Source of the DNA: Cyathus striatus
Taxonomy: Eukaryota; Basidiomycota; Agaricomycetes; Agaricales; Nidulariaceae
Direction: 5' to 3'
NCBI GenBank assembly: GCA_025738555.1
Contig: JAOVFP010000010.1
Coordinates: 1,860,001-1,924,000, forward strand
Length of the DNA stretch: 64,000 nucleotides
Positions within the stretch are counted from its first letter, which is position 1; each line of letters starts with the position of its first letter. Below the pieces are notes generated by a model. It saw nothing but the letters and a program-made list of their open reading frames with translations. It was not told the origin of the DNA and searched no databases. A program made the position numbers and the translations under genes. Shown one piece after another: positions 1 to 64,000 of this stretch.

Positions 1-208
1 AATTAGTTCAAATGGACTATGCCAAGCTTGTTCTTGTGAGCTCGTAAACTTATGTCTAAGATACAGTGGCTCATTTTTATTTCTAGCCTCGCATGCTAAC
101 CTGGCAAGGTGTCTCACTATACCAGGTAACTTATTGTTGTTTATTCCGAGCTCTCTTTCCATCTGACTTCGATGTTTTAGAAGCAGCTGCATGAGGTACA
201 TTGGATGC
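1..208 (+). pseudogene. 5' piece of interrupted alpha-kinase gene
   Basis: This flank continues, across the inserted element, into the alpha-kinase pseudogene that resumes at 10353. An acceptor-like TTTTAG ends at about 180. The following exon reads Glu-Ala-Ala-Ala, then a TGA, and if the 209-10352 insertion is removed the frame runs straight into the open stretch after 10353. The TGA is a likely CGA-to-TGA change. A possible donor GTAACT sits at 125. No domain is recognisable in this short piece, and the true gene start lies outside the window. Linkage to the kinase rests on frame continuity and the 10-bp target duplication, so it is an inference. Confidence 0.5.
199..208. repeat. Target-site duplication, left copy
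   Basis: CATTGGATGC occurs here and again at 10343-10352, immediately outside the inverted ends of the satellite-like element. Ten base pairs suits Mutator-like elements. If two of the bases match by chance, an 8-bp hAT-type duplication is also possible. Confidence 0.8.
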
Positions 209-268
209 AGGCAGCAAGAAAATTCCGGGCACGCACAAAAGTGAGCGTGAGTTGAGCGTGCACGCTCA
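209..268 (+). repeat. Left terminal inverted repeat
   Basis: Reads AGGCAGCAAGAAAATTCCGG and onward. It matches the reverse complement of 10283-10342 with a few mismatches, most of them CpG versus TpG/CpA. Confidence 0.8.
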
Positions 269-469
269 CCTATTGAGTGTGAAAATTCGACCCTGTGCGT
301 GATGTGAATGTGAATATTCTATACATGAGCGTGAATAATCCTTATATGAGCGTGAGCCAACTGGCTGTCTTATATCAACTACATACTGAATAATTGGCAT
401 AGTAAAGCATGTTTTTAATACAATTTGGTATATACTAAGCACTGTAATGTAATAATTGAAGAACACCAA

Positions 470-1041
470 TGGGTTTTATATATATTTCATTGTTATTGTC
501 TTCTTTATGAGTGTATATTGATTTAAAATGTATACCAATGATCCAGAGTGTTTAGATATGACTTAGAGTGTATATAAATGATTCAGAGAGGGTACATATG
601 ATCTATAAGTTGAAAAAATGACTCAGAGAGTGTAGCAGTAATTCAGACTAACAGTCAATAATTTATAGAGCTAGAGAATGGTATATATTGAACAGTAGAA
701 ACAGGGGAAGTTTATAATGAAGCAGGGGGCTCAGAAAATTACAGGAAGCTTTACAATGAAGCAGGAAAATTCAGAACAAGGCAGGGGGATTCACAGTGAA
801 GCAGAGACCTTGGGAAATTCAAAACAAAGGATGGGGCTTTACAGCAAAGTAGGGAACTTCAGAACAAGGTAGGGGGCTTAATAATGAAGCAGGGAAATTC
901 ACAATGAAGCAGGGAGCAATACAGGATAGATTACTACCTATCACACATATTTGCATAGTATAACTGCATGTCAGTATCATATTTACATTCATGCTCAATG
1001 CCCTTTGATTTGAGCATGAGCATGATAGGTATTCTATCACA
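470..1041. repeat. Decayed short tandem repeats
   Basis: About 500-660 holds irregular ~30-bp units around ATGACTCAGAGAGTGTA. About 680-930 holds irregular units around AATGAAGCAGGGAAATTCACA. Both lie inside the satellite-like element. No gene is visible. Confidence 0.55.
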
Positions 1042-1046
1042 TTTAT
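1042..1046. repeat. Gypsy target-site duplication, left
   Basis: TTTAT before the 5' LTR matches TTTAT at 8705-8709 after the 3' LTR, as expected for a 5-bp Ty3/Gypsy duplication. Confidence 0.9.
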
Positions 1047-1529
1047 TGTTACAATTTTCTTTACTCTCTTCTATTTACATATGTTTTCTTTACATTTCGA
1101 TGGCTTGTTTGGTATCACCTTTGATACCAAACACAAGACTTCTTATTCTACACAATTGTCATTTCTTTCTGACTCATCTTGAGTCATATTACTTTACTTA
1201 GTCTGTTGTTCTTTCTTCCTGCTGCACTGCAGTAATGTGCAGTTGATGCACAGCATCTTGACTTATTTAGTTACATTCTTACTTATTATTAGTACAGACT
1301 CATTTGTATTTAAACAGTAGTAACTTGGGCTGTAGAGCTCAAGCTTCAGCTTAAATCAAACTAGCTTTACTTTGATTCATTCACTTCGCTTGTACTTAAG
1401 CCTAAACAACTTAAGAGCTTGTGAATAGAGACTCGAACTCAATACTGATTTACTCGTTCTTTGAACTTGTAAATCATGTGATTATCGGACTTGTACAATA
1501 AACATCCCAACCAGAACTTTATCGTAACA
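1047..1529 (+). repeat. 5' LTR
   Basis: Begins TGTTACAATT and ends TCGTAACA. It is 483 bp, the same length as the 3' LTR, with no indels between them. It carries the promoter and the 13-nt sequence complementary to the primer binding site. Confidence 0.95.
1307..1352 (+). promoter_or_regulatory. LTR promoter and predicted transcript start
   Basis: TATTTAAA at 1307-1314 lies about 33 bp upstream of CAAGCTTCAGCTT (1340-1352), the sequence complementary to the primer binding site. In self-priming elements the transcript's 5' end supplies the primer, so the predicted start is near 1340. The 3' LTR has the same arrangement (primer sequence at 8515-8527). Confidence 0.65.
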
Positions 1530-1530
1530 A

Positions 1531-1543
1531 AAGCTGAAGCTTG
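1531..1543 (+). other. Self-primer binding site
   Basis: AAGCTGAAGCTTG, two bases after the 5' LTR, is perfectly complementary over 13 nt to LTR positions 1340-1352. Tf1-like elements prime reverse transcription with the 5' end of their own RNA; this arrangement predicts the same and needs no tRNA. Confidence 0.8.
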
Positions 1544-1545
1544 CT

Positions 1546-2949
1546 GACTGCTTGCACTATCCAGTGCAGCACCCTGACACATCAAACCAAAACAACGACA
1601 ACTCCTTGGAGATTCAAAGCTCCAGAGAGTTCCGACTCAGAAGGCGAGGAGAAACCAAAGTCCCAAACAGAAGGACTTGTATGGACCTTGCCACCAGAGG
1701 GAGGAAGCTTAAACCCATTTGTGTCCATCGCTAGCTCGAGCAAACCCATCAGGAAACGAGTAGCAGATACAACTTCGAAACCCATATGACCTAGATCACA
1801 GATTCCCACACCCAGACAGTTCTTTCTAAAGAACTGACCCCGACGCAAAGAAACCCTACCCAACAGATCCCAGAAGCCTTTTTGGCTCAAGAATTAGTTG
1901 AACACCTAAAAAGGAACCAACCACCTGATAACGATGAATACGTCATGGCAGACGAAGGATATCCTCCACTTCCTATCTCAACTACACCCTCCGAAGCATC
2001 AGAACACGAATCAGACATTAGCATGTCTAGCCAAGAAACACCCAAAGTCAACAACAAAGAATTGAGGCTAAACCCTCCATCCATCTTTGAAGGAGACAAG
2101 AAAAAATCCAAGAAATGGCTCTGAGATGTCAAATCTTATTTCCTTATAAACGACAAGATCTATGACACAGATGCCAAAAAGATAATGTATGCTATGTCGT
2201 ATATAGGAGGAGGAATTGCTGGAAACTGGAAGGAAAAGAAACAGAACAAAATGTTCAAGGAAGACACACCCAAAACAGGGACTTGGAAGGCCTTCAAAGA
2301 AGACTTCAAGAAGAACTTTGACCCCATTGATGAAAAAGACGAAGCCTTCCACAAACTTCAAAACCTAACTCAAGGAAAAGGAACAGCTGATGAATACATT
2401 ACAGAATTCGAAATACTCGTCAGCCATGTAGATGGACTTGATGACTACACAAAGATGGATCTCTTTAAGGCAGGTCTTAACCAACCTCTCCTTCAAAGTA
2501 TCCACACTCAGAAAGACATCCCTGATACGATTGCAAAATGGCAAGATGATGCCAGAAAATTCGATTGAAACTACCAACAGATACAGCAATACAATAAAAC
2601 AGGATGAAGGGGATATTTTGCACCCTGACCCAAGACTACGACCCAAGACCCGAATGCCATGGATGTAGACCACATGGAGATAAACTGACTTGATGTGAAA
2701 ACACAGGGGGAATATTTACAAGCTGGGAAATGTTTCAACTGTGGAGTCAGAGGACACATGGCCCGGCAATGTCCACAATGAAACAAGGGAGAAACAACTC
2801 CCCGCACTAACACCAAGAACAATAACCCTTTCATCAAGAAAATAACGGGAAAAGACCTTGCTGAAGAAATGAGGCTTTGAGTTGCAGAACTCCCAGGGGC
2901 CAAACAAGTTGAATACTTCGAAAGTATCAACAAAATGGGTTTTCAATAA
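1546..2949 (+). pseudogene. gag: Gypsy Gag with CCHC zinc knuckle (stops)
   Basis: Structural capsid/nucleocapsid protein. The acidic N-terminal part is read in a different frame up to about 1789. From about 1801 the frame continues to the zinc knuckle at about 2731-2778 (CFNCGVRGHMARQC, spacing CX2CX4HX4C) and a TAA at 2947. The central region (about 2140-2565) has the retrotransposon-Gag look, with TGTWKAFKEDF-like residues and a DEYITEFE segment. Seven in-frame TGA codons occur at 2122, 2566, 2605, 2626, 2686, 2779 and 2878; each sits where Arg (CGA) is plausible. A TAG at 1792 and the frame change near 1790 add damage at the N-terminus. The start codon is uncertain. Confidence 0.85.
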
Positions 2950-2975
2950 GGAGGACTATTAACCCCACTGTAGGA

Positions 2976-5900
2976 CCTCCTATTCTACTTTCCAATGTAA
3001 TAATAGCTGATGTTGAACAAAATACCATGCGAGTTCCTGTTACATTAGGAAATGTGGGATCAGTTCCAGCCTTGATCAACTCAGGGGCTGGAGGAAACTT
3101 CATGAGCCAAGCAACCGCAAAAAAAATTTAACCTTACTCCACAACCCTTGGAAAGACTAACACCAGTGTACAATGCTGATGGGACTCTCAACAAAAAGGG
3201 ATACATTTCACACTATGTCGACAACAAAGTAAAAGTAGGAACAGCCACTATTCCTACTCGATTTTACCTTTCTGGACTAGGGAACGAATCAATTATCATG
3301 GGCTACCCCTTTCTAGAACAAACCAACCCTCAAATAAACTGGAAGGAAGGAACCTTAAAAATCAATCAAGTATGGCTAGACAGGCAATTTAACCAAAGAT
3401 TCGCGCAATCCATGTCAATTGCTCAAATGAAAATGATAAAGCCCATCCCAGAAATTAAACAATCAGGACCACCGGCCTCTATAGAAGAAATACCCGACGA
3501 ATCGGAGAATGAGCAAATGGAAATGCTCCCTCAAGATTACAGGTATTCTCTCGAGAATGCAAGAATTCCTGATGAGAAGATGATAGAAATCCTGGACTTA
3601 CCATTACAGGACAATTGGAATCCAATTGAAATATATTGGATGCAAATAAACAATGCCAAAGATGAAGAACTCGAAGAAATAACTACTGAAAGCATTCATT
3701 TACGAACTTTCTTAACAGAAATCGAAGATCCTCTTCTTATGGAACATGGACTAGGCATGTCTTTTGAAAAAGAAGAACCACTATTTGAAAAATATGGGAT
3801 TCCTATCAGAATAAAACAGACTGTCTTGCAACAGCTATCCTACGAACCCGAAAAGATCAAGAAAACCTTCAAACAAATGGTACCAGAACATCTTCGGGAC
3901 TATAAGGACATATTCGATAAGGACACCTCAGAAGAGTTTCCACCCTCACGACCATGGGACCACCACATTCGAATGAAAGAGGATTTCTTACCTCGAGAAA
4001 GCAGGGTGTACCCCCTCAGCATTCAAGAAGAAGAGGCAATGAACGAATTCGTGGATGACAACCTTAAAAAGGGATACATCGAAGAAGTACTACCAGATTC
4101 AATGGACGCCGAAAACACTGCAGGATTCTTCTTTGTAGGAAAAAAGGACACAGATGACATGAGACCATGCCAGGACTATTGCTACTTAAACAATGGAACC
4201 ATTAAAGACTGATATCCTTCACCTCATATCAAACAACTAATTAAGGATCTTAAAGGTGCTGATCTTTTTACAAAAATGGACCTTCGAGGAGCATATAATA
4301 AAGTTCAAATCGTTCCAGAAGATAGGTCAAAAGCTGCCTTTATCACTAAAAGAGGCATCTTTAGACCCACTGTCATGTTCTTTGGACTATGCAATTCACC
4401 GGCAACCTTTATGCGAATGATTAATCATTTACTCAAGGACTATATTGCACAAGGACTGGTCCGAGTATATCTGGATGACATTCTTATTTTCACAAAGAAT
4501 GACCTTAAACTTCACAGACGGATTACATGGGAAATTCTACAAATACTACGGGACAATGGTCTATTTGTGAAACCCGAAAAATGTTCCTTTGAAGTAACAG
4601 AGGTCGATTACCTCGGTATGATCATTCGACCAGACAACATTGCTATGGATCCCAAGAAACTTATTGGAATTGCTGACTGGCCAGCCCCCATGAAAGTAAA
4701 AGAAATCCAATCCTTTGCAGGATTTTGTAACTTTTACCATCAATTTATTCCATGCTACAGCAAGATAATAGAACCAATTCTCAGGCTGACCAGGAACACT
4801 ACTACTTGGAACTGGGGAGACGAGCAACAAATTGCCTTTGAAGATCTAAAGCAAGCTTTCTTAAAAGAACCAATTCTCAGGATACCAGATCCTGAGAAAC
4901 CTTTTACTATGTTGGTCGATGCATCAGACTATGCCACCGGGGCTGTACTTAAACAAGAAGACGAAGACGGATTCTGGAAACTGTGTGGATACATATCCCA
5001 CATGTTCACGGCAACTGAACATAATTACCAAATTTACGATAAAGAACTTTATGCAATAGTTCACAGCTTCAAAGCATGGTGACATCTACTTGAAGGACAC
5101 CCAAATAAAATAGTTGTATTCTCCAATCATGAGAATCTGAAATACTACTGGGAACCCCAAAAAGTCACCAGACAACAAGCACAATGGTCCCTTTTCCTTT
5201 CAGAATTTGACATTAACATGCAACACATACAAGGAAAAAAGAACCTTGAAGCTGACATGATCTCACGATGCCCTGACTTAACCCCTGATAAGGAACACGA
5301 AAACAATGGTCTGATAGTTCTACCAGACCATTGGTTCATTAACACTTTAGATATGGGAAAAGACAATTGGTTTGCCAATGTTCTAGAAGCAGACTTACAT
5401 ATCAATTTTATATTGACAGAACTCCGAGATTTGGTGGTCAACCAGACCGAAAAGGACATTCTAGCCCAAAAGATAGTCACAGCTATCGAAGTGAAAGACA
5501 TACCTCCTATTCACTCCTCTTTAGACGACTGGCGAATCGAAAGTGGACTAATCCTTTTTAGAGATTGAGTTTATGTCCCTGAAGACAAAGAATTACGATG
5601 AAGCATTGTAGCCTTGAAACACGACAGCCTACCTGCTGGACACCATGGACACAGTTCTACAGAAAAAGAAGTCAAAAAGGAATACTGGTGGCCTGGAATG
5701 GGAGTCTTCATCAAACAATATGTTACAGGATGTGCCACCTGTCAACAAATGGCCTATGATCGGAGACCAAAACCACTGATTAATCCCATACCTATCCCCA
5801 AAACTACACAACCATTTTCACAAGTATCCATGGATTTTATTAAAGATCTACCTAAATCCGAGGGATTTGACACAATCATGGTCGTGGTCGACCATGGGTC

Positions 5901-6891
5901 TACTAAGGGGGTAATTTTCAAACCTTGCATCATGAAGGGACTCAATGCGGAAAGAACAGCAACCCTTATCCGAAAAACACTTTACAGATGATACAGCCAC
6001 CCTAATGCAATCATCTCTGATCAAGACCCACGATTTGTAGCAGAAATATTTCAAGCTATACTTCACTTCCACAAAATCAAATGGAAAGGATCCACTGCTT
6101 ATCATCCCCAAACTGATGGACAAACAGAAAGGATGAACCAAGAAATTGAAACCTACCTATGATGCTTCTGCAGCACCAGACAACATGAATGGGCAAACCA
6201 CATCCCAGAAGCAGAAATATCACGAAATGCTCAAGTCAACACTGTCACACAAAGATCCCCTTTCTATTTATTACATGGATATGAACCAGTCATCACTCCT
6301 ACTGTGAGAGATACCACTCTTGTCAAAGAAGCAGAAATCAGAATAGATGACATGGCGGAAGCAAGAAAAGAAGCACAGGCCCTTATTCAAATTGCTCAAC
6401 AAAAGACTCGTGAAGCACAAAAATGAGGATTTACAAAATATGAAGTTGGAGACATGGTGTGGCTTGACACCAAAAACCTATCCATCTCCTACCCCTCCAG
6501 AAAAATGGCACCATGACGAGAAGGACCTTTTAAGATCATTGAGAAACTAGCACCTTATACATACAAATTGGAACTTCCAGAACAGTGGACCATTCACCCT
6601 GTCTTCAATACTGTCCTTCTCATGCCATATGTCGAAACCTCTGTTCATGGGGAAAACTTCCTGGAACCACCTCCGGACCTGATTGAAGCCAAACCAGAGT
6701 GGGAGATCGAAGCAATCATGGGACACAAGATGCCTAAAAAACAAAAAAACCAACATACTGAACCAGTTATGCATTACAGAATCCAATGGAAGGGGTATTC
6801 TTCAGCAAAAGACAAATGGGTACATGAGGAATACCTGAATAATGCTCAGGAACTACTGAAAGACTATAAGAAGAAGGCTGGTCTAAACTGA
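2976..6891 (+). pseudogene. pol: Gypsy Pol: PR-RT-RNaseH-IN-chromodomain (stops)
   Basis: Protease at about 3000-3120 has its active-site triplet as Asn-Ser-Gly (3078-3086) instead of Asp-Ser-Gly. A run of 8 A near 3119-3126 shifts the frame by one. RT contains FTKMDLRGAYN (about 4267) and the catalytic YLDDILIF (about 4470). RNase H begins at VDASDYATGAVL (about 4915). Integrase has an HHCC zinc domain (GHHGHSS... CATCQQ, 5630-5750) and the DDE residues in SMDFIKD (about 5830), ISDQDPRF (about 6013) and TDGQTERMNQE (about 6115). A C-terminal chromodomain (6700-6870; IQWKGY) probably targets integration to marked chromatin. Premature TGA codons are at 4210, 5080, 5566, 5599, 5989, 6160, 6424 and 6514, all at likely Arg codons. 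The terminal TGA is 6889. Confidence 0.93.
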
Positions 6892-6916
6892 ATTGACAGT
6901 TTACTACAAACTGCCA

Positions 6917-8182
6917 ATGATTCACCAGTCATACCAAACTTTTCAAACGTCTTCCAACAACGTCTCTTCTTCCACTGGCTCTCTTCCTTCTACTGAGAAC
7001 ACTCGCCCCACTTTCATCCATTCTGCTGAACAACTCATGCTCCCCCCCATCATTGCTAACATCAATTACCGACGCTCCCTACTTGAATGACCTACCGCAC
7101 CCCTCGAACTCATTAACGAATATCATGACGCCTTGCAAAACATACCTGACCACCAATTAACCTTGACTCGAAACTTCCTCTCCGATTTGCCAAATGGGAA
7201 TGCTCTGGTTACCCAGTTTGACATCTTCCGAGAAGCCATGGAGATGGAGAACACCTGCAGAAGGAATCAGGTCAATGCTATACAAGGGATGTTCAATGCA
7301 GGATTATATCGCACTACAGAGGTAGCGCAATTTCTAGATGCGCCGGGTACCTCTACTCCCTCCCTTGCTCACCAATGACTAGCACTAATTCGTCGAAGCA
7401 ACTCCCTTAATAATAGCAGCAGTAAGGGAACCAAGGACAATAAGCCGAACAGCAAACTTGGAGTCCGTCATATTGGAGGCAGTTTCTACCTCCATCCACA
7501 ATCTCACACTCTCCAAGAACGTACCACTCCCAAACAGTACAAGGACATCCAAACATGAGGCTCCATCTCAACCAGCAACTCCCTGGCGCCCTATCTCGCC
7601 ACCACCGGCAACACTCTACCCGACGAGTGCCCTCCCATCCAGAAGTCCATCTCCAACCCCAATCAACATTGTTTCCTCTGCAGCAGCACAACACACATTA
7701 AGAAGGACTGCCCAGACTATAGGTGCAACCACTGTTATCGAAACGCCTCTGGACACACTGCCCCTTCTTGTCCCAATCACTTTGCTCCACAATGACCATA
7801 CCCCCCCACAAAGAGACACCCCCTTACCACCATATACTCCCAAACGAAGGAGCACATGGAGACAGATACTAGGTCTGTCAGCCCGGATCCCTGTGGAAAG
7901 GATGGATGCGCCTCGCACTACAAGGGATTTTGCTATACAGAATGGCGGAGCAAGATCACGGGGCAGGGGGAGTCAAAGGATGGGAAGGGGTTCCGTTCCC
8001 ATAGGGAGGAACGATGGGAGAGAGAGAGAGGCAGAAAGGTCAAATCAGAGAAGTTCTACTTCTGCGGAATTCGACCCAATGGTAAATCAGGGGAACAGGC
8101 ATGGGAGGAACACCTCCTCAAGACAGAGAATCCAGATGACTATGATGTCCTCAGGGACTTCTATCCAGGCGACGGATATTAG
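6917..8182 (+). pseudogene. Third Gypsy ORF downstream of pol, zinc knuckles
   Basis: A third same-strand coding region lies between pol and the 3' LTR, in another frame from pol. I took the first in-frame ATG, at 6917; it ends in TAG at 8180-8182, giving about 421 codons. The middle holds a cysteine cluster at about 7670-7780: CFLCSSTTHIKKDC (CX2CX4HX4C), then CNHCYRNASGHTAPSC. The N-terminal half is predicted to be partly helical and Asn/Gln-rich; the C-terminal third is basic and Arg/Gly-rich. Four in-frame TGA codons interrupt it (7088, 7376, 7556, 7793). The role is unknown; a nucleic-acid-binding accessory protein is the natural guess. Such extra zinc-knuckle ORFs are, as I recall, seen in other basidiomycete Gypsy elements. 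Confidence 0.7.
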
Positions 8183-8221
8183 TGAAGTTACGGTGAACTT
8201 CACGCTTTAATTCAGGGATAA

Positions 8222-8704
8222 TGTTATGATTTTCTTTACTCTCTTCTATTTACATATGTTTTCTTTACATTTCGATGGCTTGTTTGGTATCACCTTTGAT
8301 ACCAAACACAAGACTTCTTATTCTACACAATTGTCATTTCTTTCTGACTCATCTTGAGTCATATTACTTTACTTAGTCTGTTGTTCTTTCTTCCTGCTGC
8401 GCCACAGTAATGCGCAGTTGATGCACAGCATCTCAACTTATTTAGTTACATTCTTACTTATTATTAGTACAGACTCATTTGTATTTAAACAGTAGTAACT
8501 TGGGCTGTAGAGCTCAAGCTTCAGCTTAAATCAAACTAGCTTTACTTTGATTCATTCACTTCGCTCGTACTTAAGCCTAAACAACTTAAGAGCTTGTGAA
8601 TAGAGACTCGAACTCGATACTGATTTACTCATTCTTTGAACTTGTAAATCACGTGATTATCGGACTTGTACGATAAACGTCCCAACCAGAACTTTATCGT
8701 AACA
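8222..8704 (+). repeat. 3' LTR
   Basis: Begins TGTTATGATT and ends TCGTAACA. It differs from the 5' LTR at 14 positions, all at 11 inferred ancestral CpG sites, for example ACAAT versus ATGAT from ACGAT. Confidence 0.95.
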
Positions 8705-8709
8705 TTTAT
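8705..8709. repeat. Gypsy target-site duplication, right
   Basis: TTTAT, pairing with 1042-1046. Confidence 0.9.
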
Positions 8710-9780
8710 AATACTTATTTACACTTGCAATCAATGTCCTTTAACTTGAGTGTGAGTGTGATTGGCATTTTTACTCATGCTCACAAATATTACACTTATA
8801 TTTCACTTGAGCATGAGCATGATTGGTATTCCTGTTCATGCTCATGAATATTACACTCACACTCAATGCCCTTTAACTTGAGCGTGAGTATAATTGGCAT
8901 TCCTATTCATGCTCACAAGTATTACACTCATGCTCAATGTCCTTTAACTTGAGTGTGAGTGTGGTATTCCTATTCACACTCACAAGTATTAAACTCACAC
9001 TCAATGTCCTTTAACTTGAGCATGAGTGTGGTATTCCTATTCACACTCACAAGTATTACACTCATGCTCAATGTCTTTTAACTTGAGTGTGAGCATAATT
9101 GGTATTCCTATTCATGCTCACTAATATTACACTCACGCTCAATGTTTTTTAACTTGAGCATGAGTGTGGTATTCCTATTCATGCTCACAAGTATTACCCT
9201 CATGCTCAATGTCTTTTAACTTGAGCATGAGTGTGGTATTCCTATTCACGCTCACAAGTATTACACTCATGCTCAATGTCTTTTAACTTGAGTGTGAGTA
9301 TAATTGGTATTCCTATTCATGCTCACTAGTATTACACTCATGCTCAAGTTAAAGTAACTTGAGTGTGAGTGTGGTATTCCTATTCACACTCACAAGTATT
9401 ACACTCACACTCAATGTCTTTTAACTTGAGTGTGAGTGTGGTATTCCTATTCATGCTCAATGTCCTTTAACTTGAGCATGAGCATAATTGGTATTCCTAT
9501 TCATGCTCACTAGTATTACACTCATGCTCAATGTCTTTTAACTTGAGCATGAGTATGGTATTTCTATTCACACTCGTGAGTATTACACTCACACTCAATG
9601 TCCTTTAACTTGAGCATGAGTGTGGTATTCCTATTCACGCTCACAAGTATTACACTCATGCTCAATGTCCTTTAACTTGAGTGTGAGCATAATTGGTATT
9701 CCTATTCACACTCACAAGTAATAAACTCATGCTCAATGTCTGAGTGTGATTGGCACCCCCATTCATACTCACATATATTA
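8710..9780. repeat. Minisatellite with palindromic 67-74 bp units
   Basis: About 15 tandem units of 67 bp (74 bp when ATAATTG is included). A typical unit has CTCATGCTCAA, TGTCCTTTAA, C and TTGAGCATGAG, an 11-bp inverted repeat around a short loop, followed by TGTGGTATTCCTATTCAC. The motif appears as GAGCGTGAG, GAGTGTGAG or GAGCATGAG, i.e. CG, TG and CA versions of one site. The array belongs to the satellite-like TIR element and resumes the repeat broken at 1042 by the Gypsy insertion. Confidence 0.9.
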
Positions 9781-9849
9781 CACTTGCAACTTACTTTTCC
9801 TCCCACATGTAAGTGAAGCCAAAATATAAATGTAACATATAATTTTTTG

Positions 9850-10282
9850 TGAGCATGAAGTAAAAACCTTGAGTGTGAGTTGACAGACCTTGAGCATGAG
9901 TTGATGACCTTGAGCGTGAAAACTCAGACCCTGTGCGTGAATGTATGGACCCTGTGCATGAGATGTTGACCCTGAGCATGAAGTAAAATCTTGAGTGTGA
10001 TGTGTGCATGCATGCTCAATCCACACTCACACCTTGAGTGTGAACATGAGCATGCATGCACATGTTTGAGCATGAAGTATAAATATTATTCTTCAAGATT
10101 TGACTTTATATCTTGATTAGAAACATCACTCACATTCACAATATGACACAGCCATGCAACACTAGTATGTACATTTGATTTACACTCTTTTTGACCCACA
10201 AATGGGCCATTTAGAGCTAAAATAAATACCTTGAGTGTGACACGCTCAATCACACTCACTTTTGTGCATGAAAATTTGGCCT
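9850..10282. repeat. Second, shorter tandem array
   Basis: Irregular units of about 30 bp around GACCTTGAGCATGAGTTGAT and GACCCTGTGCGTGAA, then a larger near-repeat (10230-10330) containing CTCAATCACACTCACTTTTG twice. Related sequence lies at 230-350 in opposite orientation. No gene. Confidence 0.7.
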
Positions 10283-10342
10283 TGAGCATGGCATGCTCAA
10301 TCACACTCACTTTTGTGTGTGCCCGGAATTTTCTATGTGCCC
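10283..10342 (-). repeat. Right terminal inverted repeat
   Basis: Its reverse complement begins GGGCACATAGAAAATTCCGG and follows the left end for about 60 bp. It is followed at once by the second CATTGGATGC copy at 10343-10352. Confidence 0.8.
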
Positions 10343-10352
10343 CATTGGATGC
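10343..10352. repeat. Target-site duplication, right copy
   Basis: CATTGGATGC, identical to 199-208. Confidence 0.8.
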
Positions 10353-12134
10353 TCAAGAGGTCATGAGTGCTGCTCAAGTTCATGCTTCTTCTGCATCTGA
10401 GTACCGGCTGGGCCAGAGCAAAGATTTGAATCCAGGTTTGAAAGCTGCAAATGCAAAGAAGGAAAAAATTCGAAATATACAAAAACAGAACAGGACAAAC
10501 AATATCAACGTCCTCACATCACTGTTTTACTTTGAAGCTGGAAAGTTGCTCTTTCTTAAAACAATAAATATACTTACTAACTTTTAATGTTAGGCACAAA
10601 TGCTTCCTATATCAAAACAGTTCTGGGGACACCAACCAGCTGTGGAGGTTTTTTCATGGGTCCTTGAAGACTTGAAGAAAAGCTGGATAAGCTCACCAGG
10701 ATTTCAAGAAGTTAATCCTTTTAATTTTGAAGAGTAGGTGCTACAATTCATTATGATACAATAGGTAGCTTATTCTGACATTTTTTGTCAAGTGCAACCT
10801 TTGGTGTAAATCAAAAAAATGGAACTATAAATATCAAGCCTAGTGATTATGCTGAAACAAGTGTTGATGACATGTATACTGCACTGTTACTGCAGTGGAT
10901 TGCAAGGAAAATAGATTATTGCTCTGCCTCTGTGCATATGAAACCAGACTTGTGTGTGAATACATTTCTGTTCTACAACCAAACACTGATTTTTAAACAG
11001 AATATTACTGACAATGATGATGACTTCATCTCCCAAACATTGTCAACTCGTCGCTGTGGTAAATCTACAGCTCGAAATTCAGACAAGTTAAACATATCAA
11101 GTAGTACATCTAGAAAAAGAAAGGCTTCGAGTAAGTTTAACTAATGTAAATGTAGTTGTATCATTCAGAACTAATGCACAATTAAAACAATAGATACTGC
11201 CAATGATCTGGAATTTCAAAGCACCTTTTGACCACATGCATTTATGGGACCACCAGCGACACCAACAATTCCAGTTGATTCATATATGATCACACAAACA
11301 GTATACTCTGTTAATGAAAGTGGAGAAGTTGAGATTGTGATCAGTAAAGAAAATGAAGAAATCCAGGTATTGCATGACTGGCAAAGTCATGTTGACAATG
11401 GTAGTGATTCACACAGCCATGGATTCCTAGGACAAGGTGCCTCAAAATATGCGATTTTAGTATGCATCTCTTTCATGAGAAATTATCTTGCAACTTTATT
11501 CTCATGTTTTTGTAGGGCCATGTTGATAATAAAGAATATGCAATCCTATTCTTAAAGCCTGGCAATGCCAATATCAGCAAGGCAGATAATAAGAAGGATC
11601 TAGAGGATGAATTATGTCTACTCCAGCTTGGTAATTGCTTTGCAGATTCATTTTGCAATTGTGCACGTATGTACAACATTGAAATACCAAGTGAGTATAT
11701 ACATTACCTATTATTCTGACAAGTCAACTTTGAATACTTACAAGAATATAATTTGATAATATCAGAAATTTCTTGGAATGCTGAGGGATCTTTTCTGGGG
11801 ACTATTGTTTCGCCAGGGCCTACAAATGATGATGCTGGAGAGCATCTTCCATTTTCCACATTTCTTGCTACCAAGTGCCTGAAGACTTCACAGCTTCACA
11901 AGGAGAGGAAATTCAGTGGGAGTATGGACATTGGCCAAAGTTTTGACATGGGTGGCCAGGCAATGGACACATTTGCACATCATACCCTGGTTGAATCTCA
12001 GGAGCAAATAGTATTCAGTGACCTACAGGGTATGTGATTACCAATATACTTTTAAGCTAATCTGAATCTGTTCCATAGGTTTAGTTCAACCAGACAAATC
12101 TATTATCTTATTTGACCTGCAAGCCCACTTGTAA
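10353..12134 (+). pseudogene. Alpha-kinase domain gene, interrupted and truncated
   Basis: Atypical (MHCK/EF2-kinase type) protein kinase. Exon-like open stretches at about 10353-10586, 10598-10735, 10785-11115, 11244-11458, 11516-11690, 11750-12029 and 12079-12131 are separated by short GT...AG gaps. The N-lobe region has a Gly-rich GFLGQGASKYAI (about 11421) and a candidate lysine strand. The later part has FSTFLATKCLKTSQLH, then an IVFSDLQG strand (about 12008), which matches the alpha-kinase DLQG motif, and ILFDLQAH (about 12107). The C-terminal zinc-binding GxGNxG...HxCNxxC segment, present in the second kinase at 42.6 kb, is not visible. With the 10-kb insertion and this truncation the gene is probably dead. 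Exon borders are by eye. Confidence 0.6.
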
Positions 12135-13150
12135 GTCTTCATGTTAATCCTTGAAACTCATGTTTAGTCAGACTTATTTTCTGGACTACTTATTTTTTTT
12201 AGCTCAAACCAGCAAACAGGCATCTGGGACAGTGGAGAAGTGGAAATTAACTGCTGGAAAGAAGGGCATAAATGTAATCCATATTGCAAGGGTCTTCAGC
12301 TTCCTTCAACAACAACAAGCATTACAATCAGTAAATGACCATTGTGACATGGCTTTGACTCCTAAGCCTGACATAACAGCACTTAATTCAATTTTTTGTA
12401 AATGTCCATAGTGACATAGCTTTCACTCTTAAGGACATAAAAAATACAATCCAAGTTTTTTATTACCCATGTAGCTGCATTGCAGAAGAGAAGAAATGAA
12501 GAATGTATGGCACAGAACAGGGTTGGAACAGGGTTTTACTGACAACAGCATCAATCCTCCTTGTTATTTGACCAAAACTATACTTCCAATGCTCAAAGGC
12601 AATAGGAGCTGCTTCTTCAACATTCAACATTCAATGTTCATCTTCATTCATCTCCACTGCTTCTTTTTCCCAGCTAAATGCTACTCCAACTACCACTCCA
12701 GCTTCTTCTGGCACCTTTGAGCCTTTTCTGAGCCCCCCTACTCCTGCTCTTCAGCCAGCACATACAATCTATCATTCCCAGTCTGTCAACCTGCCTACGA
12801 CCTGAGAGCACATACACCAAGAATGATTCTGTGATCTCTGAACAACCTGCTCACATCCTCACAGGCCATCTTGGAGCCTAGGCCTAAATCCAGAAGGGAT
12901 GGAGGAGGCACTGCACTATGTCCACTGTGCAGATAAGTAAAGTTGATTTGAGAAGGAGCAGTGGGATCAGATTATAGTGATGGTATGTTCCTTTTCTCGC
13001 TTTCTTTTGCCTCACTCTGTTCTTCCAGTCCCACTCAGCACTGAACCAGCTTCCCTACTATCCCCACTGCTGTCATCTTGTCTCAATGAGCACGAGCGCC
13101 ATCCTGTTGACATCTTGTCCCCACTATACCAGGTCTCATAAACAATTACT
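12135..13150. other. No clear gene between kinase and Pumilio fragments
   Basis: An open stretch at 12202-12411 (TSKQASGTVEKWKLTAG-like) could be a further exon, but I do not recognise it. 12480-13140 contains Ser/Pro/Thr-rich translations in several frames with frequent stops, possibly decayed coding sequence. CpG is rare. Confidence 0.4.
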
Positions 13151-13700
13151 CCATAGCATGCATTCGAGAATATGGAGGAGGAAGCTAAGGATGGCATTGT
13201 TGATGAGTTGGTCAATCAAGGCCATGCCATCTTTGGTGAGGTAACAAAGAACCAGTGGGAAGCATACTGCATCCAGCACAGTATGTTCTTCCTCTCAGTT
13301 ACTTGTAAAGTAACATGAATGGTTTCCACCTGGCATGCCTTGGTACTAATATGTTACCTATGGTTCTGAGAAGCATAGGTGCATGACACTTGACCATCTT
13401 CTAGAAGGTCTCCTCAAGTTCGCTACCAACAAGCAAGGGTCCAAGTCTGTGATGAAGGCATTGAAGGAAGGCAGCAAAGACATGCTAGATAAAGTTGTAA
13501 AGTGTATGTGCGAGCCAGCCTAGCAAGTGTGTTACTGACAGTACATGCAATTTTTCATATGGGGAAATTTTGACTTTACTGATTATGTTTTTTCCTGTAG
13601 GCAGATAAAGATCAGAGAGGCCTACTTTACAGCTGCATCAAAGGACATATTGTTACCTTGCAGGGCTGCAAGGCTGGTTCTAAAGTCATTTGGTTATTGT
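13151..13700 (+). pseudogene. Pumilio homology domain fragment
   Basis: Three exon-like pieces resemble consecutive PUF repeats of a fungal Pumilio-family RNA-binding protein. These are 13171-13281 (EEAKDGIVDELVNQGHAIFG, then KNQWEAYCIQH), 13375-13520 (HRCMTLDHLLEGLLKFATNK, then GSKSVMKALKEGSKDMLDK) and 13602-13699 (ADKDQRGLLYSCIKGHIVTL, then GCKAGSKVIW). The GSKSV and GSKVI patterns are typical PUF helices. GTATGT follows the first piece and an AG precedes the third, as for introns. The rest of the domain (upstream repeats and the sequence between the second and third pieces) is missing or has stops, including a TAG at 13520, so this is a fragment. It lies between kinase and transposase genes, consistent with capture or a nested rearrangement. 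Confidence 0.68.
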
Positions 13701-13759
13701 AAGTTGAGCATTGTTCCTGAAAAGACAATCAATCCAACTGAATTACTATCTTAAATCTT

Positions 13760-14170
13760 AGTGATAGAATGGTTCATGAAGCTTTGGTTCTTATGCTTCG
13801 GCCCCACCCATGTTGATGATCTTATCCTCCAGTGTGCATATTATGGCTATTGAAGTACCTTGCTTGTGGTTATCCCTGGATCTGCACCAGCTATACACTT
13901 CATTCATCACCATTGAAATCTTACTTGACCTAGATTATCTTTTTGCATCAAATAGGACTGCTTGAAATACACCCATCATTGGAGAGTTTGTCTGGTCATG
14001 GTTTTCTACCTCCAGTTTTATGGAGTTGTGAAACATGATGCTGGATGGGGGGCAGATATGATATATTGGCAGTTGTCTCATGAATAGTGAACTTGTTCAT
14101 ATTGGATTCATATGCATTTTCACTACCAATGGAACACGATGCAGGGTGTCAACTTATACATTTTGTACTC
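13760..14170. other. No gene seen
   Basis: AT-rich sequence with short, stop-rich frames and very few CpG. It separates the Pumilio fragment from the 3' end of the transposase gene on the other strand. Confidence 0.4.
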
Positions 14171-14171
14171 C

Positions 14172-15809
14172 CTACATGAGATTATGCATTGCCTGAAAAA
14201 CACACCAAACATTATGAAATGTAAGCTCCACATTAAGACCATCGAAAATTTCCTTTGTGTACTCTGCATATTCTGGTGTAACAAACCAAAGTGTTTCATC
14301 TCCTATTACTTCCATAAGACTATCGATGATATCAATATCCACTGGTTTGAGACAATTCTCCCTGCCATACATCTCTGGCATTGCCATAGCAGTGATAGGT
14401 GCTACACCGCTAGGCAGCAATGTGTCCTTGTTCTTAATAACATGACTTTTGAGTTGATCAACAAGCTTGTCAAGTTTGGCTTGAATTAAAGTTGGCCATA
14501 GCCATTGAATGAGATTTCTTGGTGAGAACAGTGAGGAGCAAGTAACAAGATAAGAAAATAATTCTTACCTTTCATCTTCATTTGTTTCATCATAAATGCC
14601 ATCCCCACCTGCCCAAAATACTTTTACATCTTCACCAAATTGCAAACGAAAATGCAACCACCCTCTTTCTATGGTAATGTTGTGTACACTCTTTAAAAAT
14701 CGATGAGCCGGAAACTGCTCAATGGGTAAATCCGAAAAAATTTGGCTAAATCAAGTATTAGGCTAAATATACAGAATAAATATAGTAAAGAAGACAAACC
14801 GAAGAGCAGTTGCTAGCACAAACACCATAGTAGTTTCACTGCCACAGTCGGTGGTTGATTGTTCTGGCATACCTATTGGTGCTGGTAAATGTAGCATTAT
14901 AAAGATACTAGCTCAACAATGTACCACCATATTTCTTGATAAGTGACAGATAGAGGTAGGCAATTGCCTCCTTCAAGCGATTGTTAGGTATGACCCACAA
15001 CCCAAGCCACTGCCTCGACCATTTGTCTTTCATTCCCCAAATGGGAAATCTGATTTCAGACAATTTATCATGACCATCACCACTCCATTCATCATGTGGT
15101 CCAACTGCAACAAGTGGCTTCTGTTTAACTCTTTTTGCACTTGGTTCACAAATTGCAAAACCATCAGGATCATGCAAACACATTTCAGAGTGAATATAGT
15201 CCCTTCAAAAATACAATACTGTTTGTCAGAAAATATTTCTCAATTAATAAGTAACTGAGAAGTTACCAAGTCAGGTTTACACCTGTGTTGTATAGGATAC
15301 CTTCTTTTATAGTTGATGGACCTTGAAGGGCAGTAGGATTTTTAGCAAGTTGGTCGAGCACAAGTTGACGTTTGACAGGTGCTGTCAGGAGCTTCGTTGT
15401 CTTTCCAGATCCAGTAAGACCTATTGCCGCGTGCCGACATGAAATTGTTGCAGTGCTACAAAGAAGATATAATACATATTCAAAAATGTACATCATATAT
15501 TTGACTTGAAACATACCTCATTTCAATATTATGTTCAATAAGCAAATGCTTTCTGATAAGTTCTTGGTTCGTGATACCTCATTGGTTGTACTCCCTGAGT
15601 AGCTCATTCGAATGTTCATCATTCTTGGGTGCTTGTTTAAAAAATATATGTAAGTCAAATGAAAACATAAAAGTCAAATTGAACAATGCATGACAATGCT
15701 TGTGACCATTAATCCCAGTTGGGTTGTTGTTAGTTGCAATGGGAGCCCCCCCAGCATCCTCAGAAATGGAACCTGAGTCGTCATCCAGGTCACCACTATC
15801 AGAAGTCAT
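14172..15809 (-). pseudogene. DDE integrase-like transposase, family 1
   Basis: Intron-rich gene for an rve/DDE-fold transposase of a type common in Agaricomycete genomes. Reading the minus strand: an acidic N-terminus (from 15809), a helix-turn-helix-like region at about 15640-15420, then the catalytic core. First Asp is in GPHDEWSGDGHDKL (about 15090), second Asp in TTDCGSETT (about 14850), and the Glu in HNITIERGW (about 14680). The C-terminal domain includes LPSGVAPITAMAMPEMYGRE (about 14410) and ends at 14172. Short GT...AG introns separate the pieces. An in-frame TGA at 15581-15579 falls where Arg is expected (CGA to TGA), so it is probably inactive; otherwise the core is complete. I found no TIRs for it in the window; its left end may lie outside. 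Confidence 0.75.
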
Positions 15810-16640
15810 GGTGAGAGGATGTAGCGAGTTGAGTATTACTGTGTTCTTGAAAATTTAGAGGTGCGTGATGGATGCCTTAGTGGCCACTGGTCACTGCCTG
15901 TTCTGAATCAGGATTATATATTCATGATAAATGGAAGGATACTTAGTAGGACTTCCAAACAGAAAATCAATGAAGGTTGAACATGATCATCTTTGAATTA
16001 AAGTGTGAGAGTTGAGTTGCTGTCATCTTTCCTGAACCAGTAATGCTATGTACAAGTTTATCAAGTCCGCCAACTTGTCCAAAGTTGTCCTACACCGAAT
16101 GCTACACTTGAACTTATAAGAAACCATTAGCATAAGGAATTGAATTCATGCAATGCATTTAGAACTCTCAGTCTGCTGGAACATTAAGTAGTCTATTGTA
16201 CACGGAAAGAACTACCTAGAAAATGGCTACATGCCAGTAAGTTATGTACTGTGGGAATCGACAGAACTTCAGAAGTGATCAGAAGGGAAACATTGGGTAA
16301 TCAATCGCCAGTAGTATCACAGATGTACTGGAAATTTTGCTGAAGCGAACACAGTCTGACTCAAATTCCTGCCTGATACACCTTGTGCATGGTAGTTGGA
16401 TCATTTGGGTCTAAATGAAAGTGTCCTGTGCATTCCTCGAAAACAATATGGCGAGTATGCTTTTGAGAATATATCAGGCTTTGTATTACAGGTAGTAGTA
16501 GTACCCATGGGAACAGCAGGTCTGGAGTTGTGGTTAACAAAAAAATGACATGTGGCTGTGACAATTTCACAGACTGAGACAGACTGAGACCGACGGCAGT
16601 AAGTAAACACTAATCACACATGCATTGATGATCAATTTGC
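15810..16640. other. No gene seen upstream of transposase
   Basis: Short open frames on both strands without recognisable motifs. From about 16640 the sequence becomes the duplicated upstream region of the NLR pseudogene. Confidence 0.4.
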
Positions 16641-16699
16641 TGTCGACCCCAAATCAACACATCAACCATTCGACCATCTTGCAAGCACATTGCTTGCAC

Positions 16700-17111
16700 C
16701 CCACTCAGCTGTATTAAAAACCAAATAACCAGATTTGTGAGCGATTAGTACAACATTAAAGCTCTCAATACATGGAACCCCAGAATATTCCTTTGATCTC
16801 GTGGGTACTTCGAGGGGTCAGTTGATCTTGCTGTGTGTGAGTTTTCATCTAAAAATGTGTTGACCATGCTGATAGATTGGACATGACGGTTCCAGAAACA
16901 GAACGATATTGCACAAAACAAAGATAAGAGCAAGGCTGTACTCATCAACTCTCATCAGGCGATCATTAACCATGAGAAACATCAAATGGAACCCTAAATT
17001 GATAAGAATAGAAAACCACACGGATTGAGGTATATAAGTTTACGCCATATGATGATGCCTGGCCCATCAGCCTCGAACAGTTGCCTTCAACAGCGAAGCC
17101 TATTACTGAAC
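16700..17111 (+). promoter_or_regulatory. Upstream region of NLR pseudogene
   Basis: Matches 32140-32598 upstream of the intact paralogue, including ACCAGATTTGTGAGCGAT, GTGTGTGAGTTTTCATCTAA and CAACAGCGAAGCCTATT. TATATAA at 17031-17037 is about 75 bp before the ATG. The duplication therefore included the promoter. Confidence 0.65.
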
Positions 17112-19416
17112 ATGTCATTCAAAAATGTGCACAACATTGGAATTCAACGTGCTGAAATGAATGACATAAAAATTGATACCCAGGTAAATAATGGATTTTA
17201 GCAAATCACATTGTAAACATTTTTACTGACATTACCCAATTTTCAGAATATATACAATCAGCCAAAGGATGAAGCACTTTCTCCACTTCAGACCACTGCT
17301 GCTTGTACCTCTCAGAATTTTGTTGGTCAAGAGGTGTATCTGGAGAGACTTCATCAACATTTTGCAAGAGGAAATACTACTGAGAGAAAGAAGTTCCTTT
17401 TATATGGAATGGGTGGCATTGGAAAAACTCAAATTTATTTGAGGTTTATAGATGAGAAGGCTGGCCAGTAGGTATATCTTCAGTTATCTTAAGCACAAAA
17501 TAAAAAATATGAAACAGATATGTAAACACCTTTTGGATTGACACAACATCTGAGGATACAGTCATTCAAAGTCTCAAAGAAATATATAAGATGATATCAA
17601 CTTCAGGAACTTCAGTATCTTCATTGTCATCTGCAGTGGTTCTTAATTGGATTTCTAACCTTGAATCTGAATGGCTCTCCTGAACTAGTGGAAAAGTATA
17701 TCCCACCTGGAAACCTGGGGAATATTTTGATTACAAGCAGAAATTATACACTTAGCAGAATTACTTCACATGAAAATTCAATGGAAATATCTGAAATGAG
17801 TGAAGAAACATCCATTGAGCTGCTTTTTAAAGCAAGTGGAATTGCTAAGAATACAAAAGATCTGAATGAAGCAAAAATAGTAGTTCAAAAATTGCATTAC
17901 CTGCCATTGGCCATTGATATAGCTGGAGCTTATATAGCTCAATTAAATTATGAAATTAATGATTTCATTAAACTCTATGACAAGTTCAGACCTAAGATAC
18001 TGAATCATGACAAATTTAAGGGTGCATCAGGATATAACAGAACAGTGTATAAAACATGGGAGATTTCATTTCAAAAAATATTGGAATTTTCAGTTGACAG
18101 TGAAAATAAAGATAGAGCAGCTGCAGCACAATATGCAATAGCTCTTATAAATATCTGTGCATTTTTTTTATTGTGACAAGATATCAAAATCAATATTTGA
18201 AAGGGCTGCAATGTATTTTCCAATACACAAGAAGCATTATGAAGATATTGATTTACCTTCATATCTACCATCCATGGATGTGTCAATTTTCAATGTGAAT
18301 GAATGGCTGTTCATGGAAAGTTTTGAACTACTTCTTTCATTTTCATTAATAAACAAAACTAAGATAAAATCAGTGTATAATGTACATCCATTGGTACAGA
18401 CATATTGTCAAGACAGGTTATCAGTAACAGAAAAAGAAAAGTGGATACTAAATGCTAGATCAATATTAGTAAGCTCTATTTGTACTGAAGATACAACTGC
18501 AGAATATATCTATGTGAACAATCTCTTGCCACATGTTATACAAAATCTATGCCATGACAATGAGATAATTAATTCCAAGTATTACAATGATATTTTCAGC
18601 ATATTGGCAAACATACTAAAAAAATATGGTAAATATAATATAGAAGGAGCATATAGATTAATAGTTGCATTAAACTATTTGGAAAAGCTTCTGGGATATC
18701 ATGAAATTTTAACTGAAAGTTCAATTATGAATGAGGACATATGGTTGAATATAGGGACAAAGATCAACACAAATAATATTCACTTTAACAAGTTGGTACT
18801 CAGTGAACTTTATCATTTATCAATTACATATTGGAACCAGGGTAAAAAAACAAATAGTCAACTACTGGGAAACAAAGTTTTGAATATGAGAAAGCAAATT
18901 CTTGGCAATGACCATCCTGATACACTTTCAAGCATGGCCAGCCTTGCAGCTACATACAGTAACTTAGGTAAACATAAGAATGCTGAAAAGCTTGAGATTG
19001 AAGTTTTGGATATGAGAAGGCAAATTCTTGGCAATGACCATCCTGATACACTTTGGAGCATGGCTAACCTTGCAGCTATGTACAGTAACTTGGGTAAACA
19101 TAAGAATGCAGAAAAGCTTGAGATTGAAGTTTTGGATATGAGAAGGCAAATTCTTGGCAATGACCATCCTGATACACTTTCAAGCATGGCCACCCTTGCA
19201 ATTACATACAGTGATCTGGGTAAATATAAGAATGCTGAAAAGCTTGAGATTGAGGTTTTGGATATGAGAAGGCAAATTCTTGGCAATGACCATCCTGATA
19301 CACTTTTAAGCATGGACAATCTTGTAGATACATATAAGAATCTGGGTAAACATAAAGATTCAAAAAAGCTGGAAATTGAAGTTTTGAATATCAGAAAGCA
19401 AATTCATGGCACATAG
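17112..19416 (+). pseudogene. NB-ARC/TPR (NLR-like) gene, disrupted
   Basis: Paralogue of the gene at 32599. Exon 1 17112-17183 (MSFKNVHNIG...), exon 2 17247-17467 with the P-loop YGMGGIGKTQ, exon 3 17518-19416. Both introns have GT...AG ends. Compared with the intact copy, 26 bp are missing at 17671-17677, between two ATGGCTC repeats. This deletes the Walker B segment (IIYDNAD) and shifts the frame to a stop. A second shift is an 8-T run at 18162-18169 (one base more than needed). After it the frame is open to 19416. The C-terminus has a partial TPR and only 4 full 42-residue units (18898-19401). A cytosolic sensing or self/non-self recognition role is typical of the family; this copy should be non-functional. 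Confidence 0.85.
18898..19401 (+). repeat. Four 126-bp TPR-coding repeats
   Basis: Four tandem units coding ILGNDHPDTL... AEKLEIEVLDMRRQ, nearly identical in DNA, followed by a short IHGT tail. The intact paralogue has 26 units with NEHP instead of NDHP. Confidence 0.9.
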
Positions 19417-20627
19417 TAGATACAATATTGTAGTTGTTACTGTCAATAGCATTCATTGTCATTTTTATAGCATACTAATAAATATTTAGTGTGGAAGTTA
19501 AACCTATAGAGCAATTAGTAAGTATTATCTTTCTTTGTTAGCCACAGGAGAAAGCATGTCAGATCTTCTGATTCTGAACATCCATGATATCAGAGAGTAC
19601 ATGGGGAATACTCTACAGATTTGGTTAATAGCATATATGACAAGTCAGCACACACTAACTCTTACATACTCTTCCAAATAGTAACAGCAGATGGTATCCT
19701 TTTCTCAAACTCTTCAATGTCAAGCAAGTCTTAAGAAAGCTGCATGCATTATATAGTACACCACTTGAATCAAAATACCTACATGTAAGGTTGATGCATC
19801 TCACATCAGAATATTCTCTTAGTAATTACATACATACTTGAAAATTTGTTCATTTTCTATTGCAAGCTACATTCACTCTGGGCAATAATAAAGAAAATCA
19901 GATAGTAGAAAGTAAGTATTAAAAAGAATAAGTACCAGCATTTTCACAAAATAAAGCTTTGAAGGACAGTGATATACTTATAATTCATCAAGTTCTTATA
20001 AATCCAATTTTAAATAGTAAGGTCAACATTTGATGACTGTTGACAGTGGGACCAACAATAATAGGCATCAATAGCAAACTACTACACCACTTAGAACACA
20101 ATTTAATTCAAATTTTGAGGATAAAATTACAATTGACACATTATGACATGTGTATCCTCTCATGATGTTGGAGTCAAGCTGAGAAGAGACTATCCAAAGT
20201 GTTACCTGGTAGGTAGAATAACCATTGTCAGAGCAATGAGTGTATATAGTGACATAATGTGAAACCATCAGTGGCACACTATGAGATGTATACAACAGGA
20301 AGTCCAAGGAGGGGTAAAAGTGGTATAGGAACTAATATATGTGCTGTTTTGGATTCATATTTCACTTTGAAGGATGCCTGCTGACTAGCCATATCAACAC
20401 ATAGCTACAAGGTCACATAAACCCAGTACTTACCTCTCCCCCACCCTTTTCATGTGAATTGCACATGAACTCCACATAACCAGATAGTTTTCACATGTCA
20501 TTCACCTGAAATTATGTGAATTCATGTACTCCTCACATATTTTATTTTGATGTTAGAACCACCACTTGAGGTGAATTAAATGTGAAAAAAGAGTGAAAAA
20601 GAAGTGAAAAAATATGAAAAACCACAC
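19417..20627. other. No gene; CpG-depleted sequence
   Basis: Short, unconvincing frames only. CG dinucleotides are almost absent. About 20440-20560 contains repeated CACATGAACTCCACAT-type words, also seen near 57960-58020, so part of it is dispersed repeat. Confidence 0.45.
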
Positions 20628-20910
20628 AATACTGTATCAATATAACCAAGTGTTTGCCACTTTTCAGCATGACAGCCATGAGCACTTGGACCCTCTGTTC
20701 AAAGGGCCATGCTGGGTGTAACAAACATTGTAAGTGTTCATGGGGATCTATGTGAGTGAAGCAAGCAGCTGAAAATTCAACCTTAACCTCAATTTTTTTG
20801 CTGTATCTCTGTTCAAAATGCTCTGTGATGTGTGACAAACAGGACATCTGTTCCTGTTCATGACCCTATGTGATGTGTCACTGAACACTTGGTCATATTG
20901 ATACAGTATT
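20628..20910. mobile_element. Small inverted-repeat element (MITE-like)
   Basis: AATACTGTATCAATATAACC (from 20628) is matched by the reverse complement of the sequence ending at 20910 over about 27 bp with one mismatch. Length 283 bp, no coding capacity. I see no target duplication, so the call is tentative. Confidence 0.5.
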
Positions 20911-21067
20911 AGGAAATTTCACATGAAATTCATGTGAATAAAAATAAATTTATTTCACTATTACCACATGTTTTGATATTTCTACATGAGGTAGCAAGGC
21001 ATCATGTGATGCCCTCATGCATATCCTGCCCTCTGCCCTCCACCCTCCAGCTCCCATGGTTCTGCCA

Positions 21068-21424
21068 TGTTGAGATTATCTTATCTTGACATGCAGATCT
21101 TAGAGGATCTTATCTAATCATGGAACTCCGTAGTACATACTAGAACCTTCTAGTAGGTTTATTCTTAAGTAGATGTAATTATAGTAGCACTATATACAGT
21201 ACTGCTGTACTCAACAGCTTAACAGCTTTACAGCACTCATACAGTGGTAGTTATTTATATACACCTCTTGTACAGTATATAAACCCCCCAGTTTCACTGG
21301 TAAATAACAAGAAAGTCTTATCTCTTCTTACAGTCACTCTAAGCCTCTCTATACACTCTACCTCTCCAGGTGAGCCTATATCCTGGATCAGCAACTGCCC
21401 TGTGCAGTCCTTGCTGTTTCTACA
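21068..21424 (+). mobile_element. Solo LTR, family B
   Basis: A 357-bp sequence from TGTTGAGATTATC to TTTCTACA, flanked by TGCCA at 21063-21067 and 21425-21429. Contains TATATAAACCCCCC near 21277. A second copy lies at 57105-57465. Lack of internal sequence plus the 5-bp duplication identify a solo LTR formed by LTR-LTR recombination. Confidence 0.88.
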
Positions 21425-21669
21425 TGCCATGTGCTGTCACATGGTGAGGACAGGGAGGGGACATGTGTCACTAGTGCCAGTGACACACTTCCCCTGTTTG
21501 CCACTATGCCCCCCTGCATTGTCCCCCCTCCTGCTCATTGCAATGCTGGGTGCCCTTGCCCTCCTCCTCCTCATCCTGAACCCCCATTGTCATTGTCATT
21601 GTTCTGCACTCTCATTATTTGATGCACACACTCTGACACCCTGCTTGCTGCTGTGCTCCCCTCTTCATC

Positions 21670-22110
21670 TCCCAATGTTCACTGCTCTCCAAATAGCCCC
21701 CTACACCCACCACCATAGCACATACCAAGATTGGCCACATCACCCAGTATGCCTACATTGTCCCTCCAACCCCCACCTATGCCTAATGCTTCAAACACTC
21801 ATACCTCCTGATGGCCTCTTTTGAAGTGCTACATGTGCAACATCCCAACTGGAACTGTCATTGGCATCATTGTTGAGCTCCTGAATTCCTAATTCCATAA
21901 CCCTAACCATGTTGGTTTGAGTGCTCAGCATTCAGCAGGAGGTTCAAACATCCCCAACAGGGGCTGTGTTCAATCCACAATTGGGGCAATGATAGGGTTG
22001 GTTACTGGTATGATGTACTGCAGGTGGCAGCCTGTAGGATGTGAGTAGTTGGGGACAGATAGAGTGAATGAGAGGTGGGCAGAAGGGGGATGATAAAGAC
22101 TACATAAAGG
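21670..22110 (-). repeat. CpG-depleted inverted part-copy of the 25.5/31.2 kb repeat
   Basis: About 21830-22110 is the reverse complement of 25540-25800 and 31170-31400. For example GGTTTGAGTGCTCAGCATTC here corresponds to GGTTTGAGCGTTCAGCGTTC there. About 21690-21780 likewise matches 31490-31580. CG in the other copies is generally TG or CA here. Confidence 0.75.
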
Positions 22111-22446
22111 TCTAACATGAGTGCAGGGTGTTGAAGCACAGTGCTTCAGTACTTATGTAATATGTCTGGTGTAGTGTACATTTACTAGGTTAGGGTTATG
22201 TCTAGTCTTTTGCATTTGCCTGGACTGTTTCTTGCTCTCTACTTTCATACACTCAAGTAATGATCCAGATTAATACTCTATTGTTGTGTGTTTAAGTAAG
22301 TGCTTTGGTTGTCTGCCACCCCCCCTGTGCACCACCCTGCAACACAGAGGCTTGAAAGTTGAAGGGGAGGTGGAAAGACTAAGGAGAATGAAGGAGAACA
22401 TGGGTAGATGGAGATGAAAGAGGGAAGAGAGAAGGAGAAAAGAAGT

Positions 22447-22541
22447 AATACACTTAGCATACTTCTACTTACTATAAAAACATGATCTCTATATTCCAAG
22501 CACTACTTACAAACAGTATAATATACATGGGTTGTATTTAG
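22447..22541 (+). repeat. Dispersed repeat, copy 1
   Basis: ACACTTAGCATACTTCTACT... GTTGTATTTAGTAG is similar to 58040-58137. No coding. Confidence 0.6.
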
Positions 22542-23530
22542 TAGCTAAGGTAGAGGTCCCAGACTGTTAGCTAGTGTGGGAATGATTCAAGCTAATAAGG
22601 GACATAACTAGCTTAAGTAGAAAAGTGTCTAAGAATAGAAACACTGAGGTCAGAGCTTATTCTCAACATTGGTAGGAAATAATTACCAGTAAGGCCAGAG
22701 ATTGAGCTAAGCACATGTCTATTCTAATAATAGAATATCAAAGTCATATGTTATCATGTCATAGGAAAAGGCATGAGGACTTAGACTCATGGCAAATGCT
22801 GCTATCTAACCATGTTGTACCAGCACTGTGCATCAGCACACCATAGGCACCTGGCCAGGCCTGAGACCTGGCATTCTTGGCAGGCTTATTCAGCAGTTCC
22901 CATTCCACATGTCAAAGTGCACAGCATCATGCCTCTGTATGGAGTGTTCTTCCTGCAGGATGAGTTATTGTCTTTTGCTATCTTCCCATATGGACACATT
23001 CTTGGTGCTAGTATGTTTGGATATTCATGATTGACTCTAGTCCATCCCAGACACTCATAGCTAGTCTAAATGTCTACTTTACAGCTTAGCTAATGTGCAA
23101 TTACTGCTTTTATATTAACTATATAGTTCCTCTAGCCCTAGTTTTGTAGGATATTTAATAGGTAGAGTTAAGTAGTAGAAGGGCAGTCTCCTGTGCCCTG
23201 AGAAATATGATAGAGCAGTCCTCACTAGTATTTGTGTGAGCTTGAGATTCTGAGTATAGTGAGAGTTGAAGTTGTAAGCCTGTCTTAAGTCCAAAATTAA
23301 GGAACACACATCAAAACACACATCAAAGCATTCGCCAACTGTGCACTCCCTCTCAAACATTGGTTTTTGACACTGTTACTTTACCTTACTTCACCCAGAA
23401 GCACCTTGCATCCAAATCTTACCTACCAAGCACTTTCTTAGTGAGCATACATGGTGTGAGTTTTATTATTAATATTTACATTTACACTACATTGTGCTAA
23501 ACTAGGTACTTTAGAAGGAGGAAGAAAAAC
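22542..23530. other. No gene seen
   Basis: CpG-poor sequence with two overlapping short frames around 22812-23034 that I do not recognise. It could be decayed repeat. Confidence 0.4.
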
Positions 23531-23539
23531 ACACATATA

Positions 23540-26060
23540 CTCATAGGTGAAGCCCTATGAACAGGCAATCCTCCCTCTGAAGTGCATACCCTCAAGCACT
23601 GAATCAGCAGGCTACTCTTCTGCAGCACCCTTGGTAAGCAATTCTGCGAAGAAGAGAGGGAGAGGGAGGCAGATACGGCGTCTAGACTGCGCTGGAAGTT
23701 CGTGATGGAGCTTGGCGTTGAACGTTGAGGGGCGGTTGAAAACTTGAATCTGCGCAGGGTGGATGGGGCCCGGCTCCACCCCCCGCACCATATACCCCCG
23801 GTCATCAATAAGCCGCCAACAGCCGCAGCATCCATGCGCACCGTCAACCTTATCCCTACAGTACGATGGGGGTAGGGTCCTTACAGCCCCAGTGGATATA
23901 CCAGCGGAGAAGCAGGCGACGCAGCTTGAGAAGGCGAGGAAAAGAGCCACATGGAATGGCATCACTGCTCTTCCCTCTCCCCTCTCTTGCTGCTGTTGCT
24001 GCAAAGCATACATAAACTTATCGTGCAAGAGCAAGTCTCCATCATTGACGTGTGTACGAGAACACTCTACTCATCGTCGTCCCATCCCTCACACACACAT
24101 AATACTCCTCGTCTCTCTGTATCCCCCGTGACACGTCATCCACAAGTGGACCACAACCCCACTTATCGCTCGCTAAATCCAACATGCGGCCTCCAATTGC
24201 TCTGCAATACACGAACTCCCAATGAGCAGCAACGAAAGTATATCAGGAGATCAGACGAATGTAGTTCAGGTCTACAATTTGGGGATTTGTAGCTCGTAGA
24301 TACGACAGTGACCTATGATACCAAACCGACTCGACAAGCGCTTATGGTTATAGCAGGAGGGATTGGGCATGTAAAGTAAAGAAGCCCACGAGAGACCTGT
24401 AGGCAAGAATACTAGGCTTAGGAAACCGAACACCTTGGAATCAAAGCAAAGCCTCTCATAGAAGTCTTCAAGTTGTTCGCCGTAATCGTCGGCATCCTAC
24501 CGGACACCCGCTCAATGAACAATAAAATATTCAACCGTTGTCACATCTCTAACTTTCTTCCTACCGTGAAGCGTCCCGACTACGATTTGAAGGCAGGTTG
24601 GGATGAAGCCCAAGTCTGAGGACGAAGTCGCATTCGGAGCTGACTTGGAGCAAAAACAAAGCCCATCGTACTCTACTTTGTGATATCCCATCTCGCCGTC
24701 CAGACCCCCACAATATCGCATCGTGCCGACGAGGGTGGCATAGGGATGTAGTATGCCGTAAGAGGTTGTGAATAAGCCTGCAAGATGAGGCCACAGCACA
24801 AATGGGTGCGGGCGGAACACGGTATGCGTGTGTAGCGAAGTCGAAGTAACATAGAGGGTAGTGACAAGGAAGGATCCTGAAGTTGATGTTCCCCGGGAAG
24901 CACTTTACGGAGTAAGAGAGAGAGAGAGAGGCCACGATGTAACGCTGAAGGTCGGTGTTCGATCTACACGATTGGACAATAGGGCGAAAGTGTGTCTATC
25001 TGCAATATCAGAATTTCAGACATAAGATTCGTATCGAAACGAGAGAACGTACCGCATCAATCACGATCGAATCTCTAAACTTTCCTCTACAGGCGCATGA
25101 AGAATGTTGGGGTGGTGGTTCACGCGAAATCCTAGACCGCAGGAGGTGCACACGGGCGTCAAAATCCAGCCGACGGTCCAAACCACACACTAATTCCCGC
25201 CTACTCGACCGGCGTCGTATCCACCCGGCAGCTTTCCTGCTAAGCACCCCAGCACCCCTCTGAACATCACGGAAGCATCACATGCGCACAGATGATAATC
25301 GGTAATTTGGTGATTCAGTAACGGCTACTGGTGATGGTAGGTTCGAGGATGGAAAAGGGGCATCGATAGTGGAGTTGTATAGTCTGTCGTACTCAATTGA
25401 GTGGAAGCTTGCAATGGGAGACGAACCCGTAGGCGCGTGTCGCACAAGTAGACCAGGTGTGGGGGTGTGGGTGCGTGGTGACGAGGTGACAAGTGAAGTC
25501 CACATAGCGGGGGCTAAGCCCCTGTACTCATGTTGGAGCTTCAGGCAGTCTTCATCATCACTCTTCTGCCCATCTCGCGTTCACTCCATCTGTCCCCAAC
25601 TACTCACATCCCACCGGCCTCGTACCAACCCTATCATTCCCCCGATTGTGGATCGAACACAGCCCCCAGCTGTCTACGAACACTCGAACCTCCCGCTGAA
25701 CGCTGAACGCTCAAACCAACCTCGAATTGGGGATTCGGGAGCTTGTTAATGATACCATGATAGTGCCAGTTGGGATGTTGCACAAGTAACGCGTCGAAAG
25801 AGGCCACCTGGAATTATGGGTCTATGAAGCATCTGGCGTAGGTTGGAAGGACAATCGGTAGGTGTACTGGGTGACGTGGCCAATCTTGGTATGCGCTGTG
25901 GTGGTGGGTGTGAGGGACGATTCGCAGAACAGTGGTTATCAGGAGACGAAGAGGGGGATTGTGGTAGTTGCTTAGAACGAATGTTCGTGCGGTGGCGTGC
26001 TGGATATGTAGGAGGAAGATGGAGAGACACCGGACTGCTGTACTTTCACATGTAGAGTCG
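23540..26060. repeat. CpG-rich segment, copy 1
   Basis: Three blocks recur in the same order at 29135-31720: 23540-23760 with 29130-29350, 24840-25500 with 30250-31070, and 25505-26060 with 31140-31720. In contrast to its surroundings it keeps many CG dinucleotides. Minus-strand translation of 23612-24010 resembles parts of the 26.3-27.0 kb hypothetical gene (WLFSSPSQAASPASP shared), then a tail ending near 23560. No frame is long enough to call a gene with confidence. A GA microsatellite lies at 24912-24931. Confidence 0.7.
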
Positions 26061-26289
26061 AAAATAAGGATCCATGAACATACAACTATCCGCAACGTCA
26101 GTACTTCAAACACTGCCATGTATCGCAGGGAAAACACACCTCAGGTTCCAGGTTAGCCATACCGCTGGCACTGATAACACTACCCAGACGTTCCACCATC
26201 TTAGCGTGTAGTCTCTTCTTGCTTCCTGTGTCGGTGGGGTATTGTCAGCGGTGATAGATAGAAGAAAGAATGTTAAACACGAACCTCAG

Positions 26290-27030
26290 GCCACCGCGAC
26301 GCCTTCCCCATACTCTTCATGGTCCCAAACGCACAATAAACATACACCCGTAGGATAAACTCATAATAGCGCAAACGAGCGACAAATCATCAACAAGTCC
26401 ACCAACAGCCGCAGCACCTGCATACGCCTTCAACACTATCCTTACGCCCATCGAACGCTGCTGCTCCATTTGAGGGGAAGGGGGATACAGCCCCGGTGAA
26501 TATACCGGCGGAGAAGCAGGCGACGCAGCTTGAGAAGGTGACGAAAAAAGCCAAGGGGATAAATACCCCTGCTCTTCCCTCTCCCTTTCCCTCTCCTGCT
26601 GCTGTAGCTGCTGTCGATGCTGATGCTGCACAGGATACATAACCGCATCCCCCTCCGCACCCATCCTTCGCACAACATCAGGCTTACTAACCTCCACATC
26701 TTCAAATATCCTCACTATGCGGCTGAAGTGCATCACTGGAAGGCGGAGAAGGAGGCGTAGGTACACCTGTCTTGGCAATGTATCTGTGATGAGGTAGATG
26801 TTTGTCCAGGCGGGGCAATATTCCCCTTCTTCCTTCCGCGTTTTTCCCTACTCCCAGTCCTGATTCCAAGTCCCCCTGTGCAGAGGAGGGAAAGCAGGGA
26901 CATGGACACGAGAACGAAAAGGGGAACGAGAAGGAGGGGAACGAGGTATGTCTGAATTTGAATGGGTCGATGGGGACCCATGGTTCTTCCACTGAATTAA
27001 AGTCCCCTTGCTCTCCCCCACCTGGGACAT
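26290..27030 (-). CDS. Hypothetical protein, possibly membrane-anchored
   Basis: Minus-strand open stretches at 27000-26702 and 26778-26317 overlap in different frames, suggesting an intron near 26700. The second encodes a Gln-rich and Ser/Pro-rich segment (QHQHRQQLQQQERER, SPSQAASPASPPVYSPGLYP) followed by a hydrophobic C-terminal stretch (LSLVCAIMSLSYGCMFIV) that could span a membrane. I do not recognise it with confidence; the hydrophobic tail reminds me of fungal membrane proteins of unknown function. A fragment with related sequence is at 23612-24010. It may be a partial gene carried within the repeat segment. Confidence 0.3.
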
Positions 27031-27113
27031 CATGTGACTCCCGGCACAGGCAATATCACTACCTGGGAGACCTCTTGTCGACGTCGCGAGTACTTATGTG
27101 CTTTGAAACTACT

Positions 27114-27121
27114 GCTATGTG
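27114..27121. repeat. MITE target-site duplication, left
   Basis: GCTATGTG, repeated at 28013-28020. Confidence 0.9.
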
Positions 27122-28012
27122 TAGTGTTGCCACGGCTCAGCTCATCCTCAGCTCGGCTACTTTCGGCTTTGCGAGCTCTAAAAAGCCGAAATTTGTAGCT
27201 CGGCTCGGCTGGCTCGCGGCTAGCCAACGGCTCAAATATAGATTTTTGCGTAATCTCTGTAAATATTATGTCTGTCACTCGTTATATTTTTTAAAAATAA
27301 CAAATATAGTACATAATATTATAGGTGCTCACTGAGCTGTGTTATTATTACTTATTTCCACTAATTCTTATAAGAAAAGTGGCACAGACAAACTACGCAA
27401 GGTCCTGTCAACCAAGTGATGTGACAATATGCTTCTGTCACATCATTGTCACATGTCCACATGTCACGAAGGCACGCACGCCGCCACTGCCTCGTCGGTT
27501 TTTTGGATTTTTCGAAAAGTTGGGTTCTATTTAATGTCAGTGTACTCAATAACTCTGGAATACAGAGATAATGTTTTAGTTTAATGCAAGAAAATGTCTA
27601 TAAAAAAAATTGGAGGATATATGTGTATTATCTGTTCAGTTATGTCAAATCAAAGATTCTAGATCCATGACTACAGCATGTTTTCAAGCAACCTTCAAGT
27701 TAAAGTTGTGTATTTCACATTAAAGAAATGCTTAGAAGTTTTTTTCAAATACAGAATTGTATAGAAGGTTAATAGAAGACATTTACTTGATTTTTATTCT
27801 AAGAAAGTGTTGAGAAAGTGTATGTTTACCGTAGTACAGTCAGTAAATAATATATTGAAAATATTGTTCGGCTCAACGGCTCGAGCCTCAGCTAAGCCGG
27901 CTAAAACGAGAGCCGCTCAAAAATAGCTGTAGCCGAATTAGAAGCTCAGCTCAGCTAATTTTCGGCTCGGCTCATTCAGCTAGCGGCTTTGAGCTGAGCC
28001 GTGGCAACACTA
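27122..28012. mobile_element. hAT-type MITE, 891 bp
   Basis: The ends are inverted copies starting TAGTGTTGCCACGGCTCAGC, with further GGCTC-rich subterminal repeats of about 130 bp at both ends, and an AT-rich core with no gene. The 8-bp duplication GCTATGTG and the TAGTGTTGCCA terminus fit the hAT superfamily. CG dinucleotides in the ends are mostly intact, so the insertion is young or protected from CpG decay. Confidence 0.92.
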
Positions 28013-28020
28013 GCTATGTG
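28013..28020. repeat. MITE target-site duplication, right
   Basis: GCTATGTG, identical to 27114-27121. Confidence 0.9.
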
Positions 28021-29130
28021 TACAGAATTATGACATGCGGACAAAGACGATGTAGCAGCTTGGCAGTGGCAAGCGACGGCAAAAGTACAAACCAATTAGA
28101 TAGAACCAATGTCGTAGATAAAGTAATAATAATGAGGCATTCAGTAATTCGACGATCTCTCCTGAATCCAAATTCTGCTTCAATATCTACAGCCCGAGGT
28201 ATATTCACGTGCGTACACTTTTCCGACGTTATCACATCAGAAATCCCTGCACCGTTTTTCTCCAGCTATGTGTGTAGTCTCTTTATTTTATGTGTCTGCA
28301 TGCTGATCTCTTTTTTTGGCCCTTGCGCGTTGACAACAAGAATCACAGTACTTGAAAGGTAGATTGGTCAGTTATTTACATGATGACGATGAGTTACAAC
28401 ACAGACGAAGAGATGTATCATCATCCTCCATAATTAACTGACAGTAGTACAGTGTGGGGTGGACTAAAGTTTAATTCTCCTCAAATTCTTCTTTCCAGTG
28501 CAACCTCCTATTCGGTCTCTTGCCAACATGGTTTCCAATGCTGCCTCTTCCCGACATATGAATAATGCTATTTTATATTATGCTGATGCAAATGCGAGCT
28601 CAGCACGGCAGCCCCGGCCTCGGTGTACTTAGCCCAAGTCTCTAGCTTACAGTGCCTTACACCGGCACACCGGCGCCTGAGGTGCAAAATAAAAACTCAC
28701 ATATCAGGAATTGAACACGCGACCTCAAGTAGCACCAGGACAACATCATGTATTGCATTCCAGTACACTACATATAGCGTTGTATAAAATAAGAAGTACA
28801 ACCGGTTTATGTTCATGTACACATGGGCGCGTGAATATATTTCTCAATTTGGAATATCATGTGATGTTCCAGGTGGGGGAGACGAACGACAGTCAGCGGG
28901 AGTTGATCAGAAACCGAGAGGAAGCGAGGGATTTGGGTGAGATGATGGGGTGGATGTCTGAGAAGCGTATTCTGCGGGTTGATACTGTGTACCACTTATT
29001 AGCATACAGCATATAGCAAAAAAGCGAACAGACGAAGAAAGTCGAAGGGGGGGGGTAGAAAGACTAAAATGGAGGAGAACGGGGTAGAGAAGATGAAAGA
29101 GCGGGGAGAGAAGTAGAACAGAAGGAAGGA
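28021..29130. other. No gene assigned
   Basis: Short plus-strand frames at 28018-28362 and 28711-29016 lack recognisable motifs. On the minus strand around 28690-28780 a GTGTTCAATTCC sequence resembles a tRNA B box without a clear tRNA fold. Confidence 0.35.
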
Positions 29131-29134
29131 AAAG

Positions 29135-31720
29135 GACGCACAGATACTTCTAGGAGAAGCCTCACAAACAGGTGATCCACTCTCTGAAGCGCATACCCTC
29201 CAGCTCTGGATCAGCGGACTGCTCTTCTGCAGCACCCTCGGTGAGCGATTCTGCGAAGACGAAAGGGGGAGGAGGGACGCTGATACAACGTCTAGACTGC
29301 ACCTAAAGTTCGTGTTGGAGCTTGGCGTTGAGGCGGTGGAATCTGCTCAGCGTGGAGTGTGCTGCTTGTGCTTGGGGTAGGGAGGAGAGGTGATGTAATT
29401 GCCATGCATCCTCTGCACGTCGTCGCCTTCTGATGTTGTTGTTTCTGATGAGGCTTGGGGCGAGTGTTCTGTGGAATTGGTTAGTGGTAAGAACAGCGTA
29501 GAAAGTGGGGAACGCACCAGGGGTCGATTGGGGTACCAGCGGTACTGCTACTCCAAGAAGTAAGCCGTTCACGGACTCCACGTGAAGATGAGAAGGTCCG
29601 GCCAGAGCATGCACCGCGCTGAGTGCAACGGTAGGCTGAGATTCATCTATTTCGGTGGTACGGGGAAGAAAGACGAAAGAGCCGGCAGTGGTTTACAGGT
29701 TTACAGCAGCTGGTGCCAGAGCCCCGAAGCGCTGCGTCTCCTACTTGTCTCCTGTGCTGGCCTCCTTTATCTGACTCCTGTCACCAAGTCACAAATTCGG
29801 GTTCCTTTCCGCCCGCGGCCCGACAGCGCGTCTAATTCCAAGTACTGACACGCCAGTTAGCAAACATAGACGACTAAGGTGCATTCTCCATCTTTAGCCT
29901 ACAACCTGAACAGTCCGGCTTCCCTTGACTCCACCATCACCTTCTATACGCCGGACATCACCTCCCACCAACCTCCCACAGCACACACCCTCCCTCCCAG
30001 CCTTGCGTACCCACTGATTCGTCTACGAACACGTCTCCGCAGCGCCGCCAACATCCCTTGTAACACTATTAGGTCTATTATCGCAACCCTCAGACTAAGG
30101 CGAGGAACTTAAAACTCCACACGTCTCCGCTGCCGTTCACGAGGTATAAGAATGATGCTTAGTGGGCATAGTGAAGGCTGGGCACTGTGACATAAGGTTC
30201 GATTTGAGGGGGAATGGTGGGACTTGTACGAAGAAATGCTAAAAAATGTCAACGAATACCATTAGACAAGGGAAGGTCCCGAAGTTGATGTTCCATGGGA
30301 AGCACTTCACTGGGTAACTTAAGAGAGAGAGGGAAAGGCCATGATGTAATGATGAAGATAGGGAGGGTATCGATACCCCGATCAGTGTTTGATCCACGCG
30401 ACCGGACGAAAGTGTATCTATCTGCACGATCAGGATTTCAGGCATACTTAACATACGTATCGAAACGATAGTACGTACCTCATCAATCACTATCGAATCT
30501 CTAAACTTTCCTCTGCGCGCGTATGAGGAATGTTGGGGTAGTGTTCCAAGCGGGGTCCTGGGCAGTAAGAGGTGCGCACGGGATCCACTCGTTGGATCGA
30601 GAGCTAAGTCCACTTGCACATATTCCCTGCAGCCGGTCTCACAATCGTCGTAGTAGCCCTACAACTAAAAGTCTAGCATTCGACCTGTTCCGAACCATAC
30701 AATGATTCCCGCTTCCTCCACCTGCCGTTGTATCACATCGGAAACAACATTCATACACCTGCAAATAGATATCCTTATCGAGTGTGCAATACACAAGGCA
30801 CACCAGGCAGCTTTCTGGCTAAACACGGCAACACCCTCTGACCATCACTAAGGCATAACGTGCGCTCATGTGATAATGGGCAATTTGGTGATTCAATAGT
30901 GGCAGCCGGTGATGGTAGGTACTGGGATGGAAATGGGGCATCGATAATGGAAATTTATAGTCCGTCGTACTCAATTAAGTGGAAGCTTGGGAGACGAAAT
31001 CGTAGGCGCGTGTCGCGCGAGTAGACCAGGTGTAGGTGCGTGGTGACGCGAGACGTGGCACTTATTCAAGTTCCTTGTGGGGTAGCGGGGAAGTGAGTGG
31101 ATGAGAGTGATGAGGGGGAAGATGCCCCGAGCTAGTCCACTGAGGTTCCTCGTAGTAGGAGCTAAGCCCCTGCACTCGCGTTGGAGCTTCAAGTAGTCTT
31201 CACCATTACCCTTCTGCCCGCCTCTCGTTTACTCCACTCCAACTGGCGCAATGGCGTCGTTGCCGAGCTCCCGAATCCCCAAATCAATAACCCTAGCTAT
31301 ATTGGTTTGAGCGCTTAGCTGTGGTCGATCCACGATCGGGGGAATGGTAGGGTTGGTACGATGTACGACTGGTGGCAGCCCGCGGGACGTACACGTAGCG
31401 CATCGAAAGAGGTCGCCAGGAGGTATGAGTGTATGAAGGATTAGGTATAGGTAGGGCAATGAGGGTTGGAGGGACAATGTAGGCGTATGTAGGGCAGTGG
31501 GGGTTGGAGGGACAATGTAGGCCCACTTGGTGACGTAGCCAATCTTGGTATGCGCCGTGGTGGTGGATGTGGGGGACAATTCGTAGAACGGTGGTTATCA
31601 GGAGACGGAGAGAGGGATTGTGGTAGTTGCTTAGAACAAATGTTCGTGCGGCGGTGTGCTGGATATGGCGGAGGCAGATAGAGAGACGCTGGACTACATC
31701 CATAGAGATTGCAGTGGTAG
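29135..31720. repeat. CpG-rich segment, copy 2
   Basis: Direct second copy of 23540-26060, offset about 5.6 kb, with substitutions and indels. The minus-strand tail at 29235-29130 reads FAESLTEGAAEEQSADPELE and on to a TGA. The copy-1 counterpart has a TAG inside the same peptide, so copy 2 better preserves whatever coding sequence this was. GA-rich tract near 30320. Function unknown. Confidence 0.7.
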
Positions 31721-32140
31721 GCTTGCTTGACCTGGTGGGCTACGTGTGGCTAGTCAGTAGGCGCCCTCCAGAGTGATAGATGAAGACGAAACGGCACGTA
31801 CATCAGTCCCTATACCACCTTTACCCTCTTTATACATCCTCAAGAAACGCAATCAGCAAGCACGTCGCTTGGCGGAGATTAGTACTAGTAGGCAACCGCC
31901 AGCTGCAATACGTTGGATCATTTTGATCATAGCCCTTTATTTCGTCATATTCACAATTTCAGCCCAGTAGGAAAGGATCGATTTGAGCAACGAAGAGTTT
32001 AGCATGCGCGATGTCCAACTGAGTCACTGCCTGTCACTGCCAGGTAAGTCGTTTATACAAATCGTTTATCATTTCGTCAGTGCACATCCGCAACGATAGG
32101 AACGAACAGAAACGAAAGTGTGGTCTCACCAACACATTAA
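31721..32140. other. No gene seen
   Basis: CpG-containing sequence with one short plus-strand frame (31773-31970) ending in a hydrophobic stretch. No recognised motif. It leads into the NLR upstream region. Confidence 0.35.
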
Positions 32141-32598
32141 CATACCAATAACCAGATTTGTGAGCGATGGCGTTACAACAGCCTTAATAGAGCGCTCTCA
32201 GTACAAGAAACCCCGTAATCATAATACCTGTTAGGTTTGATTCGTTTTAATTTAACGCTAACTGGAATGTAGCGGGGATCTCTTGGGTACTTCTGTGGAT
32301 CAGTTGACCTTGTTGTGTGTGAGTTTTCATCTAAAAATGTGTTGACCGCGCTGATAGATCGGGCATGACGAGGCAAAAGGGGGAAATAAAACGGCTGTAC
32401 TCATCTTTAAGCTCTCATAAAGCGATCATTAACCAAGAGAAACGTCAAATTGATTGACATCAAATGCAACTCCAAAGCGATAAGAATAGAAAAGCGCGCA
32501 GATTGAGGTATATATGCATTGCCCATTTAAACCTTATGGTAACTTCTGGCCCATTAGCCTCAAATAGTTACCACCAACAGCGAAGCCTATTGCTCAAC
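32140..32598 (+). promoter_or_regulatory. Upstream region of intact NLR gene
   Basis: Homologous to 16700-17111. A TATA-like GGTATATATG at about 32507-32516 lies about 85 bp before the conserved ATG at 32599. This region still contains CG dinucleotides, unlike the gene body. Confidence 0.6.
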
Positions 32599-35500
32599 AT
32601 GTCATTTAAAAATGCGCACAACTTTGGAATTAAAAATGCTGAAATGAATGATATAAAAATTGATACCCAGATAAATAATGTAGTTTATCAAATTACATTG
32701 TAAACACTTTTCACTGATATTACTCAATTTTCAGAATATATACAATCAGCTGAAGAATGAAGAGCTTTCTCCGCTTCAGACCACTGCTGCTTGTACCTCT
32801 CAGAATTTTGTTGGGCAAGAGGTGTATCTGGAGAGACTTCATCAACATTTTGCAAGAGGAAATACCACTGAGAGAAAGATGTTCCTTCTATATGGAATGG
32901 GTGGAATTGGAAAAACTCAGATATGTTTGAAGTTTATAGATGAGAAAGCTGGCCAGTAGGTATTTCTTTAGATATATTAAGTACAAAATTAATAATATTA
33001 AACAGATATGTAAATACCTTTTGGATTGACACAACATCTGAGAATACTGTCATTCAAAGTCTTGAAGAAATATATAAGAAGATATCAATTTCAGGAACTT
33101 CAACATCTTCATTTTCTTCTGCAGTGGTTCTTAACTGGATATCTAATCTTGAATCTGAATGGCTCATAATCTATGACAATGCTGATGGCTCTCCTGAACT
33201 ACTTGAAAAGTATATTCCACCTGGAAACCTTGGGAATATATTGATTACAAGCAGGAATCCTACACATAGCAGAATTACTTCACATGAAAATTCAATGGAA
33301 GTATCTGAAATGAGTGAAGAAACAGCTATTGAGCTGCTTTTTAAAGCAAGTGGAATTGTAAAGAATACAAAAGACTTGAATGAAGCAAAAATGGTAGTTC
33401 AAAAATTGCATTTTCTGCCATTGGCTATTGATATGGCTGGAGCTTATATAGCTCAAGTACATTATGAAATTAATGATTTTATTAAACTCTATGACAAGTT
33501 CAGACCTAAAATATTGAATCATGACAAATTTAAAGGTGCATCAGGATATAACAGAACAGTATATAAATCATGGGAGATTTCATTTCAAAAAATATTAGAA
33601 TTTTCAAATGAAAATGGAAATAAAGATAGAGCAGCTACAGCACAATATGCAATGACCATTATAAATATCTGTGCATTTCTTCATTATGAGAAGATATCAA
33701 AATCAATATTTGAAAGAGCTGCAAAGTACTTTCCAATGCACAAGAAGTATTATGAAGATATTGATTTGCCATCATATCTACCATCCATGAATGTGTCAAT
33801 TTTAAATGTGAATGAATGTGGTGAATGGGATGAGTGGATGTTTACAGAAAGCATTGAATTGCTTCTTTCATTTTCATTAATAAATAAAACTAAGATAAAA
33901 TCAGTGTACAATGTACATCCACTGGTACAGACATATTGTCAAGATAGATTATCAGTGACAGAACAAAAATTGTGGATACTAAATGCTAGATCAATATTAG
34001 TGAGCTCTATCTGTATTGAGGATACAACTGCAGAATATATCTATATAAATAATCTCCTACCACATGTTATACAAAATTTATGTCATGATAATAAAGACAT
34101 TAGTTCCAAGTACTACAATGATATTTTCAGCATTTTAGCAAATATACTAAAAAAATGTGGTAAATATGATATGGAAGGGGTGTATAGATTAAGGGTTGTA
34201 TCAAAGTACTTGGAAAAGCTTCTGGGACATCATGAAACTTTTTCTGATAGCTTAATTATCAATGAAGACATGTGGCTAGATATAGGGCAAAAAATTAATA
34301 CAGATAATCTTAAATATAGCAAAATGGTACTCAGTGAACTTCATCACTTATCAATTACATATTTGAGGCAAGGTAAAAATAAAGAGGCAGAAAAACTAGA
34401 TTTTGGAGTTTTGAATATGAGGAAGCAAATTCTTGGCAATGAGCATCCTGATACACTTAAGAGCATGGCCAGTCTTGCAGTTATATACAAGAATCTGCAT
34501 AAAGATAAAGATGCAGAAAAGCTGGAACTTGAAGTTTTGGATTTGAGAAAGCAAATTCTTGGCAATGAGCATCCTGATACACTTCAGAGCATGACCAGTC
34601 TTGCAGTTACTTACAGTAATCTTGGTAAAAATAATGATGCTGAAAAGATGGAAATTGAAGTTTTGGATATGAAAAAGAAAATTCTTGGCAATGAGCATCC
34701 TGATACACTGTCAAGCATGGCCAATCTTGCATCTACATATGAGAATTTGGGTAAATATAAAGATGCTGAGCTGCTGGAAATTGAGGTTTTGGATTTGAGA
34801 AAGAAAATCCTTGGCAATGAGCATCCTGATACACTTATGAGCATGGCCAGTCTTGCTATTACATACAATAGTCTCAGTAAGCTTAAAGATGCAGAAAAGC
34901 TGGAAATTGAAGTTTTGGATATGAGAAAGAGAATTCTTGGTAATGAACATCCTAGTACACTTTGGAGTATGGCCAATCTTGCAGTTAATTACAGTGAACT
35001 TGGTAAATATAGAGATGCAGAAAAACTGGAAATTGAAGTAGTGGATATGAGGAAGCAAATTCTAGGCAATGAGCACCCTGATACACTTCAGAGCATGGTC
35101 AATCTTGCACTTACATATGAGAATTTGGGTCAACATAAAGATGCAGAAAAACTGGAACTTGAAGTTTTCAATATGAGAAAGAAAACTCTAGGCAATGAGC
35201 ACCCAGATACACTTCAGAGCATGGTCAATCTTGCAGTTACATATGAGAATTTGGGTCAACATAAAGATGCAGAAAAACTGGAACTTGAAGTTTTCAATAT
35301 GAGAAAGAAAACTCTAGGCAATGAGCACTCAGATACACTTCGGAGCATGGTCAATCTTGCATGTACATATGAGAATTTGGGTCAATATAAAGATGTAGAA
35401 AAACTGGAGTTTGAAGTTTTCAATATGAAAAAGAAAACTCTAGGCAATGAGCACCCAGATACACTTCAGAGCATGGTCAATCTTGCATTTACATATAAGA

Positions 35501-37719
35501 ATTTGGGTCAATATAAAGATGTAGAAAAACTGGAGTTTGAAGTTCTCAATATGAGAAAGAAAACTCTAGGCAGTGAGCACCCTGATACACTTCAGAGCAT
35601 GGCCAACCTTGCAGTTACATACAAAAATCTGGGTCAACATAAAGATGCAGAAAAGCTGGAAATTGAAGTTTTGGATATGAGAAAGCAAATTCTTGGCAAT
35701 GAGCACCCTGATACACTTCAGAGCATAGCCAATCTTACAGTGACATACAAAAATTTGGGTCAACATAAAGATGCAGAGAAACTAGAAACTGAAATTTTGA
35801 ATATGAGAAAGAAAACTCTTGGCAATGAGCATTCCTCCACACTTTGGAGCATGGCCAATCTTGCACTTATATACAGAGATCTGAATAAAAATAAGGATGC
35901 TGAACAGCTAGAAATTGAAGTTTTGAATATGAGAAAGCAAGTGCTTGGCAAGGAGCATCCCTCTACACTTTGGAGCATGACCAATCTTGCAGTTACATAC
36001 AAGAATCTGGGTAAACATAAAGATGCTGAGCAGTTAGAAATTGAAGTATTGGGTTTGAAAAAGCAAATACTTGGCAATGGGCATCCTGATACACTTAAAA
36101 GCATGGCCAGTCTTGCAGTTACATACAAGAATCTGGGTAAAAACAAAGATGCAGAAAAGCTGGAAATTGAAATTTTGGATTTGAGAAAGCAAATTCTTGG
36201 CAATGAGCATCCTGATACACTTAAGAGCATGACTAGTCTTGCAGTTACATACTGGAATCTTGGTAAAAAAGATGATGCAGAAAAGCTAGAAATTGAAGTT
36301 TTCGACATGAGAAAGCAGATTCTTGGAAAGGAGCATCCTGATACAATTTGGAGCATGGCCAATCTTGCAGTGACATATAAGAGACTGGGTAAAAATAAAG
36401 ATGCAGAAAAGCTGGAAATTGAAGTGGTGGATATGAGAAAGAAAATTCTTGGCAATGAGCATCCCTTCACACTTTGGAGCATGTCCAATCTTGCTCTTAC
36501 ATACAAGAACCTTGGTAAATATAAAGATGCTGAACAACTGGAAATTGAAGTTTTGAATATGAGAAAGCAAATTCTTGGCAATGAACATCCTGGTACACTT
36601 AGGAGCATGGCTAGCCTTGCAGCTACTTACAGGAATCTGGGTAAACATATGGATGCTGAGAAGTTGGAAATTGAAGTGGTGAATATGAGAAAGCAAATAC
36701 TTGGCAATGAGCATCCTGATACACTTGGGAGCATGGCCAACCTTGCAATTATATACAAGAATCTGGGTAAAAACAAAGATGCAGAAAAGCTAGAAATTGA
36801 AGTAGTGGATATGAGAAAGCAAATTCTTGGCAATGAGCATCCTGATACACTTAAGAGCATGTCCAATCTTGCTCTTACATACAAGAACCTTGGCAAATAT
36901 AAAGATGCTGAACAGCTGGAAATTGAAGTTTTGGATATGAGAAAGCAAATTCTTGGCAATAAACATCCTGGTACACTTTGGACAATGACTAGTCTTGCAG
37001 TCACATACAGGAGTCTGGGTAAACATAAGAATGCTGAGAAGTTGGAAATTGAAGTGGTGGATATGAGAAAGCAAATTCTTGGCAATGAGCATCCCGATAC
37101 ACTTGGGAGCATGGCCAGTCTTGCAATTACATACAAGAATCTGGGTAAAAATAAAGATGCAGAAAAGCTGGAAACAGAAGTTTTGGATTTGAGTAAGCAG
37201 ATCCATGGCAATGAACATCCTGCTACACTTTGGACCATGAGTAGCCTTGCAGTTACATACAAGAATCTGGGTAAACATAAGGATGCTGAGAAGTTGGAAA
37301 TTGAAGTGGTGGACTTGAAAAAGAAAATTCTTGGCAATGAGCATTCTGATACACTTAAAAGCATAGCTGGTCTTGCAATTACATACAAGAATCTGGGGAA
37401 ATATAAAGATGCAGAAAAGCTGGAACTTGAAATTTTGGATTTGAGAAAGCAAATTCTTGGCAATAAACACCCTAGTACACTTAGGAGCATGGCCAGTCTT
37501 GCTATTACATACAAGAATCTGTGCAAACATAAGGATGCAGAAAAGTTGGAAACTGAGGTTTTGAATTCGAAAAAGCAAATACTTGGCAATGAGCATCCTG
37601 ATACACTTAAGAGTATGGCCTGTCTTGCAGCTACATACAGGAATCTAGGTAAAAATAAAGATGCAGAAAAGCTGGAAATTGAAATTTTGGATTTGAGAAA
37701 GAAAATTTGTGGCACATAG
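32599..37719 (+). CDS. NB-ARC/TPR (NLR-like) protein with 26 TPR units
   Basis: Three exons: 32599-32679, 32735-32955 and 33006-37719, giving about 1671 residues. An NB-ARC NTPase follows a short MSFKNAHNFG N-terminus: Walker A YGMGGIGKTQ, Walker B WLIIYDNAD and the GNILITSRN sensor strand. A helical ARC-like region runs to about 34370. Then come a partial TPR and 26 full 42-residue kinesin-light-chain-type repeats ending ICGT. Such proteins are fungal NLR-like receptors, probably cytosolic, with TPRs as ligand surface and NB-ARC as nucleotide switch. No effector domain is visible. The usual intron-1 donor (GTAAAT in the paralogue) is ATAAAT here; GTAGTT 9 bp downstream at 32680 keeps the frame. 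The ATG was chosen by conservation with 17112. CpG is nearly absent from the body. Confidence 0.88.
34429..37704 (+). repeat. 26 tandem 126-bp TPR-coding units
   Basis: Exactly 26 units of 126 bp, consensus ILGNEHPDTLKSMANLAVTY followed by KNLGKHKDAEKLEIEVLDMR. Units 6-11 share NLGQ. Units 17-19 and 20-22 form a duplicated three-unit block. Regular length and near identity point to recent unequal exchange or conversion. Long antisense frames across this array are by-products of the periodicity. Confidence 0.95.
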
Positions 37720-39527
37720 TAGATACTATATTCTTGTACTTACAGACAATAACATAATTTTATATATTTATTACATACTAAAAAATATCCAGTGTGACAG
37801 CTAAATCTGATAACCATTTAGTAAGCATTATTTGAATTTGTTGGCCACTGGAGGGTTACTATTAATAAGTTGTTGAGTTTCTTGTTATGTGTGGAGGCAA
37901 AATAAAAGTCTTAAAGAATTCATGAAAGACTTGCATAGGATTTAAAAAGAGTAGTGTGCATGAGTTTGAGGCTTTGTAGTGAAAGTGGTAAGTTCAAAGA
38001 GAAAATAGCTAGTTAAGGTTGTTGCCTGTGCAAGAGCTTTATGCTGTAATAAAGTATAGCAGTATTGAGCATTAAGTGGGTAGGAACAGATGTATACTAA
38101 GTTTATACAGCTAGAAACTTAGTGTGAGTAACAGATTAGTGCTGTTGTCATGGGTGAAAGTTGATTTCACATAATGACATGAATACAGCTAAATCACTCA
38201 AAGATAGAAAAGCAAGCACTTAGAAAACTTAATAATACTTTAACAAACAATACTTAATATGCACTCATATTTCACTATTAATCAGGAAAACTGTACACCA
38301 ACAAATAAAGTTACATAAATACTAATAGCCCATTCAATCAGAACAATTATACACAAACAAGTAACTACAATACCAGCTCATGATTAATCAAAATAAACAC
38401 ACACAAATACTTAGTCATACTACTGGACCAGCACTAATCAGAATAAACATAATCATACTATGTACAAATAATTATACCCTGTACAAAATAAGAAAGCCTT
38501 CAGGAGCACCATTGTTCTCAAGTGCTATTAATAGCATATCTATTGTGCTAAATATAGCCATTGTTCTTTCAAGTACTATTAATAGCATTTCTATTGTGCT
38601 AAATATACTTATTGTCTAAGATGCTGACTCATGCATCCTAAATTGGAGAACAATGGAGAAAAGGATGACTCATACTTCCCCATTTGGAGGACAATGGAGT
38701 AAAAGGATGACTCATGCTTTCCCCAGTTGGAGAACAATGGGAAAGTAGGTGTGGGATATGATTAGTTAGCAGGAGGGTAAAAGGCATATAAGGAAGAGGA
38801 TTTGGCCTGTAGAATTAACAACTTATACCTAGTTTACATTTGTTTGTATCCCTTTGCAGTTGTAGCACACAACCCTTACCTACTAAATATAACCTATATA
38901 CTTCCCCTCTACTCAGTACATGTATTGTCAGAGTCACATATATAAGCATCAACAGTAAAGTGTGAAACTGATTTGTATTAATTGTGTCTACTCAGATAGT
39001 AAGGCACCATATCTTCATAAAGTAACAGCAGCAGCAGCATTGTATTTGTGTCCACTCAGATAGTGAGACACCATAACTTCTTATAGCAACAGTTGCCATA
39101 CCATATTTGTGTCCACTAAGATAGTGAGGCACCATAGCTTTGTAAATTATATATGTGCCCCAGTTGTGAAGTTAGGAGCAGAAATTGTCAGGGACCTCAA
39201 CTTCACTTCAACCTTCACCATAATAGTGACCTATACCTTCAGCCTACCCTTCACCTGCAAGCCCTTGCCACAATCCTAGTTGTTGTGCTTGCTATTTGTC
39301 TGCTCTTTTAAACTTACCTACCTGCCTCTACACTTAAATATACATCTGTGTTCATCATCAAACCTCTTGAGTTAAGGAGAATATCTACAAATAATATCCC
39401 CCAACACTCAGGTGTAAAGCATGAACAAAGTCACTTCCTGCTGACCACCTTAGATAATTATTATCTTAAACTGACACCATGTGAAAATCAGACTAGAATT
39501 GACTGACAGATGTAGCTACATGAGGTG
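37720..39527. repeat. No gene; short tandem repeats
   Basis: AT-rich intergenic sequence. Tandem pieces: two ~53-bp units at about 38510-38610 (AGTRCTATTAATAGCATWTC), two or three ~45-bp units at about 38640-38740 (GGAGAACAATGGAGAAAAGG), and three ~65-bp units at about 38985-39135 (GTGTCCACTCAGATAGTGAG). Some of this may be decayed LTR sequence. Confidence 0.6.
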
Positions 39528-39532
39528 GGTTT
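39528..39532. repeat. Split-LTR target duplication, left
   Basis: GGTTT before the minus-strand LTR fragment, matched by GGTTT at 54996-55000. Confidence 0.8.
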
Positions 39533-39648
39533 TGTTATGATAAAGTTTGGGTCAAGATGTTTATTGTACAAGTCTAATAGTCATGTGACTAACAAGCTCT
39601 TAAGTTGATTAGACTTAAGTATGAGCAAGTGAATGAACAAAGTAAAGC
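39533..39648 (-). repeat. Gypsy-family LTR, 3' part (split)
   Basis: TGTTATGATAAAG... corresponds to the reverse complement of the 3' part of the 1047-1529 LTR, down to about LTR position 1361. An internal deletion of roughly 48 bp fits recombination between ACAAG words. The rest of the LTR is at 54735-54995. Confidence 0.82.
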
Positions 39649-39732
39649 TGGCCAGTCTTACTTGGAGGGAACTGAGAGAGAGATGAAAGTCTTTGACTCC
39701 AGCTGTGAGGTGGCATGTGACCTTTTTCCTCC

Positions 39733-40830
39733 ATGCCACCACTCAGCTGGAATCCCAGTAAGGCCCACTCACACAGAGGCTTTGTCAAATTTCTTCAGAA
39801 AAGTTACACAAAATACAAACTACACTATGCAGGGTTAAGTAGAACATACAGGCTAACAGGAATGAATAGAATCACAAGAGACCCAGCACTTGACACATGT
39901 CCAAACTACCAAGACAATGCATTACAAGTAGCATGTGAAGCTCTCATGGCTGGCTCAGGCCAGCAAGGAGCTACAGAAGACAAAGTAGTGCTGAGAATGG
40001 AAGGAATGTGGCATGAAGTGCAGCAGAACCGAATTGAGATTTGGGAAGCTCAAGTATGTGAAGAGGAAGTGGAACAACAAAGAGTGGATCAACAATGGCA
40101 ACAGGAGGCAGTACAGCAGCAAAGAGAAGTGGAGCAATGATGACAAAAGGCCACATCAGCAGGATGATGATGGGAGTGAACAAGAAGAGACAATAGGCCA
40201 ACAATCAAGGAGAACTAAACCAATAGTATTCAACCCCAAAAGAGGGATAGTGACAGTCCCAGCCTATAGGATATCACAGTATGTGATCAACAAAATACAA
40301 GCACAGGCATATGTGGAGATGGATTACTTCATGAGAAGAGGGTGCATGCAGGCCTCAGAAGGCACAATATCAAGCACAACAGACACAGTATGCATAACCA
40401 ATGAGAATGGATGAATTGCACTATGGACTATAGCAGCAGTGAACCCATTGTAGAATATCAGATAGGACAATCAATTAACATGGGGGGAAATAAGCCAAGC
40501 CTGATGCACATTACTATGCACAGTGACAAATGTGGGTATGGCAGTATAGTCAAGAGAAGTAGTGGACTCATTCTCAGACTTCTTCTCAGGATTGGATCAA
40601 CACCCAATAAGGGAAGAGGAGTACAGAGATGAGGCAATAGCAGAGTACCAAGCTTGGGCCAGAAAGGAATGACATGAGATGCAGTTGAGAAAGGAGGGCA
40701 TGAACCTGGCACTGATCAATGACCTGCTGTTGAAGAACATTCAACAGGAGCTAATATTGAAGAGAGGAGCAAAGCACATTCAGGAGGTCAGTAAATTGTA
40801 CACATCAAAAAGAATATAACTAGCTAACAG
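39733..40830 (+). pseudogene. DIRS-like Gag, N-terminal part
   Basis: Several frames must be combined. 39870-40135 is a Gln/Glu-rich helical segment. 40200-40395 contains ISQYVINKIQAQAYVEMDYF, a stretch that resembles the capsid-like region of basidiomycete DIRS Gag. 40560-40800 contains EEEYRDEAIAEYQAWARKE and GMNLALINDLLLKNIQQE. At least one frameshift and a TGA are present. Family assignment is from memory of similar proteins and the downstream modules. Confidence 0.5.
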
Positions 40831-41847
40831 GTCATTCTTATCAATCTACACATATACTGATACACATGTACAAAAATACAATGTACCCAATTTTAAAATC
40901 TTCTTTATGTCTTGATTTCAAGATGCCAGTACCAAACATGTTGAGCAAAGGAAACAGTGGGGAGGGGCTGAGTTCCTGTGCTGCCTCCCATAATTCATCC
41001 AGGAATTAAAACATTATAATACTATTAAAAACATATACTCTGCATTAGTACTGGTTCAAAACCACTTAAACAAATAAATACATAAAGACTTTACCTTATA
41101 AAACAACATTGCATTTTGTACAACAAGTACCTGAAACTAGAACTAGCATCTGACATGTGATAAAAGTCAGCACAAGATGCACAGAAGGGATACAGACAAT
41201 ACACAGACTTACACCAATATCTCCTAAGCACTTCAAATCCTAATAAACACATAAAAAAAGTTTATAAAAAAGAAAAATATTTAAAAAAGTATAAAAATCA
41301 AAAATTACCTATAAAATAATAATAGCTATACACTACTATTGTTTAATTATTTTGTGTTAGTTAGTATTCTTTTATTTAAATTTAGTGTTAAATATTTAGT
41401 TTTAATTAAAAATTGTTAATTATTTAGTAAGTATTGTAAATGTAAATTATAAATTGTAATCGATTTTTTATTATTTTTTATTTTTTAAGAGGTATCTTAT
41501 CTCATTGTTTATTTTAGGCTTGCTTAATAGTATTTTGTATTGAAATTTGTATATGTGTGTGGAAAGCTTAGTATAGAGTGAAATAAATTTAAATTTAAGA
41601 ACTTCAGATTTTTAAGGCATTTGTGTTTAAGTTAGTTAAAGTAGTCTATTGTGTATTAGAACATCCTCTTATTTAGATAATGCAAAGGGATTCTTCCCAC
41701 TTTTGCTTAAGAAAAGATTGTTTACCAATTTCAACAGTACCCCAATGGTCAGGAGTTCACACAGAAGCAGGGAACTGATCCATTAGGCTAAAGTAAATGA
41801 AATTGATGTGAGCAGCTGGCACTGCCGCATTGGCTGATTACCCAATT
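40831..41847. other. AT-rich sequence between gag break and TIR element
   Basis: No gene. 41230-41480 is very AT-rich. It is foreign to the DIRS gag, which resumes at 49975, but lies outside the recognisable TIRs. It may belong to a larger or second inserted element. Confidence 0.4.
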
Positions 41848-42337
41848 TATGGAAAGCCAGACAACCACACTCAACTAGATCAAAGCAGTTGAACTCCGAC
41901 ATTCGGCAAAATGGCAGTCGCTTAGATATGTTCTTAGGCGCATCTTGTTCAGCCAAAATTTCGGTTAACCACTTAGTCCAAGCTTCAAGTCCTACTGTAT
42001 TCGGATGCAAATGTAAGACTTGGTATTACAATAGAGTACTATAGCATGTGTCATTACCAATTATTTTGTACATTCACTTAAGTTCAATAGATACAATTGA
42101 GAAATAAGATGTTAAAAAAGTGTCTATGTTGTATAAATCTAGCTTTGAGATGAGACTCGTAACCTGAAAAAGCATACAGAGTGCAGTAGCATATATCTAC
42201 TGCTATTGTTCTAATGAGTTGTTGGAATAGGGTTGATCATGTCTGCAAGAATAGTCCACTGAATTTGTGTGTAATAGCTTGATGCGCACAGCAGGAGTTG
42301 AACTCGAGATCGAATACGTGGGAATTTATCACGTGAC
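41848..42337 (+). repeat. Left 490-bp TIR
   Basis: From TATGGAAAGCCAGACAACC to TTATCACGTGAC, the reverse complement of 48639-49128 with scattered mismatches. It contains GGAGTTGAACTCGAGATC, a tRNA B-box-like word. Confidence 0.85.
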
Positions 42338-42623
42338 ATAAAAGTCACGAGCATCGTTTCCTCCATGGAAATGACGCTCGTGACCTTTATAACAATTAAT
42401 TTTTCACCAAGTACCATCTCCATTAATATTATCATTCAGTAATGCATTGTTTAGAAATTGCACAATTCACTGAAGGTACTATAGATTGTTTCAAACATAG
42501 TAGTAGATAATTGACCTATTTATGGAGTGATTCTAATCAAAGTACCTACAAGCTCATATAAAAAGGTCATACAGATCCTTAACACAACTCCAAATTTGTA
42601 ACAGCATGCAAGACACTAGATTT

Positions 42624-45511
42624 TTATGCTGTATTGAGAGTTGTTAAGTTAAACCATTCACAGTAATTGTTGCAAATATGCTCAGATGCAAAATTATTGA
42701 ATGCAGAACCCACATTCCCCTGGCCAAACAGGGCAGCATCATCTTCAAGTGATCTTAATTGAAATGTTACTCTATCTCTTTGAGTAGCTGAAAAATAAAC
42801 TCATGGTGCGGTCATTATTTGTGGGTCAGATAAAAGTGTGGCACTCCCTGTATTATAAAAAATTATATAAGAACACTCAAAATAAAATGGTAAAACTGCA
42901 CACCTTGTAGATCTGATACATATACCAAGGAATCAGTTTTTTCATACTGAATATGCTGCATGAAACAGAGAAATTCTGCGATGGCATAAAGTGGATCACT
43001 TCCATCTAGAAGAGGACAAGCAGAACCATTGTGAATGAATTTTATGAAGTCATTTCCTTCATTCTCAATGAACTCTTCTAGCAAGTAGACATTGTGCATT
43101 GTTGCTGACTTTCCACCAGGCTTACTACCAGCAGTGTCATGAACAATGCCAACACCAGCCTTCACAAAGCATATCTCAGGGATTTTGAAAGGAGGCTCTC
43201 CTTTGGTTGATATCACCTGTGAGATGTATGAATATGAATAAGACAGTAGAGATGCTGCCCAGTAGGTAACATTGGCCTTGACTAGTGTCTTTGTCAGCTC
43301 TGAATCAATTGCAAACCGTCCAATTGATAGTCCTGTCTGAGAAGAGCTACTTCTTGTACTTTTTCTATCATCCCGAAAGTAAACTCGCTTTACAGCAACA
43401 GGCTGGTTTAATGTATCTCCAAGGCCAGATTCCGCTATTGGAGTGAGTGTAAGGAGCCCTTTATGTGCAGTTTTACAAGCTCCAATACCAATAGACTCAA
43501 GATGATTGATGGTTAGTGTACCAGGACATGGGTCCATTAAAGAGAAAGACTATTTGGTATTTTCAGCAAGAAGCTCTGCCAGACCGATCTCAGGAATTGT
43601 ATAAAACTGGATTTGCTCCACTCTGTATTTTGCTTATATGAGTGTTAGTGATTTTGTATGCATAGTTATTATGTGAATAAACTGCTTACCAGAATTAGCT
43701 TGTATATTAGCTGATAGTCCACCAACTTTTAATGCTTCACGGATCTTAAGTCTATCTGGAGATTTATATGGAATTGAAGTGTGTATACGCTTCTTTAATG
43801 GAGCAGATGTTGGTGATAACTCCAAGGAGCTTAGTGTATTCTAGGAATAAGTTTAGATGTGCTGCTGCATACATAATTAATGAGTATACATACTGTACGA
43901 GTTCGTTTCTTTGAATCAAATGACTTCTTTGGTGTCGTAATAGCTGCAGTGCTGCCATTCAAGCTAGTTGAATGACTGGTTTTTGCATTGTTCAGAGTAC
44001 TACCAGAGTCTACATTGACCATGGAATCAAATTGGTCAGATATACCAAAATCATTGGACTCATTTTGCAACTAGGAAATGCATGTCAGCATCAATAGAAC
44101 TTGTCTATACAAATAGACATACTTTAACATCCTAAATAAAAGCAATATAAGATTAGCTTGAATATAAACAAACTAGTAGTGCTTCCTACCTCCTGAGCAG
44201 CGACATAGTCCAAGCTTTCTTCCCACAAATATGCTGGAACAACAAGCCCTAATATAAATGGCTTTGAAGGTATCTTGAATACATTCTTCTTGTCTTTGCC
44301 TCGTCCTTGTCCAAGACAGCGATTATAGAAATATGGCTGGTCTTGTTGCATGCGTGCAAGATCTGTCCAATTACAAAGCTCACGAATGGTAAGTGACTTG
44401 GTTTGAAATGGAAACCAATGCATTGCCTTCCGAAGTTGAGGTAGCATTGTATCCTCTACCAATTTGATTAAGTCCCGAGGTGTAATCATGGATGGGATAT
44501 TCTGGTGGCCTTCTTGTAGATTCTACTCAAAGTATATTAGCAATAGTGTTCACAGTAAAATATAATTTAGTTACAAACCAAAATCAACTCAGGCCTAGTT
44601 TTACCAGAAATCTCATGGACTGCCTGAACTATAATACTAATTGTTTCAAATTGGCGTCCCTGGTAACTAAATTGCTGGTACTTGTCCCGCTCTGTCTTAT
44701 AGAGTGAATGTGAACCAGAGTACCCTGAGGAAGTAATTTGTTGAGACACTGCATAGCTTCCACCATTTGCTGACCATGAACTTGGTATTCCCACAGCTGG
44801 CAGTTGACGAGTAGAATCAGGTGTATGTGACCATCGCTGCAGTACTGCTGAGGGAAGGCTATTTGGAAGATGTGTAACCTTTCGTGCAAGGAAACTGGAA
44901 TCTAAACAAAATATCAAAAAACATCACAGTTAAAATATTTAATTACATACCTTTTCTTTGAGCCTGGTTTACAGAAGCTCTGATAGACTGTACATCAACA
45001 GTACTGGATCATGAAGCCACTGAATTCTGTTCAGAAATTTCAGAACTGAGCTGATCTGCAATTGCAGGGCCTAAACATCAAGTATATTAGTATATTATTG
45101 TTAAATTAAAATATAAAAGACATACTTATGATAGAGTCTGTGGGTAGTTGTCGATTTGTACTGGATAAGCGACTTGCAACATCAGGCCCTATCTGGTGTG
45201 AGAAAATTTTCATCATATACTAATAATAATTCAGACTTACTCAGAAGTGTATCTGGTTTCTTTACATAATATTCAAAGCACCCATCACAAACAAATTTAC
45301 CGCGAGTACCACCTGCAATATAGTGCTTGCTGTCACCAGGCTGGAGAATGATTGAGCAGCTACTTCTACCACATGGGATGGGTTCACTTGCATGTGTATC
45401 TTCAGTGAATTTAGCAATAGCTTCGGCATTACCAAAGTTCATGTTGATAGCAATGAAAGAGTGAAAGTGGTGGGATAAAAGGTGCTGCTGAGAAGATACG
45501 ATGAATTTCAC
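42624..45511 (-). CDS. Alpha-kinase domain protein (transposon cargo)
   Basis: Atypical Ser/Thr kinase of the MHCK/EF2K type. Minus-strand order: N-terminal Cys-rich segment (CGRSSC... GKFVCDGCFEYY, 45380-45260), a middle region with several short introns, then the kinase. Visible are a Gly-rich start IGIGACKTAHKGLL (about 43480), VAVKR lysine strand (about 43400), the EEFIENEGNDFIKFIHNG linker (about 43060), YVSDLQG (about 42920), LLSDPQIMTAP (about 42830), and the zinc-binding GQGNVGSAF... SEHICNNYC (42730-42660) before TAA at 42624. Key residues for zinc and nucleotide binding appear present. An in-frame TGA after MTAP and one between the penultimate exons could be introns or damage. Divergent from the DDE gene with a shared upstream region. 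Biological substrate unknown. Confidence 0.7.
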
Positions 45512-45607
45512 AAGGTATTTATATTTTTAGTGAGATCATGTCTTGTATCATAAGTCAGATATTCTGAAATCATGACAATTCACAAATACCTCATGTGTGA
45601 TGTCGCA

Positions 45608-46105
45608 TGGTAAGATATTAAATAAACAAACATAAATTTTACCCAGTGCATATGTTTTGAATGATCATGAAGTGGAATATAGATAGTATAGTGGAAGGCA
45701 ATGCAACAAATATTAAAAGGATTTGACCGATTTTTATGTCATTTGCCATACTAAGACTCTCAAGAGCCGAGAATGATCAACTCTGATTACTCTTATTCAA
45801 TATAATTACAAGCAAGCAGTTACTTGACCATAATATAATGTGCTTGATGTTGAGCACGGTAAGATGTTAAATAACCCAAACGTAAATTTTGCTCATTGTG
45901 TATATTTTGAATGAGTGTGAAGCGAAATAAAAATAGTATAGTCGAAGGCAATGCAGCAAATATTAAGAGATTTTGACTGATTGTGATGTCATTTGTGATA
46001 CTAAGACTCTCAAGAGCCAAGAATGATCAACTCCAATTACTTTGATTTAGTATAATTACCAGCTAGTGGTTACCTGAACATAATACAATGTGCTTGATAC
46101 TGACA
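45608..46105 (+). repeat. Tandem duplication, two ~249-bp units
   Basis: 45608-45857 and 45858-46105 share GGCAATGCARCAAATATTAA and ACTAAGACTCTCAAGAGCC. They lie in the intergenic region between the divergent kinase and transposase, so they may include regulatory sequence. No coding. Confidence 0.75.
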
Positions 46106-46591
46106 GGTTGGCCAGAGTAATTATCATGAAGTGCAATAAAAGACTCCTGGTAAGGCATGAGGAAACTAAAACAATGGCTAATATTAAATATTAATTACTT
46201 CCCATTGTGTGAGTATGAAATTGGAACTTGGTAGTAGGATCTTCGCTTATTAGACTGAGTAATCATTAAATTTGTAAAGATACAGACTGGTAAAGTGCTT
46301 ATGTTTTATGTAATGTGTAGCACATTTATTTTACGTAGATTTGCTATGCACAGCTGCCTTGCAAAGTATTTTTAGAGAAGATTGACAATATAAATACTTT
46401 GGGGTACAGTAAAAAATCGAATCAACTGTTTCTTCATTCACTCATGTGTATACACTACTTGCTGTCATTACCAACATCGAAATTATGGCTAGAACAGGAT
46501 GCAAAAATCAATATAATCCTAACCATAAGTTTGGATTCATGTGTACTTATTGTTTTACCATTGTTAATTTCTCTATGCCATAGCTCCTATT

Positions 46592-48426
46592 GATGACATC
46601 GCCCCACACATACTTAGGTACTGGAAAATGTGTCTCACTGATAAGAACATACTTCATTACTTGAGGATGAAGCACATGGATAATACTCGTTATGGATTAG
46701 GGTAAGTTGTGTAACTTTGTGTTCACTATTATTCACATTAGATATCAAGCTTACACTTATTAAATGAATAGTTTGACCAGGCTTATTGAAATGCATGAGA
46801 AAATGGGGCTTTTTCGAACTCGGAAGCAAAATCATGATGTTGAGAGCATCCGGCCAGCAATGATTCGCTTATGAACTCAGTATCCAAAAGCTGGTGCTTG
46901 TGAGATGGTGAGTTTGCTATTTCATGAGGAGAACATGGCAGTCTCTAGGTCTGTTTATGTTATTGATGTCAAATTTTTCATTCACTTACTATTATGAATT
47001 TCAGGTGAATTGTTACATCATACTTTGCTCTCTATGAGCCTGAGCTTGTTCAGCAGTGGCATGCACAAAGGCTGCGTCGAAAGAGGTGGTGGGCTGCTGG
47101 TGTGAATGATATAATTGCAGTGGATCAGCACGACAAGTGGAAATACAAATTTGGTCTGGGTTTACATACTGGCATCGACCCATTTGCTGGAAAGATTCAT
47201 TGGTTGAAGGTTTGGCATACTAATAGTAACCCTAAACTTATTCTTGCATATTATCTTGAAACTATTGAGAATCTTGGTGGTAAGCCTTTTAAAATTTTGT
47301 TCAGATTGGCCATTATTAATAAATATATGTAGCAATGCCTCTGGTTACTCAGAGTGACCCTGGCTCCGAAAATTTTGGACTTGCCAATGGACATACATTT
47401 CTTCGTCACCTTCATGATCCTGCACTTCAGAGAACACTTCAACACCGCTGGATGCGATCAAAGAAGAATGTTAAACCTGAGATAACATGGTCACAGCTTC
47501 GTCGAAGGTTCACTCCTGGATTTGAAGATATCCTTGACAGGGGCATTAATGAAGACTTGTATCACCCAGACCATACTATTGAAGCATTCGTAATTTTCTA
47601 TAATATAAAATATATTTATTCTTACAAGTTATCACAATAGCATGGTATTCCGATGGGTATTTATTCCTTGGCTACAGGGCGAGCTTGATGGCTACAAAGA
47701 CCGGGTTAACAATACAGCAAAGCGTGCTGATCGTAACAAAGTGCTTCCTCATGGTATACCTAATGACATTTTTGAAAATCCAAATGAATATGGTGTCTTA
47801 GATTTCAAGGTGAGTTATCATTTTTATAAATGATTTCTTATGCTAACAGTATGCAAGATACCAGTCAATATGGAGGCTATTCAGGAAGCACGTGCATTGT
47901 TTTCACCACCTAATGATCCTGTATTCCAGCTAGTACCAGAAACATTTTCTAATCTGGCTCAGGACATATATTCACAGCATGGTTCACCAGTTATTACTAG
48001 GAACAATGTCTGGGATATCTACTTGTTAATCCTTAATGATATTCAGTCAGGAATTGACATTCCACCTGGCATTCAGGATATCTGGACTGAAATTATTAGG
48101 ACTTCACTATGTGATCATCATGATACCATGGATTTATTACCTGGCCTTTCAGAGTTAGAAGGAGGGATTGAAAATGCTACAGCAGAGGGATTGTATTACA
48201 TGGGTGGTGTGAACAATGGGAGGGGAATAGGTAAATGAAAGTATTCAATATATATACTTCACTTTCTGACAAATTGCTGTGTCCAGATGAATCTCATTCA
48301 GCACAGCTTGATGCTATGATGAATGCAGACCATCCAGTTATTTATGAGGAGCATGAATTTCCAGAAATTGAAGTTAATTTCACTTCAGATGAGGATGACT
48401 CAATCAACGGAGATGGTACTTGGTGA
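46592..48426 (+). pseudogene. DDE integrase-like transposase, family 2
   Basis: About seven exons with short GT...AG introns: 46592-46701, 46772-46948, 47005-47279, 47333-47589, 47641-47809, 47850-48231 and 48285-48426. The N-terminal part (APIDDIAPHILRYWKMCLTD) looks helical and DNA-binding. Catalytic residues: Asp in DIIAVDQHDKWK (about 47120), Asp in TQSDPGSENFG (about 47350), Glu in PWLQGELDGYKDRVN (about 47690). The C-terminus is acidic and ends with TGA at 48424. In-frame TGAs at 46872 and 47006 fall at likely Arg codons, so this copy is probably inactive though the catalytic core is whole. It belongs to a different clade from the 14.2-15.8 kb gene. The flanking 490-bp TIRs are its presumed substrates. 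Confidence 0.75.
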
Positions 48427-48638
48427 AAAATTAATTGATATGCTGGTTATATGTACTTGCAGATACTTCAATTAGAATAGCTCTGTAGATAGGTATTATT
48501 ACCACTTGAAACAATCTACAGTACATCTATTGAAATATGCAATCTCTAAATGAACATAAACAATGATGTATTTATAATATGAATGAAAATCAATGTGCCA
48601 GTGTTGTAAGAAATGCACCTGGCTCAACACTTGAGTAA

Positions 48639-49128
48639 GTCACGTGATAAATTCCCATGCATTTGATCTCGAGTTCAACTCCTGCTGTGCGCATCAAGCT
48701 ATTACACACAAATTCAGTGGACTATTCTTGCAGACATGATCAACCCTATTCCAACAACTCATTAGAACAATAGCAGTAGATATATGCTACTGCACTCTGT
48801 ATGCTTTTTCAGGTTACGAGTCTCATCTCAAAGCTAGATTTATACAACATAGACACTTTTTTAACATCTTATTTCTCAATTGTATCTATTGAACTTAAGT
48901 GAATGTACAAAATAATTGGTAACGACACATGCTATAGTACTCTATTGTAATACCAAGTCTTACATTTGCATCCGAATACAGTAGGACTTGAAGCTTGGAC
49001 TAAGTGGTTAACCGAAATTTTGGCCGAACAAGATGCGCCTAAGAACATATCTAAGCAACTGCCATTTTGCCAAATGTCGGAGTTCAACTGCTTTGATCTA
49101 GTTGAGCGTGGTTGTCCGGCTTTCCATA
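48639..49128 (-). repeat. Right 490-bp TIR
   Basis: Starts GTCACGTGATAAATTCCC and ends GGCTTTCCATA. Reverse complement of 41848-42337. CpG differences include TTGAGCGTGG here versus TTGAGTGTGG on the other arm. Confidence 0.85.
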
Positions 49129-49974
49129 CCGATTAGGAAGGAAACTGATGGGATGCTCAAACAAGTGTGCACTGCAGAATGGGAGCATGTTGGGCTATGT
49201 GCATGATTGACTGACCACCATCTGGGTGCTGACACAGTGGTTGCTTATACATGGCCAGTGAAATGTCTGGAAAATATATCACATTTTATTACTGTACAAT
49301 TTGTAATTAAGTACATAGAAAACTGTATATAGTAGGGGAAGAGGGAAGAAATAAGGCAGGAACTGCCAGGCATTCTTCCCTCCTGCAGATAGGGTGTGTA
49401 CAGATGAGAATCAGACATATTTATGAGACATTTAGACATTGAGAAATATGTACAGAGTTTATTGTTTGAATTGATATCTGAACACTTTGAAATCTGAATA
49501 CCTTGATGCATACCAAAAATAGCCCAAGTTTAACTTGTCTATTTTTACACTTGTTCTAAAATTGGAATAGAATCGATTGCGCCCCTCAAACTAACTGAAC
49601 TTACACCACGGGATTTGAATATTATTATTGTATTTGGAGTTTCTATTCTAAGTACATAAGAATTACTTAAAACTTGTTGCATGACTCAACAACACAACAT
49701 ACATTGTATATCACACCAACATGCAATGCAAAAACAGCACTATGCCAATGTGGATATAGCACTATGTCAATGCAGATACAACTCTATGCCAACTCAAATA
49801 TGGGCTATACCAACATGGATATAACTCAATACCAATGCAAACATGGTGATAATACTACACACCAATACATACATGGTTATGCAGCCACTTGAACAAAACA
49901 TGGTATAAATCACCATGGCAAATGTGATGAAATGACTTATGTTATAATAAAACACACCACACTAACACAGCACC
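49129..49974. other. No gene; decayed short repeats
   Basis: 49640-49900 has irregular units around TATGCCAATGTGGATATAAC. 49140-49260 gives a stop-containing frame I do not recognise. It is foreign to the DIRS gag and lies outside the TIR. Confidence 0.4.
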
Positions 49975-50690
49975 ACACATGACTGGGAATAAACAGATAG
50001 ATAGTATTGCAGCAAGAGTGGCATGGATGTTGCTGGAGACCCCCAGGAAGAGGAAGGAAAGAGGAAGATCATGATCAGCCTCCCCCAAAAGGGCAAGGGT
50101 AGCTTCTGGAAATCAACAATGAAGGAGAAGGAGCCCATCACAATCCCCAAGTAGGGATGGGCACAAGAATGACAGGAAGTTTTTTGAGCAAGGCACAATG
50201 GGCAAATCTGGCAACTCTGTATGTGCCATATGTCTGGGGCACCACAAGCATGACTACAGAAAGTGTGATGAGAAAAAGACATGGGATGGGAGCAACAAGA
50301 CATGGGCAATATGGGGTGAGAACAGAAAAATCACAAAACCCGACAGAGATTGACTGTGCTTTCAATGGCAGTTGCCAGGCAGCTGCCAAAGCACAATGCA
50401 CCCAAGGAAACACCATTGCTCTGGATGTGGAAACACAGACCATGGAGCTCAAGACTGTCCTTGCAGAAAGAAGTTATAAACCACTCACACCATACAACAG
50501 AAAGGAATGGGAGAAAGAATTGGGTGCATATGGGTTGGAAAAGAAATATAAGAAGGTGGTCAAAGGCCTGTGGTGGGGTTTCCATTTGGGTATCCCAGCC
50601 ATCACCAGTACATACACACTGCCAAACCACATCTCCATCAGCTGGCACAAAGATGCATACCAAGTGATTACAGAAAAAGAATTTTGAAGA
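49975..50690 (+). pseudogene. DIRS-like Gag, C-terminal part with two zinc knuckles
   Basis: One frame, with TGAs, contains a basic Arg/Lys-rich segment, then CAICLGHHKHDYRKC (about 50221) and CSGCGNTDHGAQDC (about 50419), both CX2CX4HX4C. A shifted cysteine-containing segment precedes the second knuckle. Nucleic-acid binding is implied. An open frame at 50157-50687 overlaps and then connects into the RT region. Confidence 0.7.
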
Positions 50691-50699
50691 AGCAGATAC

Positions 50700-51830
50700 T
50701 TGGGCCCCCTGTCACAGTGGCAGGTGGAGGAGCTCATTGGCCCATTCCAATCATCCTTATTGTCCCTCATACCAAAAGCAGAAAAAAGTGGAAAATACAG
50801 AGTGATACATAACTTCTCACACCCATACAGATCACACAAAGGAATCAGGTCAATCAATAGCCAGATCATGGTGGAAGACTTCCCATGCACATGGGGAACA
50901 TTCTTGATGATATGCCAATTGGTGGCAGGGCTACCAGAGGGGTCACAGGCATCAATCAGAGATGTGACAGAGGCATACAGAATGATACTGGCACATCCCA
51001 GCCAGTGACCAGGCCTGGTGGTCAGACTTAGGGAAGAGAACAGCTTCACAATCAACACCAGTGATGATTTTGGAATGTCCTCAGCAGGGGGAGCTTTTGG
51101 AGGACTTGCAGACACAGCATTGGAAGAGGTCAGACACAAAGGAATGGGACCCACATCAAAATGGGTGGATGATCACTTCTTTGTGCACATATTGTGAAAA
51201 CACCTGGCAGAATACAACTGTCAGAGAACAATGGAGAAAAGAGATCATGGTGAATGGAGAATGCATACAGGAGTGATGCCATATTTAGTACAAGGGAAAG
51301 ACCAAGCCAGATGGGAGAGCAGAAGAGTATGATGAAGATGTGTCAGCAAGGCTTAGAGATTTGGCACAGGAGAAAAGAAGAGCACCTGAGGAAGATGAGC
51401 CCTTCTGCTACAATAATAGTGACATTGAAGAGCTATCAGACAGGTTGGGGATTGTCTGAGAGAAGTCAAAAACAGTCTTGTTTCAGACAATTGTCCCTTT
51501 TCTGAGATTCAGTTGGGATCTGGAGAACAAAACAGTATCACTGCTTGAAGACAAGCATGAGAAATACCTATGAGCAATTGAAGAGTGGAAAGAAAGAGGA
51601 CAACACAACCTTGAGCAGGTTCAAAAGCTATATGGAAAGTTATTACACACAACCCTGGTCATGCCAAAGGGATGAGTGTACCTCACCAAACTGGAGGCCA
51701 TGTTGGGAACATTCAGTAGTCATCCATTCACTCCACACCATCCACCAAAGCAGACAGAAGACTGCATCCACTGGTGGGAGCAGTGTGGGATGCAAAGTGT
51801 TGTTGAAGGAGAAACTGCTGTTTCAGTGAG
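50700..51830 (+). pseudogene. DIRS-like reverse transcriptase
   Basis: A single frame from 50700 carries RT blocks: SLIPKAEKSGKYRVIHNFSH (about 50763), SIRDVTEAYRMI (first catalytic Asp, about 50955), FGMSSAGGAFGGLADTAL (about 51069) and the WVDDHFFV box (about 51162). In-frame stops are TGA, starting with 51006, again where Arg is plausible. The later part to 51830 continues the RT thumb-like region. Non-functional as read. Confidence 0.8.
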
Positions 51831-52559
51831 TGTGACTGCATCTGTCAGTTGCTAGTGGCTTTGAATCAAGGGTATGGGTTTTGAGGATATATAGATATAG
51901 TCTGATAAGTGTCAGACCATGAGTGTTGATGGAAGAGTGATGTTAAGAGTGAATATGAATGGGAATGACTGAGTATTGTTGATCTAAAGGCACTCTTCTT
52001 GAGCTACTGGACCTTTGTTGAGCAAAATGGAGGATAGAATGGATGTGAACTGATGTATTCAATTGAAGAGGAATAGCTAGCTACAGAGGGGTTTATATAT
52101 GTAAGTATCTAGGTGAGTCATATAAAATTTGAATAGTAAACTAGTATAAAGAAAGACATAGCCTTTGTATAAGTGTATGTGGCAACACATGTTGAGGTTT
52201 GTCACTTTTCTGCCATTGTCAATTGCTGTGTCTGATTCCATGAGTGTCATTCAAGCCAAATCAGGATGTTTGCTTTTGGGTTTGTTTGGTTCTGAGGATG
52301 TTGGTTGGTCTGGCATGTGACTTGTTGGTTTCAGAATGCATTGACTATGGTGGAATATCTTTGTATTCTACTGACTTCATCTTTCTCCATCTTCAATCTG
52401 CCATGTTTTGCATACATGCACAAGGTTCCAGTATGTGTTTTAATTGTGTTGTGATTAAGTTTCAGATGTGGGTTATGTATTATAGGTAATTTCATATGTA
52501 GGCCACTGACAGGCCTTACAGCAGGCTCTTAGACAGCCAATGCTTTCCAGAAATATCTC
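51831..52559. other. Decayed sequence between RT and RNase H
   Basis: Stop-rich. An unrelated-looking open frame at 52244-52489 is not convincing. Presumably diverged element sequence. Confidence 0.4.
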
Positions 52560-53030
52560 AATACCAGTGCTGGTCATTAACATCAGAGTATACTCAGATG
52601 CCAGTTGTGGGTGAGGAATTGGGATTATGATTGGAGAGTGCTGGAGGGCCTGGAGGCTATGAGCAGGATGGAGCACAGAAGGGCATGATATTGGATGGGC
52701 AGAAGCAGTTGGATTCAAGCTCCTGGTACAAGCAATTATCCAAAACAAAGGCAGGCAACGTCACAGGAGACACTACTGGGTCCATGGTGACAATCAAGGA
52801 GTCATGGAAGGGTGGTGGTCTTGAAGAAGCAGGGGATGGAAGATCAACAAAGTATTCAGAAGGATACACAAGATATGCAAGCAAAGTGACACCACAATAC
52901 ATACCCAGTATGTTCCCAGCAGAGAAAACACAGCAGACAACCCATCCAAGGGAATATACCCCCAATCACCCTTCTATTACCAAAGACACCAATCCCAGAC
53001 ATATTATGAGTGTACATGGTCAACTTTGAT
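52560..53030 (+). pseudogene. DIRS-like RNase H domain remnant
   Basis: The frame through 52730-52960 reads VHGDNQGVMEGWW, then FRRIHKICKQSDTTIHT and YVPSREN, ending IYPQSP, the pattern at the end of RNase H in DIRS-like polyproteins. The GDN aspartate is present; a TGA breaks the frame. Confidence 0.65.
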
Positions 53031-53247
53031 GACCCAGAAGCCAGGGATTGGCCTAGATGGACCTCTCTACAGAAACAAAGCAAGAATAAAAAGACAGGAA
53101 AGGGAGAAGAGAAGAGGGATGGACAATGGTGAGATGAGATGTGGGCAGTCAAGCATACAGCACCAGAATGAAAGAGCTCAACAAGGGGCAGCAGAAAGGA
53201 AGGGGGGAAGAATTGGAAGGAGTGAATTGTCAGAGTGCTAGGATCAC

Positions 53248-54380
53248 ATGAAAAGAAGGCAATGCCCAATGCCATACCTAGCTCTTCTAACACTGATATC
53301 ATCCCCTTTTAGACTGCAATGTTTAGTGAAAGAGAGAATGGTGAGGTGGAGGCCAATATGGACAAGGCTCAATATGGAGACTAGCTTGGCAGAGGAAGAC
53401 TTGAAGAGAGTGGCCACACATACAGCATATGCTAGTGGTTTGTTGTCATTTCATGTCTTCTGTGATAAGAGAGAAATTGTGGAAGAAGACAGAGCCCTGG
53501 TGAAGCAAGAAGTGTTGGTGGTCTTCATAGCCCATATGGCCAATGTATATTCTGGGAAAACAATCTGTAATTATGTCCAAGGCATCAAAGCCTGGCATAT
53601 CCTACATGGGGTAAAATATGAGGTTAACCAATCAGAGATTGACAGCCTACTCACCAGGGCAGATAAATTGATGCCAGCCACTTCCAAGAGAAGTAAACAA
53701 GAGCTGTTCACAGTAGGATACATCACAGACTTGAAGAGGGGCTTGAATTTGGATAACCCATTGGATGCAGCAGTGTACACATGCTTAACAACATGCTTTT
53801 ACACAATGGTGATATTGGGGGGATTTACAGTAGATCAGATTTCAGTTGTGTTTGACTCACAATGGCACATAACACCACACCATTTGTCAAAAATGCATGA
53901 CCATGAGGGGAGAGAGGTGATGAACTCAAGAATACCCAGAACCAAGGTAGCACCTGATAGTGAAGACATGTTCTGGACATGACAAAACAGCCCTACAGAT
54001 CCCAAGGTGGCATTAGAGCACTACATGCAGCTGAACAAATCACCACAAGATGGACATTTGTTCATGTACACAGACAAGAGTGGAAGGTACAGAGCACTCA
54101 CCAGAACCACCTTTCTCAAATGGATTGGGGAAGTAGCCAAGGCAACAGGGAAGAAGCCCATGCAAGGTCATGGCATCTGTATAGGCTCCATGCTGGAATA
54201 TTTGCTGAGAGGAATGCTGTTCAAAGCCATGAAGTCAAAAGGGCACTAGTCAAGCAACTCCTTCCAACTGTACTTGCAAAAACACATGCAAGTGGCAGCC
54301 CCATACATCCAAGCAGTGTGAGAGATCCGCTCAGAATTTGTTGGATACCCTGTGGTGACAGATGTATGAGGTGATAGGCA
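53248..54380 (+). pseudogene. Tyrosine recombinase of DIRS-like element
   Basis: Open to a TGA at 53980 (likely CGA), continuing in frame to about 54246 and, after another TGA-like break, to about 54370. An N-terminal core-binding helical region (about 53390-53620; AYASGLLSFHVFCDKREI, NYVQGIKAWHILHG) is followed by the catalytic domain. The C-terminal HxxR box reads HGICIG (54169-54186) with Cys where the catalytic Arg belongs, codon TGT at 54178. A downstream LYLQKH near 54270 offers the nucleophile Tyr. Loss of the Arg should inactivate DNA strand exchange. Confidence 0.78.
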
Positions 54381-54734
54381 GTGGGCAGCATGAGTATAGC
54401 ATCTGAAAATGACAGTGAGTAAAAGCCTTTTCTAATGTGTGGGTGACAAGACTCACTTGACACATCAAGACTAGCAAGCAGGTGTTGATGCTTGTCTTGG
54501 CCCCAGGGACAGAAGTGACCCAAGTTGGGAGATGTGCACTTCATGCACAACCTCACCCATACCCTGCTAGCAACTTAACCCCTCTTCAGTATTTCAACAG
54601 GTAGATAAAACCTAGAATATATTATAGCAATAGATAGCACAATTTAATGGTACTGCTAAATTACTGACAGATAGACTATCCATACCTACTCACCCTCAGA
54701 AACCTCAGGCATGAGTCAAAGATAATTCAATTTA
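54381..54734. other. 3' end of DIRS-like element, no gene
   Basis: Stop-rich; ends where the LTR half resumes. Terminal repeats of the element are not recognisable by eye. Confidence 0.4.
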
Positions 54735-54995
54735 AGCTGAAGCTTGAGCTCTACAACCCAAGTTCTTACTGTTTAAATACAAACTAGTTCATACTAATAA
54801 TAAGTAGATGTGAGTTATAATGCTGCACATTGACTGTGCATTACTGCAGCACAGTAAGAAGAAAGAAAGAAAAGTGAGTCATAATGAGTCAAGATCATGT
54901 GAATAGAAAGTCATGTGTTTGGTATCAAAGGTAATACCAAACATGTCAATGAAAAGCAAATAAAAGATATGTAAATAGAAAGAAAAAACATAACA
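54735..54995 (-). repeat. Gypsy-family LTR, 5' part (split)
   Basis: AATTTAAGCTGAAGCTTGAG through AAAACATAACA is the reverse complement of LTR positions about 1047-1357. It carries TTTAAATA (TATA-like) and the self-primer complement. It continues the fragment at 39533-39648. Confidence 0.85.
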
Positions 54996-55000
54996 GGTTT
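54996..55000. repeat. Split-LTR target duplication, right
   Basis: GGTTT, pairing with 39528-39532 across 15.5 kb. Confidence 0.8.
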
Positions 55001-56679
55001 ATGTACTTTTTGGAACTACCTAGGTAGAAAGATGTGCTATGATTAATGGCTGCACTTGCTGATGGCTCTATCTTTAGGCTTGTGACATGATTGAGCATCC
55101 AGGAAGTGCATCAGCCAATAAGTGCACCTCTAGTCCAAATGTTCTCCTATCCAGACTTTCTTCTCTAAATGTGTACATCCCTCCTAGTGTCACAGTTTAT
55201 TACTCTATTCAGATATATGTTAAGCTGTACAGTACCTTTATAGTACCTAGGAACTCTGCTTTTCTGTAGTATATAAGGCTCACAAACTAACTCATATATA
55301 TCAAGCAATCCTATATTAGTTCTTCTGCTATTAATGCTATTTAATATATCCATGACAATCTATCCATTTTCTGAGTGTAAAATCCCCAGTGTGCTCTAAG
55401 CTTTCCCAGGACCTCAAAGAAGTTTAGTTTATTAGTAATGTTTACAATCATTATAGATTACAAGCAAATATAGTAATGTGTGCACCCCTCCTTTGCCTGG
55501 AATTACCTTGTGTGTTCTGCAGGTATTCCCCCAGACTCACCTTTGCTTAATTGTTAGCAAGAGTAAGTAATGACACTTACATGGTTTCATAGCTATTACT
55601 CCCCAGTAACTGTCATTGCCCCTTATCAAATTTTTCTCATAAACCCATCATTCATTCTGTTATGAAAAGATATAGTTGTATTTTTGAAATTATTACACCT
55701 ATAAATGTTGATTTATTTGAATATTATCTCTTAGGGCATCCAAACTGAGCATTTGTCTACTCAGTTTGTGAATGTCTTCATGTTGGCTTTTGGCCAGATG
55801 AGAAATGGTGTGAAGGCTACCCAGCATCATGAGACACATCACACAAACATCCTTTATGAACTGGTACTGAAGAAGCATTTATTTATGAACATAATTGAGA
55901 GGTAGAACTCAAGCAATTTGTTTTTTTTTTCTCTGACCTTCAAACTACCATTACCACAGGGAATGATTTCTATGCTGATCCATGCAATACCAAAAGGAGA
56001 GACTTCATTCAAAATGGTAACCAATTGAAGTGCAGGGGAAAATGCTTTAAATTGTTACACTTTTTCCATTTTACCCCACCAGACCCTTTCTCTTTCATGT
56101 GACCCATTCTATTTATACTTATGCCACTTACTCATCCACTTCTATTTATATACTTTCTTACTCATCCTTTTCTATTTATAGTTTTTTTAATTACTCATCA
56201 CTGATCCCTGCCCCCCTGGTTTGTCATACTATGGGCATAGACTTTCCTTACTCATACTTTTCCTCTCACACAAACCCCAATGACCACACCTCTGGTTTGT
56301 CATATCAAGTGCATGGACTACTCTATTACTATACAAGGTAGCATTGCTTAAGTGCATGGACCATAGAAGTATTGTATAAATAGCTCATGTATTCTGATCA
56401 AGCTTCTTCAGCTTGATCTTAGTTTAGCTATCTTCCAATATAGTTGGTACCCCTCCTCTCTATCACCACTCTCAGAACATTGCTACTTCTAGAATGTTTC
56501 TCAAATGACTACTGTGAGAATGCTACCAAGTCCATTTGTGCATATAACAAGTACAACAGTTTAGACTTTGACTTTGTCATATGACTTACAAGTGTAGTGA
56601 TGAGTCATGTGATTACAACATCACAAGACCAAGACATCACATTATTAAGATATCATGAGACCAGCTCAGATCATAATAT
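55001..56679. other. No gene seen
   Basis: AT-rich, CpG-poor. Short frames only. About 56100-56190 has repeats around TTACTCATCCWTTTCTATTTAT, and 56215-56340 repeats CTGGTTTGTCATAY. Possibly old LTR sequence. Confidence 0.4.
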
Positions 56680-57900
56680 TAAATAGTCTCATACACTGAG
56701 AAGCTATTGAAGGATAATGTCCATTGGACAACCTTCAACAGTTTGGAAATGTCATTTTGTGACTTGAACAAAAACATGGATCTTCTGCTAGCTTGATTTT
56801 GTTCAAATCTGATGTCAAAAGTGCATACCATCTCCTCCCTATGCACCCACTGTGGCAATGTATGCAAGTCATGACAATGCCAAATGAAGAACTGCACATT
56901 GACAGGAACAATGTGTTTGGAGGATGAGAATTGGCACCACTGTGAATCTTGTTCATGTCTCTTGTTGATTGGATTGGGACTTTCATTAAATATATTCCTG
57001 ATCTTTGCATCTACTCTGATGACATCTTTTGAGTGAACCTAGAATTGAACCTAGAGTGGTATGATCCCTATCAGATGTCTATTCTGTCACATCAAGCTAG
57101 ACTTTGTTGAGATTATCTTATCTCGACAAAAGCGGATCTAGCGGATCTTATCTAATCATGGTACTCCGTAGCACATACTAGAACCTTCTAGTATGTTTAT
57201 TCTTAGGTAGATATAATTATAGTAGCACTATATACAGTACTGCTGTACTCAACAGCATAACAGCTTAACAGCTCCTTTTACAGCAGTAGATATTTATATA
57301 CACCTCTTGTACAGTATATAAACCCCCCAGTTTTACTGGATAATAATAAGAAAGTCTTTACTCTTCTTACAGTTGCTCTAAGCCTCTATCTACACACTCT
57401 ACCTCTCAGGTGAGCCTGTACCCAGATCAGCAACTGCCCTGTGCAGAGTCCTTGCTGTTTCTACAGACTTTTATGTTTATAGGATGAACTAGGTATCCCT
57501 CATGGTAAAGAAAAACAACTCCATGTGATTACAATGCCTAGCAAGAAGAAAGAACTTATAAATTATATTGAGTAGTTCATCTCATCATATTTTATTAAAC
57601 ATTCTCTTCAAGAATATATCAACATCTTGCAAGGTAGATCAGTTAGGCACTTAATATTTACCCAATGCTTCATCCCAGCCTTGGTGCTGTATATCACAAA
57701 ATGGGTGGTATTGATGATACTAACTCTCAAATTTACCTCAATAATGAGGTTTGGTCTGATCTTTCATGGCTACTGGATCACCTCAACATTGAGTGAGAAC
57801 TATTGATTCTTGAAGATATCATGTAGTCTCCCAAGTTGGTAGATGTATCAATCTATATTGACACTTGCCTTGAAGGAATAGGAGCACTTTATGGTCCCCC
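56680..57900 (+). pseudogene. Second RT/RNase H retroelement pseudogene
   Basis: Left of the solo LTR one frame reads LILFKSDVKSAYHLLPMHPL (catalytic Asp), then IGTFIKYIPDLCIYSDDIF (about 56970-57030, SDD instead of VDD). Right of it, 57490-57560 reads DELGIPHGKEKQLHVIT, and 57690-57895 reads KMGGIDDTNSQIYLNNEVWS then SIYIDTCLEGIGALYG. Order and motifs fit an RT followed by RNase H of a non-Gypsy element. Several stops, mostly TGA. Interrupted at 57105 by a solo LTR. Confidence 0.65.
57105..57465 (+). mobile_element. Solo LTR, family B, inside RT pseudogene
   Basis: 361 bp from TGTTGAGATTATC to TTTCTACA, flanked by GACTT at 57100-57104 and 57466-57470. Same family as 21068-21424. It retains CG at places where the other copy has TG or CA (CTCGACAAAAGCGG versus CTTGACATGCAG), so it is the less decayed copy. 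Confidence 0.9.
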
Positions 57901-58039
57901 ACATGTTTACATAGACTCCATGTGGACTCCTTGTAAATTTTCAGGAGCATATATGGAGTGAGATGTTATTGACATTGAAAGGTAGGCACATTTTACATGA
58001 ACTCCACATGAATTTTCTACATTATATCCTCATACACTT

Positions 58040-58137
58040 CTAATATGCCTAGTGTACTTCTACCTACTACAAAAACATTATTTATATATTCTATGCACTA
58101 CATACAAATGGTATAATATACATCAGTTGTATTTAGT
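58040..58137 (+). repeat. Dispersed repeat, copy 2
   Basis: Similar to 22447-22541, sharing GTATAATATACAT and GTTGTATTTAGTAG. No coding. Confidence 0.6.
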
Positions 58138-58233
58138 AGTGTTACATCCATGTCTGGAATCTGTTATTCCACACTATCCCAACATTCCCATAAGTGTCAG
58201 CCAATTTGGATCATAAAAAGCCCAGGTTTTATG

Positions 58234-59565
58234 AGTAACTAGTGGAGTAGTTTACTTTGAGTGAAGTATAAGAGTATAACTAGGGATAGGTAAACATGGA
58301 GTCAGCCACCATAGGGGAGTAGTGGCTGAAGAATGGAAGGAAAGGCTATATGCAATATAGTGAAATGGATAGGAGTAGTAATAGAGGAGTAATACAAAAT
58401 AATGACATAGTGAATGAGCATGAGTAAGTAATTGATAAATCATGATGACATATCTGACGATTGGTCAGAAATGCGGCCAATGCAGAAGTGCAGGAAGTGT
58501 AGGAATGTGAGGGGTGTTAGCCATTTGGATCATAAAAAGCCCAGGTTTTATGAAAAAGTGATCACAAAATCCCTGACTTCCATGATCACTGCAAAAATCT
58601 AATGGTATTCATTATTATTAATGAATGTATGAGTGATCAAAGGTGATCATTGGATGTTATAATAGTGTATGATGGATATTAAAGGGCATATTGACTACTA
58701 ATGAATACTAATGAATGTGAAAGTGATCGTAAGTGATCATGATATGATATAATGGTGTATTATAGTGCATGATGACTACTGGTGAATACTAATAGATATG
58801 TAAGTGATCATAAGTGATCATGGTATGTTGTAATAGCATATTATAGTGCATAATGACTACTGGTGAATACTAATAGATGTGTAAGTGATCATAAGTGATC
58901 ATGGTATAGTATAATGGTGTATTATAGTGTGTAATGACTACTAGCTAATACTAATGAATGTGGAAGTGATCATATGTGATCATGATATGTTATAATAGTG
59001 TTTTATAGTGCATAATAACTACTGGCAAATACTAATGAATGTAGAAGTGATCATAAGTGATCATGGTATGTTATAATAGCATATTATTGTGTGTAATGCC
59101 TACTAGTTAATACTAATAAATGTAAAAGTGATCATAAGTAATCATTGTATAAATAATAGCATATTAATTTATAAATGAATATAGGAATATCACATTTTCC
59201 CACATGTCACGCATGTCACGCTCGTCACATTCGTCACATATGTCACGAGTGTTACGAATGTCACGCTCCACATATTTGTCACATATGTCATGTATGTCAT
59301 GTATGTAGCATTTGTCATACTTGTCACACTTGTTGTGTATGTCACACCTGTCACACCTGTCACGTATGTCATGTATGTTGCATTTGTCATACTTGTCACA
59401 CATGTCACACCTGTCGTATTTGTCACACTTGTTGTGTATGTCACACATGTCACACCTGTCGTATTTGTCACGTATGTCACGTATGTCACACATGTTATGC
59501 ATGTCACATTCGTCACACTTATGTACGTCACATATGTCACATTTATTATGCATGTCACACATCTC
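58234..59565 (+). repeat. Left arm of palindrome
   Basis: Contains the GTGATCAT-type units (58600-59150) and the TGTCAC-type array (59200-59565). Starts AGTAACTAGTGGAGTAG. Confidence 0.85.
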
Positions 59566-60709
59566 ATATATGTCACATTTGTCATGCATATCACATTCTT
59601 ACATATCATACTTGTCAGATTCATCACACTTGTCATACATATCACATTTATCTTACATGTCACACTCGTCACACATTTTACTACTGGTTATATATATCAC
59701 ACTTATTACTCTCATCTGTCACAAATGTCATGCTTTTCATCATCTGTCACCCTTTTTCTGTCTGTTATACCTGTCACACTCTTCAAGCATCATTCATATA
59801 ACACTTCTCATATTTTACACATTTGTCACATTCTTTACATATTTGTCACATTTTCCATGTCTGTTATATCTGTCATATATTTTCTCTCATTTTGTTACAC
59901 TTTTCTTACATGTCACATTTTTCAGTTATATTACACATTATACTTCTATAAATATTACATACATTACTAATTGAAGATTCTATTTCATTCCCCTACTTCA
60001 AACCTGTTTTGATGAACACATCTTTAGTGTACCAATCTTAAGTATTAAAATAGAAACATATGACTTGCTATAATATATCTGAATACAAAGAACTGCATTG
60101 TACACAGCATACAAGTTGAAGTCAATGATCCTTATGTTTCTGATCTTTGTCAAAGCTCACATCAGTATTTAGACATTCATACAGTTACATGTGTAATAAT
60201 TGTCTCAAGAATCTCATGTCAAATATGACATATATGACACTATGCCATCTGCAATCAGTTTGAAATTGTCAAGGTTGATAGCCTTTACTGAGTTATGGGA
60301 ATTATACATTTTAAGCACTCACATGATTGTTACATTTAACTACTTGTTTTATTTAAGTCTCAGATGAGAGTAAGCTGAGAGTCAGTTGAGACATCTGTGA
60401 GAATGATACATACAACAGCTAGTTATGTAGCAGTTCTTGCTTATGAATAGATAAGTACTAGTAGGACATGAAAACAGTATCATATTGACATCAAGACTTG
60501 AGACATTAGAAAGTTATAAGTTTTAACAATAACATGGAACCATAGTAGAATGAGTGACATGAATAAAACAACACAATTGGACTAAACATGAAGTGAGACA
60601 AAGAGATAAAAGATGTGATAGTGGGAAGGTAGTATACAGTTAGTACTATGTGATATATGAGAAAAGATGTGATGGATGTGATGAATAGGGAAAGTGTGAA
60701 ATGTGCAAC

Positions 60710-60966
60710 TTGTCAGGAAAGTTGCAACAGGTGGCAGGAAAGGTACAATGTTAGATATTCTGGGTTGTACAGCCTCTGTTTCAGGCTTTGGTAGGACTTT
60801 GGTTGATAACTCTAGTATATAAACCCCCTGTAATTTGATAGTTGACCACAAGTTTCCTCCTATTTGTATTTGTGTCTGTGTCTGTGTCTGTGTCTGAGCT
60901 TTTCATCTCTTATCACCCCCCTCTCTCCCAACCTACCCCCCTTTATTATTTGTTGCTTCAGACAAC
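60710..60966 (+). other. Possible LTR end with primer binding site
   Basis: In the palindrome centre, TATATAAACCCCC at about 60820 is followed by a T/C-rich stretch, CAGACAACA and then ATTGGTGGCAGAAATGGTG, which looks like an LTR terminus followed by an initiator-tRNA-type primer site. No matching second LTR or coding region was found, so this is tentative. Confidence 0.35.
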
Positions 60967-61432
60967 AATTGGTGGCAGAAATGGTGTGATGGGTACCAGG
61001 AAAAGAAAAAGCATGGCATGTGGTAATATAGGGGGACATATGTGACAAGTGGTAAAATTTGTGACAGATGTAATCTGTATGGCAAGTAAATTTATTTGTG
61101 GGATCAATATGCTAACAATGATATGTGGGAAAGGTGTAAATGTAAAGCATAACAAGTGTGATATGGGTGCAAGTGTAACATACAGGAAAGGAATGGCAAA
61201 TACAGAAAATGTGACATTTGTAACATATAGGGAAGGTGAAACATATGTGACAAGTAGTAAAATAAGTGACATAAGTGATGAGTGACAGGTGTGACGAATC
61301 TGACAAGCGTGACACATATAAAAAGTGTGACAAGTGTGACAAATGCTACATATATGACATATACAACAGGTGTGACAAATATGAGGAGTGTGACATTCGT
61401 GCTGTGACACATGTGACAAATGTGACATACAT

Positions 61433-62728
61433 GAGATGTGTGACATGCATAATAAATGTGACATATGTGACGTACATAAGTGTGACGAATGTGACATGCA
61501 TAACATGTGTGACATGTGTGACATACACAACAAGTGTGACAAATACGACAGGTGTGACATGTGTGACAAGTATGACAAATGCAACATACATGACATACGT
61601 GACAGGTGTGACAGGTGTGACATACACAACAAGTGTGACAAGTATGACAAATGCTACATACATGACATACATGACATATGTGACAAATATGTGGAGCGTG
61701 ACATTCGTAACACTCGTGACATATGTGACGAATGTGACGAGCGTGACATGCGTGACATGTGGGAAAATGTGATATTCCTATATTCATTTATAAATTAATA
61801 TGCTATTATTTATACAATGATTACTTATGATCACTTTTACATTTATTAGTATTAACTAGTAGGCATTACACACAATAATATGCTATTATAACATACCATG
61901 ATCACTTATGATCACTTCTACATTCATTAGTATTTGCCAGTAGTTATTATGCACTATAAAACACTATTATAACATATCATGATCACATATGATCACTTCC
62001 ACATTCATTAGTATTAGCTAGTAGTCATTACACACTATAATACACCATTATACTATACCATGATCACTTATGATCACTTACACATCTATTAGTATTCACC
62101 AGTAGTCATTATGCACTATAATATGCTATTACAACATACCATGATCACTTATGATCACTTACATATCTATTAGTATTCACCAGTAGTCATCATGCACTAT
62201 AATACACCATTATATCATATCATGATCACTTACGATCACTTTCACATTCATTAGTATTCATTAGTAGTCAATATGCCCTTTAATATCCATCATACACTAT
62301 TATAACATCCAATGATCACCTTTGATCACTCATACATTCATTAATAATAATGAATACCATTAGATTTTTGCAGTGATCATGGAAGTCAGGGATTTTGTGA
62401 TCACTTTTTCATAAAACCTGGGCTTTTTATGATCCAAATGGCTAACACCCCTCACATTCCTACACTTCCTGCACTTCTGCATTGGCCGCATTTCTGACCA
62501 ATCGTCAGATATGTCATCATGATTTATCAATTACTTACTCATGCTCATTCACTATGTCATTATTTTGTATTACTCCTCTATTACTACTCCTATCCATTTC
62601 ACTATATTGCATATAGCCTTTCCTTCCATTCTTCAGCCACTACTCCCCTATGGTGGCTGACTCCATGTTTACCTATCCCTAGTTATACTCTTATACTTCA
62701 CTCAAAGTAAACTACTCCACTAGTTACT
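61433..62728 (-). repeat. Right arm of palindrome
   Basis: Reverse complement of the left arm, ending CTACTCCACTAGTTACT. The two arms are nearly identical, which suggests recent formation or gene conversion. Confidence 0.85.
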
Positions 62729-64000
62729 TAGTATTTAAGACTTCATTTCTGTAAAGTAACTTTAGTTTTTGTATCAACTATGATTATGAATATACCACTA
62801 TACTCTGTCTTCTTGTTTCTAAGGTTTCATCCTTAGTTCTGGGTCCCTATTCCAACCTTCCTCTATTCTGACCTTTCTGTATTTCACACTCAACCTTGTT
62901 CCTACCTCAACCTTGAAATATGAACCACTGAGAATCACAAGGGGCACAGCATACAAGCTGAAGCCAAGGTTCACCTCTGCACTTTCTGACTTCTCTGCTT
63001 CTGACCTTGAGCTTACATAATACTACCAGTAGCTCTCTCTGTGCTAAACCCAGCACCTTTCCCATCATCCCTCTGAGTGGTATAGTACATAACAGCTTTT
63101 GTAATCACAATATTGCTTTCTATGTCTTTTTATGACTGAATCTCTCAGATGCTCTGTAAAGTAAACAATACATATGTGCATGCTAGTCTGATGTAGCCTT
63201 TTCTTTGGTATAAGTGCTATTCTTTCCCATAGTCAAGAAGTTCAATGGTACTGTGGACTGATTTTCTCAAAAATAAGTATGTAATAGTGGTGTTGTAGTC
63301 CAGTTCCATCCAGTTCAGACACCTTTTTTTCTGAACCTCAAACCTAACCTCAGGTCTGGTTCAGGCATTTTTGCTGAACCTTGAACTGGACCTGAGGTTC
63401 AGGTTCATTGAGGTCCAGTTCAGTGTTCAAACTTGTTTTGAACACTGAACTGGACCTCCTAGATTTTTTTCAACTTTTTTTCATCTCCATAGCATAGACC
63501 ATTGCAAATGGTGCATATTTATACAATAATTTTGCTAGAATGAGTGAGTGAGTTCACCTTAAATCCGCAAGAAAATTGAATGGCATTACTTAGCTTCATG
63601 AATATACCACTGAGGCCATCACACACTCCAAGACATCTATTCCATTCAATATTCTGACCTGTTAAGTAATGCCTATCTGAGGGACCAAGAATTGGCATAG
63701 ATTTTGTCATTCCCAAGTGCCAAGTTTGAAGTCTTAAGCTTGATATTGTAGTTCCATTGTCCTGACACCGAGTTCCAAGTCCCAAGGCTTCAAGCAGAGT
63801 GTAGAGTGGTATATAGTTAAAGTTCCCAAGTCCCAAGGCTTCAGGCAGACCATACTGCATGCTGGTGCAGTTAAATTGCACAGTTAGAAGGTGGGGTGTG
63901 CCATTGCATACTTAATATTTGTCCCTTCATTCTCAAGTGCTATTCCATTGCATAAAAGTTTGTGGTTCCATTTTTGTCATTTCATCATTTCCAAGTTCTG
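62729..64000. other. No gene; inverted and direct repeats
   Basis: Contains the hairpin at 63411-63457 and a direct repeat GTYCCAAGTCCCAAGGCTTC (about 63771 and 63824). The minus-strand frame 63519-63881 overlaps this repeat and has no motif I recognise. Confidence 0.45.
63411..63457. repeat. Perfect 21-bp hairpin
   Basis: AGGTCCAGTTCAGTGTTCAAA and its exact complement around a 5-nt loop. Further GGTCCAGTTC/GAACTGGACC words lie at 63300-63420, so this may be one end of a small inverted-repeat element. Confidence 0.8.

Follow-up and report, generated by a model that had tools for sequence, protein, structure and literature searches.

The 64,000-nt stretch of DNA analyzed here (the window; C10:1860001-1924000 in a genome of 107.45 Mb and 24 contigs) contains an element of two divergently oriented genes enclosed by long inverted repeats. 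The two arms (41848-42340 and 48636-49128) comprise 493 nt each and are 98% complementary; between them lie an alpha-kinase gene on the minus strand and a DDE transposase gene on the plus strand. The initial annotation, which had described inverted repeats of about 490 bp around two divergent genes, captured this layout, and the kinase and transposase motifs that it named were found in the window sequence. The features of the locus are as follows:

41842..41847, no strand: left target-site duplication CCAATT; five of its six positions equal the right counterpart CCGATT
41848..42384, plus strand: left terminal inverted repeat, 537 nt, starting with TATGGAAAGCC; 493 nt of it (41848-42340) pair with the right arm
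42344..42384, no strand: imperfect palindrome GTCACGAGC...GCTCGTGAC, read directly, which closes the left repeat on its inner side
42624..45442, minus strand: alpha-kinase gene (PF02816), 10 exons and 740 aa on the L032 model, projected on the window
42904..43632, minus strand: kinase exon 8, from the lysine motif VAVKRVYF to DLQ; exon 9 completes the G of DLQG
45443..46484, no strand: region between the two gene starts, the gap between the projected models
45605..46098, plus strand: pair of direct repeats, each of about 245 bp (45605-45848; 45854-46098), which agree at about 83% by sequence comparison
46485..48426, plus strand: DDE transposase gene (PF24764, rva_4), 8 exons and 514 aa on the L032 model, projected on the window
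48403..48550, plus strand: transposase gene 3' end with adjacent flank; an inverted repeat of this segment lies at 42389-42494 in two blocks (92% and 82%)
48636..49128, minus strand: right terminal inverted repeat, 493 nt, ending with GGCTTTCCATA, from arm comparison
49129..49134, no strand: right target-site duplication CCGATT, from flank comparison

In other copies of the element, the full arm measures 537 nt, and the right arm of the window copy is without 44 nt of it; the counterpart of the palindrome at 42344..42384 is absent from this right repeat. The segment at 48403..48550 and its partner at 42389-42494 go back to an earlier inverted duplication that lies within the terminal repeats. 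Judging from the gap between the two gene models, the region at 45443..46484 is probably a shared divergent promoter. The direct repeats of about 245 bp within it were also found in the other long copies.

Gene models were built on copy L032 (C18:999878-1007205) and then projected on the window. On L032, the kinase gene possesses 10 exons (740 aa) and the transposase gene 8 exons (514 aa), with every intron of the GT-AG type. This copy is open in both genes, has canonical splice sites and is flanked by a perfect target duplication; since the models were fitted to it, its openness is partly built in, and the argument is to this extent somewhat circular. When the models were projected on 16 long copies, only L032 was open in both genes, while the other 15 carried lesions. 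The window copy is broken in both genes, which corrects the earlier reading of its kinase as nearly complete: on the L032 exons, its kinase gene contains stops at 45011-45009 and 43552-43550 and has lost two splice donors, and its transposase gene contains stops at 46872-46874 and 47006-47008 and has likewise lost two splice donors. The phase of the transposase exon 5/6 junction was set from the relatives L052 and L053. We rejected the reading of this junction as a defect common to all copies: a GT-AG intron lies here, and some copies, including that of the window, no longer have its GT. When the 15 other long copies were compared with L032, CpG transitions exceeded other transitions in 12 (one tie, two with fewer). 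The window copy shows 52 transitions at CpG sites, 18 transitions elsewhere and 7 transversions relative to L032. The excess of CpG differences between copies fits a decay driven by methylation, the methylation being presumed.

The 740-aa kinase model matched PF02816 with an E value of 2.3e-14 (54.4 bits; gathering score 21.3), and matched the kinase domain of TRPM7 (1ia9) by sequence with an E value of 2.7e-7 in the C-lobe only. The histidine before DLQG, DLQG itself, a second DP and HxCNxxC align to 1ia9; we take these residues to be the catalytic Asp, the second Asp and the zinc ligands. The catalytic and zinc residues are kept in the relatives wherever these are covered. By profile score and conserved residues, the protein is an alpha-kinase of the PF02816 family, with predicted activity. 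It shares DLQG..DP, GxGN and HxCNxxC with the known members of this family (TRPM7, myosin heavy chain kinase A and eEF2 kinase); it differs from them in being borne by a transposon and in that its remaining part gave no Pfam match. Outside the PF02816 domain, in a search against Pfam, no family was matched; the N-terminus of the protein carries a CxxxxC..CxxC motif (PCGRSSC..CDGC), possibly a zinc site. The 514-aa transposase model matched PF24764 (rva_4, "Integrase core domain") with an E value of 4.1e-10 (40.1 bits; cut-off 26), and from the places of its motifs D152, D212 and E253 are the putative acidic triad. A sequence search of the transposase against the PDB gave photosystem chains only (E 0.19 or worse), and a search against viral contigs gave three pattern matches and no relative.

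We searched the genome with one arm of the element. Each of the 40 candidates scored, out of 133, was a match (at least 40 matches), and 36 of these made up 18 inverted pairs with spans of 2.9-16 kb, the remaining four standing alone. Twenty regions (L031-L050) were fetched and compared with the window element. Both genes, whole or partial, were present in 16 of them (the window copy counted), and in their main blocks the long copies agree with the window element at about 95-99% identity. The remaining four (L045, L047, L049 and L050) are short derivatives without transposase. Where the initial annotation named repeat copies lacking the kinase as evidence against its proposal, we found that each of these four fetched short copies retains a piece of the kinase. 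True termini were present at both ends in 17 of the 20 regions; the other three extend past the fetched stretch (L035) or are truncated at the right end (L040) or at both ends (L048). All 17 two-ended copies start with TATGGAAAGCC and end with GCTTTCCATA, and thus possess TATGG..CCATA termini. Twelve of them are flanked by perfect 6-bp target duplications; in the window copy five of six positions agree (CCAATT/CCGATT), in L045 and L047 four of six, and in L043 and L046 a search of both flanks revealed no duplication. In L047, moreover, one flank is the inverted complement of the other.

The window flanks, joined with a single hexamer, match a dispersed repeat. Among the 40 matches scored, out of 190 candidates, 38 cross the junction (79-87% identity) and two are the window's own flanks; these uninterrupted relatives of the target indicate that the element's boundaries mark true sites of insertion. 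Exact matches to the terminal 20-mer number 169 in the genome (89 forward, 80 reverse), and its reversed control has none. The 100 of these 169 places that were listed (from C1 into C9) contain 26 plus/minus pairs of neighbours no more than 20 kb apart, 15 of which bound intervals shorter than 5 kb; short derivatives are thus common, and an element can do without an intact copy of either gene in cis. The element is thereby confirmed as a real multi-copy DNA transposon, apparently a fungal one: its arm is multi-copy in its own genome, other copies hold both genes between the repeats, and uninterrupted target sites and 6-bp target duplications exist, in answer to the checks that the initial annotation had proposed. 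The alternative that the repeats are a chance inverted duplication or an assembly artefact found no supporting point. The same unit lies on many contigs with differing flanks and with target duplications, and uninterrupted target copies exist; we rejected this reading, to which we assign practically no probability.

By its structure and Pfam domain, the element fits the IS3EU superfamily. Elements of the IS3EU/GingerRoot group possess TA..TA termini and usually 6-bp target duplications (PMC10045372), and rust IS3EU families that carry a TET gene are described with 6-bp duplications, TIRs of more than 30 bp and TAYGG..CCRTA termini (PMC12730594). The element analyzed here matches these traits with its 6-bp target duplications, its TATGG..CCATA termini in 17 of 17 two-ended copies and its TIRs of 493-537 nt. 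It further shares with the IS3EU/GingerRoot elements an integrase-like transposase; a kinase goes unmentioned in the accessible part of that source (PMC10045372). Styx of Zymoseptoria likewise has additional coding sequences beside a DDD/E transposase related to IS3EU, but its TIR measures 36 bp, and the available text names no alpha-kinase within it (PMC10853768). The closest counterparts are the TET-carrying IS3EU elements of Pucciniales and Tuber indicum, with which our element shares the divergent transposase and alpha-kinase genes. In all TET-carrying families, the TET/JBP gene lies between the opposite-facing transposase and alpha-kinase genes (PMC12730594); here, the two genes are separated by about 1 kb of DNA with a tandem repeat. 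No TET domain was found in the seven of 12 listed window ORFs that were run against Pfam, and a genome search with PF12851 gave no match, nor did it in control genomes.

The statement of the initial annotation that no described family combines a transposase of this kind with an alpha-kinase does not stand, since the combination is already in print for the TET-carrying IS3EU elements. In the accessible text of that paper (December 2025), the alpha-kinase pairing is stated in passing, with only two mentions (PMC12730594). We found no further paper that joins an alpha-kinase with these transposons in a search that was thin on subscription journals and Repbase Reports. The alpha-kinase of the IS3EU superfamily has therefore been noted before, while its role has apparently not been studied in the literature found, as far as the accessible portions of these sources go.

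Polinton/Maverick elements are distinguished by a protein-primed DNA polymerase and capsid genes. A small relative of these elements, likewise with an integrase-like enzyme, could account for the long terminal repeats and for the 6-bp duplications, which Polintons also produce (PMC10045372), but the unit holds two genes only in 7.3 kb, its TATGG..CCATA termini are those of IS3EU, its transposase belongs to PF24764, and the seven of 12 listed ORFs run against Pfam gave no polymerase or capsid match. We rejected this highly improbable reading on the basis of the two-gene 7.3-kb unit, the termini and the transposase family.

To what extent kinase and transposase occur together was read from genome searches with the core of each protein. 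The kinase core gave 77 matches (79 of 79 candidates scored) in 68 loci, fragments counted. The transposase core gave 90 matches (83 of 83 candidates scored) in 45 loci; 51 of the 90 rows were used to join these loci, and the remaining 39 are additional exons of them. A transposase lies within 12 kb of 37 of the 68 kinase loci, a different one in each case, and the two genes point apart in every one of the 37 pairs; chance placement would give about 0.7 pairs. Eight transposase loci have no kinase within 12 kb. Sixteen of the 37 pairs form the near-identical family and 21 are more diverged, with kinase/transposase identities that range from about 88-92% to as low as 44% and 49%. The identities of the two proteins correlate (Spearman 0.71, p 0.0009) over 18 diverged loci, i.e., the 21 less three near-duplicates, with the best exon used where several matched. 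In one diverged family (C10:2603924), an inverted repeat was sought in 7.3 kb and none was found; homology to its near-identical C16 copy extends beyond both sides.

Selection was assessed on L032 and L052, the single usable copy pair, since synonymous sites against L053 and L051 were saturated in all comparisons but one, and in that one nearly so. For the kinase core (189 codons), dN was 0.17 and dS 0.85, giving a dN/dS of 0.20 (0.13-0.32, 300 bootstraps); for the transposase core (176 codons), dN/dS was 0.058 (0.029-0.106). This one comparison places the kinase core under purifying selection, with less constraint than on the transposase. The pairing of the two genes looks old, constant and under selection in this genome, and the divergent pairing in 37 of 37 cases together with the selection on the kinase constitutes the new and valuable part of our findings.

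No transposase was found within 12 kb of the other 31 of the 68 kinase loci, many though not all of which are fragments. On C1-C9, the part covered by the listed termini, such partnerless loci amount to 15 places. An exact terminal 20-mer lies within 2.3 kb of nine of these and of none of the other six; the terminus faces the kinase in seven of the nine, as expected inside an element, and faces away in two. A genome search with PF02816 gave 35 matches (52 of 52 candidates scored), several of which, including the three best (C12:2361608, C19:2368027 and C19:2133684), lie near none of the transposases found. Taken together, the linked, terminus-adjacent and unlinked kinases indicate that transposition explains much, but not all, of the alpha-kinase content. 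Many alpha-kinase genes of this genome probably belong to transposons and not to the signalling of the cell itself. Of the two proposals made from the window alone, that of a DNA transposon with an alpha-kinase inside the unit is borne out by the multi-copy arms, the termini, the target duplications and the 37 linked pairs. The proposal that mobility could explain the expansion of fungal alpha-kinases is partly borne out: in this genome, 37 of 68 kinase loci have a transposase beside them and seven of the 15 partnerless places on C1-C9 a terminus that faces the kinase, but several PF02816 loci are unlinked.

Very likely, the element is an IS3EU transposon built as alpha-kinase and transposase facing apart inside long TIRs, with the kinase as an ancestral working part; it is the constant divergent pairing and the purifying selection that make this role of the kinase the most likely one. 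Had the ancestral element instead gained the kinase as passive cargo with no role in transposition, the multiplication of short derivatives without either intact gene and the weaker constraint on the kinase would be readily understood. Such a gain is unlikely in view of the purifying selection on the kinase core (one usable comparison), the single orientation of 37 of 37 linked pairs whose proteins differ down to 44-50% identity, and the retention of catalytic and zinc residues where covered. Still less probable is that the kinase is kept for the benefit of the host, as a domesticated or otherwise useful signalling gene from which the element gains indirectly. The PF02816 loci without a nearby transposase of the kinds searched, the three best-scoring ones among them, would agree with a host function, but near-identical kinase copies decay along with their elements (lesions in 15 of 16 long copies on the L032 model), and unlinked copies at 7 of the 15 places on C1-C9 lie close to a transposon end, on its inner side. 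Counting against the favoured explanation are the 31 of 68 kinase loci without a transposase within 12 kb, the short derivatives without intact genes in cis, the weaker constraint on the kinase in the one usable copy pair, the two of 17 two-ended copies without a target duplication and the two with only four of six positions.

With the kinase as a working part of the transposon, the DDE transposase would cut at TATGG..CCATA and insert the element with a 6-bp stagger, presumably by cut-and-paste. The window copy, both genes of which are broken, would have moved while still intact or in trans. The alpha-kinase would be retained by selection on the element and would work for it. It might phosphorylate the transposase and so influence its activity, timing or nuclear entry; alternatively, it might phosphorylate chromatin or silencing proteins of the host, so that the element is expressed and moves. 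We give an even chance to the kinase acting on one or the other of these targets, the choice between which is a guess. A role in element expression or transposase activity is favoured by the presence of a TET dioxygenase in the corresponding unit in rusts and by the approximately 1 kb of upstream DNA shared by both genes. The demethylation-type enzyme in the published TET-carrying relatives suggests that such transposon units may serve as a tool kit against host silencing. Only tentatively, and with odds below even, do we extend this to the alpha-kinase as an obligate co-factor of a whole branch of IS3EU transposons, which would then depend on their own protein kinase, and to most reported alpha-kinase expansions of basidiomycetes as copies of this transposon gene and not as signalling genes of the host.

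In the accessible parts of the literature on rusts, the alpha-kinase family is reported as highly expanded (PMC4469406), a table of domains enriched in wheat rusts includes alpha-kinases (PMC5295586), and for wheat stem rust one alpha-kinase is listed with the genes that evolve rapidly and are up-regulated (PMC4150398). If such kinases are indeed transposon genes, the rust counts and candidates need to be re-read as mobile DNA. Our data also raise the question of why a cut-and-paste transposon keeps a protein kinase beside its transposase for so long. A far relative occurs on C6, where a transposase-like fragment at 4543852 on the plus strand (36% identity, E 7e-4; rva_4 E 0.002, under the cut-off) is divergent to a PF02816 kinase at 4539215 on the minus strand.

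The copy of the IS3EU-type element in the window is inserted into a repeat roughly 250 bp long (positions 41736-41847 and 49135-49269) that is dispersed through the genome, with at least 38 further copies at identities of 79-87%. A SINE is one possible identity of this target repeat, a short derivative element another.

Three copies of the element that lack the transposase (L047, L049, and L050) constitute a non-autonomous subfamily. Their arms, the terminal inverted repeats, are about 90% identical, and a common internal deletion has left only the final exons of the kinase gene. Perfect 6-bp duplications were found for two of the three copies. In one of the subfamily members,

C9:2518542-2521488: L047, a short derivative of the element

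the flanks are mutually inverted-complementary (GTGCTTCAG versus CTGAAGCAC).

The window also carries the following open frames:

4213-5082, + strand: retroelement reverse transcriptase and RNase H (Pfam)
32944-37719, + strand: uninterrupted TPR-repeat frame of 1591 aa, with 27 TPR_10 stretches in 42-aa repeats (Pfam)
59175-61787, opposite strands: two long low-complexity frames with CH-rich repeats

The pair of CH-rich frames is apparently an inverted duplication. A Pfam search with a 246-aa frame at 53242-53982 (+ strand) yielded zero matches; judged by eye, it presumably resembles the tyrosine-recombinase-like proteins of fungal transposons.

When compared by eye, the N-terminal part of the 1591-aa TPR protein is similar to a frame at 17595-18176. 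The latter has a weak NB-ARC match in Pfam (22.5 bits, slightly below the cut-off of 23.5 bits) and is followed by TPRs at 18151-19416. The loci at 32944-37719 and 17595-19416 look like representatives of a family of fungal NLR-type genes in which the TPR array is very long and has been homogenised.
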